Shown here: piece by piece, positions 1 to 64,000 of the stretch | How positions within the stretch are numbered: the stretch's first letter is position 1 | How the letters are laid out: each line of letters opens with the position of its first letter | Source of the DNA: Sinohyriopsis cumingii | Taxonomy: Eukaryota; Mollusca; Bivalvia; Unionida; Unionidae | Length of the DNA stretch: 64,000 bases | Direction: 5' to 3' | NCBI GenBank assembly: GCA_028554795.2 | Contig: CM068830.1 | Span: 109,195,214-109,259,213, forward strand | Position numbers and translations under genes: made by a program | The notes under the pieces: generated by a model | The model's database searches: none | The model's input: the letters and a program-made list of their open reading frames with translations, nothing else | Told to the model about the DNA's origin: nothing

Positions 1-1700
1 TGTTGTTAATTATTCGAAGGAATTCTGGACAACGTCATTTTGACGAAGTCACGGTTCTTAGAGGACCAGTACATTTCTGGTATTGAAATTTATAAGGAAC
101 ATTTCTTTGATTTAGGACTTTCATAGACCATTATATGGACTAACATGGATTCACTTCAAAATACCTTACTACATTCCTCTAGTATTTTTTATTTATAACT
201 TTGATAATTAAACTATATGTTAAGCTTGATAATGCTTGTTGGTTTTGCTTCTCACATTACCAAGAGAGAAATCGAAAATACCAATTCATTTAGTTAGAAG
301 TAGTTTACCTTCAGGAAACATGAGTATTCCTTCCATTCAATGTAACTCTGGTTTATTCTCCATCAAAATTCCTTCATATACCTGATATGACAATACTAGC
401 TGCATCTCTACGACAAAGATTTGCACATGTACTGATAACTTAACAGCAGAATCTGTGCACTTTAGGCTTCCACTACGTATCTCTATCTCCTTCTGGTTTA
501 TGTTACCTGAGCTGTTCAGTTATATTTGTGTTTTGAACGGAACTCTCATTCGTCTCAGACTAGTGTGTTATAGCTTTTGACAAGTATACCATTATTTTGT
601 TAGATTTTCCTTGTTTTGCAGGCTTTCAATCTTCTTTATACTCTGCCAGAATTCATGAATGAGTTCTGTTATATCATCAATATGTACATTCTGAAATCAG
701 TAAAGGCCTCGAGAAAACATTCTTTAGAATGGGCATCTAACACTTCGTATTTCCAGCTGATGGATACGCCTAAGATAACAAATAGCATTATCAACTGTCC
801 AAGACTGCATCGATACTCCTAATATTGTTTGGCGTCCATGAAATTCAGATTCATGTAATCCTTCGATAATTGACTGCTCGAATTGTTTGCCAAGTGTGTC
901 AAATAAGTAATGGTATTTTGCGTCATGCCACCATGCATAAAATCTATCATTTGCTGTGCCATTCTTCTCAGCCTCACAGCAAGGAAAGATCCTTCTATCG
1001 TATCCTTTAGTTCGATACAGTAATAATAATGATTTGGGAAGTCAATCAACGATATTGCTTTATCATACATAGACGGGAGTTACCCTTTATAGTTTATTTG
1101 GATGAGTCCGTTTCTTTCTGCTTGTCATTATACGTTAATACTTTTGCCTTTGCATATCGGGACTAGGACTTTCCCGCGGTGTAATGGTATTCTAATTGTC
1201 TTCTGACGGATGCGAGACATTAGGTAGTTACTTTGGTGTCGCACACGTCTAACAGTTTTCTCCTCCAGTACAGAGAGTGGAGAAACGTGTGGACATCTAT
1301 CGCATGACTTCTTCAAAGAGAGATAATGCTTTCGTTGTGGTTTATTTTTAAAAAGAATCTAACTCATATGTCTCATCCTTTTTCCTTCGAGAAGAAAGAG
1401 TTTTGAACATATGTCTCCTTCCAAAAGAAGGCCTGCAGCTTGTGACATTTGGGGTTTCATCAAACTATCTGCTATCTGCTAAGTGCTACCTTAACTTACG
1501 GTGTCATCTGAATCTGGGTTAGTGCATGATGCGTACTCATTTCAGAGATGACATGTAGTCCTTCGCAATCTCAGCTGTAATAAAGACGTTAATGACTCTC
1601 AACCATCGTCCATGCTGGAATCAAAATGCTTCATCTGCTTGTATCTGGACATGGAATACACATATTTATGGATAGTGTGTGCCATTTATACACAGTGTGA
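1..1700. other. AT-rich non-coding DNA, probably intron or upstream of the receptor gene
   Basis: Only short open frames with no recognisable domain are present. A possible splice acceptor at about 621 precedes a frame open to 822, but its translation shows no domain I know. I see no RNA gene or transposon ends here. Confidence 0.4.
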
Positions 1701-1704
1701 AATA

Positions 1705-2140
1705 CTTCATTTATGCTGGGATCATGCTAGTACTATTCCACTAATCTGGGATCAACCCAAAATACACTATGATGCGAGGATCTGCCCTGCATAGAACTAG
1801 TTGAGATGGGATCAGCCAAGAATACATTAGCATGTTGGGATCAGCCTAGCACATAGTCTACTTAAGGTGGGATCAGCGCAGAATAAATTGTAATGCTGGA
1901 ATCAGCCTACCACATAGTCTACTTCAGCTGGGATCAGCCTAACACCAATTATATTTGAGTTGGGATCCGCCCAGAATATACTATAATGCTGGGATCACCC
2001 TAGCATAGATTTACTCGAAGATGGAATCACCTCACCAGAATACACTATTATGCTGAGATCAGCTTAGTGCACCGCATACTTTAAGCTGGCATCAGCAAAT
2101 AATACACTCAAATGCTGGGATCAACATAGCACCTATTGGG
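1705..2140. repeat. Degenerate minisatellite with a 'GCTGGGATCAGCCTA' core
   Basis: The core GCTGGGATCAGCCTA recurs about every 40-65 bases, with spacers containing AGAATACACTA or CACATAGTCTACTT. Copies are diverged, so the array is old. It is followed at about 2,190 by a short GA-rich stretch. No coding potential is conserved across units. Confidence 0.7.
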
Positions 2141-2432
2141 AATCAGTATTGTACATTCAAATTCTAGCCCATGGCTAGCCATCAGAGAGAAAGAGAGATA
2201 GAGAGGGAGAGAGACAAACATTTTAATTAAGTATTTTTGTAATTTTAGTTATTATGCCGATGTTGTTGAATATTTGGACGTTGCTCATGTCAAAGTATGC
2301 TCTCTGTGTTATGTTCTACAGTTTCTGACACATCTATTAATTAAATGCGCTAACAAAATAATTTAAACTTGTTATGCTTCCCATAAACAGGTGATATTAT
2401 CTTTTAACAGGCCCTCCCCTTCCTCTTCTTAG

Positions 2433-2733
2433 ATTTTACTTCAACAGATTTATGGAGGACCAAATTGTGTTAAACTTTGATCCCGGTTTCAACGGAGGTC
2501 ATGACCAGACATTTCAAATTGAGTACAAAGCTGCGGTCGGTCCTAATAGTATCTGGCAAAGTACTGCTATAAAAGACTTTCAAGAGAGAGAACATCAGTA
2601 CAGGCTTCCTAATGGTACCTTTTCTGTAAACGTTCGCCAACCTCCGCCTGGGTTCTACCTTTATAGAATGTATTCATGGAACGTCAAGGGCAAAAGTGCT
2701 TTCTCAGACTGCATTCCGATCATAATAAATAGT
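2433..2733 (+). CDS. Host receptor exon: fibronectin type III domain
   Basis: This looks like one coding exon of a cell-surface receptor. The acceptor is a pyrimidine-rich tract ending CTTCTTAG at 2,432 and the donor is GTAAGA after 2,733. The frame contains a typical FN3 strand pair: an aromatic/aliphatic strand followed by PGFNGG and QTFQIEY, then W, and near the end YSWNVKGKSAFS, the usual final FN3 strand. The PGFNGG loop resembles FN3 domains of nephrin-like and related Ig-superfamily adhesion receptors. The exon leaves one base over (phase 1), which matches the transmembrane exon at 7,607. Upstream extracellular exons are not visible here. FN3 assignment is solid; the family is inference. 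Confidence 0.75.
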
Positions 2734-3228
2734 GGTAAGATTGCAATTTGTGTGTTGGTTATTGTTGTGTTATACTCTGCACGTAACTGTATGCAAAAGG
2801 TGTTAATACGTATATGCCTGGATGAAGACCTATTAAACTATTACTAATCGTTTTGATGTATGCTGGATGTGGTATAATCTATGATAATTCAAATTGTGCA
2901 CTATATATATGTATAGTTCAATTAATTTTATATCGAAATATTGATGATTGCTTGCAAAAGATTTACATTTTAAGAAGAAAATAGCGAATTTCAGCACGAT
3001 ATTCCATGTCCAATTTCTACACAACCAAACATACTTGGTGTCTCAAAGACGGTATCAGATAATTTCAAATAATTAAAACATGAAGAAATTATCTAGTTTT
3101 ATGGGCATCTGGTGGTATATAATTTATATAATACCTGGTGGATATTCCTTAAAAGTATATCATGTCATCCCTTTTCCACTAATGCAAACAATACTGATGC
3201 AGGTAACTTGCACTTGCTTTTCACCATT

Positions 3229-3281
3229 GTATGTATGTATGTATGTATGTATGTATGTATGTATGTATGTATGTATGTATG
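3229..3281. repeat. (TATG)n microsatellite
   Basis: About 13 perfect copies of TATG directly abut the 5' end of the LINE sequence. A related TATATGTATGTACG tract lies at the LINE 3' end, so the two may reflect microsatellite-targeted insertion or slippage at the ends. Confidence 0.9.
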
Positions 3282-4139
3282 TGAGGTGTTCGGGGTGACC
3301 TGGGAGGGGTAGTACCTCTAGTGGATGGGCACGTCGTGCTCCTTGAGGAGTAGCTTGTCCGTCTTTGGTCCTCACCAGGCACTCAGCCCTCACCTGTGGC
3401 TCCAAGTAGCTGTAGCATGCGCAGCGGCCACACCGCGGACAACGGCTTCGACTGGCCGGCTAAACCAGGTAGAGGGTAGCCGACGGGCCTAAAAAAAACT
3501 CGGTGACTTAGGAGCTTGCCTATCCTTGCATGCAAAGCCAGTTTCGGCAGACTGGGTGGAAGTGATACAACGGCCACGAAGGCGAATCTGAAACGTTTTG
3601 TGGAGAGCGCAAGGTATGACAAGGCACGGAAGACGTCATAGCCATCCAATGCTGCCGAAGTAGTCCCCAGCCGTGACGAATCTTCGTACCACTGAGTTCT
3701 AACTACCAAGGCCTAGAGAGTGAGACTGTCTCTGTGCAAAGGCTGTTTCACTTTAATCTCCTTCACGCACAGGTTATGTTGTGCACCTATCATTCATCCT
3801 CATCATCACACTCATTGTTTCCTTACCTGCACCTACCAAAGTCCTACGGCGATGGGCGACTGGCGACGCAACATGTGGAGATGACCACTGAGAGTTGTTG
3901 TCAGAGACCTGCACGTAGGCGGCCCTTGGACAAGTGGTCGGTTTGCTCTGCACCAAGGGCAGCAGCACAGTTCGGCAGCATCCAGGGGCGACTGACCAGA
4001 CCTTTTCAGGACGGCGCTGCTCACCCTGAATAGGGAGAGGCCTAGAAAAGGTGGCCTAATAAAGCTTGCCCTAAAGTATCTGGCCAGCATGCCGCTGCTG
4101 GGATCTTCATCCATATCCGCAGTCGAAATAATCAAAGAA

Positions 4140-4912
4140 AAAACTTATTATTGGAGCATGGAACATCCGTACTCTCATGGACAAAGAGAACATAGCAAGA
4201 CCACACATCAGAACAGCTCTAGCTGCTAAGGAGCTTTCACGCTACAATATTGGCATTGCAGCCTTGAGTGAAACCAGGTTCGCAGATGAGGGTTTTCTTA
4301 CTGATCTAGCAAGCGGCTACACATTCTTCTGGAAAGGAAAAGACCAAAATGAGGACAGAATCCATGGAGTCGGCCTGGCTATTAAATCATGTCTTCTGAA
4401 GCAGCTTCCGGAAATGCATGTTGGTATCAATGAGAGGCTAATGAAATTGCGAATACCTATCAGCCACAAACGGCATGCAACAATCATCAGTGCCTAAGCC
4501 CCAACCCTATCGAGTCCAGCAAAAGCCATCGAGCAGTTATATACCGAACTCAGCTCTGTACTTAGCTCAGTTCCAGCTGACGACAAGATCATACTACTGG
4601 GAGACTTCAACGCCCGTGTTGGCTGTGATTATGGTCGATGGAAAGGTGTGCTTGGCAAACACGGTGTCGGCAGAATGATCAACAACGGCCTGCTCCTACT
4701 CAGCAAACCTCCTAATCACAAACTCAATGTTCAGAATGGCGAACAAACACAAGAACACCTGGATGCACCCCAGATCTTGCCAATGGCACTTAATCGACTA
4801 CGTCAGCGTGATGCCAAGGATGTCCTCATCACCAAGGCGCAGAATGCTGGACAGACCACAGACTTGTCCGAACTACCCTACAGCTGTACATTGCCCCTCG
4901 TCACCTAAGACG
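4140..4912 (+). pseudogene. LINE AP-endonuclease domain, broken
   Basis: Endonuclease motifs are visible in order: WNIRTL near the start, SETRFAD at about 4,270, and LLGDFNARVG at about 4,600. This nuclease nicks target DNA to prime reverse transcription. An in-frame TAA at 4,495-4,497 interrupts it, and from about 4,720 the homologous signal (WMHPRS, HLIDYV) moves between two frames, so there are at least two small indels. Nothing suggests it is expressed. Confidence 0.8.
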
Positions 4913-5026
4913 TCCTAAACTTGTGCGCACAGCTTCTACATTGTCAAACTTCAGCAGTCTTCCAACAAGCTCAATTTCCAGAACAGACTAGATGACAAGC
5001 TGTCAACAAACGGACCGATCTGTGGA

Positions 5027-6994
5027 AATGCCTCCGAAAAATGGAACAAGCTCAGGGATACAGTAAGAGAAACAGCTATGGCGACCCTGGGCCCAAAGAA
5101 GCGAATCCATCAAGAGTGGTTCGATGAGAACAACGATGTCATTGAAGATCTGCTTGCCAGAAAGAACAAAGAATTCATGGAGTGGCAGAATGACACAAAC
5201 TCCATCAACAAAAATGACCGCTTCAAATTCTATCAAGCGGAGGCTCAGAGGGAAATCCGCAAGATGCACGACCATTGGTGGGATAAGAAAGCTGATGAAG
5301 TGCAAAGCTATGCTGACACTAACAACTCCAAAGAGTTCTATAACGCCATCAGGTCAATCTTCAGCCACGCACAGTCCAGCACTGCGCCCTTGCTCGCTGC
5401 AGATGGCATTACACTAATAAAGGACAAAAATGGCATTAAGGAAAGATGGAAAGAACACTTTAGTCAGCTGCTAAACATGCCCTCATCGGTCAGCCAATCT
5501 GTTCTTGACCACATATCCCAGCAGCCAACGCACAACCAACTGGATATTCCACCAACGATGGAGGAGTTGAGGAGGGCCATTAAACAAGTTAGCTGTGGCA
5601 GGGCACCTGGAAAGGATGGTATCCCAGCGGAGGTGTACAAGGCTCTCAGTGAACAGACTCTGGAGGCATTCCACGATGTGCTAATCAGCATCTGGACGGA
5701 AGAAGAGATGCCAAACGATCTCAGGGACGCATCAATAACGACCGTTTATAACAATAAAGGCACACGTGTGGACTTCAGTAACTACAGAGGCATCTCCCTG
5801 CTGTCCATAGCTGGCAAAATACTTGTTCGCAACATCCTCAACAGGCTTATTGCTTCAGTGTCAGAAGATAACCTCCCCGAGTCTCAGTGTGGTTTTCGCC
5901 CAGACCGCAGCACCGCTGACATGATCTTCGCAGTGAGACAAGTCCAAGAAAAGTGCCTTGAGCAGAACATGAATCTGTATGCTGTCTTCGTGGACCTGAC
6001 AAAGGCTTTTGATAGTCAACAGAGACGAACTATGGGTAATACTCAAGAAACGTGGTTGTCCTCAGAAGTTTACCAACCTCATTCGGCTCCTCCAAGTTGA
6101 CATGACTGGAGAGATTCTCTCAGACGGAAACCCTCTGAGAAATTCCCAATATCTAATGGTGTCAAACAGGGCTGTGTACTTGCTCCGATACTCTTCAACC
6201 TCTTCTTCGCAGAGGTACTGTTCCATGCCATCCGTGACCTTGACATTGGCATCTACATTAGGTATCGCCTGGATGGATCAGTGTTTGATATCCGTCGCCT
6301 AGGTGCAAAAACAAAGGCGCTAGAAAGACTCATCATTGAAGCACTCTTTGCAGATGACTGTGCCCTCATGGCCCATGAAGAGACTCACCTACAGGCAATA
6401 ATGGACAGATTCTCTGAAGCATCCAACTTATTTGGACTCACAATCAGCCTAGGAAAGACAGAAGTCCTCTTCCAGCCCTCCCCAACCACTGTTCCCTCAC
6501 AACCCTGTATCACCATTGGCGACACGCAGCTGAAGAATGTGGACAGTTTCAAATACCTTGGTAGCACAATATCTTGTGACGGCTCCCCGGGCAAAGAAAT
6601 CACTGCGAGGATCCAAAAAGCCAGTCAAGCACTCGGACGACTTCGATCCAAGGTTTTGCAGCACAAGGACATACGCCTGTCAACAAAGATGAAAGTGTAC
6701 AATGCAGTTGTCCTCACGTCTCTCTTGTATGGCTGTGAAACGTGGACACTCTACCGAAGACATATCAGTCAGTTGGAACAATTCCACCAGCGCTCCCTGA
6801 GATCCATTATGCGGATCAATTGGCAGGACCGAATCACCAACCAAGAAGTCCTTGACAGAGCCAACACAACAAGCATCGAAGCCAAACTAATCCAGGCCCA
6901 GCTTCGTTCGACTGGTCATGCCATCCGCATGGATCAAAGCAGAATCTCAAAGCAGTTGTTCTATGGCGAGCTAGCCCAGGGAAACCGAAACTAA
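5027..6994 (+). pseudogene. LINE reverse transcriptase, broken
   Basis: A 340-residue open segment from 5,078 holds the RT fingers: GRAPGKDGIPAEVY, NYRGISLLS, CGFRPDRST and VDLTKAFD. The signal then changes frame at about 6,015 (DELWVILKKRGCP) and again near 6,150-6,280 (KQGCVLAP is in a third frame). The last segment, 6,281-6,994, has the catalytic FADDCALMAH motif, then FKYLGSTIS and LLYGCETW. Family proteins of this kind are a single long frame, so there are at least three indels and a stop at 6,992. Confidence 0.85.
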
Positions 6995-7606
6995 GGCCAC
7001 CGTCATAAGAGGTACAAAGACAAACTCAAGATGAACATCAAATGGACAGACCTCCAACCCCGCCAGGTCGAGCTCTCTGCCTTAGACAGAAGCCATTAGC
7101 GAGCGCTGACCAGAAAAGCCTGTTCCACCTTTGAGGATGACCGCCGCCAGCGTCTTGCTGCAACTCGGGAGAGACGTCACACAACTGTATCACAAACACC
7201 ACCAACCACCGGTTCCCATGCCCCACCTGCAACCGCTTGTGTGCATCGGAATTTGGATTCAGGAGCCAAATGCCTGTCCACCTTTGAATGAGATCGCACA
7301 ACTTGTCTTCCTCGACTCGAGATACTACCATTATTATATATGTATGTACGTATATCGTTATGGCATTATGTGGATCATGAATGTTTGTAAAGGCGATTTA
7401 GAAGCAAATGATAATTTACCATTTCAGTTTTTTTAAACGAATTTGTCCGCACTTTTTTAAAATGTGTGTACGAAACGATATATGCCAGTATTTACAAATA
7501 TAATCTTTTTGCTGTTTGTTGCAAGATTCAAGCTTTTGTACGTTGTTTGTTTCACGGTCTGATGTATGCTCTATTTAAGCCATAACGATTTGTTTAAAAA
7601 TCTTAG

Positions 7607-7753
7607 GAACTGGAGAAGGCAAGAATAATGCGGGTTATCAGCTTGAAGTGATTGTTGGAAATGGCATTGTAACAAGTGTTTTAGTTGTCACTATTATCGC
7701 TCTGGTGATCTTCATCCTGAAGAATAGATCAAAACAAAAGAAATTACAACTGG
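7607..7753 (+). CDS. Host receptor exon: transmembrane segment
   Basis: The acceptor is AAAAATCTTAG at 7,606 and the donor GTACGT follows 7,753. Joined in phase 1 to the FN3 exon, the frame encodes a short linker with GTGEGKNNAGY, then about 22 hydrophobic residues (IVTSVLVVTIIALVIFIL) and a basic stop-transfer stretch, KNRSKQKK. It is therefore a type I single-pass membrane receptor with its C-terminus in the cytoplasm. The exon is 147 nt and ends in phase 1, which fits the next microexon. The phase match over a 4.9-kb intron containing the LINE supports it as real. Confidence 0.8.
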
Positions 7754-8230
7754 GTACGTTGTATTAAATTTAATAACGTATGCACTTTTTAAATATTCAA
7801 TAGCAATATATACCAGATTATTTAGTGTCTTGAAGGCTTCGAAAGAAGTTTCAAAATTAATTTTGTTCTACTCTGCCTCACCATGTTGACTCCTTGTTCT
7901 TCTTCCTCCAATTTATCGCATCCTAATTATACACAGTAGTTATATAATATTAGACAAGATTACTGTGCAGCAAGAGCAGTAAATGATATTAAATTAAATA
8001 ATGCGAAAACTAGTATCCATGGAATGGTTACCACGTAAATCGAATCTTCGGGATCTTCATTTACATTAGAATGCACTAGTTTAGGTGTACAAATAATATA
8101 TCGTTCGTCTTGGATCAATACGGATAATTTTGTAACATGCCTTATGTAAATTAATTTTCTTCGCACAACGATGCAGTATGAAATATATTTTTTATGTGTA
8201 TTCACAAGAGCTTTTCTATTTAATTCACAG

Positions 8231-8261
8231 ACAAGCCGTCTGACGAAAACGACGTTCACAG
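8231..8261 (+). CDS. Receptor microexon 1 (31 nt, phase 1 to 2)
   Basis: TTTCTATTTAATTCACAG precedes 8,231 and GTAACA follows 8,261. Entered in phase 1 it encodes about ten residues (KPSDENDVH) and leaves phase 2, exactly what the 113-nt exon at 9,172 needs. Splice prediction by eye only; the phase agreement on both sides is the main support. Confidence 0.6.
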
Positions 8262-9171
8262 GTAACACGAATTTCGTATTTGTAAAAACACACACATTTC
8301 AAGCCACTCCTACACCTAGAGTTAGGTAGAAGGATACCGGGATATTTACATATGGTGTAGACCCGAATAAGACAATGAATAGACATTGAGAAGAATATCA
8401 CAATTAGTGGATACAGCGAATCCAAAATATATGTTGCTTTCGCATTTAGTCATTTCTTTTGTTTAATATAATAATTTGTGTTCGTATAATACAATGACTT
8501 AATTACATCATTTATAAAACCTGTTCTTCAGAACATTCTTTGACGTAATTTTCTATTCAACCATTGGCACCGTTGGAGATATGAAATATAATTTATTTTT
8601 AATAAAGGTTCTACTCAATACCTGATGTGACAGTTTATCCTCGTACATGGGTACACTTTAAAAAAAAAAAAAAATTTAGTCATACACTGGTAAAAGACAA
8701 GTCTCATTTTGATGTAATTCTTACAGTTTGATGATGGCGTCTGTATGAGAATGTACCACTGATTTGATATACAAATAGACAACATAACAAAATGATACTG
8801 ACAATGACAAAAGTACAGCTAATATGTATGTACAGTTGGTTAGTGAGAGAGAATGAGAAAATCTACTAATCCCCTTATAGACATTTAAAACAAATGTTTC
8901 TGAAATTCCATCGTTTATAAGGGTTTCTATAAACATTATATCGGACATGTATGTCCACATAAGTTATGATGAATATAACTTTCTTTGACATATTTACCGC
9001 AGGGCTCATGTATTAAAGCATTATGTACATAGAAATGGCACAGTATATCTTCTATCTTATACGTCAGGAGCAAATAATGGACGCATTTCCTTCTTGAAAG
9101 CAATAGCTATGGGCTCTTGTGCCAAATTTGTTTTTGAGAATATGTATTATTTTCCTTTTTTTACATTTTAG

Positions 9172-9284
9172 ACATGAAGTAGGAACAGGCCTGATTCCAA
9201 CAGGAGCGAATACCGACATTTCTAATGTGTATGAGAGACTACATAATGAAGGGCAGGTTGATAATCCCTATCTAGAAATACAAA
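9172..9284 (+). CDS. Receptor cytoplasmic exon A, copy 1 (113 nt, tyrosine motifs)
   Basis: The acceptor is TTTACATTTTAG and the donor GTACGT. Entered in phase 2 it encodes 37 residues including DISNVYERL and, nine residues later, DNPYLEIQ. The paired Yxx(L/I) motifs look like docking sites for SH2-domain proteins; the spacing (nine residues) is just outside the classic ITAM range of six to eight. A near-identical copy lies at 10,569 inside a tandem duplication. The function as a signalling tail is inference from motif type and from its position after the membrane segment. Confidence 0.75.
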
Positions 9285-9720
9285 GTACGTCATTCTTCCA
9301 CTGAGGATCGGTATTTTGTATAAAATCTTTTCATTTAGATTTATTCACAAGTAAAATACAATGTGTTCGAAATACTGTAATGCTGTATTGCTTGTGTTAA
9401 TAACAAAATCGATTCAACAAGAAGAAGCAGGGCACTAACCGTACAATCCTCCATTCTAGCAAATGTATTCTCTTCATTAACACATTATCCTTAAGGAGTA
9501 AAATCTCTAAAGGAAAACAGATTATCGGTTTAAATGAATGTAGTCTTACTTTTTTGCTTTACGTAAATCCTGATAGCAATTTGTTTTTAAAAACTCTAGC
9601 TTGACATACGGGCACGATATAAATCCATCAATAAATGTACTCTAGTTTGCACCGAAAAAAATAATATATATAAAGAAGGTAAATTATATAATTCATCGCT
9701 GTATATTAAACTCTTTCCAG

Positions 9721-9754
9721 GAATTTCTGCGGCAACGAGGGAAAGTGGTTCAAG
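9721..9754 (+). CDS. Receptor microexon B, copy 1 (34 nt)
   Basis: CTCTTTCCAG precedes it and GTGAGA follows. It encodes ISAATRESGS in phase 1 and exits in phase 2, linking exon A copy 1 to exon A copy 2. A paralogous microexon lies at 11,138. Confidence 0.65.
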
Positions 9755-10568
9755 GTGAGATGATTTGATACAAAAGTTGATTAAACGAATTTTAACAGGA
9801 AAACGAAAAAGATTTAAATCAGAGAGAGAGAGACAGACAGAGAGACAGAGAATCAAAGGTATATGTTGCTTTCGCATTTAGTCATTTATTTTGTTTAATT
9901 TGATACTTTTGTTCGTATAATACAATGAAAACGTGTTCTTCCGACCTTTCTAGGACGTAATGTTCTATTCAACCATTGGCACCGTTGGAGATACGAAGCA
10001 TAATTTGTTTTTGATAAAGGGTATACTCAATACCTGATGTGACAGTTTATCCTCGTACATGGGTACGCTTAAGAAAAACTTTCTAGTCATACACTGGTGA
10101 AAGACATGTCACATTTTCTTGTAATTCTAACAATTAGATGATGGCGTCTGTATACCACTGTACCACTGATTTGAAATACAAATACACATCAGAACAAAAT
10201 GATACTGACAATGACAAAAGTATAGCTAATATGTATGTACAGTTGAGTAGTGAGAGAATGAAAAAATCTAGCAAAAAGGTTTATCTACATTTAACACAAA
10301 TGTTTCTGAAATTCCATAATTCCTAAGGGTTTCTAAAAACGTTATCTCGGACATGTATGTCCACATACATTTTAATGACTATAACTTTGACATATTTACC
10401 GTAGTGCTCATGTACATAGGCATTATGTACAATGAATTTGCACAGTATAGCTTATATCTGATACGTCAGGAGCAAATAATGGACGCATTTATTTTTGAAA
10501 GTAATAGCTATGGAATTATGTACCGAAATGTTTGAGCATATGTAGTATTTTCCTTTTTTACATTTTAG

Positions 10569-10681
10569 ACATGAAGTAGGAACAGGTCTGATTCCAACAG
10601 GAGCGAATACCGACATTTCTAATGTGTATGAGAGACTACAAAATGAAGGGCAGGTCGATAATCTCTATCTAGAATTACAAA
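10569..10681 (+). CDS. Receptor cytoplasmic exon A, copy 2 (113 nt)
   Basis: Same length, phases and splice sites as the exon at 9,172. The coding differences are few: VYERLQNEGQ and DNLYLELQ replace VYERLHNEGQ and DNPYLEIQ. Both tyrosines and the +3 hydrophobic residues are kept, while flanking intron DNA has diverged by many substitutions and microsatellite changes. That pattern suggests selection on the exon since duplication. Confidence 0.75.
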
Positions 10682-11042
10682 GTACGTCATTCTTCCACCG
10701 AGGATCAGTATTTTGTATAAAATCTTTTTTTTTTTCATTTAGATTTATTCGCAAGTAGAAAAACAATGTGTCGAAATACTGTATTATATGTACTGTTAGT
10801 GTTAATAACAAAATCGGTTCAACAACAAGAAGCAGCACATTTACCGTACAATCCTCATTTCTTACACATTTATTCTCTTCACTTACAGATTATCCTTAAG
10901 GAGTAATATCTCTAAAGGAAAACAGATTATTGGTTGAAATGAATTTAGACTTAAATTTTACTTTACGTAAATCCTGATATCAAGTTGTTTATATAGAATG
11001 GGACGATACAAATCTATCAATTAACGTACTCTCGTTTGGACC

Positions 11043-11045
<3 letters not shown>

Positions 11046-11088
<43 letters not shown>
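11046..11088. repeat. (TA)n microsatellite
   Basis: Uninterrupted TA dinucleotides, absent from the paralogous position of the other duplication unit, so it expanded after the duplication. Confidence 0.95.
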
Positions 11089-11092
<4 letters not shown>

Positions 11093-11137
11093 CGTAAATT
11101 ATATATAATTCAACAGTGCATATTAACCTCTTTCCAG

Positions 11138-11171
11138 GGATTTCTGCAGCAACGACGGAAATGGATTCAAG
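11138..11171 (+). CDS. Receptor microexon B, copy 2 (34 nt)
   Basis: CCTCTTTCCAG precedes and GTGAGA follows. It encodes ISAATTEMDS with the same phases (1 to 2) as copy 1 at 9,721, and connects exon A copy 2 to the exon at 11,897. Confidence 0.65.
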
Positions 11172-11231
11172 GTGAGATGCTTTTATATAATGGTTGATTA
11201 AACAAATTGTAACTGGAAAAAGAAAAAGATT

Positions 11232-11237
<6 letters not shown>

Positions 11238-11278
<41 letters not shown>
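11238..11278. repeat. (GA)n microsatellite
   Basis: Perfect GA run at the end of duplication unit 2; unit 1 has only a short GA/CA mixture at the same place. Confidence 0.95.
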
Positions 11279-11280
<2 letters not shown>

Positions 11281-11896
11281 CGATATTATTATGAATATCG
11301 CCATATTGTACTAGTGTACAATATTTTCAATATATGTACGCCAGAAGTTGATTTTGATCAATATTTGAATTAAGGACTAAGGGACTTCAAGGACGGATAA
11401 ATCAGTTAGTTTCTGGTGGGATGTGAGCGTGCAGACCCCCCCCCCCCCCACAACTTAAATCATTACCCCTACTAGTATTTCAAAAAAGGTTGATTTTTTT
11501 TATTTGATTGACATTATAGTTTTGAACAAAGTCAAATTGAAATTAGGAGGCATATGAAAGGAACTTTAACTATGCATTTGCAGCTTTATCAATCTTTATT
11601 CCTAAACTATTCATAATATTTATTTTTTAATTTTCTTTTGGTTCGTTAATTTGACAACATGGGATTAAAGAGGGTAAATTTTGTCTTTATTACGACAATT
11701 TTAAATATGTTGGGTGTAACTCATATATAAATTTACTAACGTCACAGTTTGTAAGAAAAAATAATCGGGCTTTTAGATGTAATTAGCAATGGTATTAAGA
11801 CAATTAAAATGAATCAAGACAGGAATTCGTATTTAAACAGACATGATTTCACTCTGTTTTCATGAAGAACACTTTTGTGGTGTACTTAAATTATAG

Positions 11897-12009
11897 GATT
11901 GAAGTTGAAAGATTTAGTCTTCATACTTCTAAGACCAGTTCCACTTCTAATGAGCAGGAAAGTCCAACAAGTAGCAAGTCTGAGGTTCATTCCTACTTAG
12001 AAGTTGCAG
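11897..12009 (+). CDS. Receptor cytoplasmic exon C, diverged third copy of the 113-nt exon
   Basis: It is exactly 113 nt, enters in phase 2 and leaves in phase 1, like exon A. It encodes a Ser/Thr-rich segment (TSSTSNEQESPTSSKSE) ending SYLEVA, which keeps only the second tyrosine motif. The length and phases identify it as an older cassette member although the sequence has drifted. The donor GTGCGT is acceptable. A (TA)n tract starts 30 bases downstream. Confidence 0.65.
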
Positions 12010-12036
12010 GTGCGTCCAATCTGCCTCCTCTCCACC

Positions 12037-12041
<5 letters not shown>

Positions 12042-12099
<58 letters not shown>
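12042..12099. repeat. (TA)n microsatellite
   Basis: Perfect TA run just after exon C. Open frames crossing it translate only as Ile-Tyr repeats and are not genes. Confidence 0.95.
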
Positions 12100-12100
<1 letters not shown>

Positions 12101-12238
12101 TGGAGATGAAAGAAATTATTTTTCAACTTGATCTTAATAAATTGATACCTACACTTGATACATTTGATATATTTCTTGTGTGCACCGAAATATATTTTAC
12201 CCATTTTGGTTATACGCTTGCTTTATAATTCTCGACAG

Positions 12239-12315
12239 GAACATGTTTAAAAAGCATAAGTGATGCCAATGACAAAATCAATAGTCTCCCGAAAGCAATC
12301 AGTTTTATTCCATAG
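12239..12315 (+). CDS. Possible alternative terminal exon of the receptor
   Basis: An acceptor-like TTCTCGACAG at 12,238 opens, in phase 1, a frame of 25 codons (KSISDANDKINSLP) ending in TAG at 12,313-12,315. It would give a shorter tail than splicing to 12,547. The polypyrimidine tract is weak, so this is a low-confidence alternative. Confidence 0.3.
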
Positions 12316-12546
12316 GTTTATTTCGGTCTCAAGGAAGAAGAACATATATTTGTTTTTGTTTGCTTACAATAAACATTATAAAGTTAACCTGTTCATTTAA
12401 AGCAATATGTTTAAAGTTGAAAGATTTGGCGAATCTGCATTATTTATTTAAATCTTCTTCCTCCAGACATGTCTCAAAACTGACTTTTTCAAACTATATT
12501 TTAAACAAAAACACTGAGTCATTTATATCAACTATTGCCTTTTCAG

Positions 12547-12583
12547 AGCCCACACCATGGAGCATAGATGAAACCGCTAATAG
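12547..12583 (+). CDS. Receptor microexon D (37 nt, phase 1 to 2)
   Basis: CCTTTTCAG precedes and GTCAGT follows. It encodes PTPWSIDETAN with the same phase pattern as the other microexons, so it is probably the fourth of the series and should be followed by another phase-2 exon. Confidence 0.5.
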
Positions 12584-12599
12584 GTCAGTACAATAAAAC

Positions 12600-13154
12600 T
12601 AAACAAATGTTCAAACACTGATAATAATAATAATAATAATAATCAGTCCATTTTTTCATTCTTCTTACCTTTCCTTTCTTTGTTTGAATTATGATGCATG
12701 CCATACATTAATACAAAACTATTGCTCTGTATTGTGTATTTGTAAAAATAACGCAATGAGACAGTAAAAATAATCTAATTTCTTTCCATATTTCTTTCAC
12801 ATCACCTGATACGTATATGCTTGATAAGGTTCAATCATAAAATGACCATGACCTTGAAGAAAACGCTGAAGGTTAACAATTGCAATGTGTGCATTAGCTT
12901 GACTTGTTTTCATGTGTCAAAGACAAGAAAATTTGAATCATTCCAAAAATTAATGAGGTGCAACTCTAAACGGTTTCCCTATGTTTCGAGCTTAACAAAC
13001 TCTTCATCAGGGACAGACACAATTTACATCTACTAAAGAAAAAATCCAACATAAATCCTTGACTACAGCATGTTTTAATGACGGGAAATATACAAAGGAT
13101 AATACGAGAAAGAACGAAAGAAGGATAATTAGACAAATGGTCTGAAAACAGACA

Positions 13155-13208
<54 letters not shown>

Positions 13209-13224
13209 GGAGTGGTCTAGTGAA

Positions 13225-13270
<46 letters not shown>

Positions 13271-13394
13271 TCAAAAGTGCCATTGTAAAGCTTCTGCTGA
13301 AGAAAACAACATTAGACAATAACGATTTAAAAGAACTACCGCCCATGGGCTATGAATAAATGACTTCATGATAAGTCTCCTCAACCCCACCACG

Positions 13395-13444
<50 letters not shown>

Positions 13445-14280
13445 GCAGTGATTGTGTTTGAAAATCTATTTCGCACAATTTACAAAAAAAAATTGTTTAC
13501 GTTAAATTAGTGCACATTGTCGGATCTCGACATTCCACTCAGTAAAATGTAGTAAAGATAGTACTGCAAACCATATTATGTGGAATATTGTTATAATAGT
13601 AAAAAGTCATTGTTTATATGACAAATATTCAACAATACCGGCAACACTTTATTGGGTATATTGGTGAGGTTATGTTTAACGCTGGTCTCGATCATAATAG
13701 ATCGCAAGAAGTAGAAGCATAGATTTGGATAAACGTATGTCTGTCGCTTCGTTTAGAATGTTAATGGCTTTAAGAGTGATATGCATTGCATAGACAGGTA
13801 AAATAAAAATATGTTTCAGAAGCTGAATCGAAAACCCCATGAACTCTGTTAATTCTTTTCGGGACGCCAATATCTAAATATTTATTCAATATATAATCTT
13901 TGAAATCCATAGACCGTGATTTCTAATTGAAAAAGAAAAGTTGAGATTACATTCCTCAATGTTTTCGCACTTTATTGTGACATATATTACAAACGAGATA
14001 TTAAAGCGAATCAGTGTTTGTTTATGCATATTTGACTCGTGTCTCTAACTCTAGTACCTTTTGCGGTAATTGTTTGAATGCTAAAACAAATAAGTTTTGA
14101 TGGAAAAGATATGGAAGATTGGGAGAAAAATAGCACACATATCGTTACTCATGTATTGTAAATTATATGAAGATTGGTGCACAGATCAATAGTGTCGTCA
14201 CAATATTATCCCATGTGTGGCCTCCTATAGCCGGCGTAGTAACAAATTCCTGTCATTCAATTTTAAAATAGAATATTTTT
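12600..14280. other. Repeat-rich intron with (CA)n, (TA)n and (CT)n tracts
   Basis: It contains (AAT)n at about 12,622, (CA)n at 13,160-13,207, (TA)n at about 13,228-13,265 and (CT)n at about 13,401-13,440. The stretch near 12,950-13,020 (TTTCGAGCTTAACAAACTC) has the look of a dispersed mollusc repeat, but I cannot show that from one copy. No coding exon is supported. Confidence 0.6.
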
Positions 14281-14287
14281 TTTGCAG

Positions 14288-14291
14288 ATGA
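14288..14291 (+). other. Candidate terminal exon start: stop codon and 3' UTR
   Basis: A strong acceptor (TATTTTTTTTGCAG, ending 14,287) is followed, in phase 2, by one codon and then TGA at 14,289-14,291. This would end the receptor directly after microexon D, with the rest of the exon as 3' UTR. The 3' limit is not identifiable; AATAAA-like signals occur downstream, for example near 15,080. Confidence 0.35.
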
Positions 14292-14299
14292 GTGCCTAT

Positions 14300-17280
14300 T
14301 AATCTGCACCGTTTATGTTAACATGGTTTGCTCCCTCTGATCGGATGCATCAAGAGTTTTGGCAGTCACCACTGGAGATCTAGATTCCAATTACGTTCAT
14401 TGCGTACTACGTGAAACAAATTATCCATTTATTTAAACACTTTCTATTGCTCTGTTTATTGATAGTTCGCATCGTAAGTGTTAAGTGCTGAGAAACCCAC
14501 TAATACAGTTGTTGCTTATCCTTATATATGATCTCCATTTAAAGTAGAGAACTGTATTGTCTTTTGTAACATTTTGGTGTACATATGGACCAATTTCAAA
14601 CCATCACACTTCCTAAACATAACAATACGCATTCACAGGCCATTTAACTGCATGCATGTCTGATTGTCTTGATGCTATAGGTGATAATAGAGTTTATGAA
14701 TGTAGTCATGGTTAATGATATTGCTTAAGTAAGAAAAATGATCGTGTTTGTGTAGAAGTACATCAACCAACGTTTTCTTTCAGTCAACATCTATAATGTG
14801 GGTTGTTCTGTGTTTTATTTCAAATGATATTTCGACGATCAAACTATAAACTTTCATTGTATATACATATATTTATAGACACATTGATATATACACATAC
14901 ACACGTTCCTAGATAAATAATGGATAATTACAAATACTGCCCAAATTAATGTTGCACTTGAAACAAGTAATCATTCTCTATATTGTGATATCGACGGGCA
15001 ATGCTTATTACATTTACCATTAATGGGTTTCGAACATTTGCTGGTAACATTTTTTATATTTACAGCTAATGTGGCATAATAAATTTTCTGTTGATGTTAT
15101 TACATTTACTGGAGTTCATTACATGGATGGTTTTATCACCTAATAATTAACAGCCTTATCACATTTTATTCCACGTGGAGAGGGTGACGCGGTCACTCAA
15201 AGACCGGAATAGCTCCTCGTCAGAAAATGATGGAAAGATATTTCCGTAACAGGATTGTAGGCTCAAACCAAGACATTTTGTAAGATTCAAAATGTAATTT
15301 GCTTCCCTAAAATATAAACTGAAAAATTAAAAATAACTTAAGTTTTGTAAATGAAATACAATAGCAAAAACCCAACAAAAGGAAGCAGTGATGGGAAACA
15401 TCTACGCTGGGACTCATTGTAGCTGACCAGATTTAAACAACGTGTTTGACGGATAAAAAGAGAAGCACGAACTTTGTCCTATTTGATCGCTTGTTACTTG
15501 TTGTAGCTTATTCTTAAAAATGGACATTAATTCTAAATGGCATTTATTTCATGTAATGTGTATACGTTTTATATGTGTTTTTTGAAGGCACAAACTTTAA
15601 TTTTTAAAAGTAGTTTTCCAGAACCAAGAAATAGATAACTTGCAAATAGGATTGTTCCATGTCGAAATTTGTATATATTTAAATAAATATTTTTTTCTCA
15701 TACAATAGACTTTTATTTTTGGAGTCTCTATTCTGTCTGTGAGTTTTTCTTTGGAACATCTCTGTCTTTTTTACTGTGTGTTTCCATCGTCTTTGTTTGG
15801 ATGTGTATTTGCTTGTTTCTGTTTGTCTTTGTGTGTCCCTATAAACCCTTTGGCCCCATAAATACATTTATCCCTATAAATAGTTCTCACAATAAATAAA
15901 TAACCTAACGTCACGTATGTTCAATTCTAATTGACATCTAGGTGATATTCCCATGTAAAATTCCTTTTGATCCTATAGTGCAAACCACCTATTTTAAAAT
16001 GCAAGTCCTATAGACCCCCAATCGCCCTCATAACTACTTGTATATGCGCAGTCACGATGATCTGTTGATGCATGTATTGTGAATAGGAAATTTGTGGTAT
16101 TGAAATTGATTTTTGTATTTTAAACACTTGATGCATTTTTGTGTTATATTAGGTATGAAAAGCTGATAAGAACTTGTCTTTTAAATTATTTTACCTTGTG
16201 CCAACTCCACCTAAAAATTGGTTTTGACTGAGTTGAAATTTTCGGTAATGTAATATTTGACTACCTTAGGTGAAAAGGACTAGACGTTCCTAACTTAAGT
16301 ATCTACATAATTCAATCAGTGGTTAAAATTATAATTCGGCAAAAACTTGATAAAACCTATTCAATGTATCTTATAGTCAGACTTTATCCCATGTAAAACA
16401 TGGTATCTGAAGGTCCCTTCATTTTCTTTAACTTTAGCTCATATAACTATGCTGGTAGTGTTAGAATTGTTTAATCGCTGTATTAAATAGGTATCTGCCA
16501 TATCAATTAGCATAAAAATACTCAAAACGAAAACTTACTATTGATATGAAATATATTCAGCTGTGATAATATTTCATCGCCGGACTCGAGGGTAGTGCTG
16601 ACTCAATCTCAACATTGCAGACATGAGTTTCAAATTCAACATTGCAGACGTGAGTTTCAGATTCAAGACTTTGACACATATTGTATGTATTTGACTTTTG
16701 CCGTTCTCCCCCCCCCCCCCCGCCCCCAAAAATGTCTGTATTAACAAATTAGATTGATTTCAATAGGTCTTTAGTTTAACCAAAAACGTATTCCGTATTT
16801 TCAATCACTTAAACAACATATACACTTTGCGCCTTTAAATGTAAGTGCATATAAGGGGATGCGAGAGAGAGAGAGAGAGAGAGAGACTGGTAGTCATGAA
16901 TTCAAAACCCACTGACCATATATCATTTTTATTTCATTCTTGTTCTTATTAAAAAAGGAGCTCGATTATCCCTAACCAAACAACATGAAGACCACAGTTT
17001 TTGTTCCCTCATTATCCCGTATTTCAAACTGGTCATAAAATCGTATTAATGTTGTACAAATGGTGATATCAGTGAATGATTAAGTCTTGCTTATGCAAGT
17101 ATTTTCTTTCGTCTAATTAATAGAGAAGTTGCATCATATACACATCAGCTTTGCAAGTATGAATCAGTCGATCAGCCATAGGAAATTATCTTGTAGAATA
17201 TATTAATTTGTTCATTTTGAGCTTCATTAATTTTACACATGTGCGGAAGCTGGATGTAGAATGTATGTTTATTGTCTTTG

Positions 17281-17347
<67 letters not shown>

Positions 17348-20300
17348 TAGATACATACAAGAAAGCTAGTATTATTGTTTCCTACATACAATACACACAA
17401 CTGTGCTGAAATACAATTGTTTTGTAAATAATGCAATTATTACTTTAGAATAATGCAGTGTGAGTAACTGGAAACTTTCTTTGAAAACGAGATGTAAACC
17501 AGTTTGATATTGTTAACACTGAACTTTGGTTCCTTAGATAGTTCAAAGACAAACAAATACAAAATGCTAATACATCTAATCAATCTTAATGTATGGTTTC
17601 ATAAAACAAAACCAAGGACTTGTAAGAGTTGTCTGTCAGACAAATTTGTTCATAGAGAACAACCTTGTGACATGCCCATTCATATTTCTATTGTAAAGAG
17701 TCTTTTGATACAAATAATTCATTTTTTAATAGCAAATGAAATTGCTGTACATTGTTATATAATCTATCATGTAAGACTGGAACTAATAATTATTCAGAGC
17801 ATATATTTAGTTCAACTATACCTATGTAAAGACGTTATGCTACTTGTATCCGGACCAAACCGTCGAAGACCTTGCTAATTGTAAACATTTTTCACATGAC
17901 TTATTTCACCTTCGTGTCCTCGTGGTTAACAAAGAAAGATCGTCATCGACATAATTTGACAAAACCAATTATGACAGCATGGTCGGATGGCAAGCATTGT
18001 CTAGACTTTCTGAATTATACATTGATCTTAACGGAAATTACTGCAACCCTAGTTATCAGACACGGTGATATTTTATTGTCAAATTTAACTGTTCACGTCA
18101 TGACGTAACTACATATCAATCTACACAACTGTCCTGATAGGGCTGTTTAAATATAAGTAACAGTGAGCAAATTTATATAAAACTAAGCACAATTCTGCGT
18201 CCTCTTTTATATCTTGGTCACAATTACTTACAATGTAAAATTCACTATACAAGTGGGTCATTAGGTCAAAAGCTGACAACAATGATTAATTGTTTCATTT
18301 TCTCCTAAGGACACAGAGAATGTCGTTTTCATTTATGGGTCTCTAATATTTAGGGTTGAAAGTGGGTCACTATTGTGAAATTAGGTTAACGTCTCGTATT
18401 CTGAGTTGACGGCATCAAATATCATCAGGTTTGCTTAAAAATCGTAGTAAGTGTTCTGAGAAAACTTTTATGTAACTGCATCGTAGCAATAATTTAAGCC
18501 TATGAAATTATTTTAATTACCATGTATACATACACACGGATTAACTGACAACACAAACACATAGATTGTACCATACTGTCATTTCCAAAATTCCGCTATT
18601 AACATATATTTTTTTTTATTAGAAGCAAACTACCGACGAAAATCGTGCCTGGAACTTTGAAAATATATATTCTGCGCTAAATGCATATTCAATAACATGA
18701 ATGTTAATTAATAATGATATCAAAACCAACACTGCTTTGGGCCCTAAAAAAAAAATCTTTTAAACAAGTATGTCATCGATACCAGGTAAACCATCGAGCA
18801 ACACTACTCTTCTATGGATACAATGATGGAGGCCTAGTAAACACAGTAAACTTCAAGTATAACGAAGTGTAGTGGGCCCCAGTAATCATGCCGTCATAAC
18901 CCGAAATTTGTAAACTGAATTTCGTCCATTATACAAAATATTTATCATACTTTTATTCTATTATACTTTCATGGACACCAACCGGCTGACCTCTATATGT
19001 TCTGAAGTGCTTTACATGTATTATTATGTTTCAATATTCATTAAACAAAAAACTAACGCAACAAATCCATAACTGACATTTATTTTTTAAATCAACACAA
19101 TAATTGCGATATAAAGGTTAAGCTCAAAAAACCTAATATCAAAACGCTTGTAAAACAAAAGCTGACAAGATAATCACAATTATACAAGCTACTTTGTAAC
19201 CGCGTTTTACTACAAACGTAGACTGAGCATCACAACGAGTTTGAACTATTTCGTTCATACAGAATCTGGAAAATGCCATTACACATACGAATATTGTCGC
19301 AACGTATTACATTAGTACTGTATATGAATGTTAAAGGGGAGATAATGCCTCAAGGACCAACCTTTCGTTTGATAAAGACGTTTGATATATATTTATACAA
19401 GATATTGACCGAAATACAAAACATTTTTGTTTAAAATCGGTTGAATTTTATTGTTATTATTATTTCCTTTGTGTTGATACGCGTCATGATTGCCCTGTGC
19501 TTTAATCATGGTATCACGGGACGGAAGTGTGTGTATTTGCATCGGTTTTCTATACAATATTTAACAAAACAGAACATAGCATAGTTCAAACCACGTATAT
19601 ACGAACGAGTTAACGAGGTCCAAAGTTTGCAAAATGCGTATTTAGTATTTTTTTTCCTTTTGAAGTCAAATTAAATTTTAATAATTTATGAAAATTGATA
19701 AATTTGTTTTTAAATTCTTACCTGTTCAAATACTTTGTTTGCCTATATTATTAAATTATTTAATATATGACGTGTCCTCTTGTATTAATGTATTAAGTGG
19801 TTTGTTTTTCCTGCAAAGCATGCCGAATGAGTGTATTTGCATATCCGATATTTAAATCGTGTTGCTGAAAGATCAGCTCCATATGCAGATATCAATTAAA
19901 TAAGAGAATACATTTAAACAAACAAAAATGAATTGCAGTAATGTGAAAGAGTAGTTAACCAACATAGCAACGCTTTTTCCAAGCGGGTTAAGAAATTAGA
20001 ATTCCATACAGAGGCATTTATTTTAATGATATTTATTGTCAGTGGCAGATAGACTTTTCGACTTGCAAACATGCGAGAAAGGGAACAACGCAAACATACG
20101 AGAAGGGAAACAGCGCATCTAATTACAATTTGGCTGCGATAGGCATTTTTTTTTAAACAAATGTTCATTGGCTGAAAAAAAGGGAATTTAAAGAGAGGAT
20201 ATGATACCAGTAAATTTTTAAGCGTGTATTTAAGGAGTGAAGATCGACAAAGACATGCTATGATGACACGAAATAATTTTCCGCCAAGAAAGTTAAGAAC

Positions 20301-20426
20301 CTAATGGAAGACGAGAGCAAAAAATATTGATTTGTTACGTACACTGATAATTGAGAGTACTGAAACGATAACGAAGCTTTGAAACTAGAATGTGGAAGTA
20401 TTTCACTCCAAATGAAAATAGGAAAT

Positions 20427-20430
<4 letters not shown>
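14300..20430. other. AT-rich non-coding DNA, no gene seen
   Basis: Contents are a poly-C tract at about 16,707, (GA)n at about 16,863-16,886, (TA)n at 17,284-17,343 and scattered A/T runs. A 124-residue open frame at 17,504-17,878 has no domain, no splice context and AT-driven composition, so I do not call it. This is probably receptor 3' flank or intergenic DNA. Confidence 0.5.

Positions 20431-20500
<70 letters not shown>
20431..20500. repeat. (TA)n microsatellite
   Basis: About 35 TA units, uninterrupted. Confidence 0.95.
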
Positions 20501-20504
<4 letters not shown>

Positions 20505-20903
20505 CCAAATACAGGTCAAAAAGGCAACTTAAAAAATAGCAATAGATCATCAGTTTAGAATAATATATTTAGTTATCTAACATTGATATGTTTTAACGCA
20601 TAATGAATTATATAGGCGAACCAGATAGGATTGCAAAATGTAAATCCACATTTGGAAAGGAGTACCAGTCTTATTTTACAGAGATGAACATTAAAGTCAC
20701 ATAGGTGGTATTTGATGACCTTATAGTCTTTTAATGATATGATAACTTTATCAACAGTCGCGATCCAACAAATATTCTGTGTCGTGGGAATAACTAGAAA
20801 GTGGAACATTTTAATGATACACCATGAAATGAAAATCGAACCAATCATCACAAAATGAGTTGAAAATATTATTTTAGAATAATGTCATGCTTTAAATTTT
20901 TGT

Positions 20904-21144
20904 AGCAGCAGGGAAGGTGAACAGACTAATGTTGGAGCAAGTATTCATTGCAAATAAAGCTTCCTACGAGAAAGAAAAGTACAAGGTCAATGACGTCAAA
21001 CCGAAGCCTCTAACCGACCGAGATTTTCTCTAATTCGGTTACCTCATTTTGTTACTTTATCTTTCTCGTTCGTGTTTTCAAATTTACATGTGTGTTCGTT
21101 TATCCAACCTAACACTCATTTTTGGTTGCACCTTCCCTGCTGCT
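20904..21144. mobile_element. 241-bp mini-element with perfect 16-bp terminal inverted repeats
   Basis: AGCAGCAGGGAAGGTG at 20,904-20,919 is matched as an exact inverted copy at 21,129-21,144. The left end continues GAACAGAC and AATAAAGCTTCCTACGAGAA, which matches the left end of the second virus at 51,781 and its tandem copy at 51,984. It is therefore a non-autonomous or internally deleted relative of that virus, or two virus ends brought together. It encodes nothing. I see no clear target duplication. Confidence 0.7.
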
Positions 21145-21199
21145 GTTTCATAACCAAAACGTTTATCAACACCTACACGATATCGCGACCAAGGATCAT

Positions 21200-21765
21200 G
21201 TAAATGTATCGTGATAAATCCGTGTGGGGTAGTTTGGTACATTTTAAAAGAGGTTTTTGAATTTAATCACATCCATATTCCCTAAACACCAAGTCTGATG
21301 AATATTTCGCAGAGTATGTGTATCGACTCCATTAAATACGACTAAAATATTACAGTTATCTCTGATCACTTAAGGTATTTGTGTATATCGCTGAGTAACA
21401 TAAATCATGTCTGTGTTTTTGTGTCTGCCTCGAGAAAATATCAGAGCTGGATTTGTTTGTTTGTCCAGCATCACATCATCATATGCCACGAGATTATTAA
21501 TAAATCCATCAAGGTCATCAAGAGATGAGGCTTCATCAATATCGGTGATAAAATTAATACTATCATTGCTGTCATCGTCCCACAATTTTGCGTTTTCATT
21601 AAAATCTTTAAGAACACCGTAGCCTCTCTGATCATCAACTGACGGAGGCACAAAATACAAATTATCCCACTTTAACCATCTCATTATTAGGTTAAGTAAC
21701 AATTACGTCTTACCTAATCCACATGGACCTTTGATAATTGCTCCGCCATTTTTCCAAAACACGAT
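21200..21765 (-). pseudogene. Packaging ATPase of the second viral lineage, degenerate copy
   Basis: A 110-residue frame (21,370-21,702) is about two-thirds identical by eye to the ATPase at 52,228-52,879: LLLNLIMRWLKWD, APSVDDQR-type, FDDVMLDKQTNP-type and SRGRHKNTD, VTQRYTQIP. Walker A (GPCGLGKT) lies just upstream and is followed at once by an in-frame TAA. Downstream, the frame continues without a break through VDTHTLRNIHQT to DVIKFKNLF, so this copy lacks the frameshift seen in the other. It probably represents an older integration whose left end is next to the mini-element. Confidence 0.85.
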
Positions 21766-22795
<1,030 letters not shown>

Positions 22796-22799
22796 CCTG

Positions 22800-23875
22800 G
22801 CATGTTTTATTCTCAGTGTTAGGAGAAAAGATGGATCTGAGTTTGAACCGAACATCTAAAGAAGCATCATCAGTTCCATTGATAGCCACCAAAACGACAA
22901 GAAATATGCATATACAATCATGAAAGGTAGAGACACAAATTTTGGATTAACAAGGGATGCTCTTCGGGCTAAGCAAAAAGATTTAAAATCTAAAGGAAAA
23001 GGAAATAAACCCAATCGGAGTCAACCGATCACACACAAATAAATAAATGCCTTGTATAGCTAAAACGTAATGGGGATGGAAATCCCTGAAGTCATTGTTA
23101 ACACCTTGTAGTTTAACAACTCTGAGCATTCTGGTTTGGGGCGAGTGACTGAATATTACAATCCGAAATGGCGGGATGTTACACTAAATAAAGATATGAA
23201 TGGCCTCGAGTATCTTGAGCTCAATGAAAGGGAGACAAAAACAAGAACAGGAGACGATGTCAAAGACATTAGGGACATGAATCCCAAGATGTATGAAAGC
23301 ACAAGCAACAAACAGAAAGATCCACTTGTTATCTACAAACGGTATGCTGAGCTAAGACCAGCAGACTTTTGTCAACGTGAAGATCCTTAATATATTGGCT
23401 CCAACACTATGCTAATCTCGGCGACAAACCCAAAATGGTTTAGGAAACGAGTCGTTGGATAAAACTAAATTGGTCGCATCATGAAAAATAATTGAAAAAA
23501 AGGCAAATCTTTCAGAAAGAAAGAAATTAACAAACACTAGTAGCCGAAAGTACCTAATTAAGAAGTTAAAGGGACTTAAACATTCCTCAGCTGATATCAT
23601 GCACATTTCAGGCCACAAACATATACAGTCTATAAACAGCTACTCAAACATTTGTGACAAGCAACAACATACGTACTCCAATTACCTGAGCAACACAGGA
23701 AACCGAAGTAACGATTATGTTAACCCCCATCTCCACAACAAGAAATATCCAACTGCAAAGCAACATACTGTAGTAGGTCAAGTTCCCAGGAGTGTAATAT
23801 TCAAAAGAATCAAGTTATCAGCAACCCATTCTATGGATCAAACATCACCGTACAAAATATGTTTGTTATGAACCT
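22800..23875 (+). pseudogene. Crypton-type tyrosine recombinase (DUF3504, ZMYM/QRICH-like), broken
   Basis: The frame from about 22,920 begins TNFGLTREALRAKQKDL and SKGKGNKPNRSQPIT, matching the start of the DUF3504 domain found in ZMYM2/QRICH1-type proteins and CryptonA elements. After several stops it resumes at 23,136 with YLELNERETKTRTG and RYAELRPADFCQ. The C-terminal part at about 23,590-23,690 has ISGHKHIQSINSYSN, the His and final Tyr region of the recombinase fold. At least six stops or frameshifts make it inactive. A second, shorter copy lies at 41,640-42,050. Confidence 0.8.
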
Positions 23876-24400
23876 ACCGCAAAACATGAACGAGATCAAT
23901 AACTGCGCCAACTTCTTTCAACAGGCGAATTATCAAACAAGGGCCCACACAGCGGAAACGTAGGAAAGTTATTGAAAGTTACTTTGACAGTCAGAAGAAA
24001 TAGCGATATGTGGACATAAACGATATCAATGAAATGTGGTTACGGTTAAAGTGCTTAATTACCTCTTGTTTCTTCATTATTTTTATGTTTCTTGCTGGAA
24101 TCGTACTTTTGCTTTAAATGCAAATGGCTGTCCTGTTGCTATACTGTCTATGACAACAAACACTACAAATTCAATGTTTGCATGCACATTATTAAAATAA
24201 AATTGAATGTTAACTATCAGTCTTGTGTTTTCATTTCATATACTATTGCTACAGGAAACATATAGGAATTAATATGAATGAAGTGTACTGAACTTCTTCT
24301 TTGAGCAACATGCATACGAGGGGTTGTGAAGAGTTCACTCCCCTAAAGTGCACATTTATGGCCGTCAGGTTTATCTCCCATATAAAATGAAAACTTGTAG

Positions 24401-24582
24401 GTGGTATAAATACAATATATGCATAGTAAGTACGCTGTACACATGATATACCACTCGTATAAATATTTCATTAAATACAAACTTGGGCAAGCCTCGTTTC
24501 CTTTTACTGAAATATTTATACATCTCTTGGTATATCATCGATACAGCGTACACACTATACATCTATTCTATATTTATACCAC
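24401..24582. mobile_element. Foldback (hairpin) element, ~75-bp imperfect inverted arms
   Basis: GTGGTATAAATACAATATATG at the left is mirrored by CTATATTTATACCAC at the right. Further inside, TACGCTGTACACATGATATACCA pairs with TGGTATATCATCGATACAGCG. The loop holds AAACTTGGGCAAGCCTCG. One arm recurs at about 42,060-42,125 (ATGTATACATCTCGTGGTAT), so it is a dispersed family. Confidence 0.75.
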
Positions 24583-24599
24583 ATACATTAAAAATAGCA

Positions 24600-25230
24600 T
24601 GGCCTTTGAAGTGTTGGTATAAAACAACTTGATTATACCATTATTGGTATATCTATTTGTGATCTGCGTATGAATACGCATAATGAACTTGTTTCTATAG
24701 CTATTATACTCTCTAAACATGGATATGAATATCTTGGAATATTACATTTAATAAAGGATAAATACCGAGAACATGATTTTCATGTAAAATATTTTTTATA
24801 GAAACTAACATTTTTATACACAAAAACACAACCATATTCAATCCAGGATATAATTATTACTGAGCTCCATCCTGTGTCGTCTGATGTCATCTCTGTAAAC
24901 ACTGATGTTTCCAGTCTCTTCCTCTGGCAACAATCTAACACTGCAGCTCTGTGGTAGAAAGAAAACAATGACATCAGATAAGGAGGAGCAAGATTATGAA
25001 GCGACATGAAATCTGATAACCTGTGAGTTAATTGGTTAGTTTGTTAGAGACATGGCTGATACATTTGTAAATGAACATGATGATTGTGTTAGGGAAGACA
25101 GATTTGTACACCATGAGCCTGATGATATACTGAAATTTATCGAAAGTAAGTAGAATGCAAACACTTTTAAAAAAGACTCTTTTGTGATGTAAGTCTGGTT
25201 ACAGAATTCTTGCCGTCAAATAATGAATTC
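24600..25230. other. Non-coding DNA left of the adintovirus
   Basis: No domain-bearing frame, RNA gene or further repeat ends are visible in this AT-rich stretch. Confidence 0.4.
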
Positions 25231-25231
25231 A

Positions 25232-25677
<446 letters not shown>

Positions 25678-25830
25678 TAGGGTTATACTATACTCTCCAC
25701 ATACGCTAAGAAACAATAAAGAAACCCATAATCTACTATTCACACAAACTTACGTGAACCGTTACAAACACAAACACTAACACACAAACACATACACTCG
25801 CACTATGAAAAAAAGAGTTAGTGTTTATAT

Positions 25831-26892
25831 TCACACTACTCTACCTACACACAGGGACAAGTACGATCTCAAGTAATTCTTCTTCTCAAAGTCAGCCTCA
25901 AAAGGTCGGGTACACAAGGTCTTGCCATCGCGACTGACTTCAATCTTGGACACGTTGAAGTTTCGAAAGTTGAAAGGATTTTTAGCGATAGGTCCGTTGA
26001 AGGCTTCATTCGCGACCATACCAAGGATTAAACCTTCGGATAGCTGTCCTTGGAACAGATGATCTTGGATCATGGATTGCTGTCCCTTGGGAATGGTGAA
26101 GGTTTTCACTTCCACGCGTCGGATCGGATACTTGGCGGTCGTTCTGCTCAACGTCTGACTGATGTCGTTACCTACTATGGGTAACACTTCCACACGGCGT
26201 ACGTAGAGTCTGGCTTCTTGGATTTTGGTTTTGTAATCGTCAGCATCAGCCAGTAAATGGAAAGCGGTACTGCTACGATTCAGTCTCAGGCGAACATCCA
26301 CCCCGTTCAGCAAATACTTTTCTTGCAACCACATGTCCAAATGCAAACGATCCATCAGTTCTAATCTCATTCCATCTTTGATTCTGTCTCTTCGTTCTAC
26401 AAATCCATCATTGTTGTCTTTGGTTGTATTAGTTTCGAAATTTTCAAATGTGTCAGCTTCGTCAACTTCCCATACCACACAGGCATTGAGATGAGTGTTC
26501 TTGGCGTCTATTCCGTACGTCAAGAGATTTTCCAGGTAGGCACGATAAGGGTAAGTATCCATGCTGCTACTGACTAGTTTGTTATTCAAGTACAAGTCCA
26601 CTCCGCTAAACAAGGAATGCATGAAATTGTTGACGGGAGCTACTGGCTCAGTGTCTATAGTATTTCCATCCTTATCTTGAACTTTGACTTTCAGGTACAA
26701 GTAACTGCTATTCAGATCGATGTAATCTTCGGGCTATCCTTTGATTTCCAACTCGATGGGAGTAGCATCGGTCAATGAGGAGACGGGGTGAAATTCCACC
26801 CACTGGGATTCTTGCATCGTCATCATCGTGGGGGGCATGGCAAACAGGTCCAGTTCCGTTTTGGAACAAGCGCAAGACTCTCGGTGCATCAT
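25831..26892 (-). pseudogene. MCP: Adintovirus major capsid protein (double jelly roll), stop codon and missing C-terminus
   Basis: The N-terminus has the family hallmark order: LFAMPPT, WVEFHPVSSLTDATPIELEI, then DYIDL and YLYLKVKV. Further motifs are NNFMHSLFSGVDLYLNNK and FNFRNFNVSKIEV. This is the hexon-like protein that builds the shell. An in-frame TAG lies at 26,734-26,736 (codon 53), just before the conserved DYIDL. At the other end the frame stops soon after NYLRSYLSL, whereas family members continue through the last strands of the second jelly roll. The remaining ~150 bases to the inverted repeat are non-coding, so the 3' part was probably deleted. The ATG at 26,892 was chosen because it precedes all conserved motifs. 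Confidence 0.9.
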
Positions 26893-26910
26893 TGTTTTTG
26901 TTGCTGTTTC

Positions 26911-27111
26911 TCAATAATCGAAAACGTCTAAGTCTCGAACGGTTCTTCTTTTCTTGGCCTTTCTCGCTTTAGACGTGTGAAGTCTGGTGAAAGGGTGTTT
27001 TCTTCGTCGTCTCTTTCTGCCTTGTCCTTGCTGAATGCCTGACTCGGTAGCGTGCAGGGCATTTATAGGTGTGTCTCGTCGGCCTAAAATGTCTTTGCCT
27101 GTTTGCAGCAA
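26911..27111 (-). pseudogene. Basic C-terminal fragment of a small adintovirus virion protein
   Basis: The frame reads QTGKDILGR, then GQGRKRRRRKH and a Lys/Arg-rich tail ending DLDVFDY. A glycine-linked basic cluster and a DxF-type end are typical of a small basic protein encoded next to the capsid genes in Polintons. No ATG precedes it: its 5' part appears lost where the penton frame runs into it (27,084-27,111 overlap). TATA-like CTATAAATG at about 27,061-27,069 lies inside the fragment and may serve the capsid gene. Confidence 0.5.
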
Positions 27112-27656
27112 ATGATCATGGTCATTCTCATGTTTATGTCTCCACCCAACATGTCAAACAATTCTGAACAAAATAAAATGGTTTTACGCCGCTCAGGAAA
27201 TTTCATCAGGAAACGACGAGCTGTTTTGTGGTATTCCAGGGTGACACTTTTATTGATATTTTCCAAAGCTCTAAGAAACACATCATTAAGCCTGGTGGCT
27301 ATGGTGCTGACTAAATGTTGACCACTAAAATAATAACCTGGGGGAATGAACAAGTGATAGGTGGTGTACTTTTGATTTTGTAAACGGGATTTCTTGTCAT
27401 ATTTGACGTTGTCATCCAAGTAGCGTTGCAATTGTTCGTCGTGAACTTCCACATCAAATTTATTTTGATTGGGAAGGACATTGAGGACTTGGGTCGGGTG
27501 AATGATTTCCACTAAAGCCACTTCCCAATGGGCTTCGTGATCTAAGGGGATGGCCTGAGGTAATTTGGCCGTGTAACAGCACAACGTGTTGTGGGGAAAC
27601 ACCTCCATGGAACTGTCACTGGGTAAGGTTAAGTAAAATTGGTTTTGGTGACTCAT
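27084..27656 (-). pseudogene. mCP: Adintovirus penton / minor capsid protein, C-terminal part missing
   Basis: Vertex protein with a single jelly roll. Visible motifs are FYLTLPSDSS, NTLCCYTAKLP, HWEVALVEIIHP (the most conserved part of the family) and FIPPGYYFSGQHLVSTI. After DMLGGDI the frame changes character and ends in MIICCKQAKTF, which is the shifted frame of the adjoining basic protein. Family members are about 100 residues longer with a C-terminal strand rich in aromatic residues. The likely cause is a deletion that fused the penton 5' part to the basic gene's 3' part. Start at 27,656 is the only ATG before the conserved region. Confidence 0.8.
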
Positions 27657-28067
27657 AATTCCAGAGTTCTGTGGCTGTCCGAGGGGTTACTGGACGTCAG
27701 AGGCGTGTCTCCGCCCAAAATGGGGTTCTGGTTGTGGTTGTTATTGGAGTGGTGACTGACACTGGCACTGGACACAAGGTTCCCGTGGTTCCCGTTCGAA
27801 GAGAATTTCAGGGAGGGATTGGGAAGCAGGTAACCGATGTAACTGCTCAATAAAATGGTCCACAATTGTTTGTCTCCTTGTTGCAAACTCAAATTGGCGA
27901 TGGCTGCCCAGATGACACAATACGCCACGAAGATTTGGCAGAAAAAGACGATTTGCGTTTTAGGCACACGTTCTCCGCACCACACCCAAGGGTTGTTTTT
28001 GTAAATCTTGCACAGAAGAACTGGGTGAAGGAGTGGTCGACGTAGCTGCGTCTGTGTGAAAAGGCAT
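27653..28067 (-). pseudogene. Small adintovirus membrane protein, frame disturbed at its start
   Basis: The core reads VPKTQIVFFCQIFVAYCVIW then a second hydrophobic stretch and LLSSYIGYLLPNPSLK, a pattern I associate with a short membrane protein conserved among Polintons; the tail is Ser/Asn-rich. It likely has one or two membrane spans. The open frame lacks an ATG. An ATG at 28,067 starts another frame that runs out at TAA near 27,963, so a one-base shift near 27,985 may separate start from body. Its end overlaps the penton ATG by four bases. Confidence 0.6.
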
Positions 28068-28072
28068 GATGG

Positions 28073-29155
28073 TCACTTCTTTTTATAGTCGATGACTTGC
28101 GAAGCGTCGATCCAAGAATCAAAACTGGGTGGATATCCTTTCCAACGTACTTTGACTTCTTTGACACGTCGTTTGCCCACTTTACGGGTTCTGCGTTCGA
28201 GAATGCTTTCGATGTCGTACACGTCGTCTTCGTTTTTGGTGACACGCTGTAACTCGGGCAAATAAAACGTTCCTTTGAGCACTTCTCCGTTCATGTCTTC
28301 CAATTTATAGACGGCAGGATGACGGCCATGCACTCGTCCAGTGACACGAAACAATTCGATCGTCCAGTTAGGTAAGTAACCTTTGTCGAAAGTGCGTTTG
28401 GTTTTGCCAATGCGCACCCAATCTCCTACGGCAAACTCTCCACTTTTCTTGGGGACAGCTCTCGTCGGGGACGTACCAAGCAGGCGCTCAAACACCAACA
28501 CTTCGTTCTCGGGAGTCACTTCTTGCGGGGCACGTCCGATGCTTCGATGATAAGATTGGTTGTACGCTTGCACCGGGGGCGGTAAGATGTCGATGTACTT
28601 CAGAGTGTGGTGATGCGTAAAATATTTCCACATGCGTTCTTTCAAAGTGCGTTGAAAACGTTCCACGATGCTGGCTTTGGTTTCGGGATTCTCGGTGGTA
28701 AAAAAATGAATGTCACGTTTCTTTAATTATTTTTGGAAAGCTTGGTTCAGAAATTCGGTTCCTTTGTCCGTTTGCCATCGAAGAGGGTGACGACCGCTTT
28801 GTTTCAACACCCGTTGCAGGGCTCGCACTAACTCGCTGCTCGATTTGGAAGTCAAGGGCACGACCCAGGCAAATTTGGAAAAGACGTCGATGACACAAAA
28901 CAAATATTTGTAGCCACGATTGTAGCTGGCCAAATGAGAGACATCGGCTAAATCGGCTTGCCATTGATGATCGATGCCTTCCACTCGGGTGCGACTTCTG
29001 GAAAACTTGCGTCGAATGGGTTTGTGTAAAGTGTAGGTAGCTTGTTCTTGTAACCATCGTTGCACTTGAGGTAAACGGAGACTTTTCAGTCGAGTTTTGG
29101 CAGCACGATACAATTTTTGAACTCCTGCGTAACCTGCAGGATGCGAGGGATCGTA
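28073..29155 (-). pseudogene. INT: Adintovirus integrase with chromodomain, two in-frame stops
   Basis: Retrovirus-like DDE integrase that joins viral DNA to the host genome. Order: DPSHPAGYAGVQKLYRAAK, YTLHKPIRRKF, catalytic Asp in DHQWQADLADVSHL, second Asp in WQTDKGTEF, and Glu in KASIVERFQRTLK. An SH3-like part follows (AVGDWVRIGKTK) and a C-terminal chromodomain with YDIESILE, VKVRWKGYP and SFDSWI. TAA at 28,727-28,729 falls between the second Asp and the Glu, and another TAA at 29,156-29,158 precedes the first recognisable motif, so no ATG start remains. The His/Cys zinc-binding N-terminus is not visible. Chromodomains bind methylated histone tails in other integrases and may steer insertion. 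Confidence 0.9.
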
Positions 29156-29213
29156 TTAAATGCTGGCTAAGACTTTTTCAATTTTTTATTTTTTTTTTGT
29201 GTTTGTTTGTGTG

Positions 29214-29855
29214 TTAATAAGGCACCCACTCTTGGAGGATGCTACTCTTTTTCTCTTGGGGTATTTTCTTGGATTGCAATGCTTTCCGTGTGCGACCGGC
29301 AATAGGTGTTGAAGAGGAGGATGTATGAGCGGAGGATATCGGTTCTTGTTTCACTTCTGTCTTCACTTCTGTCTTCACGTTCTTTTTCTCTTGTGATGAA
29401 GAAGGGGTGGCCATCATCTTTATAATCCATCCAATTCTGGAGGTAGGTGGTGTTGTTAACTTGCGTACTTTTTCTGGTGGAGTTTGAAACCCTTCTTCTT
29501 CTTCTCCTTTTTCTGTCTTGGTCACTGGCAGTGGTGGTACTGGTACTGGTACTGGTACTGGTGATGGTGCTGCACTTTTCAACAAGGTCTTAAAATCTTT
29601 CAAAGTGGGTAGAGCTGTTTCGTCTAAAGGTTTCTGGTGAAAGAGTTGCAGTCGTTGCAAGAGTTGACCGTACTTTTGCGATTTTTCTGTTTCGGACAAA
29701 TCTTGGCGATCCATCAAGGACTGCAATTCGTGTTGTAACTGGGACATCTCGCTCAAATGGGGATTGGGAGGTAAATGCGGGGTGCGTTGTTCTTGCCACC
29801 GATGGTATTCCATCCATCGTTTGTAAGGCACTAAAGCTAGTTTTCGTCCTTCCAT
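29214..29855 (-). CDS. Adintovirus conserved protein, helical N-terminus, Pro/Lys-rich tail
   Basis: Intact 213-codon frame. The N-terminus KLALVPYKRWMEY, then LSEMSQLQHELQSLMDR, DLSETEKSQKYGQLLQRLQ resembles an uncharacterised protein present in many Polintons: short basic start, helical body. The rest is low-complexity: a PVPVPVPVPPLP stretch, Glu run, and VKTEVKTEVKQEP with SUMO-like KxE motifs. A TATA-like GATAAAAAGG at 29,899-29,907 lies 44 bases upstream of the ATG. Function unknown; the acidic-proline and KxE features suggest a nuclear or virion-associated role, which is inference. Confidence 0.65.
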   Translation of the reverse strand: MEGRKLALVPYKRWMEYHRWQEQRTPHLPPNPHLSEMSQLQHELQSLMDRQDLSETEKSQKYGQLLQRLQLFHQKPLDETALPTLKDFKTLLKSAAPSPVPVPVPVPPLPVTKTEKGEEEEGFQTPPEKVRKLTTPPTSRIGWIIKMMATPSSSQEKKNVKTEVKTEVKQEPISSAHTSSSSTPIAGRTRKALQSKKIPQEKKSSILQEWVPY

Positions 29856-29903
29856 GGGGTTGTCAGGGGTCGATTCCGAGATCTTGGGACTTCCGAGGCC
29901 TTT

Positions 29904-30290
29904 TTATCTTGCTCCCACCAGTCCTCCCAACATGGTTCCCAAGACTCCTTTCAGTATGGGACCTAACAAGAGGGGTAAAATGCCTCCACGTTGGACCAAC
30001 ATCTTCTTCTTTTGACGAATGGGAATTTTCTTTTGAACCATTTGGCGAAGAACGTGACGATGTTTGCCTAAGAATTGTTTCTGGTGTTTGGACAAAGGGA
30101 TCGTGCCTTTCAAGACGTTCAAACAACATTCGCACACGGTATCGATGACCTCTTTGGAGGCCGATTGAATGAGTTTTTTTCGTAGAGGTGGAGAAGCTTT
30201 GGACAGGACAGATAACATGTCCCCATGTTTGACTAAACGTAGTAGTAGTCCTTTCCTTTTCTTTCCTTGGGATTTTCTGGAGGGTGACAT
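29904..30290 (-). CDS. Adintovirus small basic protein with hydrophobic C-terminus
   Basis: Intact 128-codon frame. It is Lys/Arg-rich at both ends, with a central CECCLNVLKGTIPLSKHQKQFL and HRHVLRQMVQKKIPIRQKKKMLVQRGG, then a hydrophobic end, LPLLLGPILKGVLGTMLGGL. The same layout (NxLKG, basic stretch, QRGG, glycine-rich hydrophobic tail) is widespread in Polintons and is probably a small virion protein. The hydrophobic tail could touch membranes. A TATA box, TATAAAAAAA at 30,345-30,354, sits 55 bases upstream of the ATG. Confidence 0.7.
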   Translation of the reverse strand: MSPSRKSQGKKRKGLLLRLVKHGDMLSVLSKASPPLRKKLIQSASKEVIDTVCECCLNVLKGTIPLSKHQKQFLGKHRHVLRQMVQKKIPIRQKKKMLVQRGGILPLLLGPILKGVLGTMLGGLVGAR

Positions 30291-30349
30291 CTTTGAGTCT
30301 TCAGGAGCACCAAAAGCACTGATACCCCGACTTGGTCACAGGCCTTTTT

Positions 30350-31246
30350 TTATACTGGAACGCGTCGCCACTGATTGTCTTTACGTCGTATTAGTTTGAG
30401 GACAGGCATGAAACGTCGTGCAGAGGTACGTAACTGACTAAATCGAGCCAGTTCTTGCTTGGACAAATCCAGTAAACTTTGTAACATGCCCGATCTTTCT
30501 TGGACTTTGATTTTGGGAGAAGGTACTTTGTGAGCAGCAGCCACTGCCACTAAATCGGAGGGTCCTGCCACTGGGGAAGTTCTTTTTGGGGTCATCAACG
30601 GAGAAGTTCTTGGCATAATCAACGTCTCCAAGTACTCTTGAGTTCTTGGTGTCAACAACGGAGAAGTGGATGAACGTGAGGCTGCCGAAGACGCAGTCAC
30701 TGGTTTGCGAGTGTAAAGTTGCGTCCTGGCCGAAGTGAATCTCTTGCGACTAGTTTTCTTCTGTGGACTTTTCTTTTTCTGGGGACTTTTTCTCTGTTTC
30801 TTTTTCTGGGGGCTTCTTTTCTTTTTCCGGGGTGGTGTCTGGTAAGAGGAGGGTCCCGCCACTGGAGAAGTTCTTCTTCTTGGGAACCTGGTCTTTTTCT
30901 TCTTGGGGCTTCGTTGGATTTTTTTCTTGGGGATAACTTTGGGGGCATTAGGATCCCATCTTAAGAGAGAGCGAATGATGACCCCTCCTAGAGTACCGCT
31001 CCCTCCAGGTTTCAAAATGATTTGTTTTTTGGTTTGAGTGTCGATGCGGGGATCGGCCAGTTGGACCAAAGCGACTTTGTTTCGATCGAAAAAGCGTAAT
31101 TGACGTGCCGTCACCGTGAACCATCGTAAGACTTCTTTGAGACTAGCTTCTAAGACACGAGCTCGTATTTGTGGATTTTTTTCTCGACTAATGACATACA
31201 AGGCACGAATCAATTTGACGGGAAGATGCGACTGAAGGGACGTCAT
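30350..31246 (-). CDS. Adintovirus basic protein with SPKKK repeats
   Basis: Intact; the ATG at 31,246 is preferred over the upstream one at 31,477 because a TATA box (TATAAAAA, 31,284-31,291) lies just above it and the upstream part overlaps the ATPase gene. The N-terminal ~110 residues are globular (LPVKLIRALYVISREKNPQIR, GGSGTLGGVIIRSLL). The middle has repeated SPKKK, SPQKKK and TSPVAGPS motifs, and the end has a helical, hydrophobic segment. SPKK-type motifs bind the minor groove of AT-rich DNA in histone H1 and sperm histones, so it may condense the genome in the capsid. That role is inference; the domain is not otherwise known to me. Confidence 0.7.
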   Translation of the reverse strand: MTSLQSHLPVKLIRALYVISREKNPQIRARVLEASLKEVLRWFTVTARQLRFFDRNKVALVQLADPRIDTQTKKQIILKPGGSGTLGGVIIRSLLRWDPNAPKVIPKKKIQRSPKKKKTRFPRRRTSPVAGPSSYQTPPRKKKRSPQKKKQRKSPQKKKSPQKKTSRKRFTSARTQLYTRKPVTASSAASRSSTSPLLTPRTQEYLETLIMPRTSPLMTPKRTSPVAGPSDLVAVAAAHKVPSPKIKVQERSGMLQSLLDLSKQELARFSQLRTSARRFMPVLKLIRRKDNQWRRVPV

Positions 31247-31311
31247 GTTGACGTTGTGTGAAACAGACGAAAAGGGTCTGAGGTTTTTATAGATTTTTTT
31301 GTGGAGTGAAA

Positions 31312-32001
31312 TTAAGTCGAAGACGGAGACGTGTACAGGACAGGCCCTCCGTCTTGGCACCAGTGGTGAAACAAGTGGGTACGAAATCGCAAATCCTCGG
31401 GGGTCGTAGGTTTCAAATCGACGAGTAAATCGGCGTGTGGCGTTTGAGTGGCATCGTCGTACGCCTGAGTCAGCCAAGGTGTTCCTAACTGTTTGGCTAA
31501 GACTTGCACTTCCGATTTATCTCGAGGGCTTTTAAACAAGACCACGTAATGCGCATTGAGACTGATGGTGCGATATGCTTTACTTTGTTGAAACAAATTT
31601 AGGGTGATGTAAACGACACTGGCATTACGGTGATGCCCTTTGCGCGTGAACCACAGTTTAATTTCTTCTTCGTCTTCTCCTAACACGTCGTCAAAAATGT
31701 CTTCTTTAGGAATGCCTTCCACAAACACGATGGAATCGCATTGACTTTCTCGCAAGAGGCTGTACGCCGATTGCCACTCTTTGCAACACCACACGATCCT
31801 CTGAGGTAGCCGATCGATCAAATGATGTTTATGTTCGATCAAACGTTTGACGAATTCGGTTTTGCCTGAACCGCTAGGTCCTGCAATGAGCATGTTAAAA
31901 GGATGGCGAAGATACAAAGCCTCCCAACTGGCACGATCTAAGTGTTCGTCGATGACTTTGACAGTAGAGGAAGAGGGAGCAGAGACAGCAGAGGTAGCCA
32001 T
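31312..32001 (-). CDS. ATP: Adintovirus genome-packaging ATPase (FtsK/A32-like)
   Basis: Pumps viral DNA into the preformed capsid. Walker A is AGPSGSGKTEF, Walker B is the IFDDVL segment, and the following conserved block has FTRKGHHRNASVVYITLNLFQQ, RTISLNAHYVVLFKSPRDK and LLVDLKPTTPEDLRFRT. Length (229 residues) fits the family. The frame appears complete; the Gln usual in the YITQN motif is Leu here. I place the start at 32,001, not 32,043, because TATATAAAC at 32,047-32,055 is only about 45 bases above it and would leave the farther ATG outside the transcript. Confidence 0.88.
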   Translation of the reverse strand: MATSAVSAPSSSTVKVIDEHLDRASWEALYLRHPFNMLIAGPSGSGKTEFVKRLIEHKHHLIDRLPQRIVWCCKEWQSAYSLLRESQCDSIVFVEGIPKEDIFDDVLGEDEEEIKLWFTRKGHHRNASVVYITLNLFQQSKAYRTISLNAHYVVLFKSPRDKSEVQVLAKQLGTPWLTQAYDDATQTPHADLLVDLKPTTPEDLRFRTHLFHHWCQDGGPVLYTSPSST

Positions 32002-32084
32002 AGGGTGATAAATGTCACTTGTGACACGAAAACAACAAGACAAGAGTTTATATACTTTTTTTCAGAACACGTTTATTGAATGTT

Positions 32085-32459
32085 TCAAACATGAATACGA
32101 AAGACAAAAATACATAAAAGCCAAAGGCTTAAGTACAACAATAAAAGGCACATGATAACTATGAACGTGGAATAAACACAAGTGTCTGTACAACAATCAC
32201 ATGTTTTGGGTAATGTTCTAACCAGTTCTATAGTAGGCGGTAAGGTCACAAAAGTGTCCTCCCGAAAGGGTCTTTCAGGCCTGTCCACGACAGTCCTGTC
32301 CTGGGTGACGGGTTCTTCTGGCACCGTCACTAACACGGGTTGAAAAGTAACTTTTTTCCTTGAACAACTCTCGTGCATACTGGGCCACTTCTTGGGTCCA
32401 AGCCTCAAAATCCCATTCTTTCCAGGCACGGACATCTGTCCAATGGGGATGTAAGTCAC
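32085..32459 (-). CDS. Small membrane protein, C-terminal anchor
   Basis: The frame ends in a Cys-rich stretch (CDCCTDTCVY) followed by about 27 hydrophobic residues (FIVIMCLLLLYLSLWLLCIF) and a short basic tail, so it is probably tail-anchored or type II. The upstream part is hydrophilic with VPEEPVTQDRTVV. The likely start is an internal ATG at about 32,378 (MHESCSRKK), because the part above it overlaps the neighbouring frame. I do not recognise a family. Confidence 0.5.
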   Translation of the reverse strand: MTYIPIGQMSVPGKNGILRLGPKKWPSMHESCSRKKVTFQPVLVTVPEEPVTQDRTVVDRPERPFREDTFVTLPPTIELVRTLPKTCDCCTDTCVYSTFIVIMCLLLLYLSLWLLCIFVFRIHV

Positions 32460-32598
32460 AAGCTACACACACATCGTCATACACGTCTTGGGTAGCTAAA
32501 AGTTGACGAATCTTTTTTTCCTGTTGAGGTCGAGAAGCATCCATATGAAAACGCAAGGCTTTGAGCAAAAGGAGTTTTTCGTGACCATTTAAGGCCAT
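32275..32598 (-). CDS. Unknown adintovirus protein (107 residues)
   Basis: The frame contains GHEKLLLLKALRFHMD, KKIRQLLATQDVYDDVCVAC and WKEWDFEAWTQEVAQY. It overlaps the 3' end of the frame at 32,477-32,803 in another phase. Either there are two overlapping genes, or one gene has a frameshift near 32,590-32,600, since the helical character carries on smoothly from one frame to the next. No known domain. Confidence 0.45.
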   Translation of the reverse strand: MALNGHEKLLLLKALRFHMDASRPQQEKKIRQLLATQDVYDDVCVACDLHPHWTDVRAWKEWDFEAWTQEVAQYARELFKEKSYFSTRVSDGARRTRHPGQDCRGQA

Positions 32599-32803
32599 GG
32601 GGGTATGGTAAGTACTGATCGTAAAGAGTCCACAAAAAATCGGCTGGTAAACGAAATCCCAGAAAACAAGTCATTAAGACACACACCACTTGTCGACCCA
32701 AATTGAATGGATACAGTTCTTGTAATAATCGATGGTAATGATCCACGGTTTGAATATGGTCATTGAGTTCCTTCCACGGAATCTGTTCAATCACTTGTGA
32801 CAT
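32477..32803 (-). CDS. Unknown adintovirus protein, possibly the 5' half of the next gene
   Basis: Start MSQVIEQIPWKELNDHI, then a hydrophobic helix VVCVLMTCFLGFRLPADFL and YDQYLPYPHGL. After this point the residues look frame-shifted (Ser/Thr-rich), which favours a break near 32,600 and continuation in the 32,275-32,598 frame. Its start overlaps the end of the first F-box-like gene by 17 bases. Function unknown. Confidence 0.4.
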   Translation of the reverse strand: MSQVIEQIPWKELNDHIQTVDHYHRLLQELYPFNLGRQVVCVLMTCFLGFRLPADFLWTLYDQYLPYPHGLKWSRKTPFAQSLAFSYGCFSTSTGKKDSSTFSYPRRV

Positions 32804-33266
32804 AAGCCGTGGCATGGATTCCTGTTTTAGTACTATCTTTTTTTCGGAAGCAATACACGTACATTCTACCCAGACATCTTCGTTCTCCAGAAGGAAATCT
32901 AGAATACTGTAACCTACAGTTCAAACTTCGATTAGAAGTTTTCTCTTCCACTAAGTAGATTCCATGTAACATATGTTGGTAATCCTTTAACTCGTCTTCC
33001 TCAATGCGTTGCTCTAGGTAAATCTCGAAGTAACCAAAATGATGAACATTTCGTTGATTCACTAACTCACTAACAAGGTCTGACCACTGAAACAATTTCT
33101 GACGAATCAGTCCTCTTATACCATTCAGGTACCAGTGGTTAAAGATCTGGTGACGTAACGGATGCAATTGTTCTTTACGTTTGACTTGTATTTTGACCAG
33201 CTCTCGGTAAATCCTTTCTCTCAACTCCTCAGGCAAGCCCAAAATGTTCTCTTGTAAAGTATCCAT
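32787..33266 (-). CDS. F-box-like protein, tandem copy 1
   Basis: A 159-residue protein. Residues 1-30 (MDTLQENILGL, PEELRERIYRELVKIQ) match the pattern of an F-box: Leu-Pro-x-Glu-Leu then alternating hydrophobic positions, the segment that binds Skp1. Next come HPLRHQIFNHWYLNGIRGLI and a C-terminal region of unknown fold ending in YVYCFRKK. It is full-length relative to copy 3 (33,514-33,969). The ATG at 33,266 aligns with the starts of both paralogues; an upstream ATG at 33,344 lies inside copy 2. F-box identity is pattern-based and not certain. Confidence 0.6.
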   Translation of the reverse strand: MDTLQENILGLPEELRERIYRELVKIQVKRKEQLHPLRHQIFNHWYLNGIRGLIRQKLFQWSDLVSELVNQRNVHHFGYFEIYLEQRIEEDELKDYQHMLHGIYLVEEKTSNRSLNCRLQYSRFPSGERRCLGRMYVYCFRKKDSTKTGIHATAYVTSD

Positions 33267-33501
33267 ACGTATATACACTGTTTTTGGAATCCTTGGGTGG
33301 TGGCCAATAGCCTCGTTTACCTTTGTGCCTGATGTAATATCCACTCATAATCAGTCTTCTTATACTTTGGAACAGAGCATAATTTAAAAACGGTTCAATA
33401 ACTTTGCGTTTGCGTTTCACTTGTATTTTGATCAGTTCTCGGTAAATGCGTTCTCTCAACTCCACAGGCAAAGCACGAATGTTCTCTAGCAAAGTATCCA
33501 T
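33229..33501 (-). CDS. F-box-like protein, tandem copy 2 (truncated)
   Basis: The first ~30 residues (MDTLLENIRALPVEL, RERIYRELIKIQVKRKRK) are nearly identical to the other two copies. The body then differs (FLNYALFQSIRRLIMSGYYI) and the frame stops after 90 residues, overlapping the start of copy 1 by 38 bases. It is either a short form or a copy cut down by recombination between the repeated 5' ends. Confidence 0.55.
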   Translation of the reverse strand: MDTLLENIRALPVELRERIYRELIKIQVKRKRKVIEPFLNYALFQSIRRLIMSGYYIRHKGKRGYWPPPKDSKNSVYTYGYFTREHFGLA

Positions 33502-33513
33502 GAATAGCCCATA

Positions 33514-33969
33514 CTAAATCCTCTTTGGTCTGACACAAGACATGTACTCTTTGCACAGAAATGGTTTTAATTCATTGTCGAATCTAAATCGTTTAGTTAC
33601 TAATTTACACGTTACAATTCGTTCAGAAGTTTCCTCTTTCACCAAGTAGACATTGTGTACAAGATGTTGGTAATTCGTTAACTCTTCCTCTGGAATTCGA
33701 TGCAGTACGTTCACAATGTAGTAGATAGAATCGTCAATACCAAACCATTCCTTTTTAAAGCCAAGGGTTCGTTGATCAATGTCTGTCCAATGGAACACTT
33801 TCAACTCAATCAGTCCTTGTATAGCATTCAGGTACCAGTGGTTCAAACACCGGTGACGTAACGGATGCAATTGTTCTTTACGTTTCACTTGTATTTTGAC
33901 CAGTTCTCGGTAAATGCGTTCTCTCAACTCCACAGGCAAAGCACGAATGTTCTCTTGTAAAGTATCCAT
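33514..33969 (-). CDS. F-box-like protein, tandem copy 3
   Basis: A 151-residue protein starting MDTLQENIRALPVELRERIY, followed by HRCLNHWYLNAIQGLIELKV and a C-terminal part with YQHLVHNVYLVKEETSER that aligns along its whole length with copy 1 (YQHMLHGIYLVEEKTSNR). Identity is highest in the first 45 residues, as expected if that part contacts a fixed partner such as Skp1 while the rest contacts changing targets. It lies between the BIR gene and copy 2 in the same orientation. Confidence 0.6.
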   Translation of the reverse strand: MDTLQENIRALPVELRERIYRELVKIQVKRKEQLHPLRHRCLNHWYLNAIQGLIELKVFHWTDIDQRTLGFKKEWFGIDDSIYYIVNVLHRIPEEELTNYQHLVHNVYLVKEETSERIVTCKLVTKRFRFDNELKPFLCKEYMSCVRPKRI

Positions 33970-33991
33970 GAACAGATTATGGTAAGTTACT

Positions 33992-34630
33992 TCAATGTCT
34001 CGGTCCCACTAAGGGTAAGTAATGACAATTCGGTGACCATCGAGCATGTTCTACGTAGGCCGAATCTTGCGGTTCCCAGTGGTGAAGTGACACACCGCAA
34101 CTGAAGCACTTGACTTTATCTCCTTCTCCCAAGTAGAAAAATCCGGCTCTGGCTAATTCTTCGGGGGTCGGTCCTCCCAGATACTTAAACCATTTTCCTT
34201 TGAACGATTGAAGACGATTTTCAAAGTCGCAGTATTCCGACAAACGCACAGGGAACGAATATTCGTCTTTCACAGGTTCGTTTCGATGAGGGTTGAGTGA
34301 CATGGGCAGGAGTTTGCTCATTGCTGGATGACATCCGTAGTGGGGTAGACGTGAAGGTGAACATTCCCCTTTAAAACGAAACCCAGTAAAATGTCCAAGA
34401 GGACGAGCGGCATCACTTTCGCATCCCTCTGGTTTGACACGCACAGCATCCCTTTCCATGATAGGGGTAGTGACACTAAAGTTCCCATGATGCTTTACGG
34501 AATCGCTAAGGCCACAGCGTACAGCATCGTACCCATCGCAAGGCTCACAATCGCATTCCACTTCAGAAGCCTCACACTTGAATTGTGCCTTTATAAACAA
34601 CTTGTTTTGTGTTTCTCTGAAAGTATTCAT
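33992..34630 (-). CDS. BIR-domain (IAP-like) protein
   Basis: A 212-residue protein with one C-terminal BIR domain at about residues 128-207. Motifs: RLSEYCDFENRLQSFKGKW, LARAGFFYLGEGDKVKCFSC and, after WEPQDSAYVEHARWSPNC, the Zn ligands in the order C-x2-C-x16-H-x6-C. BIR proteins of baculoviruses and molluscan herpesviruses block host cell death; an anti-apoptotic role is the simplest inference. There is no RING domain. The N-terminal 127 residues match nothing I recognise. A TATA box, TATATAAAAAGG at 34,684-34,695, lies 54 bases above the ATG. The frame is intact, unlike the neighbouring polymerase. Confidence 0.85.
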   Translation of the reverse strand: MNTFRETQNKLFIKAQFKCEASEVECDCEPCDGYDAVRCGLSDSVKHHGNFSVTTPIMERDAVRVKPEGCESDAARPLGHFTGFRFKGECSPSRLPHYGCHPAMSKLLPMSLNPHRNEPVKDEYSFPVRLSEYCDFENRLQSFKGKWFKYLGGPTPEELARAGFFYLGEGDKVKCFSCGVSLHHWEPQDSAYVEHARWSPNCHYLPLVGPRH

Positions 34631-34662
34631 CTTGTTCGCTTGGTCTTGGTAGTCACAATGAA

Positions 34663-37600
34663 CTATCGATCTTGCCTAGGGTTCCTTTTTATATACAGAC
34701 CAATACCGACGTGTCCATACGGTAAGGTGAAATGATTGGGAAGTCGCACTCGCTTCTGGTACACGATTTGATAGACTTTTTCCAAGGGCCGACTGACGAT
34801 GTGGTGAGTGGGTAAACGTACAATCTTGATCGGTTGATAGGTGGTCACTTTAAAGTTTCCATCCTCTCCCGATTGCAAGGCTTCTTTCAATACCCCAAAG
34901 TTGACCACACGACTGGTACGATAATTCAGAGTCAGTCCTTTCACTTTGCACGTCGTGTGCACTTCTCCTTGTTTGTCCCGGTATTTGTAGCCGTAATTTT
35001 TGGGACCGCCACTGACGAAACTTAGAATCTTGTCGTCGGGATGCTCGTCTGTCCAGGCTCCTAAACGGTCTCCTTCGATGTCAGGGTGCTGTTGACTCTG
35101 GTGATGGATGTAAATGCAACTGTCCGTGTCAAAGTACAGGACGCGTTCCCCTAACAGTTCTAAAGCTTCGTACAATTTTAAGCGAGCATGGGCTGTCACG
35201 TAAGCCGCAATGATGACATTTCCAAAAGGGTCGTCGTGTACAAAGTCTAGATCTTCTTCGTAATTGACCAAGATCAAATCCTCGCGAACGACGTCCACGT
35301 GTTTCATGTATTTGGTTTTGACGTGAATCATCTGGAAGTAGCGGGAAGGTTCTGTCAAATATTATGTCTTGGGCAAACACTGTCGTTGTGCCATTTTTCC
35401 CCACAAGCAATTTAACGTCACTTTGGCAAACGATCGCCTGCCTTCGTTTTTCTCGATGTGGTCTAAAGAGATGCCTTCTTGTTCATAGTATTTCTCTTTG
35501 AATTGTGTTTGGTCTTCGGGAGTGTGACACCAGGAAGGATAGCCGCTGGCTTCTTGTTTCAGTTTTAAAAAGGCATTCACGTAGTCAGCGAAAATGCCTT
35601 TCTGACTGGGATCACCCTTGTGGTATTGTTGTGTCTTGGGAAAGTGGCAATTTCGTACACTTCTAACAGTTGGTATCCCATGTCCAGAGCTTTCAACAAT
35701 TCTACGCCGACCCACCTCCCCGTCAAGGCACGTTCTTCCTGGGTGTGCTGACAAGGTTGGTCTTGGTTGCACGTTTCGGCACAAGTACGGCACAATGGAA
35801 ACATCAGTTTGCCTTGACAATGGTGAGGTAAGACGGGATGGTACAAGTCCGTGGGCGGCAAAATTTTACACTTGATCAAGCCTTCGTATTGTCGAATGTT
35901 TTTCAGGTCGATGTGTTCCGTTAACAATTGCGGGTGCCCTACAGGAAAGCTACAATATTTGCACACGTAGGGATACAGCGAACACACGTCCAAGTATTTG
36001 ATTTCTTCTCCTTTCTCTTCGTCGGCTTGGTACAGAAAACAGGTGGCATTGGTCCTTCCTCCGTACAAACTATCCCTCGAGTTCAGCGGGTCCATGAACT
36101 GGTAAGTTTCCACAAGGCGTTTAAACTCGGGATCGGTTTTCATACGGTGATCGTACTCGTGTTCCCACATTTCCACCACTTGGTATCCTTGCTGTTCTAA
36201 CTTCAGGCGTCGCTGACAAGTGTCCTGGTTCAAGTCTTCCATGGTTCGTTGAAAAAACTGATTTTTAGTGCCACGGTCAGGGTAACAGACGGGATATCCG
36301 TGAAATAAGCAACCGTTAAACTCGTACACGATCTTGGGGTTTTCTAAGTCCCAGCCATCTACTGAATACGTTCCGATGGTCTTTTCACCCCCTCCGTTGC
36401 GAGCATGCTGAATCCACTTGTCTTCCTTGTCGCACAAGTAATGTAACCAACGTAGGGCTTTGACCGAGTATTGACGTTTGACAAAGTGGGTCGTTTGAGG
36501 GCTATGACAGCCACGGTGTTTTCAGGCATGAATCGTTGTCGATACACTAAGGAACACGCTTTGGCAATGGTGCAAGTTTCTTTCAAATGATCGACCCCCC
36601 CGTGTTCCATGAACAGTTCTCGAAATTTTCCACAGCAACGCCGTAAAATGTCCACGTCGGAACGACAATACTTTAGCATTTCTTCCTGAAAGTCGAAAGG
36701 GTCCGAGGCGTGAGCCTGGTACCAAGCGTAGAAAGTTTCTCGTTGTTCGGTACGCATGTTGTCCGGGTCGTAAGAGTGAGCCTCAGGTAAATGGGGTAGA
36801 ACGGCGTGTTGATTGGCTTCCGTATTGAAAAAGTGTGGAAAGTACCCTTTAGCCATTTCTGTCATTCCAAACGTTTTAGGCATTCGGCTCAAAGGCATGG
36901 CCAAATAGCTCATCTAATCTTTAAACTGTACTTGTCCCACTTGCATGAAAATGATTTTGGCTCCGTTCAAAGTCACTTTAGGACGCTCGGTGCCTTGTTC
37001 CGTATAGTATCTCAAAAGAAACTGTCCATCGTATCCGGAGACATTGTGAGCCATCACTGTGGCATGACGATGACAATCTCCGTAACGTTCGATGTCCTCT
37101 TGGCTCCACGTCTTGTCGATGGGGTCTAAGACCCATTGGGCAAAATCGGCTAACGTGTTCGGTCCCCGAAAGATTTTTTCACGCCTTCCGGGAATCTTGC
37201 TGCAGTGAGGGCAATGACTGAAGATAGGTTCTTGAATGAACTTCTCGCACGCTCGATGAGCCACGCAGAAATTAGGAATGTGAATGCCGGTCTCTTGCAT
37301 GCATTCGAAATCGAAAAAGATGAAATTGCCTTTCTTCTTGTGACCGTCCTCTTTCTCTGGTGGGGGTTTGGTATTTTTGCACGTAGCATTGGTTTTCCAA
37401 GTCCACGATGTGGTGACAAATGTGACATTTTTTCTTTCATCGACATACGTGTGCCTTGGCATTATTGGTAAGTATGCCTTGTCCACACGTAGTGCACAAT
37501 CTCAGCAGTTGACAAGCACATTTCTTCTGTGAACCTTGTGTTTTCAAATGTTGTTGGTAACAGGTAGGGCTGACAAAAGTGCGCAGACAAGTTGAACAAG

Positions 37601-38726
37601 GCACTGGTTCTTCGTTCAGACAGGGTGGAGAGGCCAAACATCCTGAGCATTTCAATCCACAATGCTTGTGTTGCTCACGATTATTAAAACCATAATCACA
37701 TTTCTCACAATAATAAACATATCCCAGGAATGCAGTGATACTGGTAAAGGTATCGAAAAGTTCATCGTGATAATAGACATGAATGTATTTTCCGTCCTTA
37801 AAATCTTGGCCTCGAAACAACAGAGAGCCACGCATTTCTTGAGGGTGCACTTTCAAGGTGTATCGTGGAGCTAGGGCATCTTGCAATTTTTGCATTTCAG
37901 GAATGCCACAGGGTATGTCTTTGGACAGTCCGGCTTGTTGTAACAGGAGTTCTGCTTCGTTTCATTGTTTGGCTCGGTTCGATTTTCGAATGTTCTCCCA
38001 GGTTCTTTTCCATTCTACCGTGTCGTTCTTGTTGGCATAGGTTCGTCCCACCACGATGGCACGGGCTAAACACATCTGGTCTTGAGGGTTGTTAATTCGG
38101 ACGAGACTTGTTTTGGTGTTGCGAAGGTCGTCCACCAATAACATCTTTCTGCGTCCACTCCCTTGAGGAGGAGAGACGTGGGTCATGTCCAGTGTGGCTT
38201 TACCATCGGTGATGTCAGACTGATCATCAGATTGTTGTACGTGTTGAATCTTGTCCATGACTTTGGAAGCAGTCAATTCTGCAGGGGTTCTAAATTCGAT
38301 CCAAACAGGGGATTTCAAACCGTCGTGTTGTATGTAAAGTCTCAAGCGATCGTCTTCTTTGGGTTGACATTGTCGCTTGAGTGCGGTGAGCAAAGAATTC
38401 CATACCCCAGTGATAAACACTTCTGCTTTCTCTAACGGCACTTCAGCCTTGAAATCTTTAAACTTCACTGTGTATTTGTAAACCGTGGTTCTAAATTTTC
38501 TAATGGAGCGCTTTTCCGTCTCTAGAATGGAATAGTATTTTTCAGGGTTGACTAAGGGTGGTGAACTTGGTTTAGAGGGTTCGGATTCTGGTTCACTCAT
38601 GTCCTCTTCAAAATCATTGGCATGAATTTGTACCAAGATTTCAGCCCTGGTACGAGGCGATAGATCACGTTTCTGCCTATTACTTTCTTCTTCTTCTTTC
38701 TTCTCGAATGAATAGGATCGTTTCAT
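34663..38726 (-). pseudogene. PolB: Adintovirus protein-primed type DNA polymerase B, multiply broken
   Basis: Copies the viral genome. The N-terminal region (37,962-38,726) has SLVRINNPQDQMCLARAIVVG, typical of the Polinton PolB leader, then a Cys/His zinc region. Exonuclease motifs are FFDFEC, MAHNVSGYDGQF and YCRSDVDIL; polymerase motif A is YLDVCSLYPYV, B is KVTLNCLWGKMAQRQ and C is LYFDTDSC. Breaks: TGA 37,962-37,964; changes of frame in 37,380-37,450, near 36,490 and near 35,640; TAG 36,914-36,916; TAA 35,362-35,364. The catalytic residues all remain, so loss is recent enough to leave them. The gene is divergent from the zinc-knuckle gene and shares its promoter. Confidence 0.92.
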
Positions 38727-38860
38727 CTTGAGTGCAAAACGTCAAATGACTCAAGTTTAAACACCATAGACTAATTTATAGTCATGGCAGACCAGCGTAT
38801 ATAAAAGGGTGTGTTTCTTGTCCTTTCACTATTCATTTCACTCTCAAGCCGAGCACAACG
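38727..38860. promoter_or_regulatory. Bidirectional promoter between PolB and the zinc-knuckle gene
   Basis: For the rightward gene, TATATAAAAGG at 38,798-38,808 sits 53 bases before the ATG. For leftward PolB, CTATAAATTAG (38,771-38,781 on the minus strand) sits 45 bases before its ATG. The two start regions overlap, so transcription of both genes is probably linked. Confidence 0.65.
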
Positions 38861-39321
38861 ATGGAAGAGACTAGCCAAATCGAACGTTTCGTCAGAGCTT
38901 TGCGAGGGGTCATTAGAAAATTCTCTTCAGACCAGCCGACGGACTACTCTCCTTCCTTTCGAGATAAAAGTCAAGATACTTGCTATATCTGTCAGAAGAA
39001 AGGGCATTGGTCTTCAGAGTGTCCAGACCGTCAAAAAAGAAAAAAAAAAGGGCTAAAAAAGAAAAAAGTAAAGATACCTGTTATTATTGTCAAGAAAAAG
39101 GACATTGGTCTCCAGATTGCCCAAAAAAGAAACAAGATGAGTCAGAAGAAAAGAGGAATTCTTCAGAAGAAGAGAGGGATTCTTCAGAGGAAAAAAAGAA
39201 AGAAAGAAGACAATTCTATTTACAAGAGGCAAAGAAACAGGAGAAGAAAAGAAGAAGGGAAGAAAATGAGGAGAAAGAAGAGGAAAAGACGGTGAAGAAA
39301 TTCAAAAAACAGAGAGGCTAA
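38861..39321 (+). pseudogene. Zinc-knuckle (two CCHC) protein, frameshifted in an A-run
   Basis: The first frame (from ATG 38,861) has a helical start, RFVRALRGVIRKF, then knuckle 1, CYICQKKGHWSSEC. The second knuckle, CYYCQEKGHWSPDC, and a Lys/Glu/Ser-rich tail lie in the next frame (38,980-39,321). The change must occur between 39,028 and 39,090, where runs of A lie (GTCAAAAAAGAAAAAAAAAG). The knuckles are C-x2-C-x4-H-x4-C, as in retroviral nucleocapsid and RNA-binding proteins. Whether the shift is slippage-based expression, a mutation or an assembly error cannot be told here. The family is not part of the usual adintovirus gene set known to me. Confidence 0.7.
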
Positions 39322-39329
39322 ACAAGGAA

Positions 39330-39600
39330 AAAGAAGAAGTCAATGAACTTTATATTAAAGTGTTATGTTGTGAATTGTGAATTGGATTGTAACAATGGAT
39401 AAAAGAATAAATTAATTATATAAGGTAAGTGTCTTTGAGTTATGATTTTAAAATAAGAACGTACACTCACGCACTCATACAAAGACACGTACTATAGGGG
39501 TAAAATGGTTTTTTTTTTTTGAGTTATGGGCAAATTGAAAGGCTATCTCTTTTCGAGAGAAGTGGGTGGCCCTGAAAAGGGCCTTTTTTGGTGTAGGGGT
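39330..39600. other. Non-coding spacer between convergent genes
   Basis: AT-rich DNA after the zinc-knuckle gene, with a possible AATAAATTAATT polyadenylation signal at about 39,407. The right part holds the histone-type 3' signal of the leftward gene (see the terminator entry). Confidence 0.5.
39545..39583 (-). terminator. Histone-type 3' end: stem-loop plus downstream purine element (leftward gene)
   Basis: On the minus strand GGCCCTTTTCAGGGCC (39,568-39,583) forms a 6-bp stem and 4-nt loop and is followed by ACCCA, the sequence and flank of the animal replication-dependent histone mRNA stem-loop. Thirteen bases later is GAAAAGAGAT (39,545-39,554), like the purine-rich site that pairs with U7 snRNA. 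The stem starts 21 bases after the stop of the gene at 39,605. Confidence 0.8.
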
Positions 39601-39604
39601 GAGT

Positions 39605-40177
39605 TTAAGCAATCAGCTTTAACTGCCTTAAGCCTTTGCCACGGCCAAGGCCTACTTCTGGACTGCGTAATGTTGATGATGATTGGGTTGAAATCACTAA
39701 GGGTGGTACGGCAGGCTTAGTCACAGGGTTGACGTGTTTAGCTCGGGAAGGTCGTATTCTCTTCGGTCGTAATAAAGAAGTCTGATACATTTGTTTCAGA
39801 CTTCTTAACTCCGCTAAACTGTCCAACAGTACCGTGACCGTTTGATTTTCACCCTCTTGTTTCTTTGCTGCTACTTCTTCTTGCTGTTGTTGCTGTTGTT
39901 TTTTTCTTACCTCTTCTTCTTGCTGCTGCTGTAGGAGAAAAGCTTGTTCCGCTTCCTTTTGTCGTTGTATAAATTTCTCCAATTCTTCTTTCTGTCTCTG
40001 TCTAAAATTCTCCACTTGCGGTAATGAAGAAGATAACGAAGGTTCCGGAACAAATTCTTGCGAGGTAAGAAAATCCACAAAATCCCAATTTACCTCTTCT
40101 GAAAGTAAGTCCGGGTTCCCTTGGGCAGTCTCCCCTGCTGGTGCACCCCAATGAATCGTTTTCTGAGTTTCCGTCAT
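39605..40177 (-). CDS. Gln-rich coiled-coil protein with histone-type 3' end
   Basis: Intact 190-codon frame. Acidic, hydrophobic N-terminus (SEEVNWDFVDFLTSQEFVPEP), then about 70 residues of predicted helix with RQRQKEELEKFIQRQKEAEQ and a QQQQQQ run, a short LLDSLAELRSLKQMYQTS helix, and a basic C-terminus (LLRPKRIRPSRAKH). The N-terminal acidic-aromatic part could be a transcription activation segment; this is inference. No histone fold or LxCxE motif is seen. It is transcribed away from the gene at 40,397 and ends in a histone-like stem-loop. No homologue recognised. Confidence 0.65.
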   Translation of the reverse strand: MTETQKTIHWGAPAGETAQGNPDLLSEEVNWDFVDFLTSQEFVPEPSLSSSLPQVENFRQRQKEELEKFIQRQKEAEQAFLLQQQQEEEVRKKQQQQQQEEVAAKKQEGENQTVTVLLDSLAELRSLKQMYQTSLLRPKRIRPSRAKHVNPVTKPAVPPLVISTQSSSTLRSPEVGLGRGKGLRQLKLIA

Positions 40178-40396
40178 GTTGAATCACTGTCGCATAGATT
40201 GACTGTACACAAGCGCTAGCGAATCTATATAGACCATGTGACGTCACAGACTGCTCTCTTCGGATTGGATGCGGGCTAACTGAATTTTGTAACGCGTGTT
40301 CGGATTGGTGAATGAACTCAATCCGTTTCAATCCTTCCTCTACCTATAAATAAGCGCAGTTCACTGCATTGATTCACCTGTTCTCGTCGCTTCACG
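40178..40396. promoter_or_regulatory. Bidirectional promoter with CRE, two CCAAT boxes and two TATA boxes
   Basis: TATAAATA at 40,345-40,352 serves the rightward gene, TATATAG (minus strand, 40,225-40,231) the leftward gene. Between them lie a perfect CRE, TGACGTCA (40,239-40,246), and two CGGATTGG blocks with ATTGG at 40,264 and 40,304 (CCAAT on the minus strand). Paired CCAAT boxes and CRE-like sites between divergent genes are typical of histone H2A-H2B intergenic promoters. Confidence 0.7.
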
Positions 40397-40627
40397 ATGT
40401 GGACCACAGTCGAATCATCCACCAATGTGTCTTCCATGATGTTTAGGACGGACATGCTCATGTATGTCCGGTCCAAGTGGATCGTTGTCGACAAGTCAGA
40501 CACCAGTCTGTGGATACGAAGAGTGTATGTAGAAAGACAAGGTCGCCTCAAGAGGACACTGATTTATGGCCCTCGAGTAAGACGCAGCTTGAGGACAAGA
40601 AGATGCCGCAGATGCCCTTTATGTTAA
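40397..40627 (+). CDS. Small basic Cys-ended protein with histone-type 3' end
   Basis: Intact 76-codon frame. The first half is Ser/Thr/Met-rich (TTVESSTNVSSMMFRTD), the middle alternates hydrophobic and charged residues (MYVRSKWIVVDKSDTSLWI), and the end is strongly basic with a Cys pair (RRSLRTRRCRRCPLC). It is small enough to be a DNA-binding or virion core peptide, but it does not resemble H2A, H2B, H3, H4 or H1. Its ATG lies 44 bases after a TATA box and the stop is followed after 24 bases by a histone-type stem-loop. Confidence 0.6.
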   Translation: MWTTVESSTNVSSMMFRTDMLMYVRSKWIVVDKSDTSLWIRRVYVERQGRLKRTLIYGPRVRRSLRTRRCRRCPLC

Positions 40628-40651
40628 TGGATACATTAACATAAACCCAAA

Positions 40652-40690
40652 GGCCCTTTTCAGGGCCACCCATATTTCTCGAAAAGAGAA
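40652..40690 (+). terminator. Histone-type 3' end: stem-loop plus downstream purine element (rightward gene)
   Basis: CCCAAA precedes GGCCCTTTTCAGGGCC (40,652-40,667) and ACCCA follows, the arrangement of the metazoan histone mRNA 3' stem-loop. GAAAAGAGAA starts 13 bases later (40,681), the same spacing as at 39,545. The ~65-bp regions around the two signals are inverted copies of each other. Confidence 0.8.
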
Positions 40691-40756
40691 TGACTTTCAA
40701 TTGCCTAGCACATTTTTTTTAAATTTAGAAGAAAAAAAATCCCATGTTAAATTCCG

Positions 40757-41012
40757 CTTGTCCCTAAAGTAGTTTTTTTCTCCCATGTTAAATTCCCCTT
40801 GTCCCTAGACAGACCCAAACTCTATTCCCCATGTTAAATTCCCCTTGTCCCTAGACAGACCCAAACTCTATTCCCCATGTAATGCTAATTCCCCTTGTCC
40901 CTAGAGTGACCCACGATTTTTCTCCATGTTAAATTTACATAGTCCCCAGAGTGACCCAGGGGTGTCTGTAATGCTAATTCCCATTGTCCCTGGGGTGACC
41001 CACTTCACTACT

Positions 41013-41013
<1 letters not shown>
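40757..41013 (-). repeat. Adintovirus right terminal inverted repeat
   Basis: Inverted copy of the left end, finishing GGTGACCCACTTCACTACTT at 41,013. It holds two of the ~46-bp units. It is directly followed by (TA)n and satellite units. Confidence 0.93.
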
Positions 41014-41665
<652 letters not shown>

Positions 41666-42060
41666 ACCTGGCATGTTTTATTCTCAGTGTTAGGAGAAAA
41701 GATGGATCTGAGTTTGAACCGAACATCTAAAGAAGCATCATCATTTCCATTGATAGCCACCAAAACAACAAGAAATATGCATATACAATCATGAAAGGTA
41801 GATACACAAATTTTGGACTAACAAGGGAAGCTCTTAGGGCTATGCAAAACGATTTAAAATCTAAAGGAAAAGGAAATAAACCCAATCGGAGTCAACCGAT
41901 CACAGACGTAGAAATAAATGACTTGTATAACAAAAGACTAATGAGGAAGGAAACACCTGAAGCAATTGTTCACCCATTGTGGGTTAACAACTCTGTGCAT
42001 TTTGGTTTGAGGGGAGTGACTGAACATTACAATCTGAAATGGGGGGGGGGGAAGCAAGCT
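41666..42060 (+). pseudogene. Crypton-type recombinase fragment, second copy
   Basis: The frame opened at 41,791 reads TNFGLTREALRAMQNDLKSK, GNKPNRSQPIT and NNSVHFGLRGVTEHYNLKWG, an uninterrupted DUF3504 N-terminus. It matches the copy at 22,800 base by base over ~370 bases but has fewer stops. It ends in a poly-G run at about 42,040, where foldback-related DNA begins. Confidence 0.8.
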
Positions 42061-42130
42061 TCGTTTTATTTTAATGAAAAATGTATACATCTCGTGGTAT
42101 ATCATATACGTACAATTTTATACTTTTTAA
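42060..42130. mobile_element. Half of a foldback element
   Basis: AAGCAAGCTTCGTTTTATTTT and GTATACATCTCGTGGTATATC match the loop and right arm of the foldback element at 24,401. Only one arm is present. Confidence 0.6.
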
Positions 42131-42494
42131 AATCATGGAAAGTATGAGGTATGTTTTTTGCTATTTTATTTGCTATCGCTCTTTTCCGGCATGTTTAAGA
42201 GGGTTTTATTTGCTCTGTATTTTTTTTTATATTTTTTTCATAATAAAATAAGATTGTTCTGTATTTATTTCCAACGCATTTTTTGCAAATATCTTAATAA
42301 CCTCGTAACCCCTTTATGCAACCTAGACACGGTCTAGGTCCTGTAAAACCTTTCTTGATTCATTGGTTATGTATAAGGCAGTATTTCCCATGACAATTCT
42401 TATCACAGAATTGTATTGATCCATATAAGAGCCATTTATATTTATTCATTCCAATTGGAAATGGCATTTATATTATGCAAAACAAATGTTCGAA

Positions 42495-42503
<9 letters not shown>

Positions 42504-42578
<75 letters not shown>
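42504..42578. repeat. (TA)n microsatellite
   Basis: About 37 uninterrupted TA units directly before the primase remains. Confidence 0.95.
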
Positions 42579-42582
<4 letters not shown>

Positions 42583-43980
42583 TCAGCGAATAACCATATA
42601 TGTGATATTATGTGCTTAATTATTCCTGCGGACTGTCTTATTCACACGACGATAGTTTCTATTGATGATAACGATATCATCAACCCTGACAATGTTAAGT
42701 AATATCGTATTTGTGCGGAAAATAATCCGGATTTTACTCATCCTACAAATTTGTTTGAAGAAAATAATGAGGAAGAATTATAACAGATATCGCCAAAAAT
42801 AATTATTGTACTCTCATAATTATTCGTTAATAAACATAAATTGACTAGAGAAATCTGCTGATGTCAAAAATAAAACAGAAGATAAATGCTTTTGAGAAGT
42901 ATGTCTATACACGAATATGTACTTCAAGGATTAATAATCCAGCATTTTGATATTTAGATGGGTTTTATATATTTGCGTCGGATGATGATTTTGAACAAGT
43001 TGCTGATAAATTCAATAATGAGTATTTGGTCAATGAAATACCAGAGTTTAGACTTACATATCCATTTTTTATATTGATTCCTATTTCAAATGGATACATG
43101 ATAACATAAATTATAAGGATAAAATTGGTACATGGATAAGTACTGATGAACAGATAAAGCCAGATGATAATATCGATTATTTTATGAGACTCTGCGATTG
43201 TTCATGGTCACATATTTATCTGTGCGAGACATATAGTGGGTATCATATTATATGCAAATCTACACCCGTTTCATTAAAACATCAGAAAACACTCACCATA
43301 AAAGCTAAAGATGACAATCCAGAATGGCGCATAGATTTACAAGTTGTATTTCATAGCATAAAACTTACAAATACTAGATCTTATAAACCGCGTAAAATAA
43401 CAAATTGTAAAAAATGTATTTCGCATCAAAATGTTTTAGCATCTCAATTACTCGCATGTCCAACTTGCATTCAGCATAAAGAGGTAAGATGCAACGAAAA
43501 AGAAAAAATCATATTATTATTCAACGATAAACCAGATATGAAAATAATTTCAAGTGAATTAACCGGAATACATGATCAACTGCTTGGTATAACTTCTCTG
43601 AGCGATAGTGCATACAATGTGCGACTACCACCAGGTCATTATTATAATATTTGATAACGAAATCATGGAATTACTCCTAATGGCTTAGATGTTAGTAAAT
43701 GCAATAATTATATTGTGATTGTAGATTTAGATCATTATATTGCAATTTGTCCGAGTTTCATGAATGATAGACGCAAAATAATTAATCGTGGCAAAGAATC
43801 ACTTGACGAAGAAATTAAGAAAATAATCTTTGTAGAAAAAAAGAATTCAGAGGTATCAAATATCACTGAGAAATTACCTGAATATCAAAGAAAATCTAAT
43901 TATATAAAATTGTTACTGAAATCTAAGCGAAAAACAAAATTATCCAGGGGAATTTATCAGAGAAAGGCCAGATTATAAAA
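42579..43980 (+). pseudogene. Primase (AEP-type) remains, part of a primase-helicase replication gene
   Basis: Frames with DGFYIFASDDDFEQVADKF (about 42,961) and NYKDKIGTWISTDEQIKPDD, then an open stretch 43,184-43,654 with HIYLCETYSGYHIICKS and NPEWRIDLQVVFHS, look like an archaeo-eukaryotic primase: a Tyr-His loop after the catalytic strand and a later basic strand. It continues with LRLPPGHYYNI-type and IVDLDHYI segments. Many stops and shifts interrupt it (for example near 43,109 and 43,653). It lies directly upstream, in the same direction, of a helicase. Primase identity is moderate; the primase-to-helicase order supports it. Confidence 0.55.
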
Positions 43981-44091
43981 TATACATCCAGCCCAGTTGA
44001 TGAAGGTAGACCTGGATGTCAAGTTATTTATAATTTAGATTATATTTATGGATCTTAATATGGGATGGGAAAATCAGAGACTGCTTGGAAA

Positions 44092-44505
44092 TCTGTGCAA
44101 GGAGATCAATATGTACTCATCGAAATCTGTGCAAGAAGATCAATCTGTATTCATCAAAATCTGTAAAAGAAGATCAATCTGTACTCATCGAAATCTGTAC
44201 AAGAAGATCAATCTGTACTCATCAAAATCTGTACAAGAACATCAATCTGTACTCATCAAAATCTGTGCAAGAAGATCAATCTATACTCATCAAATTCTGT
44301 ACAAGAAGATCAATCTGTACTAATCAAATTCTGTACAAGAAGATCAATCTGTACTCATCGAAACCTGTACAAAAAGATCAATCTGTACTCATCGAAATCT
44401 GTACAAGAAGATCAATCTGTACTCATCAAAATCTGTACAAGAAGATCAATCTGTACTGATCAGAATCGGTGCAAGAAGATCAATCTGTACTCATCAGTAG
44501 CTGCA
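44092..44505. repeat. 34-bp minisatellite inside the helicase gene
   Basis: About twelve copies of a unit with GATCAATCTGTACTCATC and AAATCTGTACAAGAA in direct tandem. The first copy is part of the helicase reading frame after Walker A. Because 34 is not a multiple of three, each copy shifts the frame. Confidence 0.93.
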
Positions 44506-46027
44506 GAAACATATTTACAGAAAAAACAAGGGCAAATTATAAGATCGAATCTTGCATGAATATTAATGGAGATATAGCGTTTAAACCTGGTGATAAGCGC
44601 AGAATGATCGTTCAGATAAAATCATTTCACATAGTAAAAGGGGTTCTATTTGTGTTAATAGTTGATGAATGGCATGGAATACGACGACAGATATTCAAAA
44701 ACGAGCCATCATATAAAATATATTGGAGTAAGTTTTGAAAGCTAGTTAGTGCATCTGTGTGTAATGTCATCCTTGATGCAGACGCTAATGAAGATGATCT
44801 CAATTTATTTAAATTGTACAGAATGAACATGAAATTTATCATTCATGATTATAAAACCGATCATGATAGAAAATTTATTGTTGAAAACTCAGATAATGAT
44901 AATTTATATTTATTATTTAAAATAAATCAAAGATCTCCACGTGGCGAGAAGATAGCTGTGTTCAGACATTATAAGTCCGGTATAGTTTATTCAGTGGAAG
45001 GTTTGGGCAAAATATTACAGTCACGAGGATTTCGTGTGCGATAGTATCACGCTGATTCAAGTCGTGAAGAAAACAATTTAGATTTCGCCGATGTCACCAA
45101 TGCATATAATGATGTAGATGTCGTTATATACAACGATACACCTGAGGCTGGAGTTAGTATAACAGATGCGAGATTTTCTAACATGTGTATATTTTCATAC
45201 GAATTAGGATCTGTAGAGCCAACAAAACAAGCATTACACAGATTTAGGTTCGTAAATGAAATGAACTATTCAGCAATGTCAAAAAAAACATTCATAGTTA
45301 ACTTCCCATGAATTGTGCAGATATTAGAAAATTATTAATTGATCGTGAAAGATTAATTACTAACGAAGAAAAGTTGCGTATAGAGCCCCTAATTCTGATG
45401 AATTAACAAATCTATGTGGATTTACATATATGATGGATATTACCGAATCAATTAATTCCAGAATGTTTGTATAACCAATATTATTTGCAATGACGATGAA
45501 AGATACGAGATATAAAATTATGCAAACACCAACAGATGATTATTATATCTGGTTGCTAAAAACAGTCATGGTAAAGTGAGTCTCGACAAAAACGATGTCG
45601 ATGAGATTTTAAAGACCAGCATCGGCGATCGAATAAAAAAGGAACAACCCGATATTGATAAAGCTGACAATGCGAGACAAATATATTATGAATATGATTC
45701 AGAGGAGAAATTAAAGTCATATATGGCAAAACAATCATACATGAATAATTTAGTTCAGTGTAACGTTGGAAAGTTTCCTGCAGATGAAATTGAAGACAAG
45801 ACATTTAACCAATTAAAAAGAGTTCAGCAAGTGATTGTTGATAAATTCAATAAGGGCCACGTGATAGATAATAAAATATTTCGATCAGATAAAATAAGCT
45901 CGCTCGAAAATATTGACATGATACGAGATTTCCTGAGCATGTTAAATCTTCCCGATATAAATTAGGATAATCTCAGCGAGAATTCAGTTGCGATCTCCAG
46001 AGAGGATCTTAAAAATCGTATAGAAGT

Positions 46028-46275
46028 TGTTGTTGTTGTAGGGTTTAACGCCATTTTTCAGCACACGATAGGCTATACATGGCGGCCAGTATTAATGGTG
46101 GAGGAAGAACCCGGGAAAACCCCGGAAAGAACCACCGACCCACGAGAAGCTACTGGCAAGCTTTCTCACATACCTACATTGGCTGAATCCGAGACTCGAA
46201 CCTACGCAGACAGAGGTAAGATGGCAGTGATCCGTAACGGAGAGCGCTTTAGACCACTCGGCCACTCGGGGCCCC
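46028..46275 (-). mobile_element. tRNA-derived SINE with 12-bp target site duplication
   Basis: On the minus strand the head (from 46,275) has GTGGCCGAGTGGTCTAAAGC (A box) and GTAGGTTCGAGTCTCG (B box), as in a Leu/Ser-type tRNA. The body holds GGGTCGGTGGTTCTTTCCGG and CTGGCCGCCATGTATAGCC, and it ends in a CAACAACAACA tail. TCGTATAGAAGT is repeated exactly at 46,016-46,027 and 46,276-46,287. The layout resembles the V-SINE/Meta-SINE groups reported from molluscs (for example RUDI); I name these as likely relatives only. Confidence 0.92.
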
Positions 46276-46494
46276 TCGTATAGAAGTAATGATTGACGAT
46301 AAAGATCAGTTGGCTAAATATGAGAATCTGATCACAAATTGGTTAAATATATTTCCCGAAACAAGAATTCAGTCGATGAAATTAACAACCAAAAGTATCA
46401 CAGAGAAAATTAAATTGATATATAAGGAATTTGGAGCGACTTTAACTCACATGATACAAAAAATCCAGATCGAAGTGATTATACACTGTTAGGT

Positions 46495-47354
46495 ATTTAA
46501 GCTCGAAAAAAACAGTAACAAAGAAAAGGTGAAAAGATCAAGCTTTTAAAACTTAACAAATAATTTATTTTCCCGGAAAGTTCTGTAGAAATGAAAGCAA
46601 AAGGAGAAGAACTTACGGTTTCAAATATAGAATCCAAAACTAATCTAAAAATAATCAACGAATTAAATTGCAAAAGTTCTAGTAATAAATGTTCTAATAA
46701 TTTCAAGCTCGAATCCTGATTGAAAATCCAAGATGAATGACGATGACGTATACTGTAGTCAGTACTGTGCTTAGAAACAGTTCCTCTTAGAAATGCAAAT
46801 AATGGCACTCTGGTGTTGGAAATCCAAATTAAATTTGTAAGCAATGTCTACCAAATTTTCGGTGTGAGCACTCTTCAAAATATTTCCAGAGAAAAAAAAA
46901 TTAATCCTTTTGAAATCCAACTGATCTGAAGAAAATTATAACTCAAAATCTGGCTACTACAAAATAACATGACATCAGTGTAAAAAACCCAAAACTGAGA
47001 AAGCTCTCTCAAAGCATCTCTATTACAACTAGCAAATGTGTAGCAATGGAAAAAAAACGGAATTGCGAAATCGAAAAGGGGATCACTGATCGTGTTTAAG
47101 TCACGCACACCAAAAATTACCCTGACGACAAAAACATCATTATAAAATAAAATAGAACTTGCTTGCGAAGATTGTTACAATTTCTGAAACAAGATCAAGA
47201 TCTAGATCAACACCTGCTGTTTACGAAAGAATGATTCAGAATTAATTGTCTGGAAAAATATCTTCATTGAATAAACTTACATTATAATAGCATGTAATAG
47301 AATACAAAATTTAAAACTGACAAACAATTAAATTAAAATAAATATAATTAAATC

Positions 47355-47418
<64 letters not shown>

Positions 47419-50400
47419 CACCACTAACATATCCTGTTCGGCCAAAATCAAACTTTGCTGATGATATAACATGGAGAAATATAAAAATCAATTGTGAAGG
47501 ATTTGACGGAGGAAATGATATCTAGATAACATATAAACATTCAGAAATACTGAAATTTCATATTTGGAGTGCCAGCAGATTGTTTAGTATATCTGATGAA
47601 CAAAATATAATTTGATATGTATACCTAGACTTTTAAAATGTCATAGAAGAGCAGTCATTTATTCATTCTGATGTCTCTATTATCATTGTCGAAAGTATAC
47701 CTTGCAGGAGGGATCTTGAAGTCTTGATGCTTCACTTGATGGAACCTAAGATAAACGTTGGCCTCATGGATGGATTCAGAGTGAACTTTCATCACATAAC
47801 TGCCTCGGTTCAGTTACTGTTCTTACCCTTCATAGTGTCTTTTCTGTCATCACTGCGTGAAGTATTGGAAGATGGCTTTGATCAGCATTTCCATTATTTG
47901 AGTAAACTGAATTAGAACAAAATTGTATAAAGGAGACTTTGCTTTAAGATGTTTCTATAATTTACTTGACCATGCAGTTATAGGAATACATTACCTATTT
48001 AAAGGGAATAACAATCATCCAACCAAACAGAATACCAATATAGATGACAGGTAACAACAATTTATATTTGATATTGCTTTGGCAAGATATCCCCATCTCA
48101 CCATGTTGCCAGTAAATGTTTCCCCATTTAAGCATTACAAATAGACAGAATGAGGAACCCTTACTTGGAAAAGGAACATAATTACATACAACTAACGTCT
48201 GACATGCACACCAATATAACCGCCTTCTTGTTTTAAATGCAGAATTATGGATGCAAAGGTGCCAAACATTATATAAAGTAACGTGTACATGTATAATTCA
48301 ACAGTACATCATCACAATCCTGTGTATATCAAACAAAGCACAATCTTGTAAAAATGGAAGAAATTAACAGCATGCTAAATTCTTAAGGAAGATGACTCTT
48401 CTATGGGTCTGATTACAATGGCTTAGAAAGAAAATATAATTTCATGGCATGTTGAAGGAAATCAAAACAATGTGTAATATCATCTAATTGGTGCAGTTGT
48501 ACTAGTACCTCAGTTTGTGTAGTAATACCACATTTAGTGTAGTAGCACCTCAGTGTAGTGGTGCCGCAAGTAATTTAATAATACATCAATTAGTGTAATA
48601 ATACATCAATTAGTGTAATAATACATCAGGTAGTGAAGTAGTATCTTAAGTAGTGAAGTAATACTTCCGTTTGTGTAACAATACATCAATTAATGTTTTG
48701 CAATACATACCACAATTAGTGCAGTAATACCATCAACCAATACGAACTGCTTTTAATTATTAGCATAACTTCATTTACATATTATTAAAGGTGTCTACGG
48801 TGAAAACAAAAACCATTACAATATGTCAGTAAAACTGCACCGTTTAGTAAAGTGCAGAGTTGCCTCCCTTACACCTTGCAATGAGAGATGCCTCGATTAA
48901 TCACAGAGAATCAACTGTAAACAAGAATCCCTTGCAGGGGCTGATGCCCTACTCGACGAAAAAAGAAAAATCAGCAATTGAAGACCATTTTTTCCTTTTA
49001 ACTGATGAGTGTTAAAACTATCTTGGAAATGTTTCTGCAATAACAAGATTTTCTAATTATATTAAGTTGTGAACACAAGGGATGTCAGACTGGCACTGTT
49101 TTTTTAGGACAAAGTATACATCACTAGAAGTCTTTTAGGCTATCGCAATAATCATTCATTCAGGGGGAGTAGTCACCGGAAGGTTGTCTTGACGGCCATA
49201 ATCTTGGAAGTCAGGTCAGTACCATTTACATTTAGGATGATATAGACATCATAAGAAGTACTCAAGCGGAAAACCTCATGATAAACCTTCCATGTAGGAG
49301 GAGTAGCAATAACAAGATTTTTCAAGATGGACACTAAGGAGGACATATTGGACATTAGATCAGAACCATTTCCATTTCGGTCAAATGATATCATATAAAG
49401 TCTTTTAGTGAGAACCTCATGTTGATGTGACCAGTCCTTAGGTAAGAATCTCATGTTGATATGGCCAGTCATTCAGGATTAATAGCAACATCATGATTTT
49501 TAAGATGTCTGCCATGATGGATGCCAGACTAGCACCATTTTCATTTAGGACAAACTAGACATCATAAAAAGTCTTTTAGTGAAATCCCATGATGATAACC
49601 CCACCCATTCTGGCAAAGTAATAATACTATGATTTTCAAGACAGTGACTGTGGTAGCCATATTGAATATGCAAGAAGCCCCTTTTAATATATGACCGTGT
49701 AGACCGTGGGGTGCATGTGTGTGCAATGTTTCATGGCAATACTCCAAGGCAGTTAGGAGGAGCAGCGATAGGAACCTTGTGCTAACAGACGGATGACAAA
49801 GAGAGACAATGAACAATCCCATAAGCTCTTCTGGACTATGATCGTTGGAGCTCAAAGGTAAAATCTAAACAGATTATAAATTATTCATTTTTCTTAAAAT
49901 CAAAGCAAAATATTTTCATTAAATACAAATATAACTATAATGCACTTCTCAATACTTAAATGTTTATGAATTTGTATACTTTTCTTTGTAAACTTTAAAA
50001 CATTCACTTTGTTCCTTTACTGATAATGCAAGAAAAGCCACATAATATTATCTTAATCTCAATATAAGGCATTTAATTAGCACTAAGGTCATGCCCTGGC
50101 TATTATCGTAATATCAAGATAAGACATTTAATTAGCACTAAGGTCGTATCCTGACTATTATCTTAATATCAATATAAGACATTTAATTAGCACTAAGGTC
50201 ATACCCTGACTTCTTATCTTAATATCAAGATAAAACATTTAATTAGCACTAAGGTCATACCCTGACTATTACCTTAATAAAAGGGAAGACATTTAATTAG
50301 CACTAAGGTCATGCCCTGACTATTATCTTAATACAAGGGAAGACATTTAATCAGCAGTAAGATTATGCCCTGACTATTATCTTAATATCAAGATAAGACA

Positions 50401-51780
50401 TTTAATTAGCACTAAGGTCGAATCCTGACTATTATCTTGATATCAATATAAGACATTTAATTAGCACTAAGGTCATACCCTGACTATTATCTTAATACAA
50501 GGGAAGACATTTAATTAGCACTAAGGTCATGTCCTGACTATTATCTTAATACAAGGGAAGACATTTAATTAGCACTAAGGTCATGCCCTGACTATTATCT
50601 TAATATCAAGATACGACTTTTAATTAGCACTAAGGTCATACCCTGACTTCTTATCTTAATATCAAGATAAGGCATTTAATTAGCACCAAGGTCATACCCT
50701 GATATAAGCAATACCATACCACCTCATCTGTTGATTTGTTTTCTATAAGCGTTGTCACTCCATATTCCAAAGATTGCTTATTGAGTTAGCATTGCTAATA
50801 TTTTGCCAAACATGTCAAATGTACTAATTTAAATAATATCGAGACACAAATATCAAGAATCCAACATTCAGAATGGATAACTAGAAGACAACTATACCCG
50901 CTCTATCTTTCCTGTCATTACCTTTTATTTCAATGTGACCATGAAACCAACAATACTAGATATTTATTTTCAGGTTTGAAGAAAAAATAGTGTTTCAGAA
51001 AGATTTTAGATACTAATGAGTTATCACATTCAAGACTTTGCAAGGATTTCAATCATGAAAAGGTATCTAAAAGGTTATGAAATTTCCGTTTATTTATTTT
51101 TTTAGTTTTGACCTAGTTCCAAGATTTGAGCATGTCTGTTATTTATGCAGTAAAAGCGGAGATTTCATCCATTATTCAGTTACAGATGGTGCCGCTAGGT
51201 GCCATTGGATGTTGCATCAGCAGCTGCCTATTTCAAACAATCTGATTACATGGGTGTATGGAATATTAGATGATTGTTAGGCAAATCTTTTTAAATTACA
51301 AATATCCAACATTATATCGCATGTATTTATTAACAAAGGTGAAATTCTTGGAATGGAAACTTTTACAGTTGTGACAAAATTGATTTTTTGCTCTTCTAAA
51401 TGATGGTAGATTCATAAGCTAAATTAGGTTTCCTAGCACAGATGGCTTGGCATTTGGATCTAAAGATTACTTCTGTATACAGGATTAGAGGGATTAAAAT
51501 AACTTGGGACTGAAGATTTAGGTTTGTTCATCTGCATGAAAGTGATACATCATTTTTTTGACCACAGAGGCTTTCTGAAAGTGAAGTTATACATGCCTCA
51601 TGGCAAAATCTAAGTCCCTGATTGTGTATTGGATACAACAACCCTGATGTTGTGTATTGGGCACAACATGTGCAGGAAAAATTGCACAGTTGATGTATAC
51701 ATTAATGAGCTAAAGTCACATTTCTACCTTAAACAAAATCATGTATAACCGTATCAACCCTTTCTGGTATAGCTTTCATG
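46495..51780. other. Non-coding repeat-rich DNA between the two viruses' regions
   Basis: It holds (TA)n at 47,359-47,416, a loose TAGTGTAGTAATACATCA repeat at about 48,490-48,720, a ~150-bp degenerate repeat (GTCTTTTAGTGA, ATGATTTTCAAGA) between 49,080 and 49,700, and a minisatellite at 50,045-50,705. Short open frames have no domains. No splice-supported exon or RNA gene was found. Confidence 0.5.
50045..50705. repeat. Minisatellite, period about 55 bp, ~12 copies
   Basis: Every unit has CATTTAATTAGCACTAAGGTC and CCTGACTATTATCTTAATA. Two subtypes alternate: one with ATCAAGATAAGA, one with ACAAGGGAAGA. The TATCTTAATATCAAGATAA part is a near-palindrome. Confidence 0.93.
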
Positions 51781-52185
51781 AGCAGCAGGGAAGTTGAACA
51801 GACCAGCGTTTCCAAGCAAAATAAACCTTCCTACGCGAACTTTCTCCGTAGAAGCCTCGGAATTCACTTTTACGGCTTTCTACGGAGATCAATTTTCGTG
51901 TATTCCAGACCAGGTGCATCAGGTGTATATACCAGGTGTGTCAATAAATATAGCATCCGAGACAGAAAAATAAATTCTCGTTAAGGGAAGTTGAACAGAC
52001 CAGAGTTTCCAGCCAAAATAAAGCTTCCTACGAGAACTTTCTCCTTAGAAGCCTCAGAAATCAAAAATAACGCCTTCTACGGAAGCTAATTTTCATGCAT
52101 TTCAGACCGAGTGCATCGGTTGGTCGCGCCGTGTGTGTTAGTAAATATAGCGTTCGAGACAGGAAAAATAAATTATCGGGAATAA
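51781..52185 (+). repeat. Left end of the second virus: inverted-repeat start with 202-bp tandem duplication
   Basis: It begins AGCAGCAGGGAAGTTGAACA, nearly the end sequence of the mini-element at 20,904. A ~202-bp unit with GGGAAGTTGAACAGACCAG and GAACTTTCTCC is present twice (about 51,783-51,983 and 51,984-52,185), ~80% alike. The matching right end is outside the window. Tandem repetition in the terminal repeat is also seen in the adintovirus. Confidence 0.75.
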
Positions 52186-52227
52186 TTTTTTGTGTTATAT
52201 TTTTTGTTGCATGGTGGGGCTGCTTTT

Positions 52228-52879
52228 TCATGAATAAATTTGATCAAGACCAATTCGATACCGACTTCGTGGATCATGAAGATTGATCGTGATGAAACCA
52301 TGCGGCGTTGCCTGAGCGCGGCTGAACAAATTTTTAAATTTATTTATATCCATGTCACCGTTGCAAAAAGGTCTGATGGATATTTCTCAGCGTGTGTGTG
52401 TCTACGCCATTGAACACCGATAAAATATTACAATTGTCCCTAATCACCTTGGGAATCTGCGTATATCTCTGTGTTACGTAAATAACATCGGTGTTCTTGT
52501 GTCTGCCACGCGAGAATATCCTAGCGGGGTTGGTCTGCTTGTCCAGCATAACGTCATCGAATACAACGAGATTATTAACATCGCCGTCCAAATTTTCCAC
52601 GGATGGAGCTTCATTGATGTCTGTGATGAATTCGATTGTGCCTTCGTCGGTATTGTCACTGAATTCTTTTAACACTTGATAACAGCGTTGATCATCGACG
52701 GATGGTGCAACCAAATACAACTTGTCCCATTTTAGCCATCGCATGATCAAATTCAATAACAATTGTGTCTTACCAGATCCAGATGGGCCAATGATTATCA
52801 TTCTAATCGAATTCGGTAATACCGCATGATGTTTCACTTGCTCGCGTCGTTTCGTGGCTGAAAAATCAATTACATTCAT
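52228..52879 (-). pseudogene. ATP: Packaging ATPase of the second virus, one frameshift
   Basis: The start MNVIDFSATKRREQVKHHAV is followed by Walker A, IIGPSGSGKTQLLLNL, then YLVAPSVDDQR, Walker B VVFDDVMLDKQ, SRGRHKNTDVIYVTQRYTQIP and VDTHTLRNIHQTF. Then a one-base change in a T-run near 52,365 brings an early stop at 52,355. The next frame carries on with DMDINKFKNLFSRAQ and the family's C-terminal GFITINLHDPRSRYRIGLD, ending at 52,228. The relic at 21.2-21.8 kb reads through this point, which shows the break is specific to this copy. It starts 14 bases from the divergent PLA2 gene. Confidence 0.88.
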
Positions 52880-52892
52880 GTTACTAAAATGC

Positions 52893-53399
52893 ATGGATCT
52901 ATATTGTGTGAAGTGCCGCAAGCACACAGCTACGATAAATCCAACCGAAATCGTCACACGTAACAACAGGAACGCAATTGCAGGGGAATGTGAAGTTTGT
53001 AAGACGCGCAAGTTTAGATTTGTAAAAAAAAAACTAGAACCGGAGGAGATATCGCAGCCTCCTTAAAAAAATCTACCTGGGTTGCCCTGGGCGAAATATC
53101 CCGGAGAGAAACATCTACCTGGATATAATTATTGTGGACCCGGAACGAGAATCGATATCAGACTCGACGATAATAACCAACCATTTCAGGGTGAAGATCC
53201 GGTAAACGCCATCGATAAAGCTTGTTACTATCACGACCTCGCGTATCGCAGCGGAGATTTACAACAAAGGCATCTCGCTGATATCAAGCTAATTCACGCA
53301 CTAGACGCGATCCCTAATAAAAGTTTCAAAGAGAAATTAGCAACATGGTTGATAAAAGGCGCGATGAAAGGTAAATTAGTATTCGGCGCTGGTAAATAA
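52893..53399 (+). pseudogene. Zinc-ribbon (DUF5679-like) + phospholipase A2 fusion, one in-frame stop
   Basis: From ATG 52,893: MDLYCVKCRKHTATINPTEI, then CEVCKTRKFRF, a two-Cys-pair zinc ribbon of DUF5679 type. TAA at 53,064-53,066 stops this frame, and the same frame goes on with LPWAKYPGEKHLPGYNYCGPGT and DKACYYHDLAYRSGD. The latter two are the Ca-loop and the His-Asp catalytic helix of the parvovirus VP1-type PLA2, which breaches endosome membranes during entry. Because the PLA2 part has no ATG of its own and related proteins I recall have both parts in one chain, I read the TAA as a break. It is followed at once by the integrase in the same frame. Confidence 0.85.
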
Positions 53400-54350
53400 T
53401 ATGAGCAGATATATTATTCTCCGCGAGGATTTTGGCGAGGAAAATCAGCGATCGCCAAACTCGCTAAAGCCGCCAAAGTAAAATCATCCGTCGCTGAATC
53501 GTGGTTATCAAAACAGGCAATTTGGCAAATATATCTTCCTCCGCCTAAAAAAATACCGTACGCAAGTTTCACCGTCAGTGTCCCTAATGAGGTCCATCAG
53601 GCGGATCTAATGTTTCTTCCTCATGATACCGTTGACGGAGTCACATACAAATACGTTTTGACCATCGTCGATATCGCTAGTAGGTATAAAGAAGCAGAGC
53701 CATTATAGAATAAAACAGCAACAGAAATTGCCAAGGCATTTAACGAAATTTATTCACGATTCCCGTTAACATGGCCGAATCTTCTCCAGGTTGATCCAGG
53801 TCGAGAATTTCTTGGTGCGGTTACTTCATTGATGAAAAAGAATAATGTCAAAATCCGTCGCGGTATTGTAGGTGTTCATCACAATCAAGCTATCGTCGAA
53901 AGATTCAACAAAACGCTCGCAGAACGATTATTTGGATACCAATACGCGCGTGAATTTATTCAAGATAATCGATCTCACGATTGGGTATCAAGATTGCCTC
54001 ATGTGATTAACGCGTTAAATAACGAGACAACTCGAACAATAGCAATGAAACCTGCAATTGCAATCACAAAATCGAATATACCCCTAAAGCGAAATTCCAC
54101 AATTCAACCTGTGCTAGGTAGCGTCACAGTCAGATATTTGTATAAAGAAGGCGAGGCCGAAGGAGGCAGAAAAAGAGCAACCGACCCAACCTGGAGCGTC
54201 ACAACTCACAAAATATCCGCCGTAACAAGATCGTCAGGAAGACCAGCGATTTATATCCTAGATTCGTTAGCGCCACAACGCGGATTTACCAAAGAAGAAT
54301 TACAAATAGTACCCGAAGATACTCAACTACCGCCAGCGTCACTAATGTAG
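53400..54350 (+). pseudogene. INT: Integrase of the second virus, one in-frame stop and damaged start
   Basis: DDE integrase. The frame opens right after the PLA2 stop with QIYYSPRGFWRGKSAIAKLA, then QAIWQIYLPPPKKIP. The catalytic Asp is in VHQADLMFLPHD, the second in QVDPGREF, and Glu in NQAIVERFNKTLAERLFG. The C-terminal part has VRYLYKEGEAEGGRKRATDP and EELQIVPED. TAG at 53,706-53,708 lies in the loop after IASRYKEAEPL. No ATG is in frame before the conserved N-terminus; an ATG at 53,401 is out of frame by one base, so a one-base loss at the start codon is likely. The 3' end overlaps the PolB-helicase end by 28 bases (tail to tail). No chromodomain. Confidence 0.9.
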
Positions 54351-57310
54351 TTTACTCGAATTCGTCCTAGCTGAGATAATTTTCTTACTCTCGACACGGC
54401 CAAATATACCAAATTTGACCAAGAAATTCTATCATCGACGATCCAAACTTGGCCATCTACGGTCAATCCTTGCGACGAGTGTATCGTTGTTGCGTAACCT
54501 AATTTCCACGGTGATTTTTCTGCATTTAACGCTTCATTAATAAGGTTGATATCAACAAAGATAATATCGTTCAGGACCAAGTTTTTTTCCCTTCCGCATG
54601 GCAAAGTAACGCTGACATTTTGTCGTCGAGTATTAGCGGGCCTATAGCATAACGGTACCTGCAGCGTTGGAAATTTCTCACAATGCAGCTTGAATAACAT
54701 TTCCTGAATAATATCACGAATAATTTTTCTACTAGCAACGATCAGATGATCAGGACGCCACAAATTTAGAAAATCGCTCATCGGAGTCTCGTCGATTATT
54801 TTCCTCATGACGTCACATTGAATCTTGTTTGGTTGTAATCGAATTAATTTTTTAAACTCGGTCAACAAAATATCTGTCGATCTATAATCAGCGTCGATTT
54901 CCTCGTAATAGTCAACGAAACTTCTGAGCCATTCGTGAGGCGATTCACCATCGATAGGATTAGGTTGGCCATGATCGCCGCACATTATTACGGCGGTATT
55001 TTTCCCTCCCAGCCAAGCTAATATCGATTTTAATATATCTAAATTCACCGTGCAAATCTCGTCAAATATTATGATCTTGTTGATATATTTATCGCCCATG
55101 CGTGCCGAGTCCCATGATCCACCGCTGTATTTGAAATAGCTATGGTACGTGCAAGAATTAACACCGCGCTGCTTTATTTCTCGCGCTAATCTATGTGTCG
55201 GAGTCAATACGATCATATCGGAGTTCGCAAATAAGTTTATTACTCGCGTTGTTTTACCGCTACCTCCAGGCCCATTTAGGCAAACGAATTTACTGCGTGA
55301 AATTGGATCGAACGCAGATGCGGCCGCCGAAGATTCTCCAAATTTACCTTGATGAAATTCATCGCAATCTTCGACATCGGCGTCTTCACAATAATCTAGG
55401 ATATCCTCGTTTTTTATCCTCCAGGTTCCCCATGAGCTACCATCGGTGATTAAATTTTCCAACCTATCTTGGTATTTTTTATCGATATAAAACGAATCCG
55501 TCGCGACCCTTACTGCGATATCAGAAAATTTATTTATCATCGAGAGTAAATTTATACTTACATAGGCGAGCATCGACGACCGCAAATGCGTATATTGCGC
55601 TGATTCTCCGTCAAGGTAGCTAATCACGGTACCTAATTTTGCTCCATCAATGATACTATTCTCTCTGTTGCAAAATATTCCTCGTGATACCGTATCGGCG
55701 ATTATAAAATCCATCTCGGCGTCGATGATAAATAATCTAGCGTGTCGATGTTTGTGATCAACGGATCCACCTTGAGTAAATTTACCGATTATTTTTCTTC
55801 CTATATCTTTCGCGTTGTCACAGTCTGTCGGCAACCACACCTCGATCTGTTTTTTGTAAGATATAATCGCCTCACTCACCGTCAACGACACTAACATCGA
55901 CGAATCTAGCATATATCTCAATAACACCGTAGGAACCCAACGACGCTGGAAGAAATGCTTGCCGAACCAAATATAGCAGATTTTATGCAAATTTTCAGCA
56001 AACTCGAACGACGTAACACAAGCGAATCCGGTCATGACAAAATCAGGCAACGGTCCGTTAATTGCTACCCTTGTCATTTCGCTGGTAGGATGGCCGAATT
56101 TAGCAAAATAATCGGCACAATCGCCATATCCAAGGAAACTTCCAGGATAACACGCGCTCATGTCAACGGAGATCATATCTTCGAAATCGTACTTGGTATT
56201 CCACAAACCACCATGGCCATACTCGATACAGCTAAGTTGAATATCAGCGAGAAATTCGTTCCTTGTAGGCTTCCACGAGTTTTTCTCTCTAGCGGCGTGA
56301 GCGGCCACAGACGGAATTGTAAGGCAATTTGTCAGTAACTGATCGGGATTCGACGAATATTTCATCGCGAGTTTTCTCATCGACTCGTGTAATATTTCAC
56401 CCCTGTAAATATCGCCGCATGGCAGGATAAACTGATCGTATCTTTCCTCGCTCGAGAATAACCATATCGATACTGGATCAGATGCGCTTAATTTTTTGAT
56501 AAATCTGAACATATCATCGGAATTATTCTCCGCGAAATTCTCAACATCTACAGGATAAAATTTAACCACACGATCCCGCGGAAATATCATTACCGAATGC
56601 GACCACGCGTGGGAGTTATGATCGATAATCTCGATTGGCGCTCCTCCGGATCTGTACGGCGACGAGTATAATATTTCTCCCGATAACGTTTTCACCGTGA
56701 TTGGAAATTTAAGTTTTTTACTCAACGCAGCTACATCGTCCACCGATGCACCATCAGCGACAGTCTTCGCCCACGCATTAATTTTATCTAGCCTCAATTG
56801 AGTCAAACCAGATCCACGTCGAGCGTTTTTCATGTGTTCGATTACGCGCTCAGCCACGCAATTTATCATCGGTGATTCTTTCATCGCAGGTAGGTTTTTT
56901 ACTTCCGGATTGTTATTCAGCCGATAAATTCCATAAACAACAGCGCTGGCTGGATAGGATCTAGCATAATAAGGGCCATCGATTCCCAGTAACAATCCGG
57001 GTTTAGAATTTTTATCAAAAACAACGTTTTTCTTACCACCACGCACAGGATCTCGTTTATCGCGAATAATCCAAGTATCATCAGGCATTTGTGCGATAAA
57101 TTTTATTCCAAAAATAAATCGCTCTTCTTTGTGTTCGGTTTTTATATGCTCGATTATTTTCTTAGCTCGTTCCAGGTTCATCGTAGCATCGATAGAATTT
57201 GTTTTCCAAGTCGACCAAGTGTGAACAGCTCCATCATCGAAGAACTCTTTCTTGGCTCGATCAACCTCAGGAATAATATATTCTGCCTCATCAAGATCAA
57301 ATATATCCAT
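54323..57310 (-). CDS. Fused DNA polymerase B and SF1 helicase, intact (995 residues)
   Basis: Replicase of the second virus. Residues ~1-320 are unassigned. PolB motif A is ISVDMSACYPGSFLGYGD (about 388-405), motif B region is HLRSSMLAYVSINLL and motif C is RVATDSFYID (about 607-616), where the usual Asp-Thr-Asp is Ala-Thr-Asp. I see no clear Exo I, II or III motifs. From about residue 670 an SF1 helicase follows: Walker A NGPGGSGKTTR, TPTHRLAREIK, motif II IIFDEICTV, motif III MCGDHGQPNP, and motifs V/VI ATTIHSSQGLTVDG and LVYLAVSRVRKL, closest to Pif1/RecD-like proteins. The whole frame is open with no stop. It is the largest and best-kept gene in the window. It reads away from the Cys-rich gene, 30 bases apart. 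Confidence 0.9.
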   Translation of the reverse strand: MDIFDLDEAEYIIPEVDRAKKEFFDDGAVHTWSTWKTNSIDATMNLERAKKIIEHIKTEHKEERFIFGIKFIAQMPDDTWIIRDKRDPVRGGKKNVVFDKNSKPGLLLGIDGPYYARSYPASAVVYGIYRLNNNPEVKNLPAMKESPMINCVAERVIEHMKNARRGSGLTQLRLDKINAWAKTVADGASVDDVAALSKKLKFPITVKTLSGEILYSSPYRSGGAPIEIIDHNSHAWSHSVMIFPRDRVVKFYPVDVENFAENNSDDMFRFIKKLSASDPVSIWLFSSEERYDQFILPCGDIYRGEILHESMRKLAMKYSSNPDQLLTNCLTIPSVAAHAAREKNSWKPTRNEFLADIQLSCIEYGHGGLWNTKYDFEDMISVDMSACYPGSFLGYGDCADYFAKFGHPTSEMTRVAINGPLPDFVMTGFACVTSFEFAENLHKICYIWFGKHFFQRRWVPTVLLRYMLDSSMLVSLTVSEAIISYKKQIEVWLPTDCDNAKDIGRKIIGKFTQGGSVDHKHRHARLFIIDAEMDFIIADTVSRGIFCNRENSIIDGAKLGTVISYLDGESAQYTHLRSSMLAYVSINLLSMINKFSDIAVRVATDSFYIDKKYQDRLENLITDGSSWGTWRIKNEDILDYCEDADVEDCDEFHQGKFGESSAAASAFDPISRSKFVCLNGPGGSGKTTRVINLFANSDMIVLTPTHRLAREIKQRGVNSCTYHSYFKYSGGSWDSARMGDKYINKIIIFDEICTVNLDILKSILAWLGGKNTAVIMCGDHGQPNPIDGESPHEWLRSFVDYYEEIDADYRSTDILLTEFKKLIRLQPNKIQCDVMRKIIDETPMSDFLNLWRPDHLIVASRKIIRDIIQEMLFKLHCEKFPTLQVPLCYRPANTRRQNVSVTLPCGREKNLVLNDIIFVDINLINEALNAEKSPWKLGYATTIHSSQGLTVDGQVWIVDDRISWSNLVYLAVSRVRKLSQLGRIRVNYISDAGGS

Positions 57311-57340
57311 GATTATATTTTAGACATATGTTTAAATTAT

Positions 57341-57628
57341 ATGCATTGCAAATGGATACTAATCGGCTCAACAAATAATTGTGACAAATCTTGCAGAGGC
57401 GATTATTGCGGCGCTCACATACATGCGATTCGGCGTGGCAGTAAAGGACCACAGCGATGTTTAGTTTGTCAAGTTGGCACGCGAGGAAAAACTCGATTGT
57501 GTCTGGCTTGTGGAGGAAAAAATTATCGGGAATTGCGGCGGTATTATGAAAAAAGATCCTCGTCGGTCATAACATGCGAAGAAGATTATATTAATCGATT
57601 CAAAGCAAATAACGATTTAAACATATAG
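57341..57628 (+). CDS. Small Cys-rich (zinc-finger-like) protein
   Basis: Intact 95 codons. Cys/His pattern: NNCDKSCRGDYCGAHIHAI, then RCLVCQVGTRGKTRLCLACG, giving at least three Cys pairs and one His, followed by a basic helix (YRELRRYYEKR). Two zinc ions could be bound. Short proteins with the CxxH...G...CxxCG...CxxCG order recur beside replication genes in this viral group, to my recollection; the function is unknown. The ATG at 57,341 is the first one in frame after the divergent PolB start. Confidence 0.7.
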   Translation: MHCKWILIGSTNNCDKSCRGDYCGAHIHAIRRGSKGPQRCLVCQVGTRGKTRLCLACGGKNYRELRRYYEKRSSSVITCEEDYINRFKANNDLNI

Positions 57629-57638
57629 ATATTACTAT

Positions 57639-58202
57639 ATGAGTCTGAAATCAGCAATTCCAGAAACAACAATGACATGCGAGTTTAAATCTCACCCAAC
57701 GATCACTGGATACGAGGCGTCATCGGATGGTGTTGTCAGAAATACCAAAACGAAGAATCGGGTCGGTAGGGTTTGTAATTCAGGTTATCTTGTTTTTACC
57801 ATCAACAAAAGCAAAAAACAAAGATGCGCAAGTTATCTCAGTCATAAGTTTGTATTTGAATGTTTTCACGGACCAATAAAAGTCGGTATTGTTATTGACC
57901 ACATCGACGGAGATAAACTTAACAACAAACTGTTAAATCTTCGGGAGGTAACTCCGAGTGAAAATTCCAAATTTGGTAATACCGGTGGCGTATGGCGACC
58001 ATCTAAGGCAGTTAAATCAGTAAATCGAGAAACAAACGAGGAAATTATATTCACATCGATGAGTGCCGCTGCAAAATATTTTGATATTAATCCAGCATCG
58101 GTGCAACGTGCGACAGAAAAAATAATAAACGCGACATTCTCCTACCGATTTGGTACATGGTTCGAATTTTATTATGTTCCAATAATATCCGAAGAAAATT
58201 AA
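57639..58202 (+). CDS. HNH endonuclease with NUMOD4-like domain
   Basis: Intact 187 codons. The N-terminal HPTITGYEASSDGVVRNTKT matches NUMOD4, a DNA-binding part of homing-type nucleases. The HNH core is YLSHKFVFECFHGPIK, then IDHIDGDKLNNKLLNLREVT, with the catalytic His in IDHIDGD and Asn at the usual spacing. A C-terminal NUMOD1-like segment has FTSMSAAAKYFDINPASVQR. Such proteins cut specific DNA sites and can spread as selfish genes; here it is a free-standing gene, 10 bases after the Cys-rich gene, not an intron. Host or viral DNA cleavage is possible but not shown. Confidence 0.88.
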   Translation: MSLKSAIPETTMTCEFKSHPTITGYEASSDGVVRNTKTKNRVGRVCNSGYLVFTINKSKKQRCASYLSHKFVFECFHGPIKVGIVIDHIDGDKLNNKLLNLREVTPSENSKFGNTGGVWRPSKAVKSVNRETNEEIIFTSMSAAAKYFDINPASVQRATEKIINATFSYRFGTWFEFYYVPIISEEN

Positions 58203-58225
58203 TTAAAATTACAAATATAATATAA

Positions 58226-58600
58226 ATGAACGAGGAAAACGTAAATAACATCATCGAAGCCATCGAGGATCTGAAAAATAAAAATGTAAATTTATCTTCA
58301 GATTTGGACGCAGGTAAAATCCGGTCCGAGTTTGAAACGATCGTCCAAGGGAAACTCGAATACAGATACACGCTACCATCCGAATATAAGTTTATAAAGA
58401 AAATCCAGATTGCGATGTATCAATCGCTTGCAACTGTCAGCGATGATCAAATCGAGGATTTTGTTAAATTATCAACACTGGTAGAAAAAGTAAGGTCGAG
58501 TTTATCAGACGAATACGAGTCGAGAAAAATTACCAGCTCGCGCGTCAGGCAGCTAAAAAAGCTGGTCGATGAAAGTAAAATTAAAATCGAAGATTCCTAA
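58226..58600 (+). CDS. Helical protein of unknown function
   Basis: Intact 124 codons, largely charged and helical: NVNNIIEAIEDLKNKNVNL, GKIRSEFETIVQG, KFIKKIQIAMYQSLATV and RQLKKLVDESKIKI. No Cys clusters, membrane span or catalytic motif. It follows the HNH gene by 23 bases, so the three small genes form a rightward group. The 3' end is marked by a strong hairpin at 58,615. Confidence 0.6.
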   Translation: MNEENVNNIIEAIEDLKNKNVNLSSDLDAGKIRSEFETIVQGKLEYRYTLPSEYKFIKKIQIAMYQSLATVSDDQIEDFVKLSTLVEKVRSSLSDEYESRKITSSRVRQLKKLVDESKIKIEDS

Positions 58601-58614
58601 AATCGAAAGATTCT

Positions 58615-58658
58615 GAAGATTCTTGCCACAAAAAAAAAACAAAATTTCAAGAATCTTC
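58615..58658. terminator. Hairpin after the rightward small-gene group
   Basis: GAAGATTCTTG (58,615-58,625) and CAAGAATCTTC (58,648-58,658) form a perfect 11-bp inverted repeat around an A-rich 22-base loop, 15 bases after the stop at 58,600. Viral 3'-end hairpins of this type are known from giant viruses; whether it is used as a signal here is inference. Confidence 0.6.
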
Positions 58659-58667
58659 GATTCTAAT

Positions 58668-59090
58668 TTTTATTATTTTTTTTATTATTTTACTGAAATT
58701 GTGCAATTTTCTTAATTTTGACGGGTATTTACCCCACCAAAAACATAAAATTATATAAATTGCGCAATTTGACGGGTATTTACCCCAGCAGATTCACGAA
58801 ATTATATAAATTACTCGATTTGACGGGTATTTACCCCATCAAAAACATAAAATTACACAAATTTCTTAATTTCCCTGATTTTTATTATTTTTTTTTATTA
58901 TTTACTAAATTAATTTATTTACTGAAATTGTACAATTTTCTTAATTTTGACGGGTATTTACCCCAACAAAAACATAAAATTACACAAATTACTCAATTTG
59001 ACGGGTATTTACCCCAACAGATTTACGAAATTATATAAATTACTCAATTTGACGGGTATTTACCCCATCAAAATTAAGAAATTTACTAAT
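58668..59090. repeat. Six 51-bp spaced palindromes (GGGTATTTACCC) in two blocks of three
   Basis: The 12-bp palindrome-like GGGTATTTACCC, always preceded by GAC and followed by C, starts at 58,723, 58,774, 58,825, 58,952, 59,003 and 59,054. Within each block the spacing is exactly 51 bases. Each block is preceded by ACTGAAATTG and CAATTTTCTTAATTTTGAC. The array lies between convergent genes (58,600 and 59,150). Confidence 0.93.
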
Positions 59091-59149
59091 TTTGAAAAAT
59101 TTCCTGGTTTTTATTTATTTTTTTTGGCCATTTTTCTTTGGCGGAAAGA

Positions 59150-60700
59150 TTACGATCTCACCAGAAAGTTGATACTTAATGTTTCCTCGCGTATATCAAG
59201 CAAATTTCCATTTTGATCCGTCAGTTTGAAATGTATCTTCGACAATAATCGATTGTGACATCGCAGGTAAAACGGATTTACTGGCTCTTTTATTATCAAA
59301 AAACCCGGAGAGGCGCTAGGTGAAAACGAATATAAGATAAATCCCTGCTGTGCCTGCTCTGACACAGACGCATCTGCGTTGTAGCTACCTTCAACGACAT
59401 CCGCGTGAAGATAAATCGCGATAACTTCCGTTATATTGACGATACCCGGCAAGATATGCCGTCCCCCTTCCGTTTGATCATTATTGTGTTTGAGAATTGA
59501 TTCCGATTGTATTTTTTTAGTCCACGCGGCGTGTAATTTCGGAAATAAATCATCGATGGTATCAATGACGGATTTGCTCATTTTATCAACGTCATAATCG
59601 GGAAATTTGAAATTTGGTAGCGTTTCCTCGGTTAATCCAAATACTGTCATGAATTTTTGTTTTTCTCCTGAATTTTTGATCAACTCGAATTTGCTAATAG
59701 GAAGAACGTAATCGGCAATTGATATATCGTCGGTTATCGCCCGAATGGACATGTCGTGATAATATTCAACATCATTCGCGAGTTGATTTAAAATCTTCAC
59801 ACGTCCGATAATTCCGCTGCATGAACCTGATTTATTTAAGATGCATTCATGAAAGGATTCCCGCAATAAATTTAAATGTAATTTATGTTCTTGATTAAAT
59901 TCGTCGATGGTTTTTCTTATCATGATGCCTTCTATGGGGAATATTGTCCTGTTAATGTTAGTAGCGTCGAAGATTTTCACGCCGGGGGGAATTTTAGGAA
60001 GAACCAACCACGAGAGAATTTTTTCGTCCCTAAAAGTAAAAGCGAACATTAACAGGTTAAATTTGTGGATATTCATGATGTTGATGGCATTGTGGATTAG
60101 AGGTTTGTGTCTGATAGTTCTGTACCATCCTTCGTCGGTGGTAAAATCTGATTTTTTTGGCTCCGGTAGCTCTGGAGGAGCTTTTTCGTGCCAACCTGGA
60201 ATAAAAACATCTGGTTTTTCTGGTTTTACCAGAGGTGTGATTTCGGGCCAACCTAGAACTGTCCTAATCGATGACTGGTAAATATCAACGATATACGGCG
60301 ATTTTACTTCGATGATCGATGACAACGTTGGTTCGTGTGCTAATATTTTTATTCCTGGCTTAGCATCGCCGGTTATATTCGATATTCTACTGGTAAGTTC
60401 CTTGTCGATTTGCTCAATTTCGTAACTGCCTGTTGGTATGCCAACGACGATCCAATCGGGAGTTCCATCGGGTTTGTTTTTATTGGCAAAAACAAGTGAA
60501 TTATTCGGCGATAATCTACCGAACGATTTTGACCTAATATTGGGCCAGCTATTATAGACGCGTAACTGTGACAGCGCAATTTCCTTGACGCTAATTGGTA
60601 TTGGAAAATCGATACTAAATTCTGGCCTGGTTGAGCTTACCGATATCAGTGTTGTTATCAGCGGTGTCGTGTTTGTCACGATTTGAGCTAGTTCCGACAT
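59150..60700 (-). CDS. Penton-like / minor capsid protein of the second virus
   Basis: Intact 516 codons. The start has FSIDFPIPISVKEIALSQLR and YNSWPNI, then VGIPTGSYEIEQIDKELTSRI, which is the pattern of the single-jelly-roll vertex proteins (strand, Trp, then a turn with Pro-x-Gly-x-Tyr and a helix). The C-terminus, RCHNRLLSKIHFKLTDQNGN, then ETLSINFLVRS, has the closing strands usual for this family. The ~300 residues between have no domain I recognise; PGWHEKAPPELPEP marks a linker. Compared with the adintovirus penton it is twice as long, so it may carry an insert exposed on the particle. Confidence 0.75.
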   Translation of the reverse strand: MSELAQIVTNTTPLITTLISVSSTRPEFSIDFPIPISVKEIALSQLRVYNSWPNIRSKSFGRLSPNNSLVFANKNKPDGTPDWIVVGIPTGSYEIEQIDKELTSRISNITGDAKPGIKILAHEPTLSSIIEVKSPYIVDIYQSSIRTVLGWPEITPLVKPEKPDVFIPGWHEKAPPELPEPKKSDFTTDEGWYRTIRHKPLIHNAINIMNIHKFNLLMFAFTFRDEKILSWLVLPKIPPGVKIFDATNINRTIFPIEGIMIRKTIDEFNQEHKLHLNLLRESFHECILNKSGSCSGIIGRVKILNQLANDVEYYHDMSIRAITDDISIADYVLPISKFELIKNSGEKQKFMTVFGLTEETLPNFKFPDYDVDKMSKSVIDTIDDLFPKLHAAWTKKIQSESILKHNNDQTEGGRHILPGIVNITEVIAIYLHADVVEGSYNADASVSEQAQQGFILYSFSPSASPGFLIIKEPVNPFYLRCHNRLLSKIHFKLTDQNGNLLDIREETLSINFLVRS

Positions 60701-61145
60701 TATTGATATTCATTTGTTCAATCTCAGAGTAGATATTTACCATCATGGAAAATTCTAGATCGGATATAACGCCGTCGTTGAGACTCTCAGAAAGCAGCGA
60801 TGATAATTTCGAATACGCCTCGTTGACCTGGGATAGTTTACTCGTGTACAGGGATAATTTTTCATTTGTGCATGAGGATATTTTTTTTGCGATAATATTG
60901 AGAACACCCGCGATTGTTGTTGTCGATGATATTATTATCGTTGCTATGATCGGCGCGATTGTTGTCACCGCGGATAAGATTATACCTGCGCCGGCAATTA
61001 TTGCGCTTACCGCGTACACAGCAACATCGATGGCAACTAATCTGCCCTGATATTCTTTTATTTTTGTTTGATATTCGTCGAGAAGTTTTTTTAACGAATC
61101 CTGCCATGAACGCGCCTGATTGTATCGGTAATCCGATGCAGTCAT
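60615..61145 (-). CDS. Virion-type membrane protein with helical tail
   Basis: Intact 176 codons. Amphipathic start (WQDSLKKLLDEYQTKIKEYQ), then two or three hydrophobic segments (VYAVSAIIAGAGIILSAV, IAPIIATIIISSTTTIAGVL), and a helical tail with NEKLSLYTSKLSQVNEAYSK and LNDGVISDLEFSMMVNIYSEI. The tail pattern (two Ile-Ser-Asp-x-Glu-Phe type turn plus helix) occurs in related viral proteins of cnidarians and molluscs, from memory. The 3' end overlaps the penton-like gene start by 86 bases. A role in membrane passage or particle core is inference. Confidence 0.65.
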   Translation of the reverse strand: MTASDYRYNQARSWQDSLKKLLDEYQTKIKEYQGRLVAIDVAVYAVSAIIAGAGIILSAVTTIAPIIATIIISSTTTIAGVLNIIAKKISSCTNEKLSLYTSKLSQVNEAYSKLSSLLSESLNDGVISDLEFSMMVNIYSEIEQMNINNVGTSSNRDKHDTADNNTDIGKLNQARI

Positions 61146-61161
61146 TTATTAGTTAGGTTAT

Positions 61162-62496
61162 CTAACCAATTGTGTGGTGTGTTCCGGATAAATATTCGAA
61201 AACTGCAAAATAAGGGGTTGGTTCTGTCGTGGTTCTATCTGGTGGTTCTAGCGTAAATGTTTCCGTGTCATTTGCAAGCATCAAAATATTTAAAAATTCG
61301 TCGTAGATATTAAAATATCTGGTTATTATTTTGAATTTTATCACGGAGATAAAATATATTCGATATATGCCAGTAATTGGCATGGTAAAGCTAAATGTGT
61401 TATTCTCGGGTGTCCATGTACCTTTGTGTGTTTTTAACACAAATGGTACATGGCAGGGAAGATTTTTTGTTTCTACCTCGGATGGTATATTAATACGCGC
61501 TAATTTTTCAAGATTAGCTGACGATATTTTTGCGCTAATATCGTTAATTTTTGTAGTTGCGTCAAGAAGTTTCGCATTTAAATCTCGAATTTCTCCGTCA
61601 TACGACGATACATCAACCTTTTGAGGCGCCAAATCACGCGTCTTGGAAATTTCCTCGTTGATTTTGGTAATATCCTCGTTGATTTTTCTCACACTTTCGC
61701 TGAGATCGCCGTGTAATGTCTTATCGACTTTTTCATTTGTGATTTGGTATATCTTGGAAATTTCATCGTTAATTTTAGTAATATCCTCATTGATTTTTTT
61801 CGTTTCCTCGCTGAGATCGTCGTGTGATGTTTTATCGCTTTTCTGACTCATTACAGTTTTTATCTCGGTAATATCGGTGAAAACGTTAGTAATATCCTTG
61901 CTGATTTTTCCTACCTTTTCGCTAAGATCGTCGTGCGATGCTTGATCGACTTTTTTCTTTGCTAGCTCGTTTGCGGTGGTGGAGATATTATCAACGGATG
62001 TTTTTATATCTTCCTCGATTTTTTTGCTAAATTTAGTCAAAGTATCGTCGAGTTTTTTAAGATCGTTATTTAGCCTGTTAAGTCTTTTTGTCACTCTGTC
62101 CTGAAGATCATCGTGTAATGTTTTATCGGCCTTCAGAAGCAACGTTGCTGATAGCTCGTTGTCCTTTTTTTCCACATCCGCGATATTAGCCTTCGAGGGT
62201 AACTTCGCTATAATATCGGCGATATCAGCGATGGATTTTGATACCGAATCTGACAGGCTAGTAAATTGATTGATACGATCGTTATATTCGTCTCGCTTGA
62301 TTATATCAGTTATTTTGACGTTGCTTGTTTGTAATCTTCCTTCGCGGCTCTGAAAAACAGCAACTTCGCCAGGATCTACCTCTGACAGCGATAGAAGATT
62401 ATTAATATCATCCCTGGTTGCGAATTTTGATAGATCGACGTCAGTCACTTCTGCTTCCTTCTTCCTGTAGAGGAATCTCCCGTAAATATCAACCAT
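61162..62496 (-). CDS. Coiled-coil fibre-like attachment protein
   Basis: Intact 444 codons. The short start is YGRFLYRKKEAEVTDVDLSK. A long helical rod follows from about residue 60 to 310, with three 37-residue repeats starting near residue 185 (DQASHDDLSEKVGK, DKTSHDDLSEETKK, DKTLHGDLSESVRK), each continuing as heptads like INEDITKINEEISK. The C-terminal ~100 residues are beta-rich: TWTPENNTFSFTMPITGIYR and LEPPDRTTTEPTPYFAVFEY. Rod plus globular head is the plan of trimeric virus fibres. A host-attachment role is inference from this layout and from its place among capsid genes. Confidence 0.7.
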   Translation of the reverse strand: MVDIYGRFLYRKKEAEVTDVDLSKFATRDDINNLLSLSEVDPGEVAVFQSREGRLQTSNVKITDIIKRDEYNDRINQFTSLSDSVSKSIADIADIIAKLPSKANIADVEKKDNELSATLLLKADKTLHDDLQDRVTKRLNRLNNDLKKLDDTLTKFSKKIEEDIKTSVDNISTTANELAKKKVDQASHDDLSEKVGKISKDITNVFTDITEIKTVMSQKSDKTSHDDLSEETKKINEDITKINDEISKIYQITNEKVDKTLHGDLSESVRKINEDITKINEEISKTRDLAPQKVDVSSYDGEIRDLNAKLLDATTKINDISAKISSANLEKLARINIPSEVETKNLPCHVPFVLKTHKGTWTPENNTFSFTMPITGIYRIYFISVIKFKIITRYFNIYDEFLNILMLANDTETFTLEPPDRTTTEPTPYFAVFEYLSGTHHTIG

Positions 62497-62827
62497 GATA
62501 TTTATCTATGGCATATTCAAATACGATTCTATGACACGGACCGGATGATTTTGAAATTGCGTCGAGGACATCAATTGATTCTGGGCCGCATATCGGTGGA
62601 TCCATTAACGTCTGCGTTGGAAGTGTCGAATACCAAATTGGAATATTTAACTTTGACACGTAATTGACGAATTCTTTTGGTGGCGCTAGTCCGTACGAGT
62701 CAAAGTAAACAACTTCGCGAGGATTAATCGCGTAGGCGACCCAATGTGTGCCAGGACCGGTATTTGAATCGAGATTTATTATTCCTGTCTCGGTGGGGTT
62801 TGGTTTTTCTGGTAGTTGATCCCGCAT
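62489..62827 (-). CDS. PRO: Adenain-like cysteine protease
   Basis: Cuts capsid and core precursors during maturation. Catalytic His is in GPGTHWVAYAI, Asp in VVYFDSYGLAPPKEF, and Cys in PPICGPESIDVL, with the oxyanion Gln in LPTQTL. The ATG at 62,827 (MRDQLP) would leave out the conserved block just upstream in the same frame (FFRGVF), which continues open to about 62,955 over the end of the pVI-like gene without an ATG. The true start may thus be non-AUG or reached by frameshift from the upstream gene. The last four codons overlap the fibre gene. Confidence 0.88.
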   Translation of the reverse strand: MRDQLPEKPNPTETGIINLDSNTGPGTHWVAYAINPREVVYFDSYGLAPPKEFVNYVSKLNIPIWYSTLPTQTLMDPPICGPESIDVLDAISKSSGPCHRIVFEYAIDKYHG

Positions 62828-62880
62828 AAATACGCCTCTGAAAAACTTAATTTTTTTTTTCTTTGCTTCGTTGAATAAAT

Positions 62881-63339
62881 CTAAATTTGAATAGGGCGCG
62901 CTAATCTTAGGCCGGATCCGTATGGGGGGCGTCTTAGATAAAGGCCGCTTCCCTTTTTTTTACCATATCGCCCTCCCATTACTTTGTGTACTAGTTTGTC
63001 GCCTACAGCTCCGGCCGCACCTAATCCTATCGCTTTTGCAATTGCCGGAAGAGCCCCGGATAATAATCCAGGAATAGCAGCTAGGAAAGGGAAAATTCAT
63101 CCCGTTTTGACCATGTCTCTGATGGCACCTATACTAAGATTCACATGAACGCCAGAATTCGCTGATTTGGCTTTGGTGAAACGTTCACGTTGACTCTTAG
63201 TTAGCGACAGTTTGTTAGGCCCACCCTGAATTTGATCATTTTTCAGGGTTAATTTCACACCGCATCGCTTTGCTGTTGCTGTTTGGAGTTTTTTCATCTG
63301 ACCCGGGGTCAGAGTTACGCTGACGTGTTCGTATGGCAT
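62881..63339 (-). pseudogene. pVI-like minor capsid protein, one in-frame stop
   Basis: The start PYEHVSVTLTPGQMKKLQTA is followed by VKLTLKNDQIQGG and a central KLSLTKSQRERFTKAKSANSG. After MVKTG a TGA at 63,097-63,099 stops the frame, but the same frame continues with a hydrophobic part (FLAAIPGLLSGALPAIAKAIG) and a Gly-rich end with GSGLYLRRPPYGSGLRL, closing with TAG at 62,881-62,883. The order (LTPGQ start, hydrophobic middle, GSGLYL end) is that of minor capsid proteins of related viruses, which may disrupt membranes like adenovirus pVI. The last ~75 bases overlap the protease frame. Confidence 0.78.
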
Positions 63340-63383
63340 ATTACTAATCGTTTAATCTAAATTTAGAAAAATCTAGGTTTTTG

Positions 63384-64000
63384 TTACATTTTCTCGACAG
63401 GCGCGTCGATGACTCTCATTCTGCCGCTGATTCCTTCCAGGATCATTGTTCTATCGCTGAGAATTACCGCGATTGCTTTGTGATTTAATCCACCTGTGTT
63501 AATTCTGGCTTTGATATGGATATCGACAACGGATTGTTTTACCAAATCAAGATGCTCCAGGGAAAAGTAGTAGATAGGATAGTGAGTATTAAAATCCAAC
63601 TGTGATATTTGCAATCCGGTATCGATATTTTGATCACGACCCATAAAACACAACAAGCGATGATATGCGCGAGCCGTCGAATAGTTGGCAAAATCAATTG
63701 ATATTTCCTCGGATGGTTCTTGTTGGCCATTTACTCTCAGTGATACGTTTGTTGCTCCAATGTGATCAAATATCATGTGACTATATAATTGATGATATCT
63801 TTCGGTACGCAAAAAAGCGATAAAGATATGCCTAGGTGCAGAGGTACCCTGCTGCCATGCAATACGCCAGGTAAAATCACCATTAATATTGGTATTTGTG
63901 GAATCTGTTGTTGTTGTCAGCCATGACATGACAGATTTACCACCCTGGTTCATGAACGATAATAATTTTTCTTCCTCGATTATTGATGGAGTTATCGCTA
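63384..64000 (-). CDS. MCP: Major capsid protein (DJR-like) of the second virus, C-terminal part
   Basis: The frame is open from the window end to TAA-type stop at 63,384, so only the C-terminal ~205 residues are seen. Motifs: FTWRIAWQQGTSAPRHIFIAF, MIFDHIGATNVSLRVNGQ, ISIDFANYSTARAYH and LDFNTHYPIYYFSLEHLD. These agree with the double-jelly-roll family found in many invertebrate genomes (DJR-like domain), and are unlike the adintovirus hexon at 25.8-26.9 kb. The ATG at 63,953 is internal, because homologous-looking coding continues above it. No break is visible. Confidence 0.85.
   Translation of the reverse strand, partial: AITPSIIEEEKLLSFMNQGGKSVMSWLTTTTDSTNTNINGDFTWRIAWQQGTSAPRHIFIAFLRTERYHQLYSHMIFDHIGATNVSLRVNGQQEPSEEISIDFANYSTARAYHRLLCFMGRDQNIDTGLQISQLDFNTHYPIYYFSLEHLDLVKQSVVDIHIKARINTGGLNHKAIAVILSDRTMILEGISGRMRVIDAPVEKM

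Follow-up and report, generated by a model that had tools for sequence, protein, structure and literature searches.

Histone-type 3' ends on accessory genes of an endogenous adintovirus-like element of Sinohyriopsis cumingii

Introduction

To our knowledge, hardly any genes other than the replication-dependent histone genes are regarded as using histone-type 3' processing. The stem-loop of histone genes carries the consensus flanks CCAAA and ACCCA. Cellular RNA 3'-end pathways are also used by viruses: the herpesvirus HSURs and PAN are non-coding RNAs with non-polyadenylated or protected ends, either of the snRNA type or closed by a triple helix, and neither SLBP nor U7 is involved there. SLBP sits on the stem of histone pre-mRNA and U7 on the histone downstream element (HDE), and CPSF73 cuts between them (PMC7026596).

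The nearest viral precedent is a Histone3 (RF00032) prediction in SARS-CoV-2 (PMC7786107). It employs the Rfam model used here, but its 14.7 bits are far below the cut-off of 34 bits and it is located inside a coding region, whereas the two ends described below follow stop codons and reach 40.8 and 38.4 bits. In PMC11071296, the Histoid gene of the xeno-class adomaviruses is described as encoding a protein with remote histone similarity. Small animal DNA viruses, among them one with adintovirus-like virion genes, thereby show another histone-related feature; there it is a protein, whereas here the mRNA end alone is of the histone type. The same paper defines adintoviruses by an rve integrase with a C-terminal chromodomain, a PolB with an N-terminal OTU-like domain and a hexon that BLASTP can identify by its similarity to those of adintoviruses. 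The main text of this survey contains neither "stem-loop" nor "polyadenyl". Among the titles and abstracts listed for histone stem-loops, SLBP or U7 in connection with viruses, adintoviruses or polintons, mostly from outside the subscription journals, no description of such 3' ends was found.

Here, we describe such a signal on five viral genes, show that its sequence and spacing agree with those of the host's histone genes, and document its conservation and compensatory changes. We consider it highly likely that the locus is an endogenous copy of an adintovirus or Maverick-like virus whose accessory genes use the histone 3'-end pathway of the host instead of polyadenylation.

An adintovirus-like element and its divergent gene pair

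The window, i.e. the whole 64-kb stretch analysed, contains an element bordered by terminal inverted repeats, with the accessory genes g190 and g76 at its right end, inside the repeats (Table 1). PolB, an rve integrase with chromodomain, an FtsK-type ATPase and terminal inverted repeats are shared with adintoviruses and Maverick-Polinton elements. Together with a BIR match, these domains agree with the adintovirus identity proposed from the letters alone, and they support the view of an adintovirus-like element. The integrase and its C-terminal chromodomain are distributed over two adjacent frames. No OTU family was detected in seven pieces of the PolB region, scanned singly at E 0.1, a scan that remote OTU likeness would escape. 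The candidate hexon, penton and protease have no Pfam match; these labels were assigned by reading the sequence. Decay is evident in the window copy, with PolB and integrase split over frames and the hexon candidate shortened beside the left repeat.

Table 1. Coordinates of the element, its right-end gene pair and the associated 3' signals in the window
Feature	Position	Strand	Evidence or remark
Left terminal inverted repeat	25294..25676	.	
Integrase region, rve then chromodomain, two adjacent reading frames	28073..29155	-	rve 3.1e-13; Chromo 7.5e-08
ATPase	31312..32061	-	FtsK_SpoIIIE above cut-off; Pox_A32 slightly below
BIR-domain gene	33992..34675	-	
PolB region, several frames	34663..37501	-	pieces 35577-36437 and 36359-36913 match PF03175 above cut-off
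Zinc-knuckle gene adjoining the pair	38861..39295	+	ATTAAA and AATAAA (39406) downstream
Purine block GAAAAGAGA, 13 nt past g190 stem	39546..39554	-	
Histone-type stem-loop 3' of g190	39568..39583	-	Rfam RF00032, 38.4 bits over 39588-39543
g190, accessory gene, 190 aa	39605..40177	-	20 homologues and alignment A1
Divergent promoter region between g190 and g76	40178..40396	.	motif scan without chance control
Promoter-region motifs	TATATA 40226; TGACGTCA 40239; ATTGG 40264 and 40304; TATAAA 40345		
g76, accessory gene, 76 aa	40397..40627	+	open reading frame kept in 38 copies, window's included
Histone-type stem-loop 3' of g76	40652..40667	+	Rfam RF00032, 40.8 bits over 40647-40692
Purine block GAAAAGAGA, histone-downstream-element-like, 13 nt past g76 stem	40681..40689	+	
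Right terminal inverted repeat	40762..41098	.	

Judging from its 20 homologues, part of which are incomplete, g190 is evidently a real gene. A homologue search with the window's own g76 protein found none; the g76 version of locus L054 has two. In 36 of 37 other copies (exception: L051), g76 differs from that of the window most at third codon positions. The median dN/dS of 0.12 carries no weight since dS is saturated. Neither protein looks like a histone, as the sequence-only reading had stated: Pfam assigns no family to g190 or g76, either at E 0.001 or at E 0.1. The predicted structure of g76 (pLDDT 49.6) is too poor for use, and a PDB profile search with g76 returned no match. For g190, the same kind of search yielded mL100 (E 0.0012), a weak lone match that we take as coiled-coil noise. 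Between both genes, TGACGTCA presumably represents a CRE and ATTGG a reversed CCAAT.

Among the sampled copies, silent sites differ much more in g76 than in g190, the sets of intact copies not being identical. It looks as if right-end modules had been exchanged between lineages.

Two window genes end in a stem-loop and a purine block

Both genes of the pair are followed by GGCCCTTTTCAGGGCC, a perfect histone 3' stem-loop. These are its sole two matches in the window at up to three mismatches; 100 shuffles of the window gave on average 0.14 matches, and two were reached in none. With a 6-bp stem and a 4-nt loop, both ends match all 46 positions of the Rfam Histone3 model, whose curated cut-off is 34 bits. 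No other Rfam family attains its own cut-off within the window. Sequence matching and Rfam thus place the stem-loops exactly where they had been noticed by eye. The stem begins 21 nt past the stop codon of g190 (39605-39607) and 24 nt past that of g76 (40625-40627), in line with the 21-25 bases given beforehand, and the distance to the purine block is exactly 13 nt in both genes, as noted from the letters.

Stem, loop, CCAAA and ACCCA flanks and a purine block at histone-like spacing resemble the 3' end of metazoan replication-dependent histone genes, as do the shortness of the genes and the absence of AATAAA or ATTAAA nearby. Unlike in that system, the genes are viral, do not encode histones, belong to an integrating DNA virus with thousands of copies and are situated outside the histone clusters found. 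The two 54-nt blocks of the window show 89% mutual complementarity, which makes it probable that one of the ends is a copy of its partner. This similarity is also what favours an alternative in which the virus has no use for the blocks: they would be relics that came along with the ends of host histone genes or arose by passive duplication.

Five viral genes in thousands of element copies

The genome searched comprises 2.905 Gb in 1138 contigs, the window being located on contig C7. The sequence GGCYCTTTTCAGRGCCACCCA has 13,744 exact matches (6746 + 6998) and the compensated form AGCCCTTTTCAGGGCTACCC 19,306 (9548 + 9758); the reversed control of each has 0. Together, both stem-loop types account for at least 33,050 exact matches. 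An adintovirus or Maverick-like family is evidently present in thousands of copies, many of which are near full length in the examined part of contig C1.

Around stem-loop places on C1, 47 loci were inspected. By tblastn, 46 of them hold one of five viral genes (L078 holds none), and on all five, g190, g76, X, Y and Z, the stem-loop follows the stop codon in sense orientation. Such a distribution over five different genes argues against functionless relics. In fuller copies, g190 and g76 are found at one end and up to three of the genes X, Y and Z at the other; all three were read in L044, L050 and L081. The first 5.4 Mb of C1 provide 31 places taken as g190-type, of which 25 were read and hold g190 and 6 were not fetched; six X-type or g76-type places among the 37 in this part had been excluded beforehand. 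For 28 of these 31, a Y/Z-type stem-loop lies on the same strand and on the expected side, the nearest 13.3-18.1 kb away; 3 of 31 have one on the opposite side. L064 and L065 start in gene Z and reach the capsid region; apart from the end of Z itself, Rfam reports no match in them at E 0.01.

The blocks of g76 and X are close to the terminal repeats, and GC-rich palindromic stems can act in DNA. Both facts would suit an inverted repeat that serves as a replication, packaging or recombination signal and resembles histone ends by accident. But the blocks of Y and Z are not terminal, the ends read are in sense orientation after a stop codon and carry a purine block downstream, and the agreement with the host's histone signals extends to CCAAA and the spacing. 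We regard such a DNA-level role as extremely improbable.

The X proteins of L044, L046, L050 and L081 share 51-59% identity with that of L003. Despite this divergence of the X proteins, the 3' block of X is nearly identical to that of g76. The gene beside the terminal repeat is, to all appearances, a replaceable module. L067 has an X-like gene with its own stem-loop beyond g76. In L050 (1200-3001, minus strand), GGATGTTTTCCTTCACGTC was seen by eye upstream of the start of each of X, Y and Z; it is perhaps a common promoter element.

Comparison with the histone genes of the host

The host histone genes, identified from 150 scored out of 662 candidates, form tandem units of about 8.3 kb. All five histone types are present in L039 and L040 and four in L041, and each gene ends in a histone stem. 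This stem is GGCCCTTTTTAGGGCC in H3 and H4, GGCCCTTTTAAGGGCC in H2A and GGTCCTTTTCAGGACC in H1. In H2B it is GGCCCTTTTCAGGGCC and identical to the 16-nt viral stem, a point in favour of relics. In L039, the GAAAAG core lies 13 nt past the stem in H3, H4 and H2B and 14 nt past it in H2A and H1. The comparison of the viral blocks with host histone 3' ends that had been proposed at the outset reveals the same GAAAAG core at the same 13-14 nt. Stem type, core and spacing thus agree with all five histone genes, which upholds the initial reading of a bipartite histone signal, as do its thousands of places, its presence on at least five viral genes and the compensatory stem changes described below.

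The viral ACCCA tail is found on none of the five host histone genes read, which speaks against relics. A nearby host histone cluster as a recent source of the motif did not emerge, either: none of the 150 scored matches (of 662 candidates) is on the window contig C7. On these two grounds, the viral blocks appear to share the rules of the host and not to be fresh copies of the histone genes read.

For U7, Rfam model RF00066 gave no match among 65 scored of 801,960 candidates and none in control genomes, and is uninformative here. The pattern CTTTT-gap-AATTTGTCTAG, the latter part of which we take to be the U7 Sm site, had 54 + 30 matches compared to 41 + 48 for the reversed control. A 2.6-kb tandem array with AATTTGTCTAG at 118.97-119.02 Mb of contig C10 was rejected as U7: it has only a weak 3' hairpin and no Rfam U7 match at E 1, and by our own reading its downstream sequence is common to L102. 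It is probably a repeat. Of the 84 pattern matches, 14 further candidates were read and none was convincing. Duplex energies calculated with human U7 (sequence taken from PMC7026596) do not separate viral and host HDEs from background.

Conservation and compensatory changes

From the C1 loci and the window, 42 g190, 42 g76, 5 X, 4 Y and 3 Z 3' ends were read; the X-like hit in L067 was set aside, as were hits that stop short of the protein's C-terminus. The loci had been drawn by an exact 21-mer that is contained in 40 of 42 g190 and 5 of 5 X ends, so the conservation of these ends is circular. It is absent from 38 of 42 g76 ends, which thus constitute a fair sample, and from all 7 Y and Z ends. 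GAAAAG is found at 13 nt in 42/42 g190, 37/42 g76, 5/5 X, 4/4 Y and 1/3 Z ends. Perfect stems number 32 among the 42 of g76; another 5 retain all six pairs, and a single pair is broken in the remaining 5. In the 38 fair ends, the g76 stem-loop has a mean pairwise diversity of 0.039 (0.035 for all 42) and CCAAA one of 0.000; the GAAAAG core reaches 0.085, and the HDE block, ten columns wide, 0.120. The surroundings vary far more than the stem-loop, with 0.260 on its upstream side, 0.274 on the downstream side and 0.234 for the spacer.

L068 is the most diverged of the set from the window (66% identity in g76, 68% in g190). Its g76 end, GTCCCTTTTCAGGGAT, keeps all six pairs intact by one two-sided change and one G-U. 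The Y and Z stems read AGCCC/GGGCT. In a set of 19 distinct ends, 14 of them viral and 5 from the host, 94.7% of the cells pair. Two-sided changes occur at 3 of the 6 stem pairs, compared to 0-1 in slid controls; viral rows account for two of the three and host H1 for the third. Between 1 and 7 of 500 shuffles were at or above the observed pairing values, counts that are not a probability since the copies are related. The ends of several diverged relatives are below the RF00032 cut-off or without an Rfam match. Part of the copies are broken, as relics would be; the stem-loop stays constant while spacer and flanks vary, and stems are compensated. All in all, functionless relics are a very unlikely explanation.

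Polyadenylation signals and read-through relatives

Within 200 nt after g190 or g76, neither AATAAA nor ATTAAA is present. Among the 17 other open reading frames of the element, three have one nearby (the zinc-knuckle gene, 29214-29903 and 32085-32462); 14 of 17 lack it as well, so the contrast is weak. In one copy of Z, an AATAAA follows the stem at a distance of about 65 nt. This site, and the lesser constraint on the GAAAAG core than on the stem, would fit a signal that serves solely to support translation or stability through SLBP, or one used beside poly(A) tails, with no restriction to S phase. The U7-type block at nearly fixed spacing, needed for 3' cleavage only, and the lack of poly(A) signals after g190 and g76 argue against it, and we judge this use rather unlikely.

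Two protein relatives read through the signal. The g190 homologue P0011 continues past the usual end as WPISGPPTSLEKRYYVNCQFQ; in the same frame, the L068 3' block gives RPFSGPPISLEKRYYFNCQ. The g76 homologue P0022 continues as KPFSGPLTLLENIYYVNCQ, in which the stem region is recognisable, the first pair apparently broken and the purine block altered. We take both as decayed copies. They place a recognisable form of the signal in other datasets, which also speaks against a nearby histone cluster as its source; their hosts may be the same species, so that these are not necessarily other viruses. The stem-loop pattern has 0 matches in viral_contigs, where no relative was confirmed with A1, with the candidate penton or with a piece of PolB either. 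A1 was found in 0 of 86 stretches of genome_contigs, and a distant blastn search against phages returned no relatives.

Proposed mechanism and significance

Host processing by SLBP and U7 is the most economical reading because the mechanism is established for histone pre-mRNA, and these viral mRNAs are very probably processed in this way. SLBP would bind the viral stem-loop, and the GAAAAG block would be recognised by the U7 snRNP through base pairing. Cleavage of the pre-mRNA would then take place between both, a few nt past the stem, and yield short mRNAs terminating in the stem-loop. From the signal, we infer that the transcripts would be cleaved, would carry no poly(A) tail and would accumulate chiefly during S phase. 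Coupling to S phase would apply only if SLBP and the decay of histone mRNA are regulated in this host as in better-known animals. The signal suggests that the virus might link the expression of some of its genes to DNA replication in the host.

A broader proposal is tentative, and we give it somewhat less than an even chance: the virus would have moved at least five accessory genes, at both genome ends, from polyadenylation to the histone pathway, to be on with host DNA replication, and the at least 33,050 stem-loops, where transcribed, would be enough to compete with histone genes for SLBP and U7.

If host processing holds true, the bipartite signal is portable and has been selected outside histones, on several unrelated non-histone genes. 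It would be a route by which a DNA virus could confine accessory proteins to replicating cells. In addition, thousands of natural variants would be at hand for the study of SLBP and U7 rules.

Further observations on the window

At 33174-33975, three related 99-nt stretches open neighbouring genes with MDTLQENIRALPVELRERIYREL or near it; we presume an F-box likeness. A second virus-like cluster is located at 54323-63953. Of its proteins, one of 995 aa has an SF1-helicase-like AAA domain, one of 189 aa matches a double jelly roll below the cut-off, and one of 444 aa weakly matches Baculo_PEP_C.
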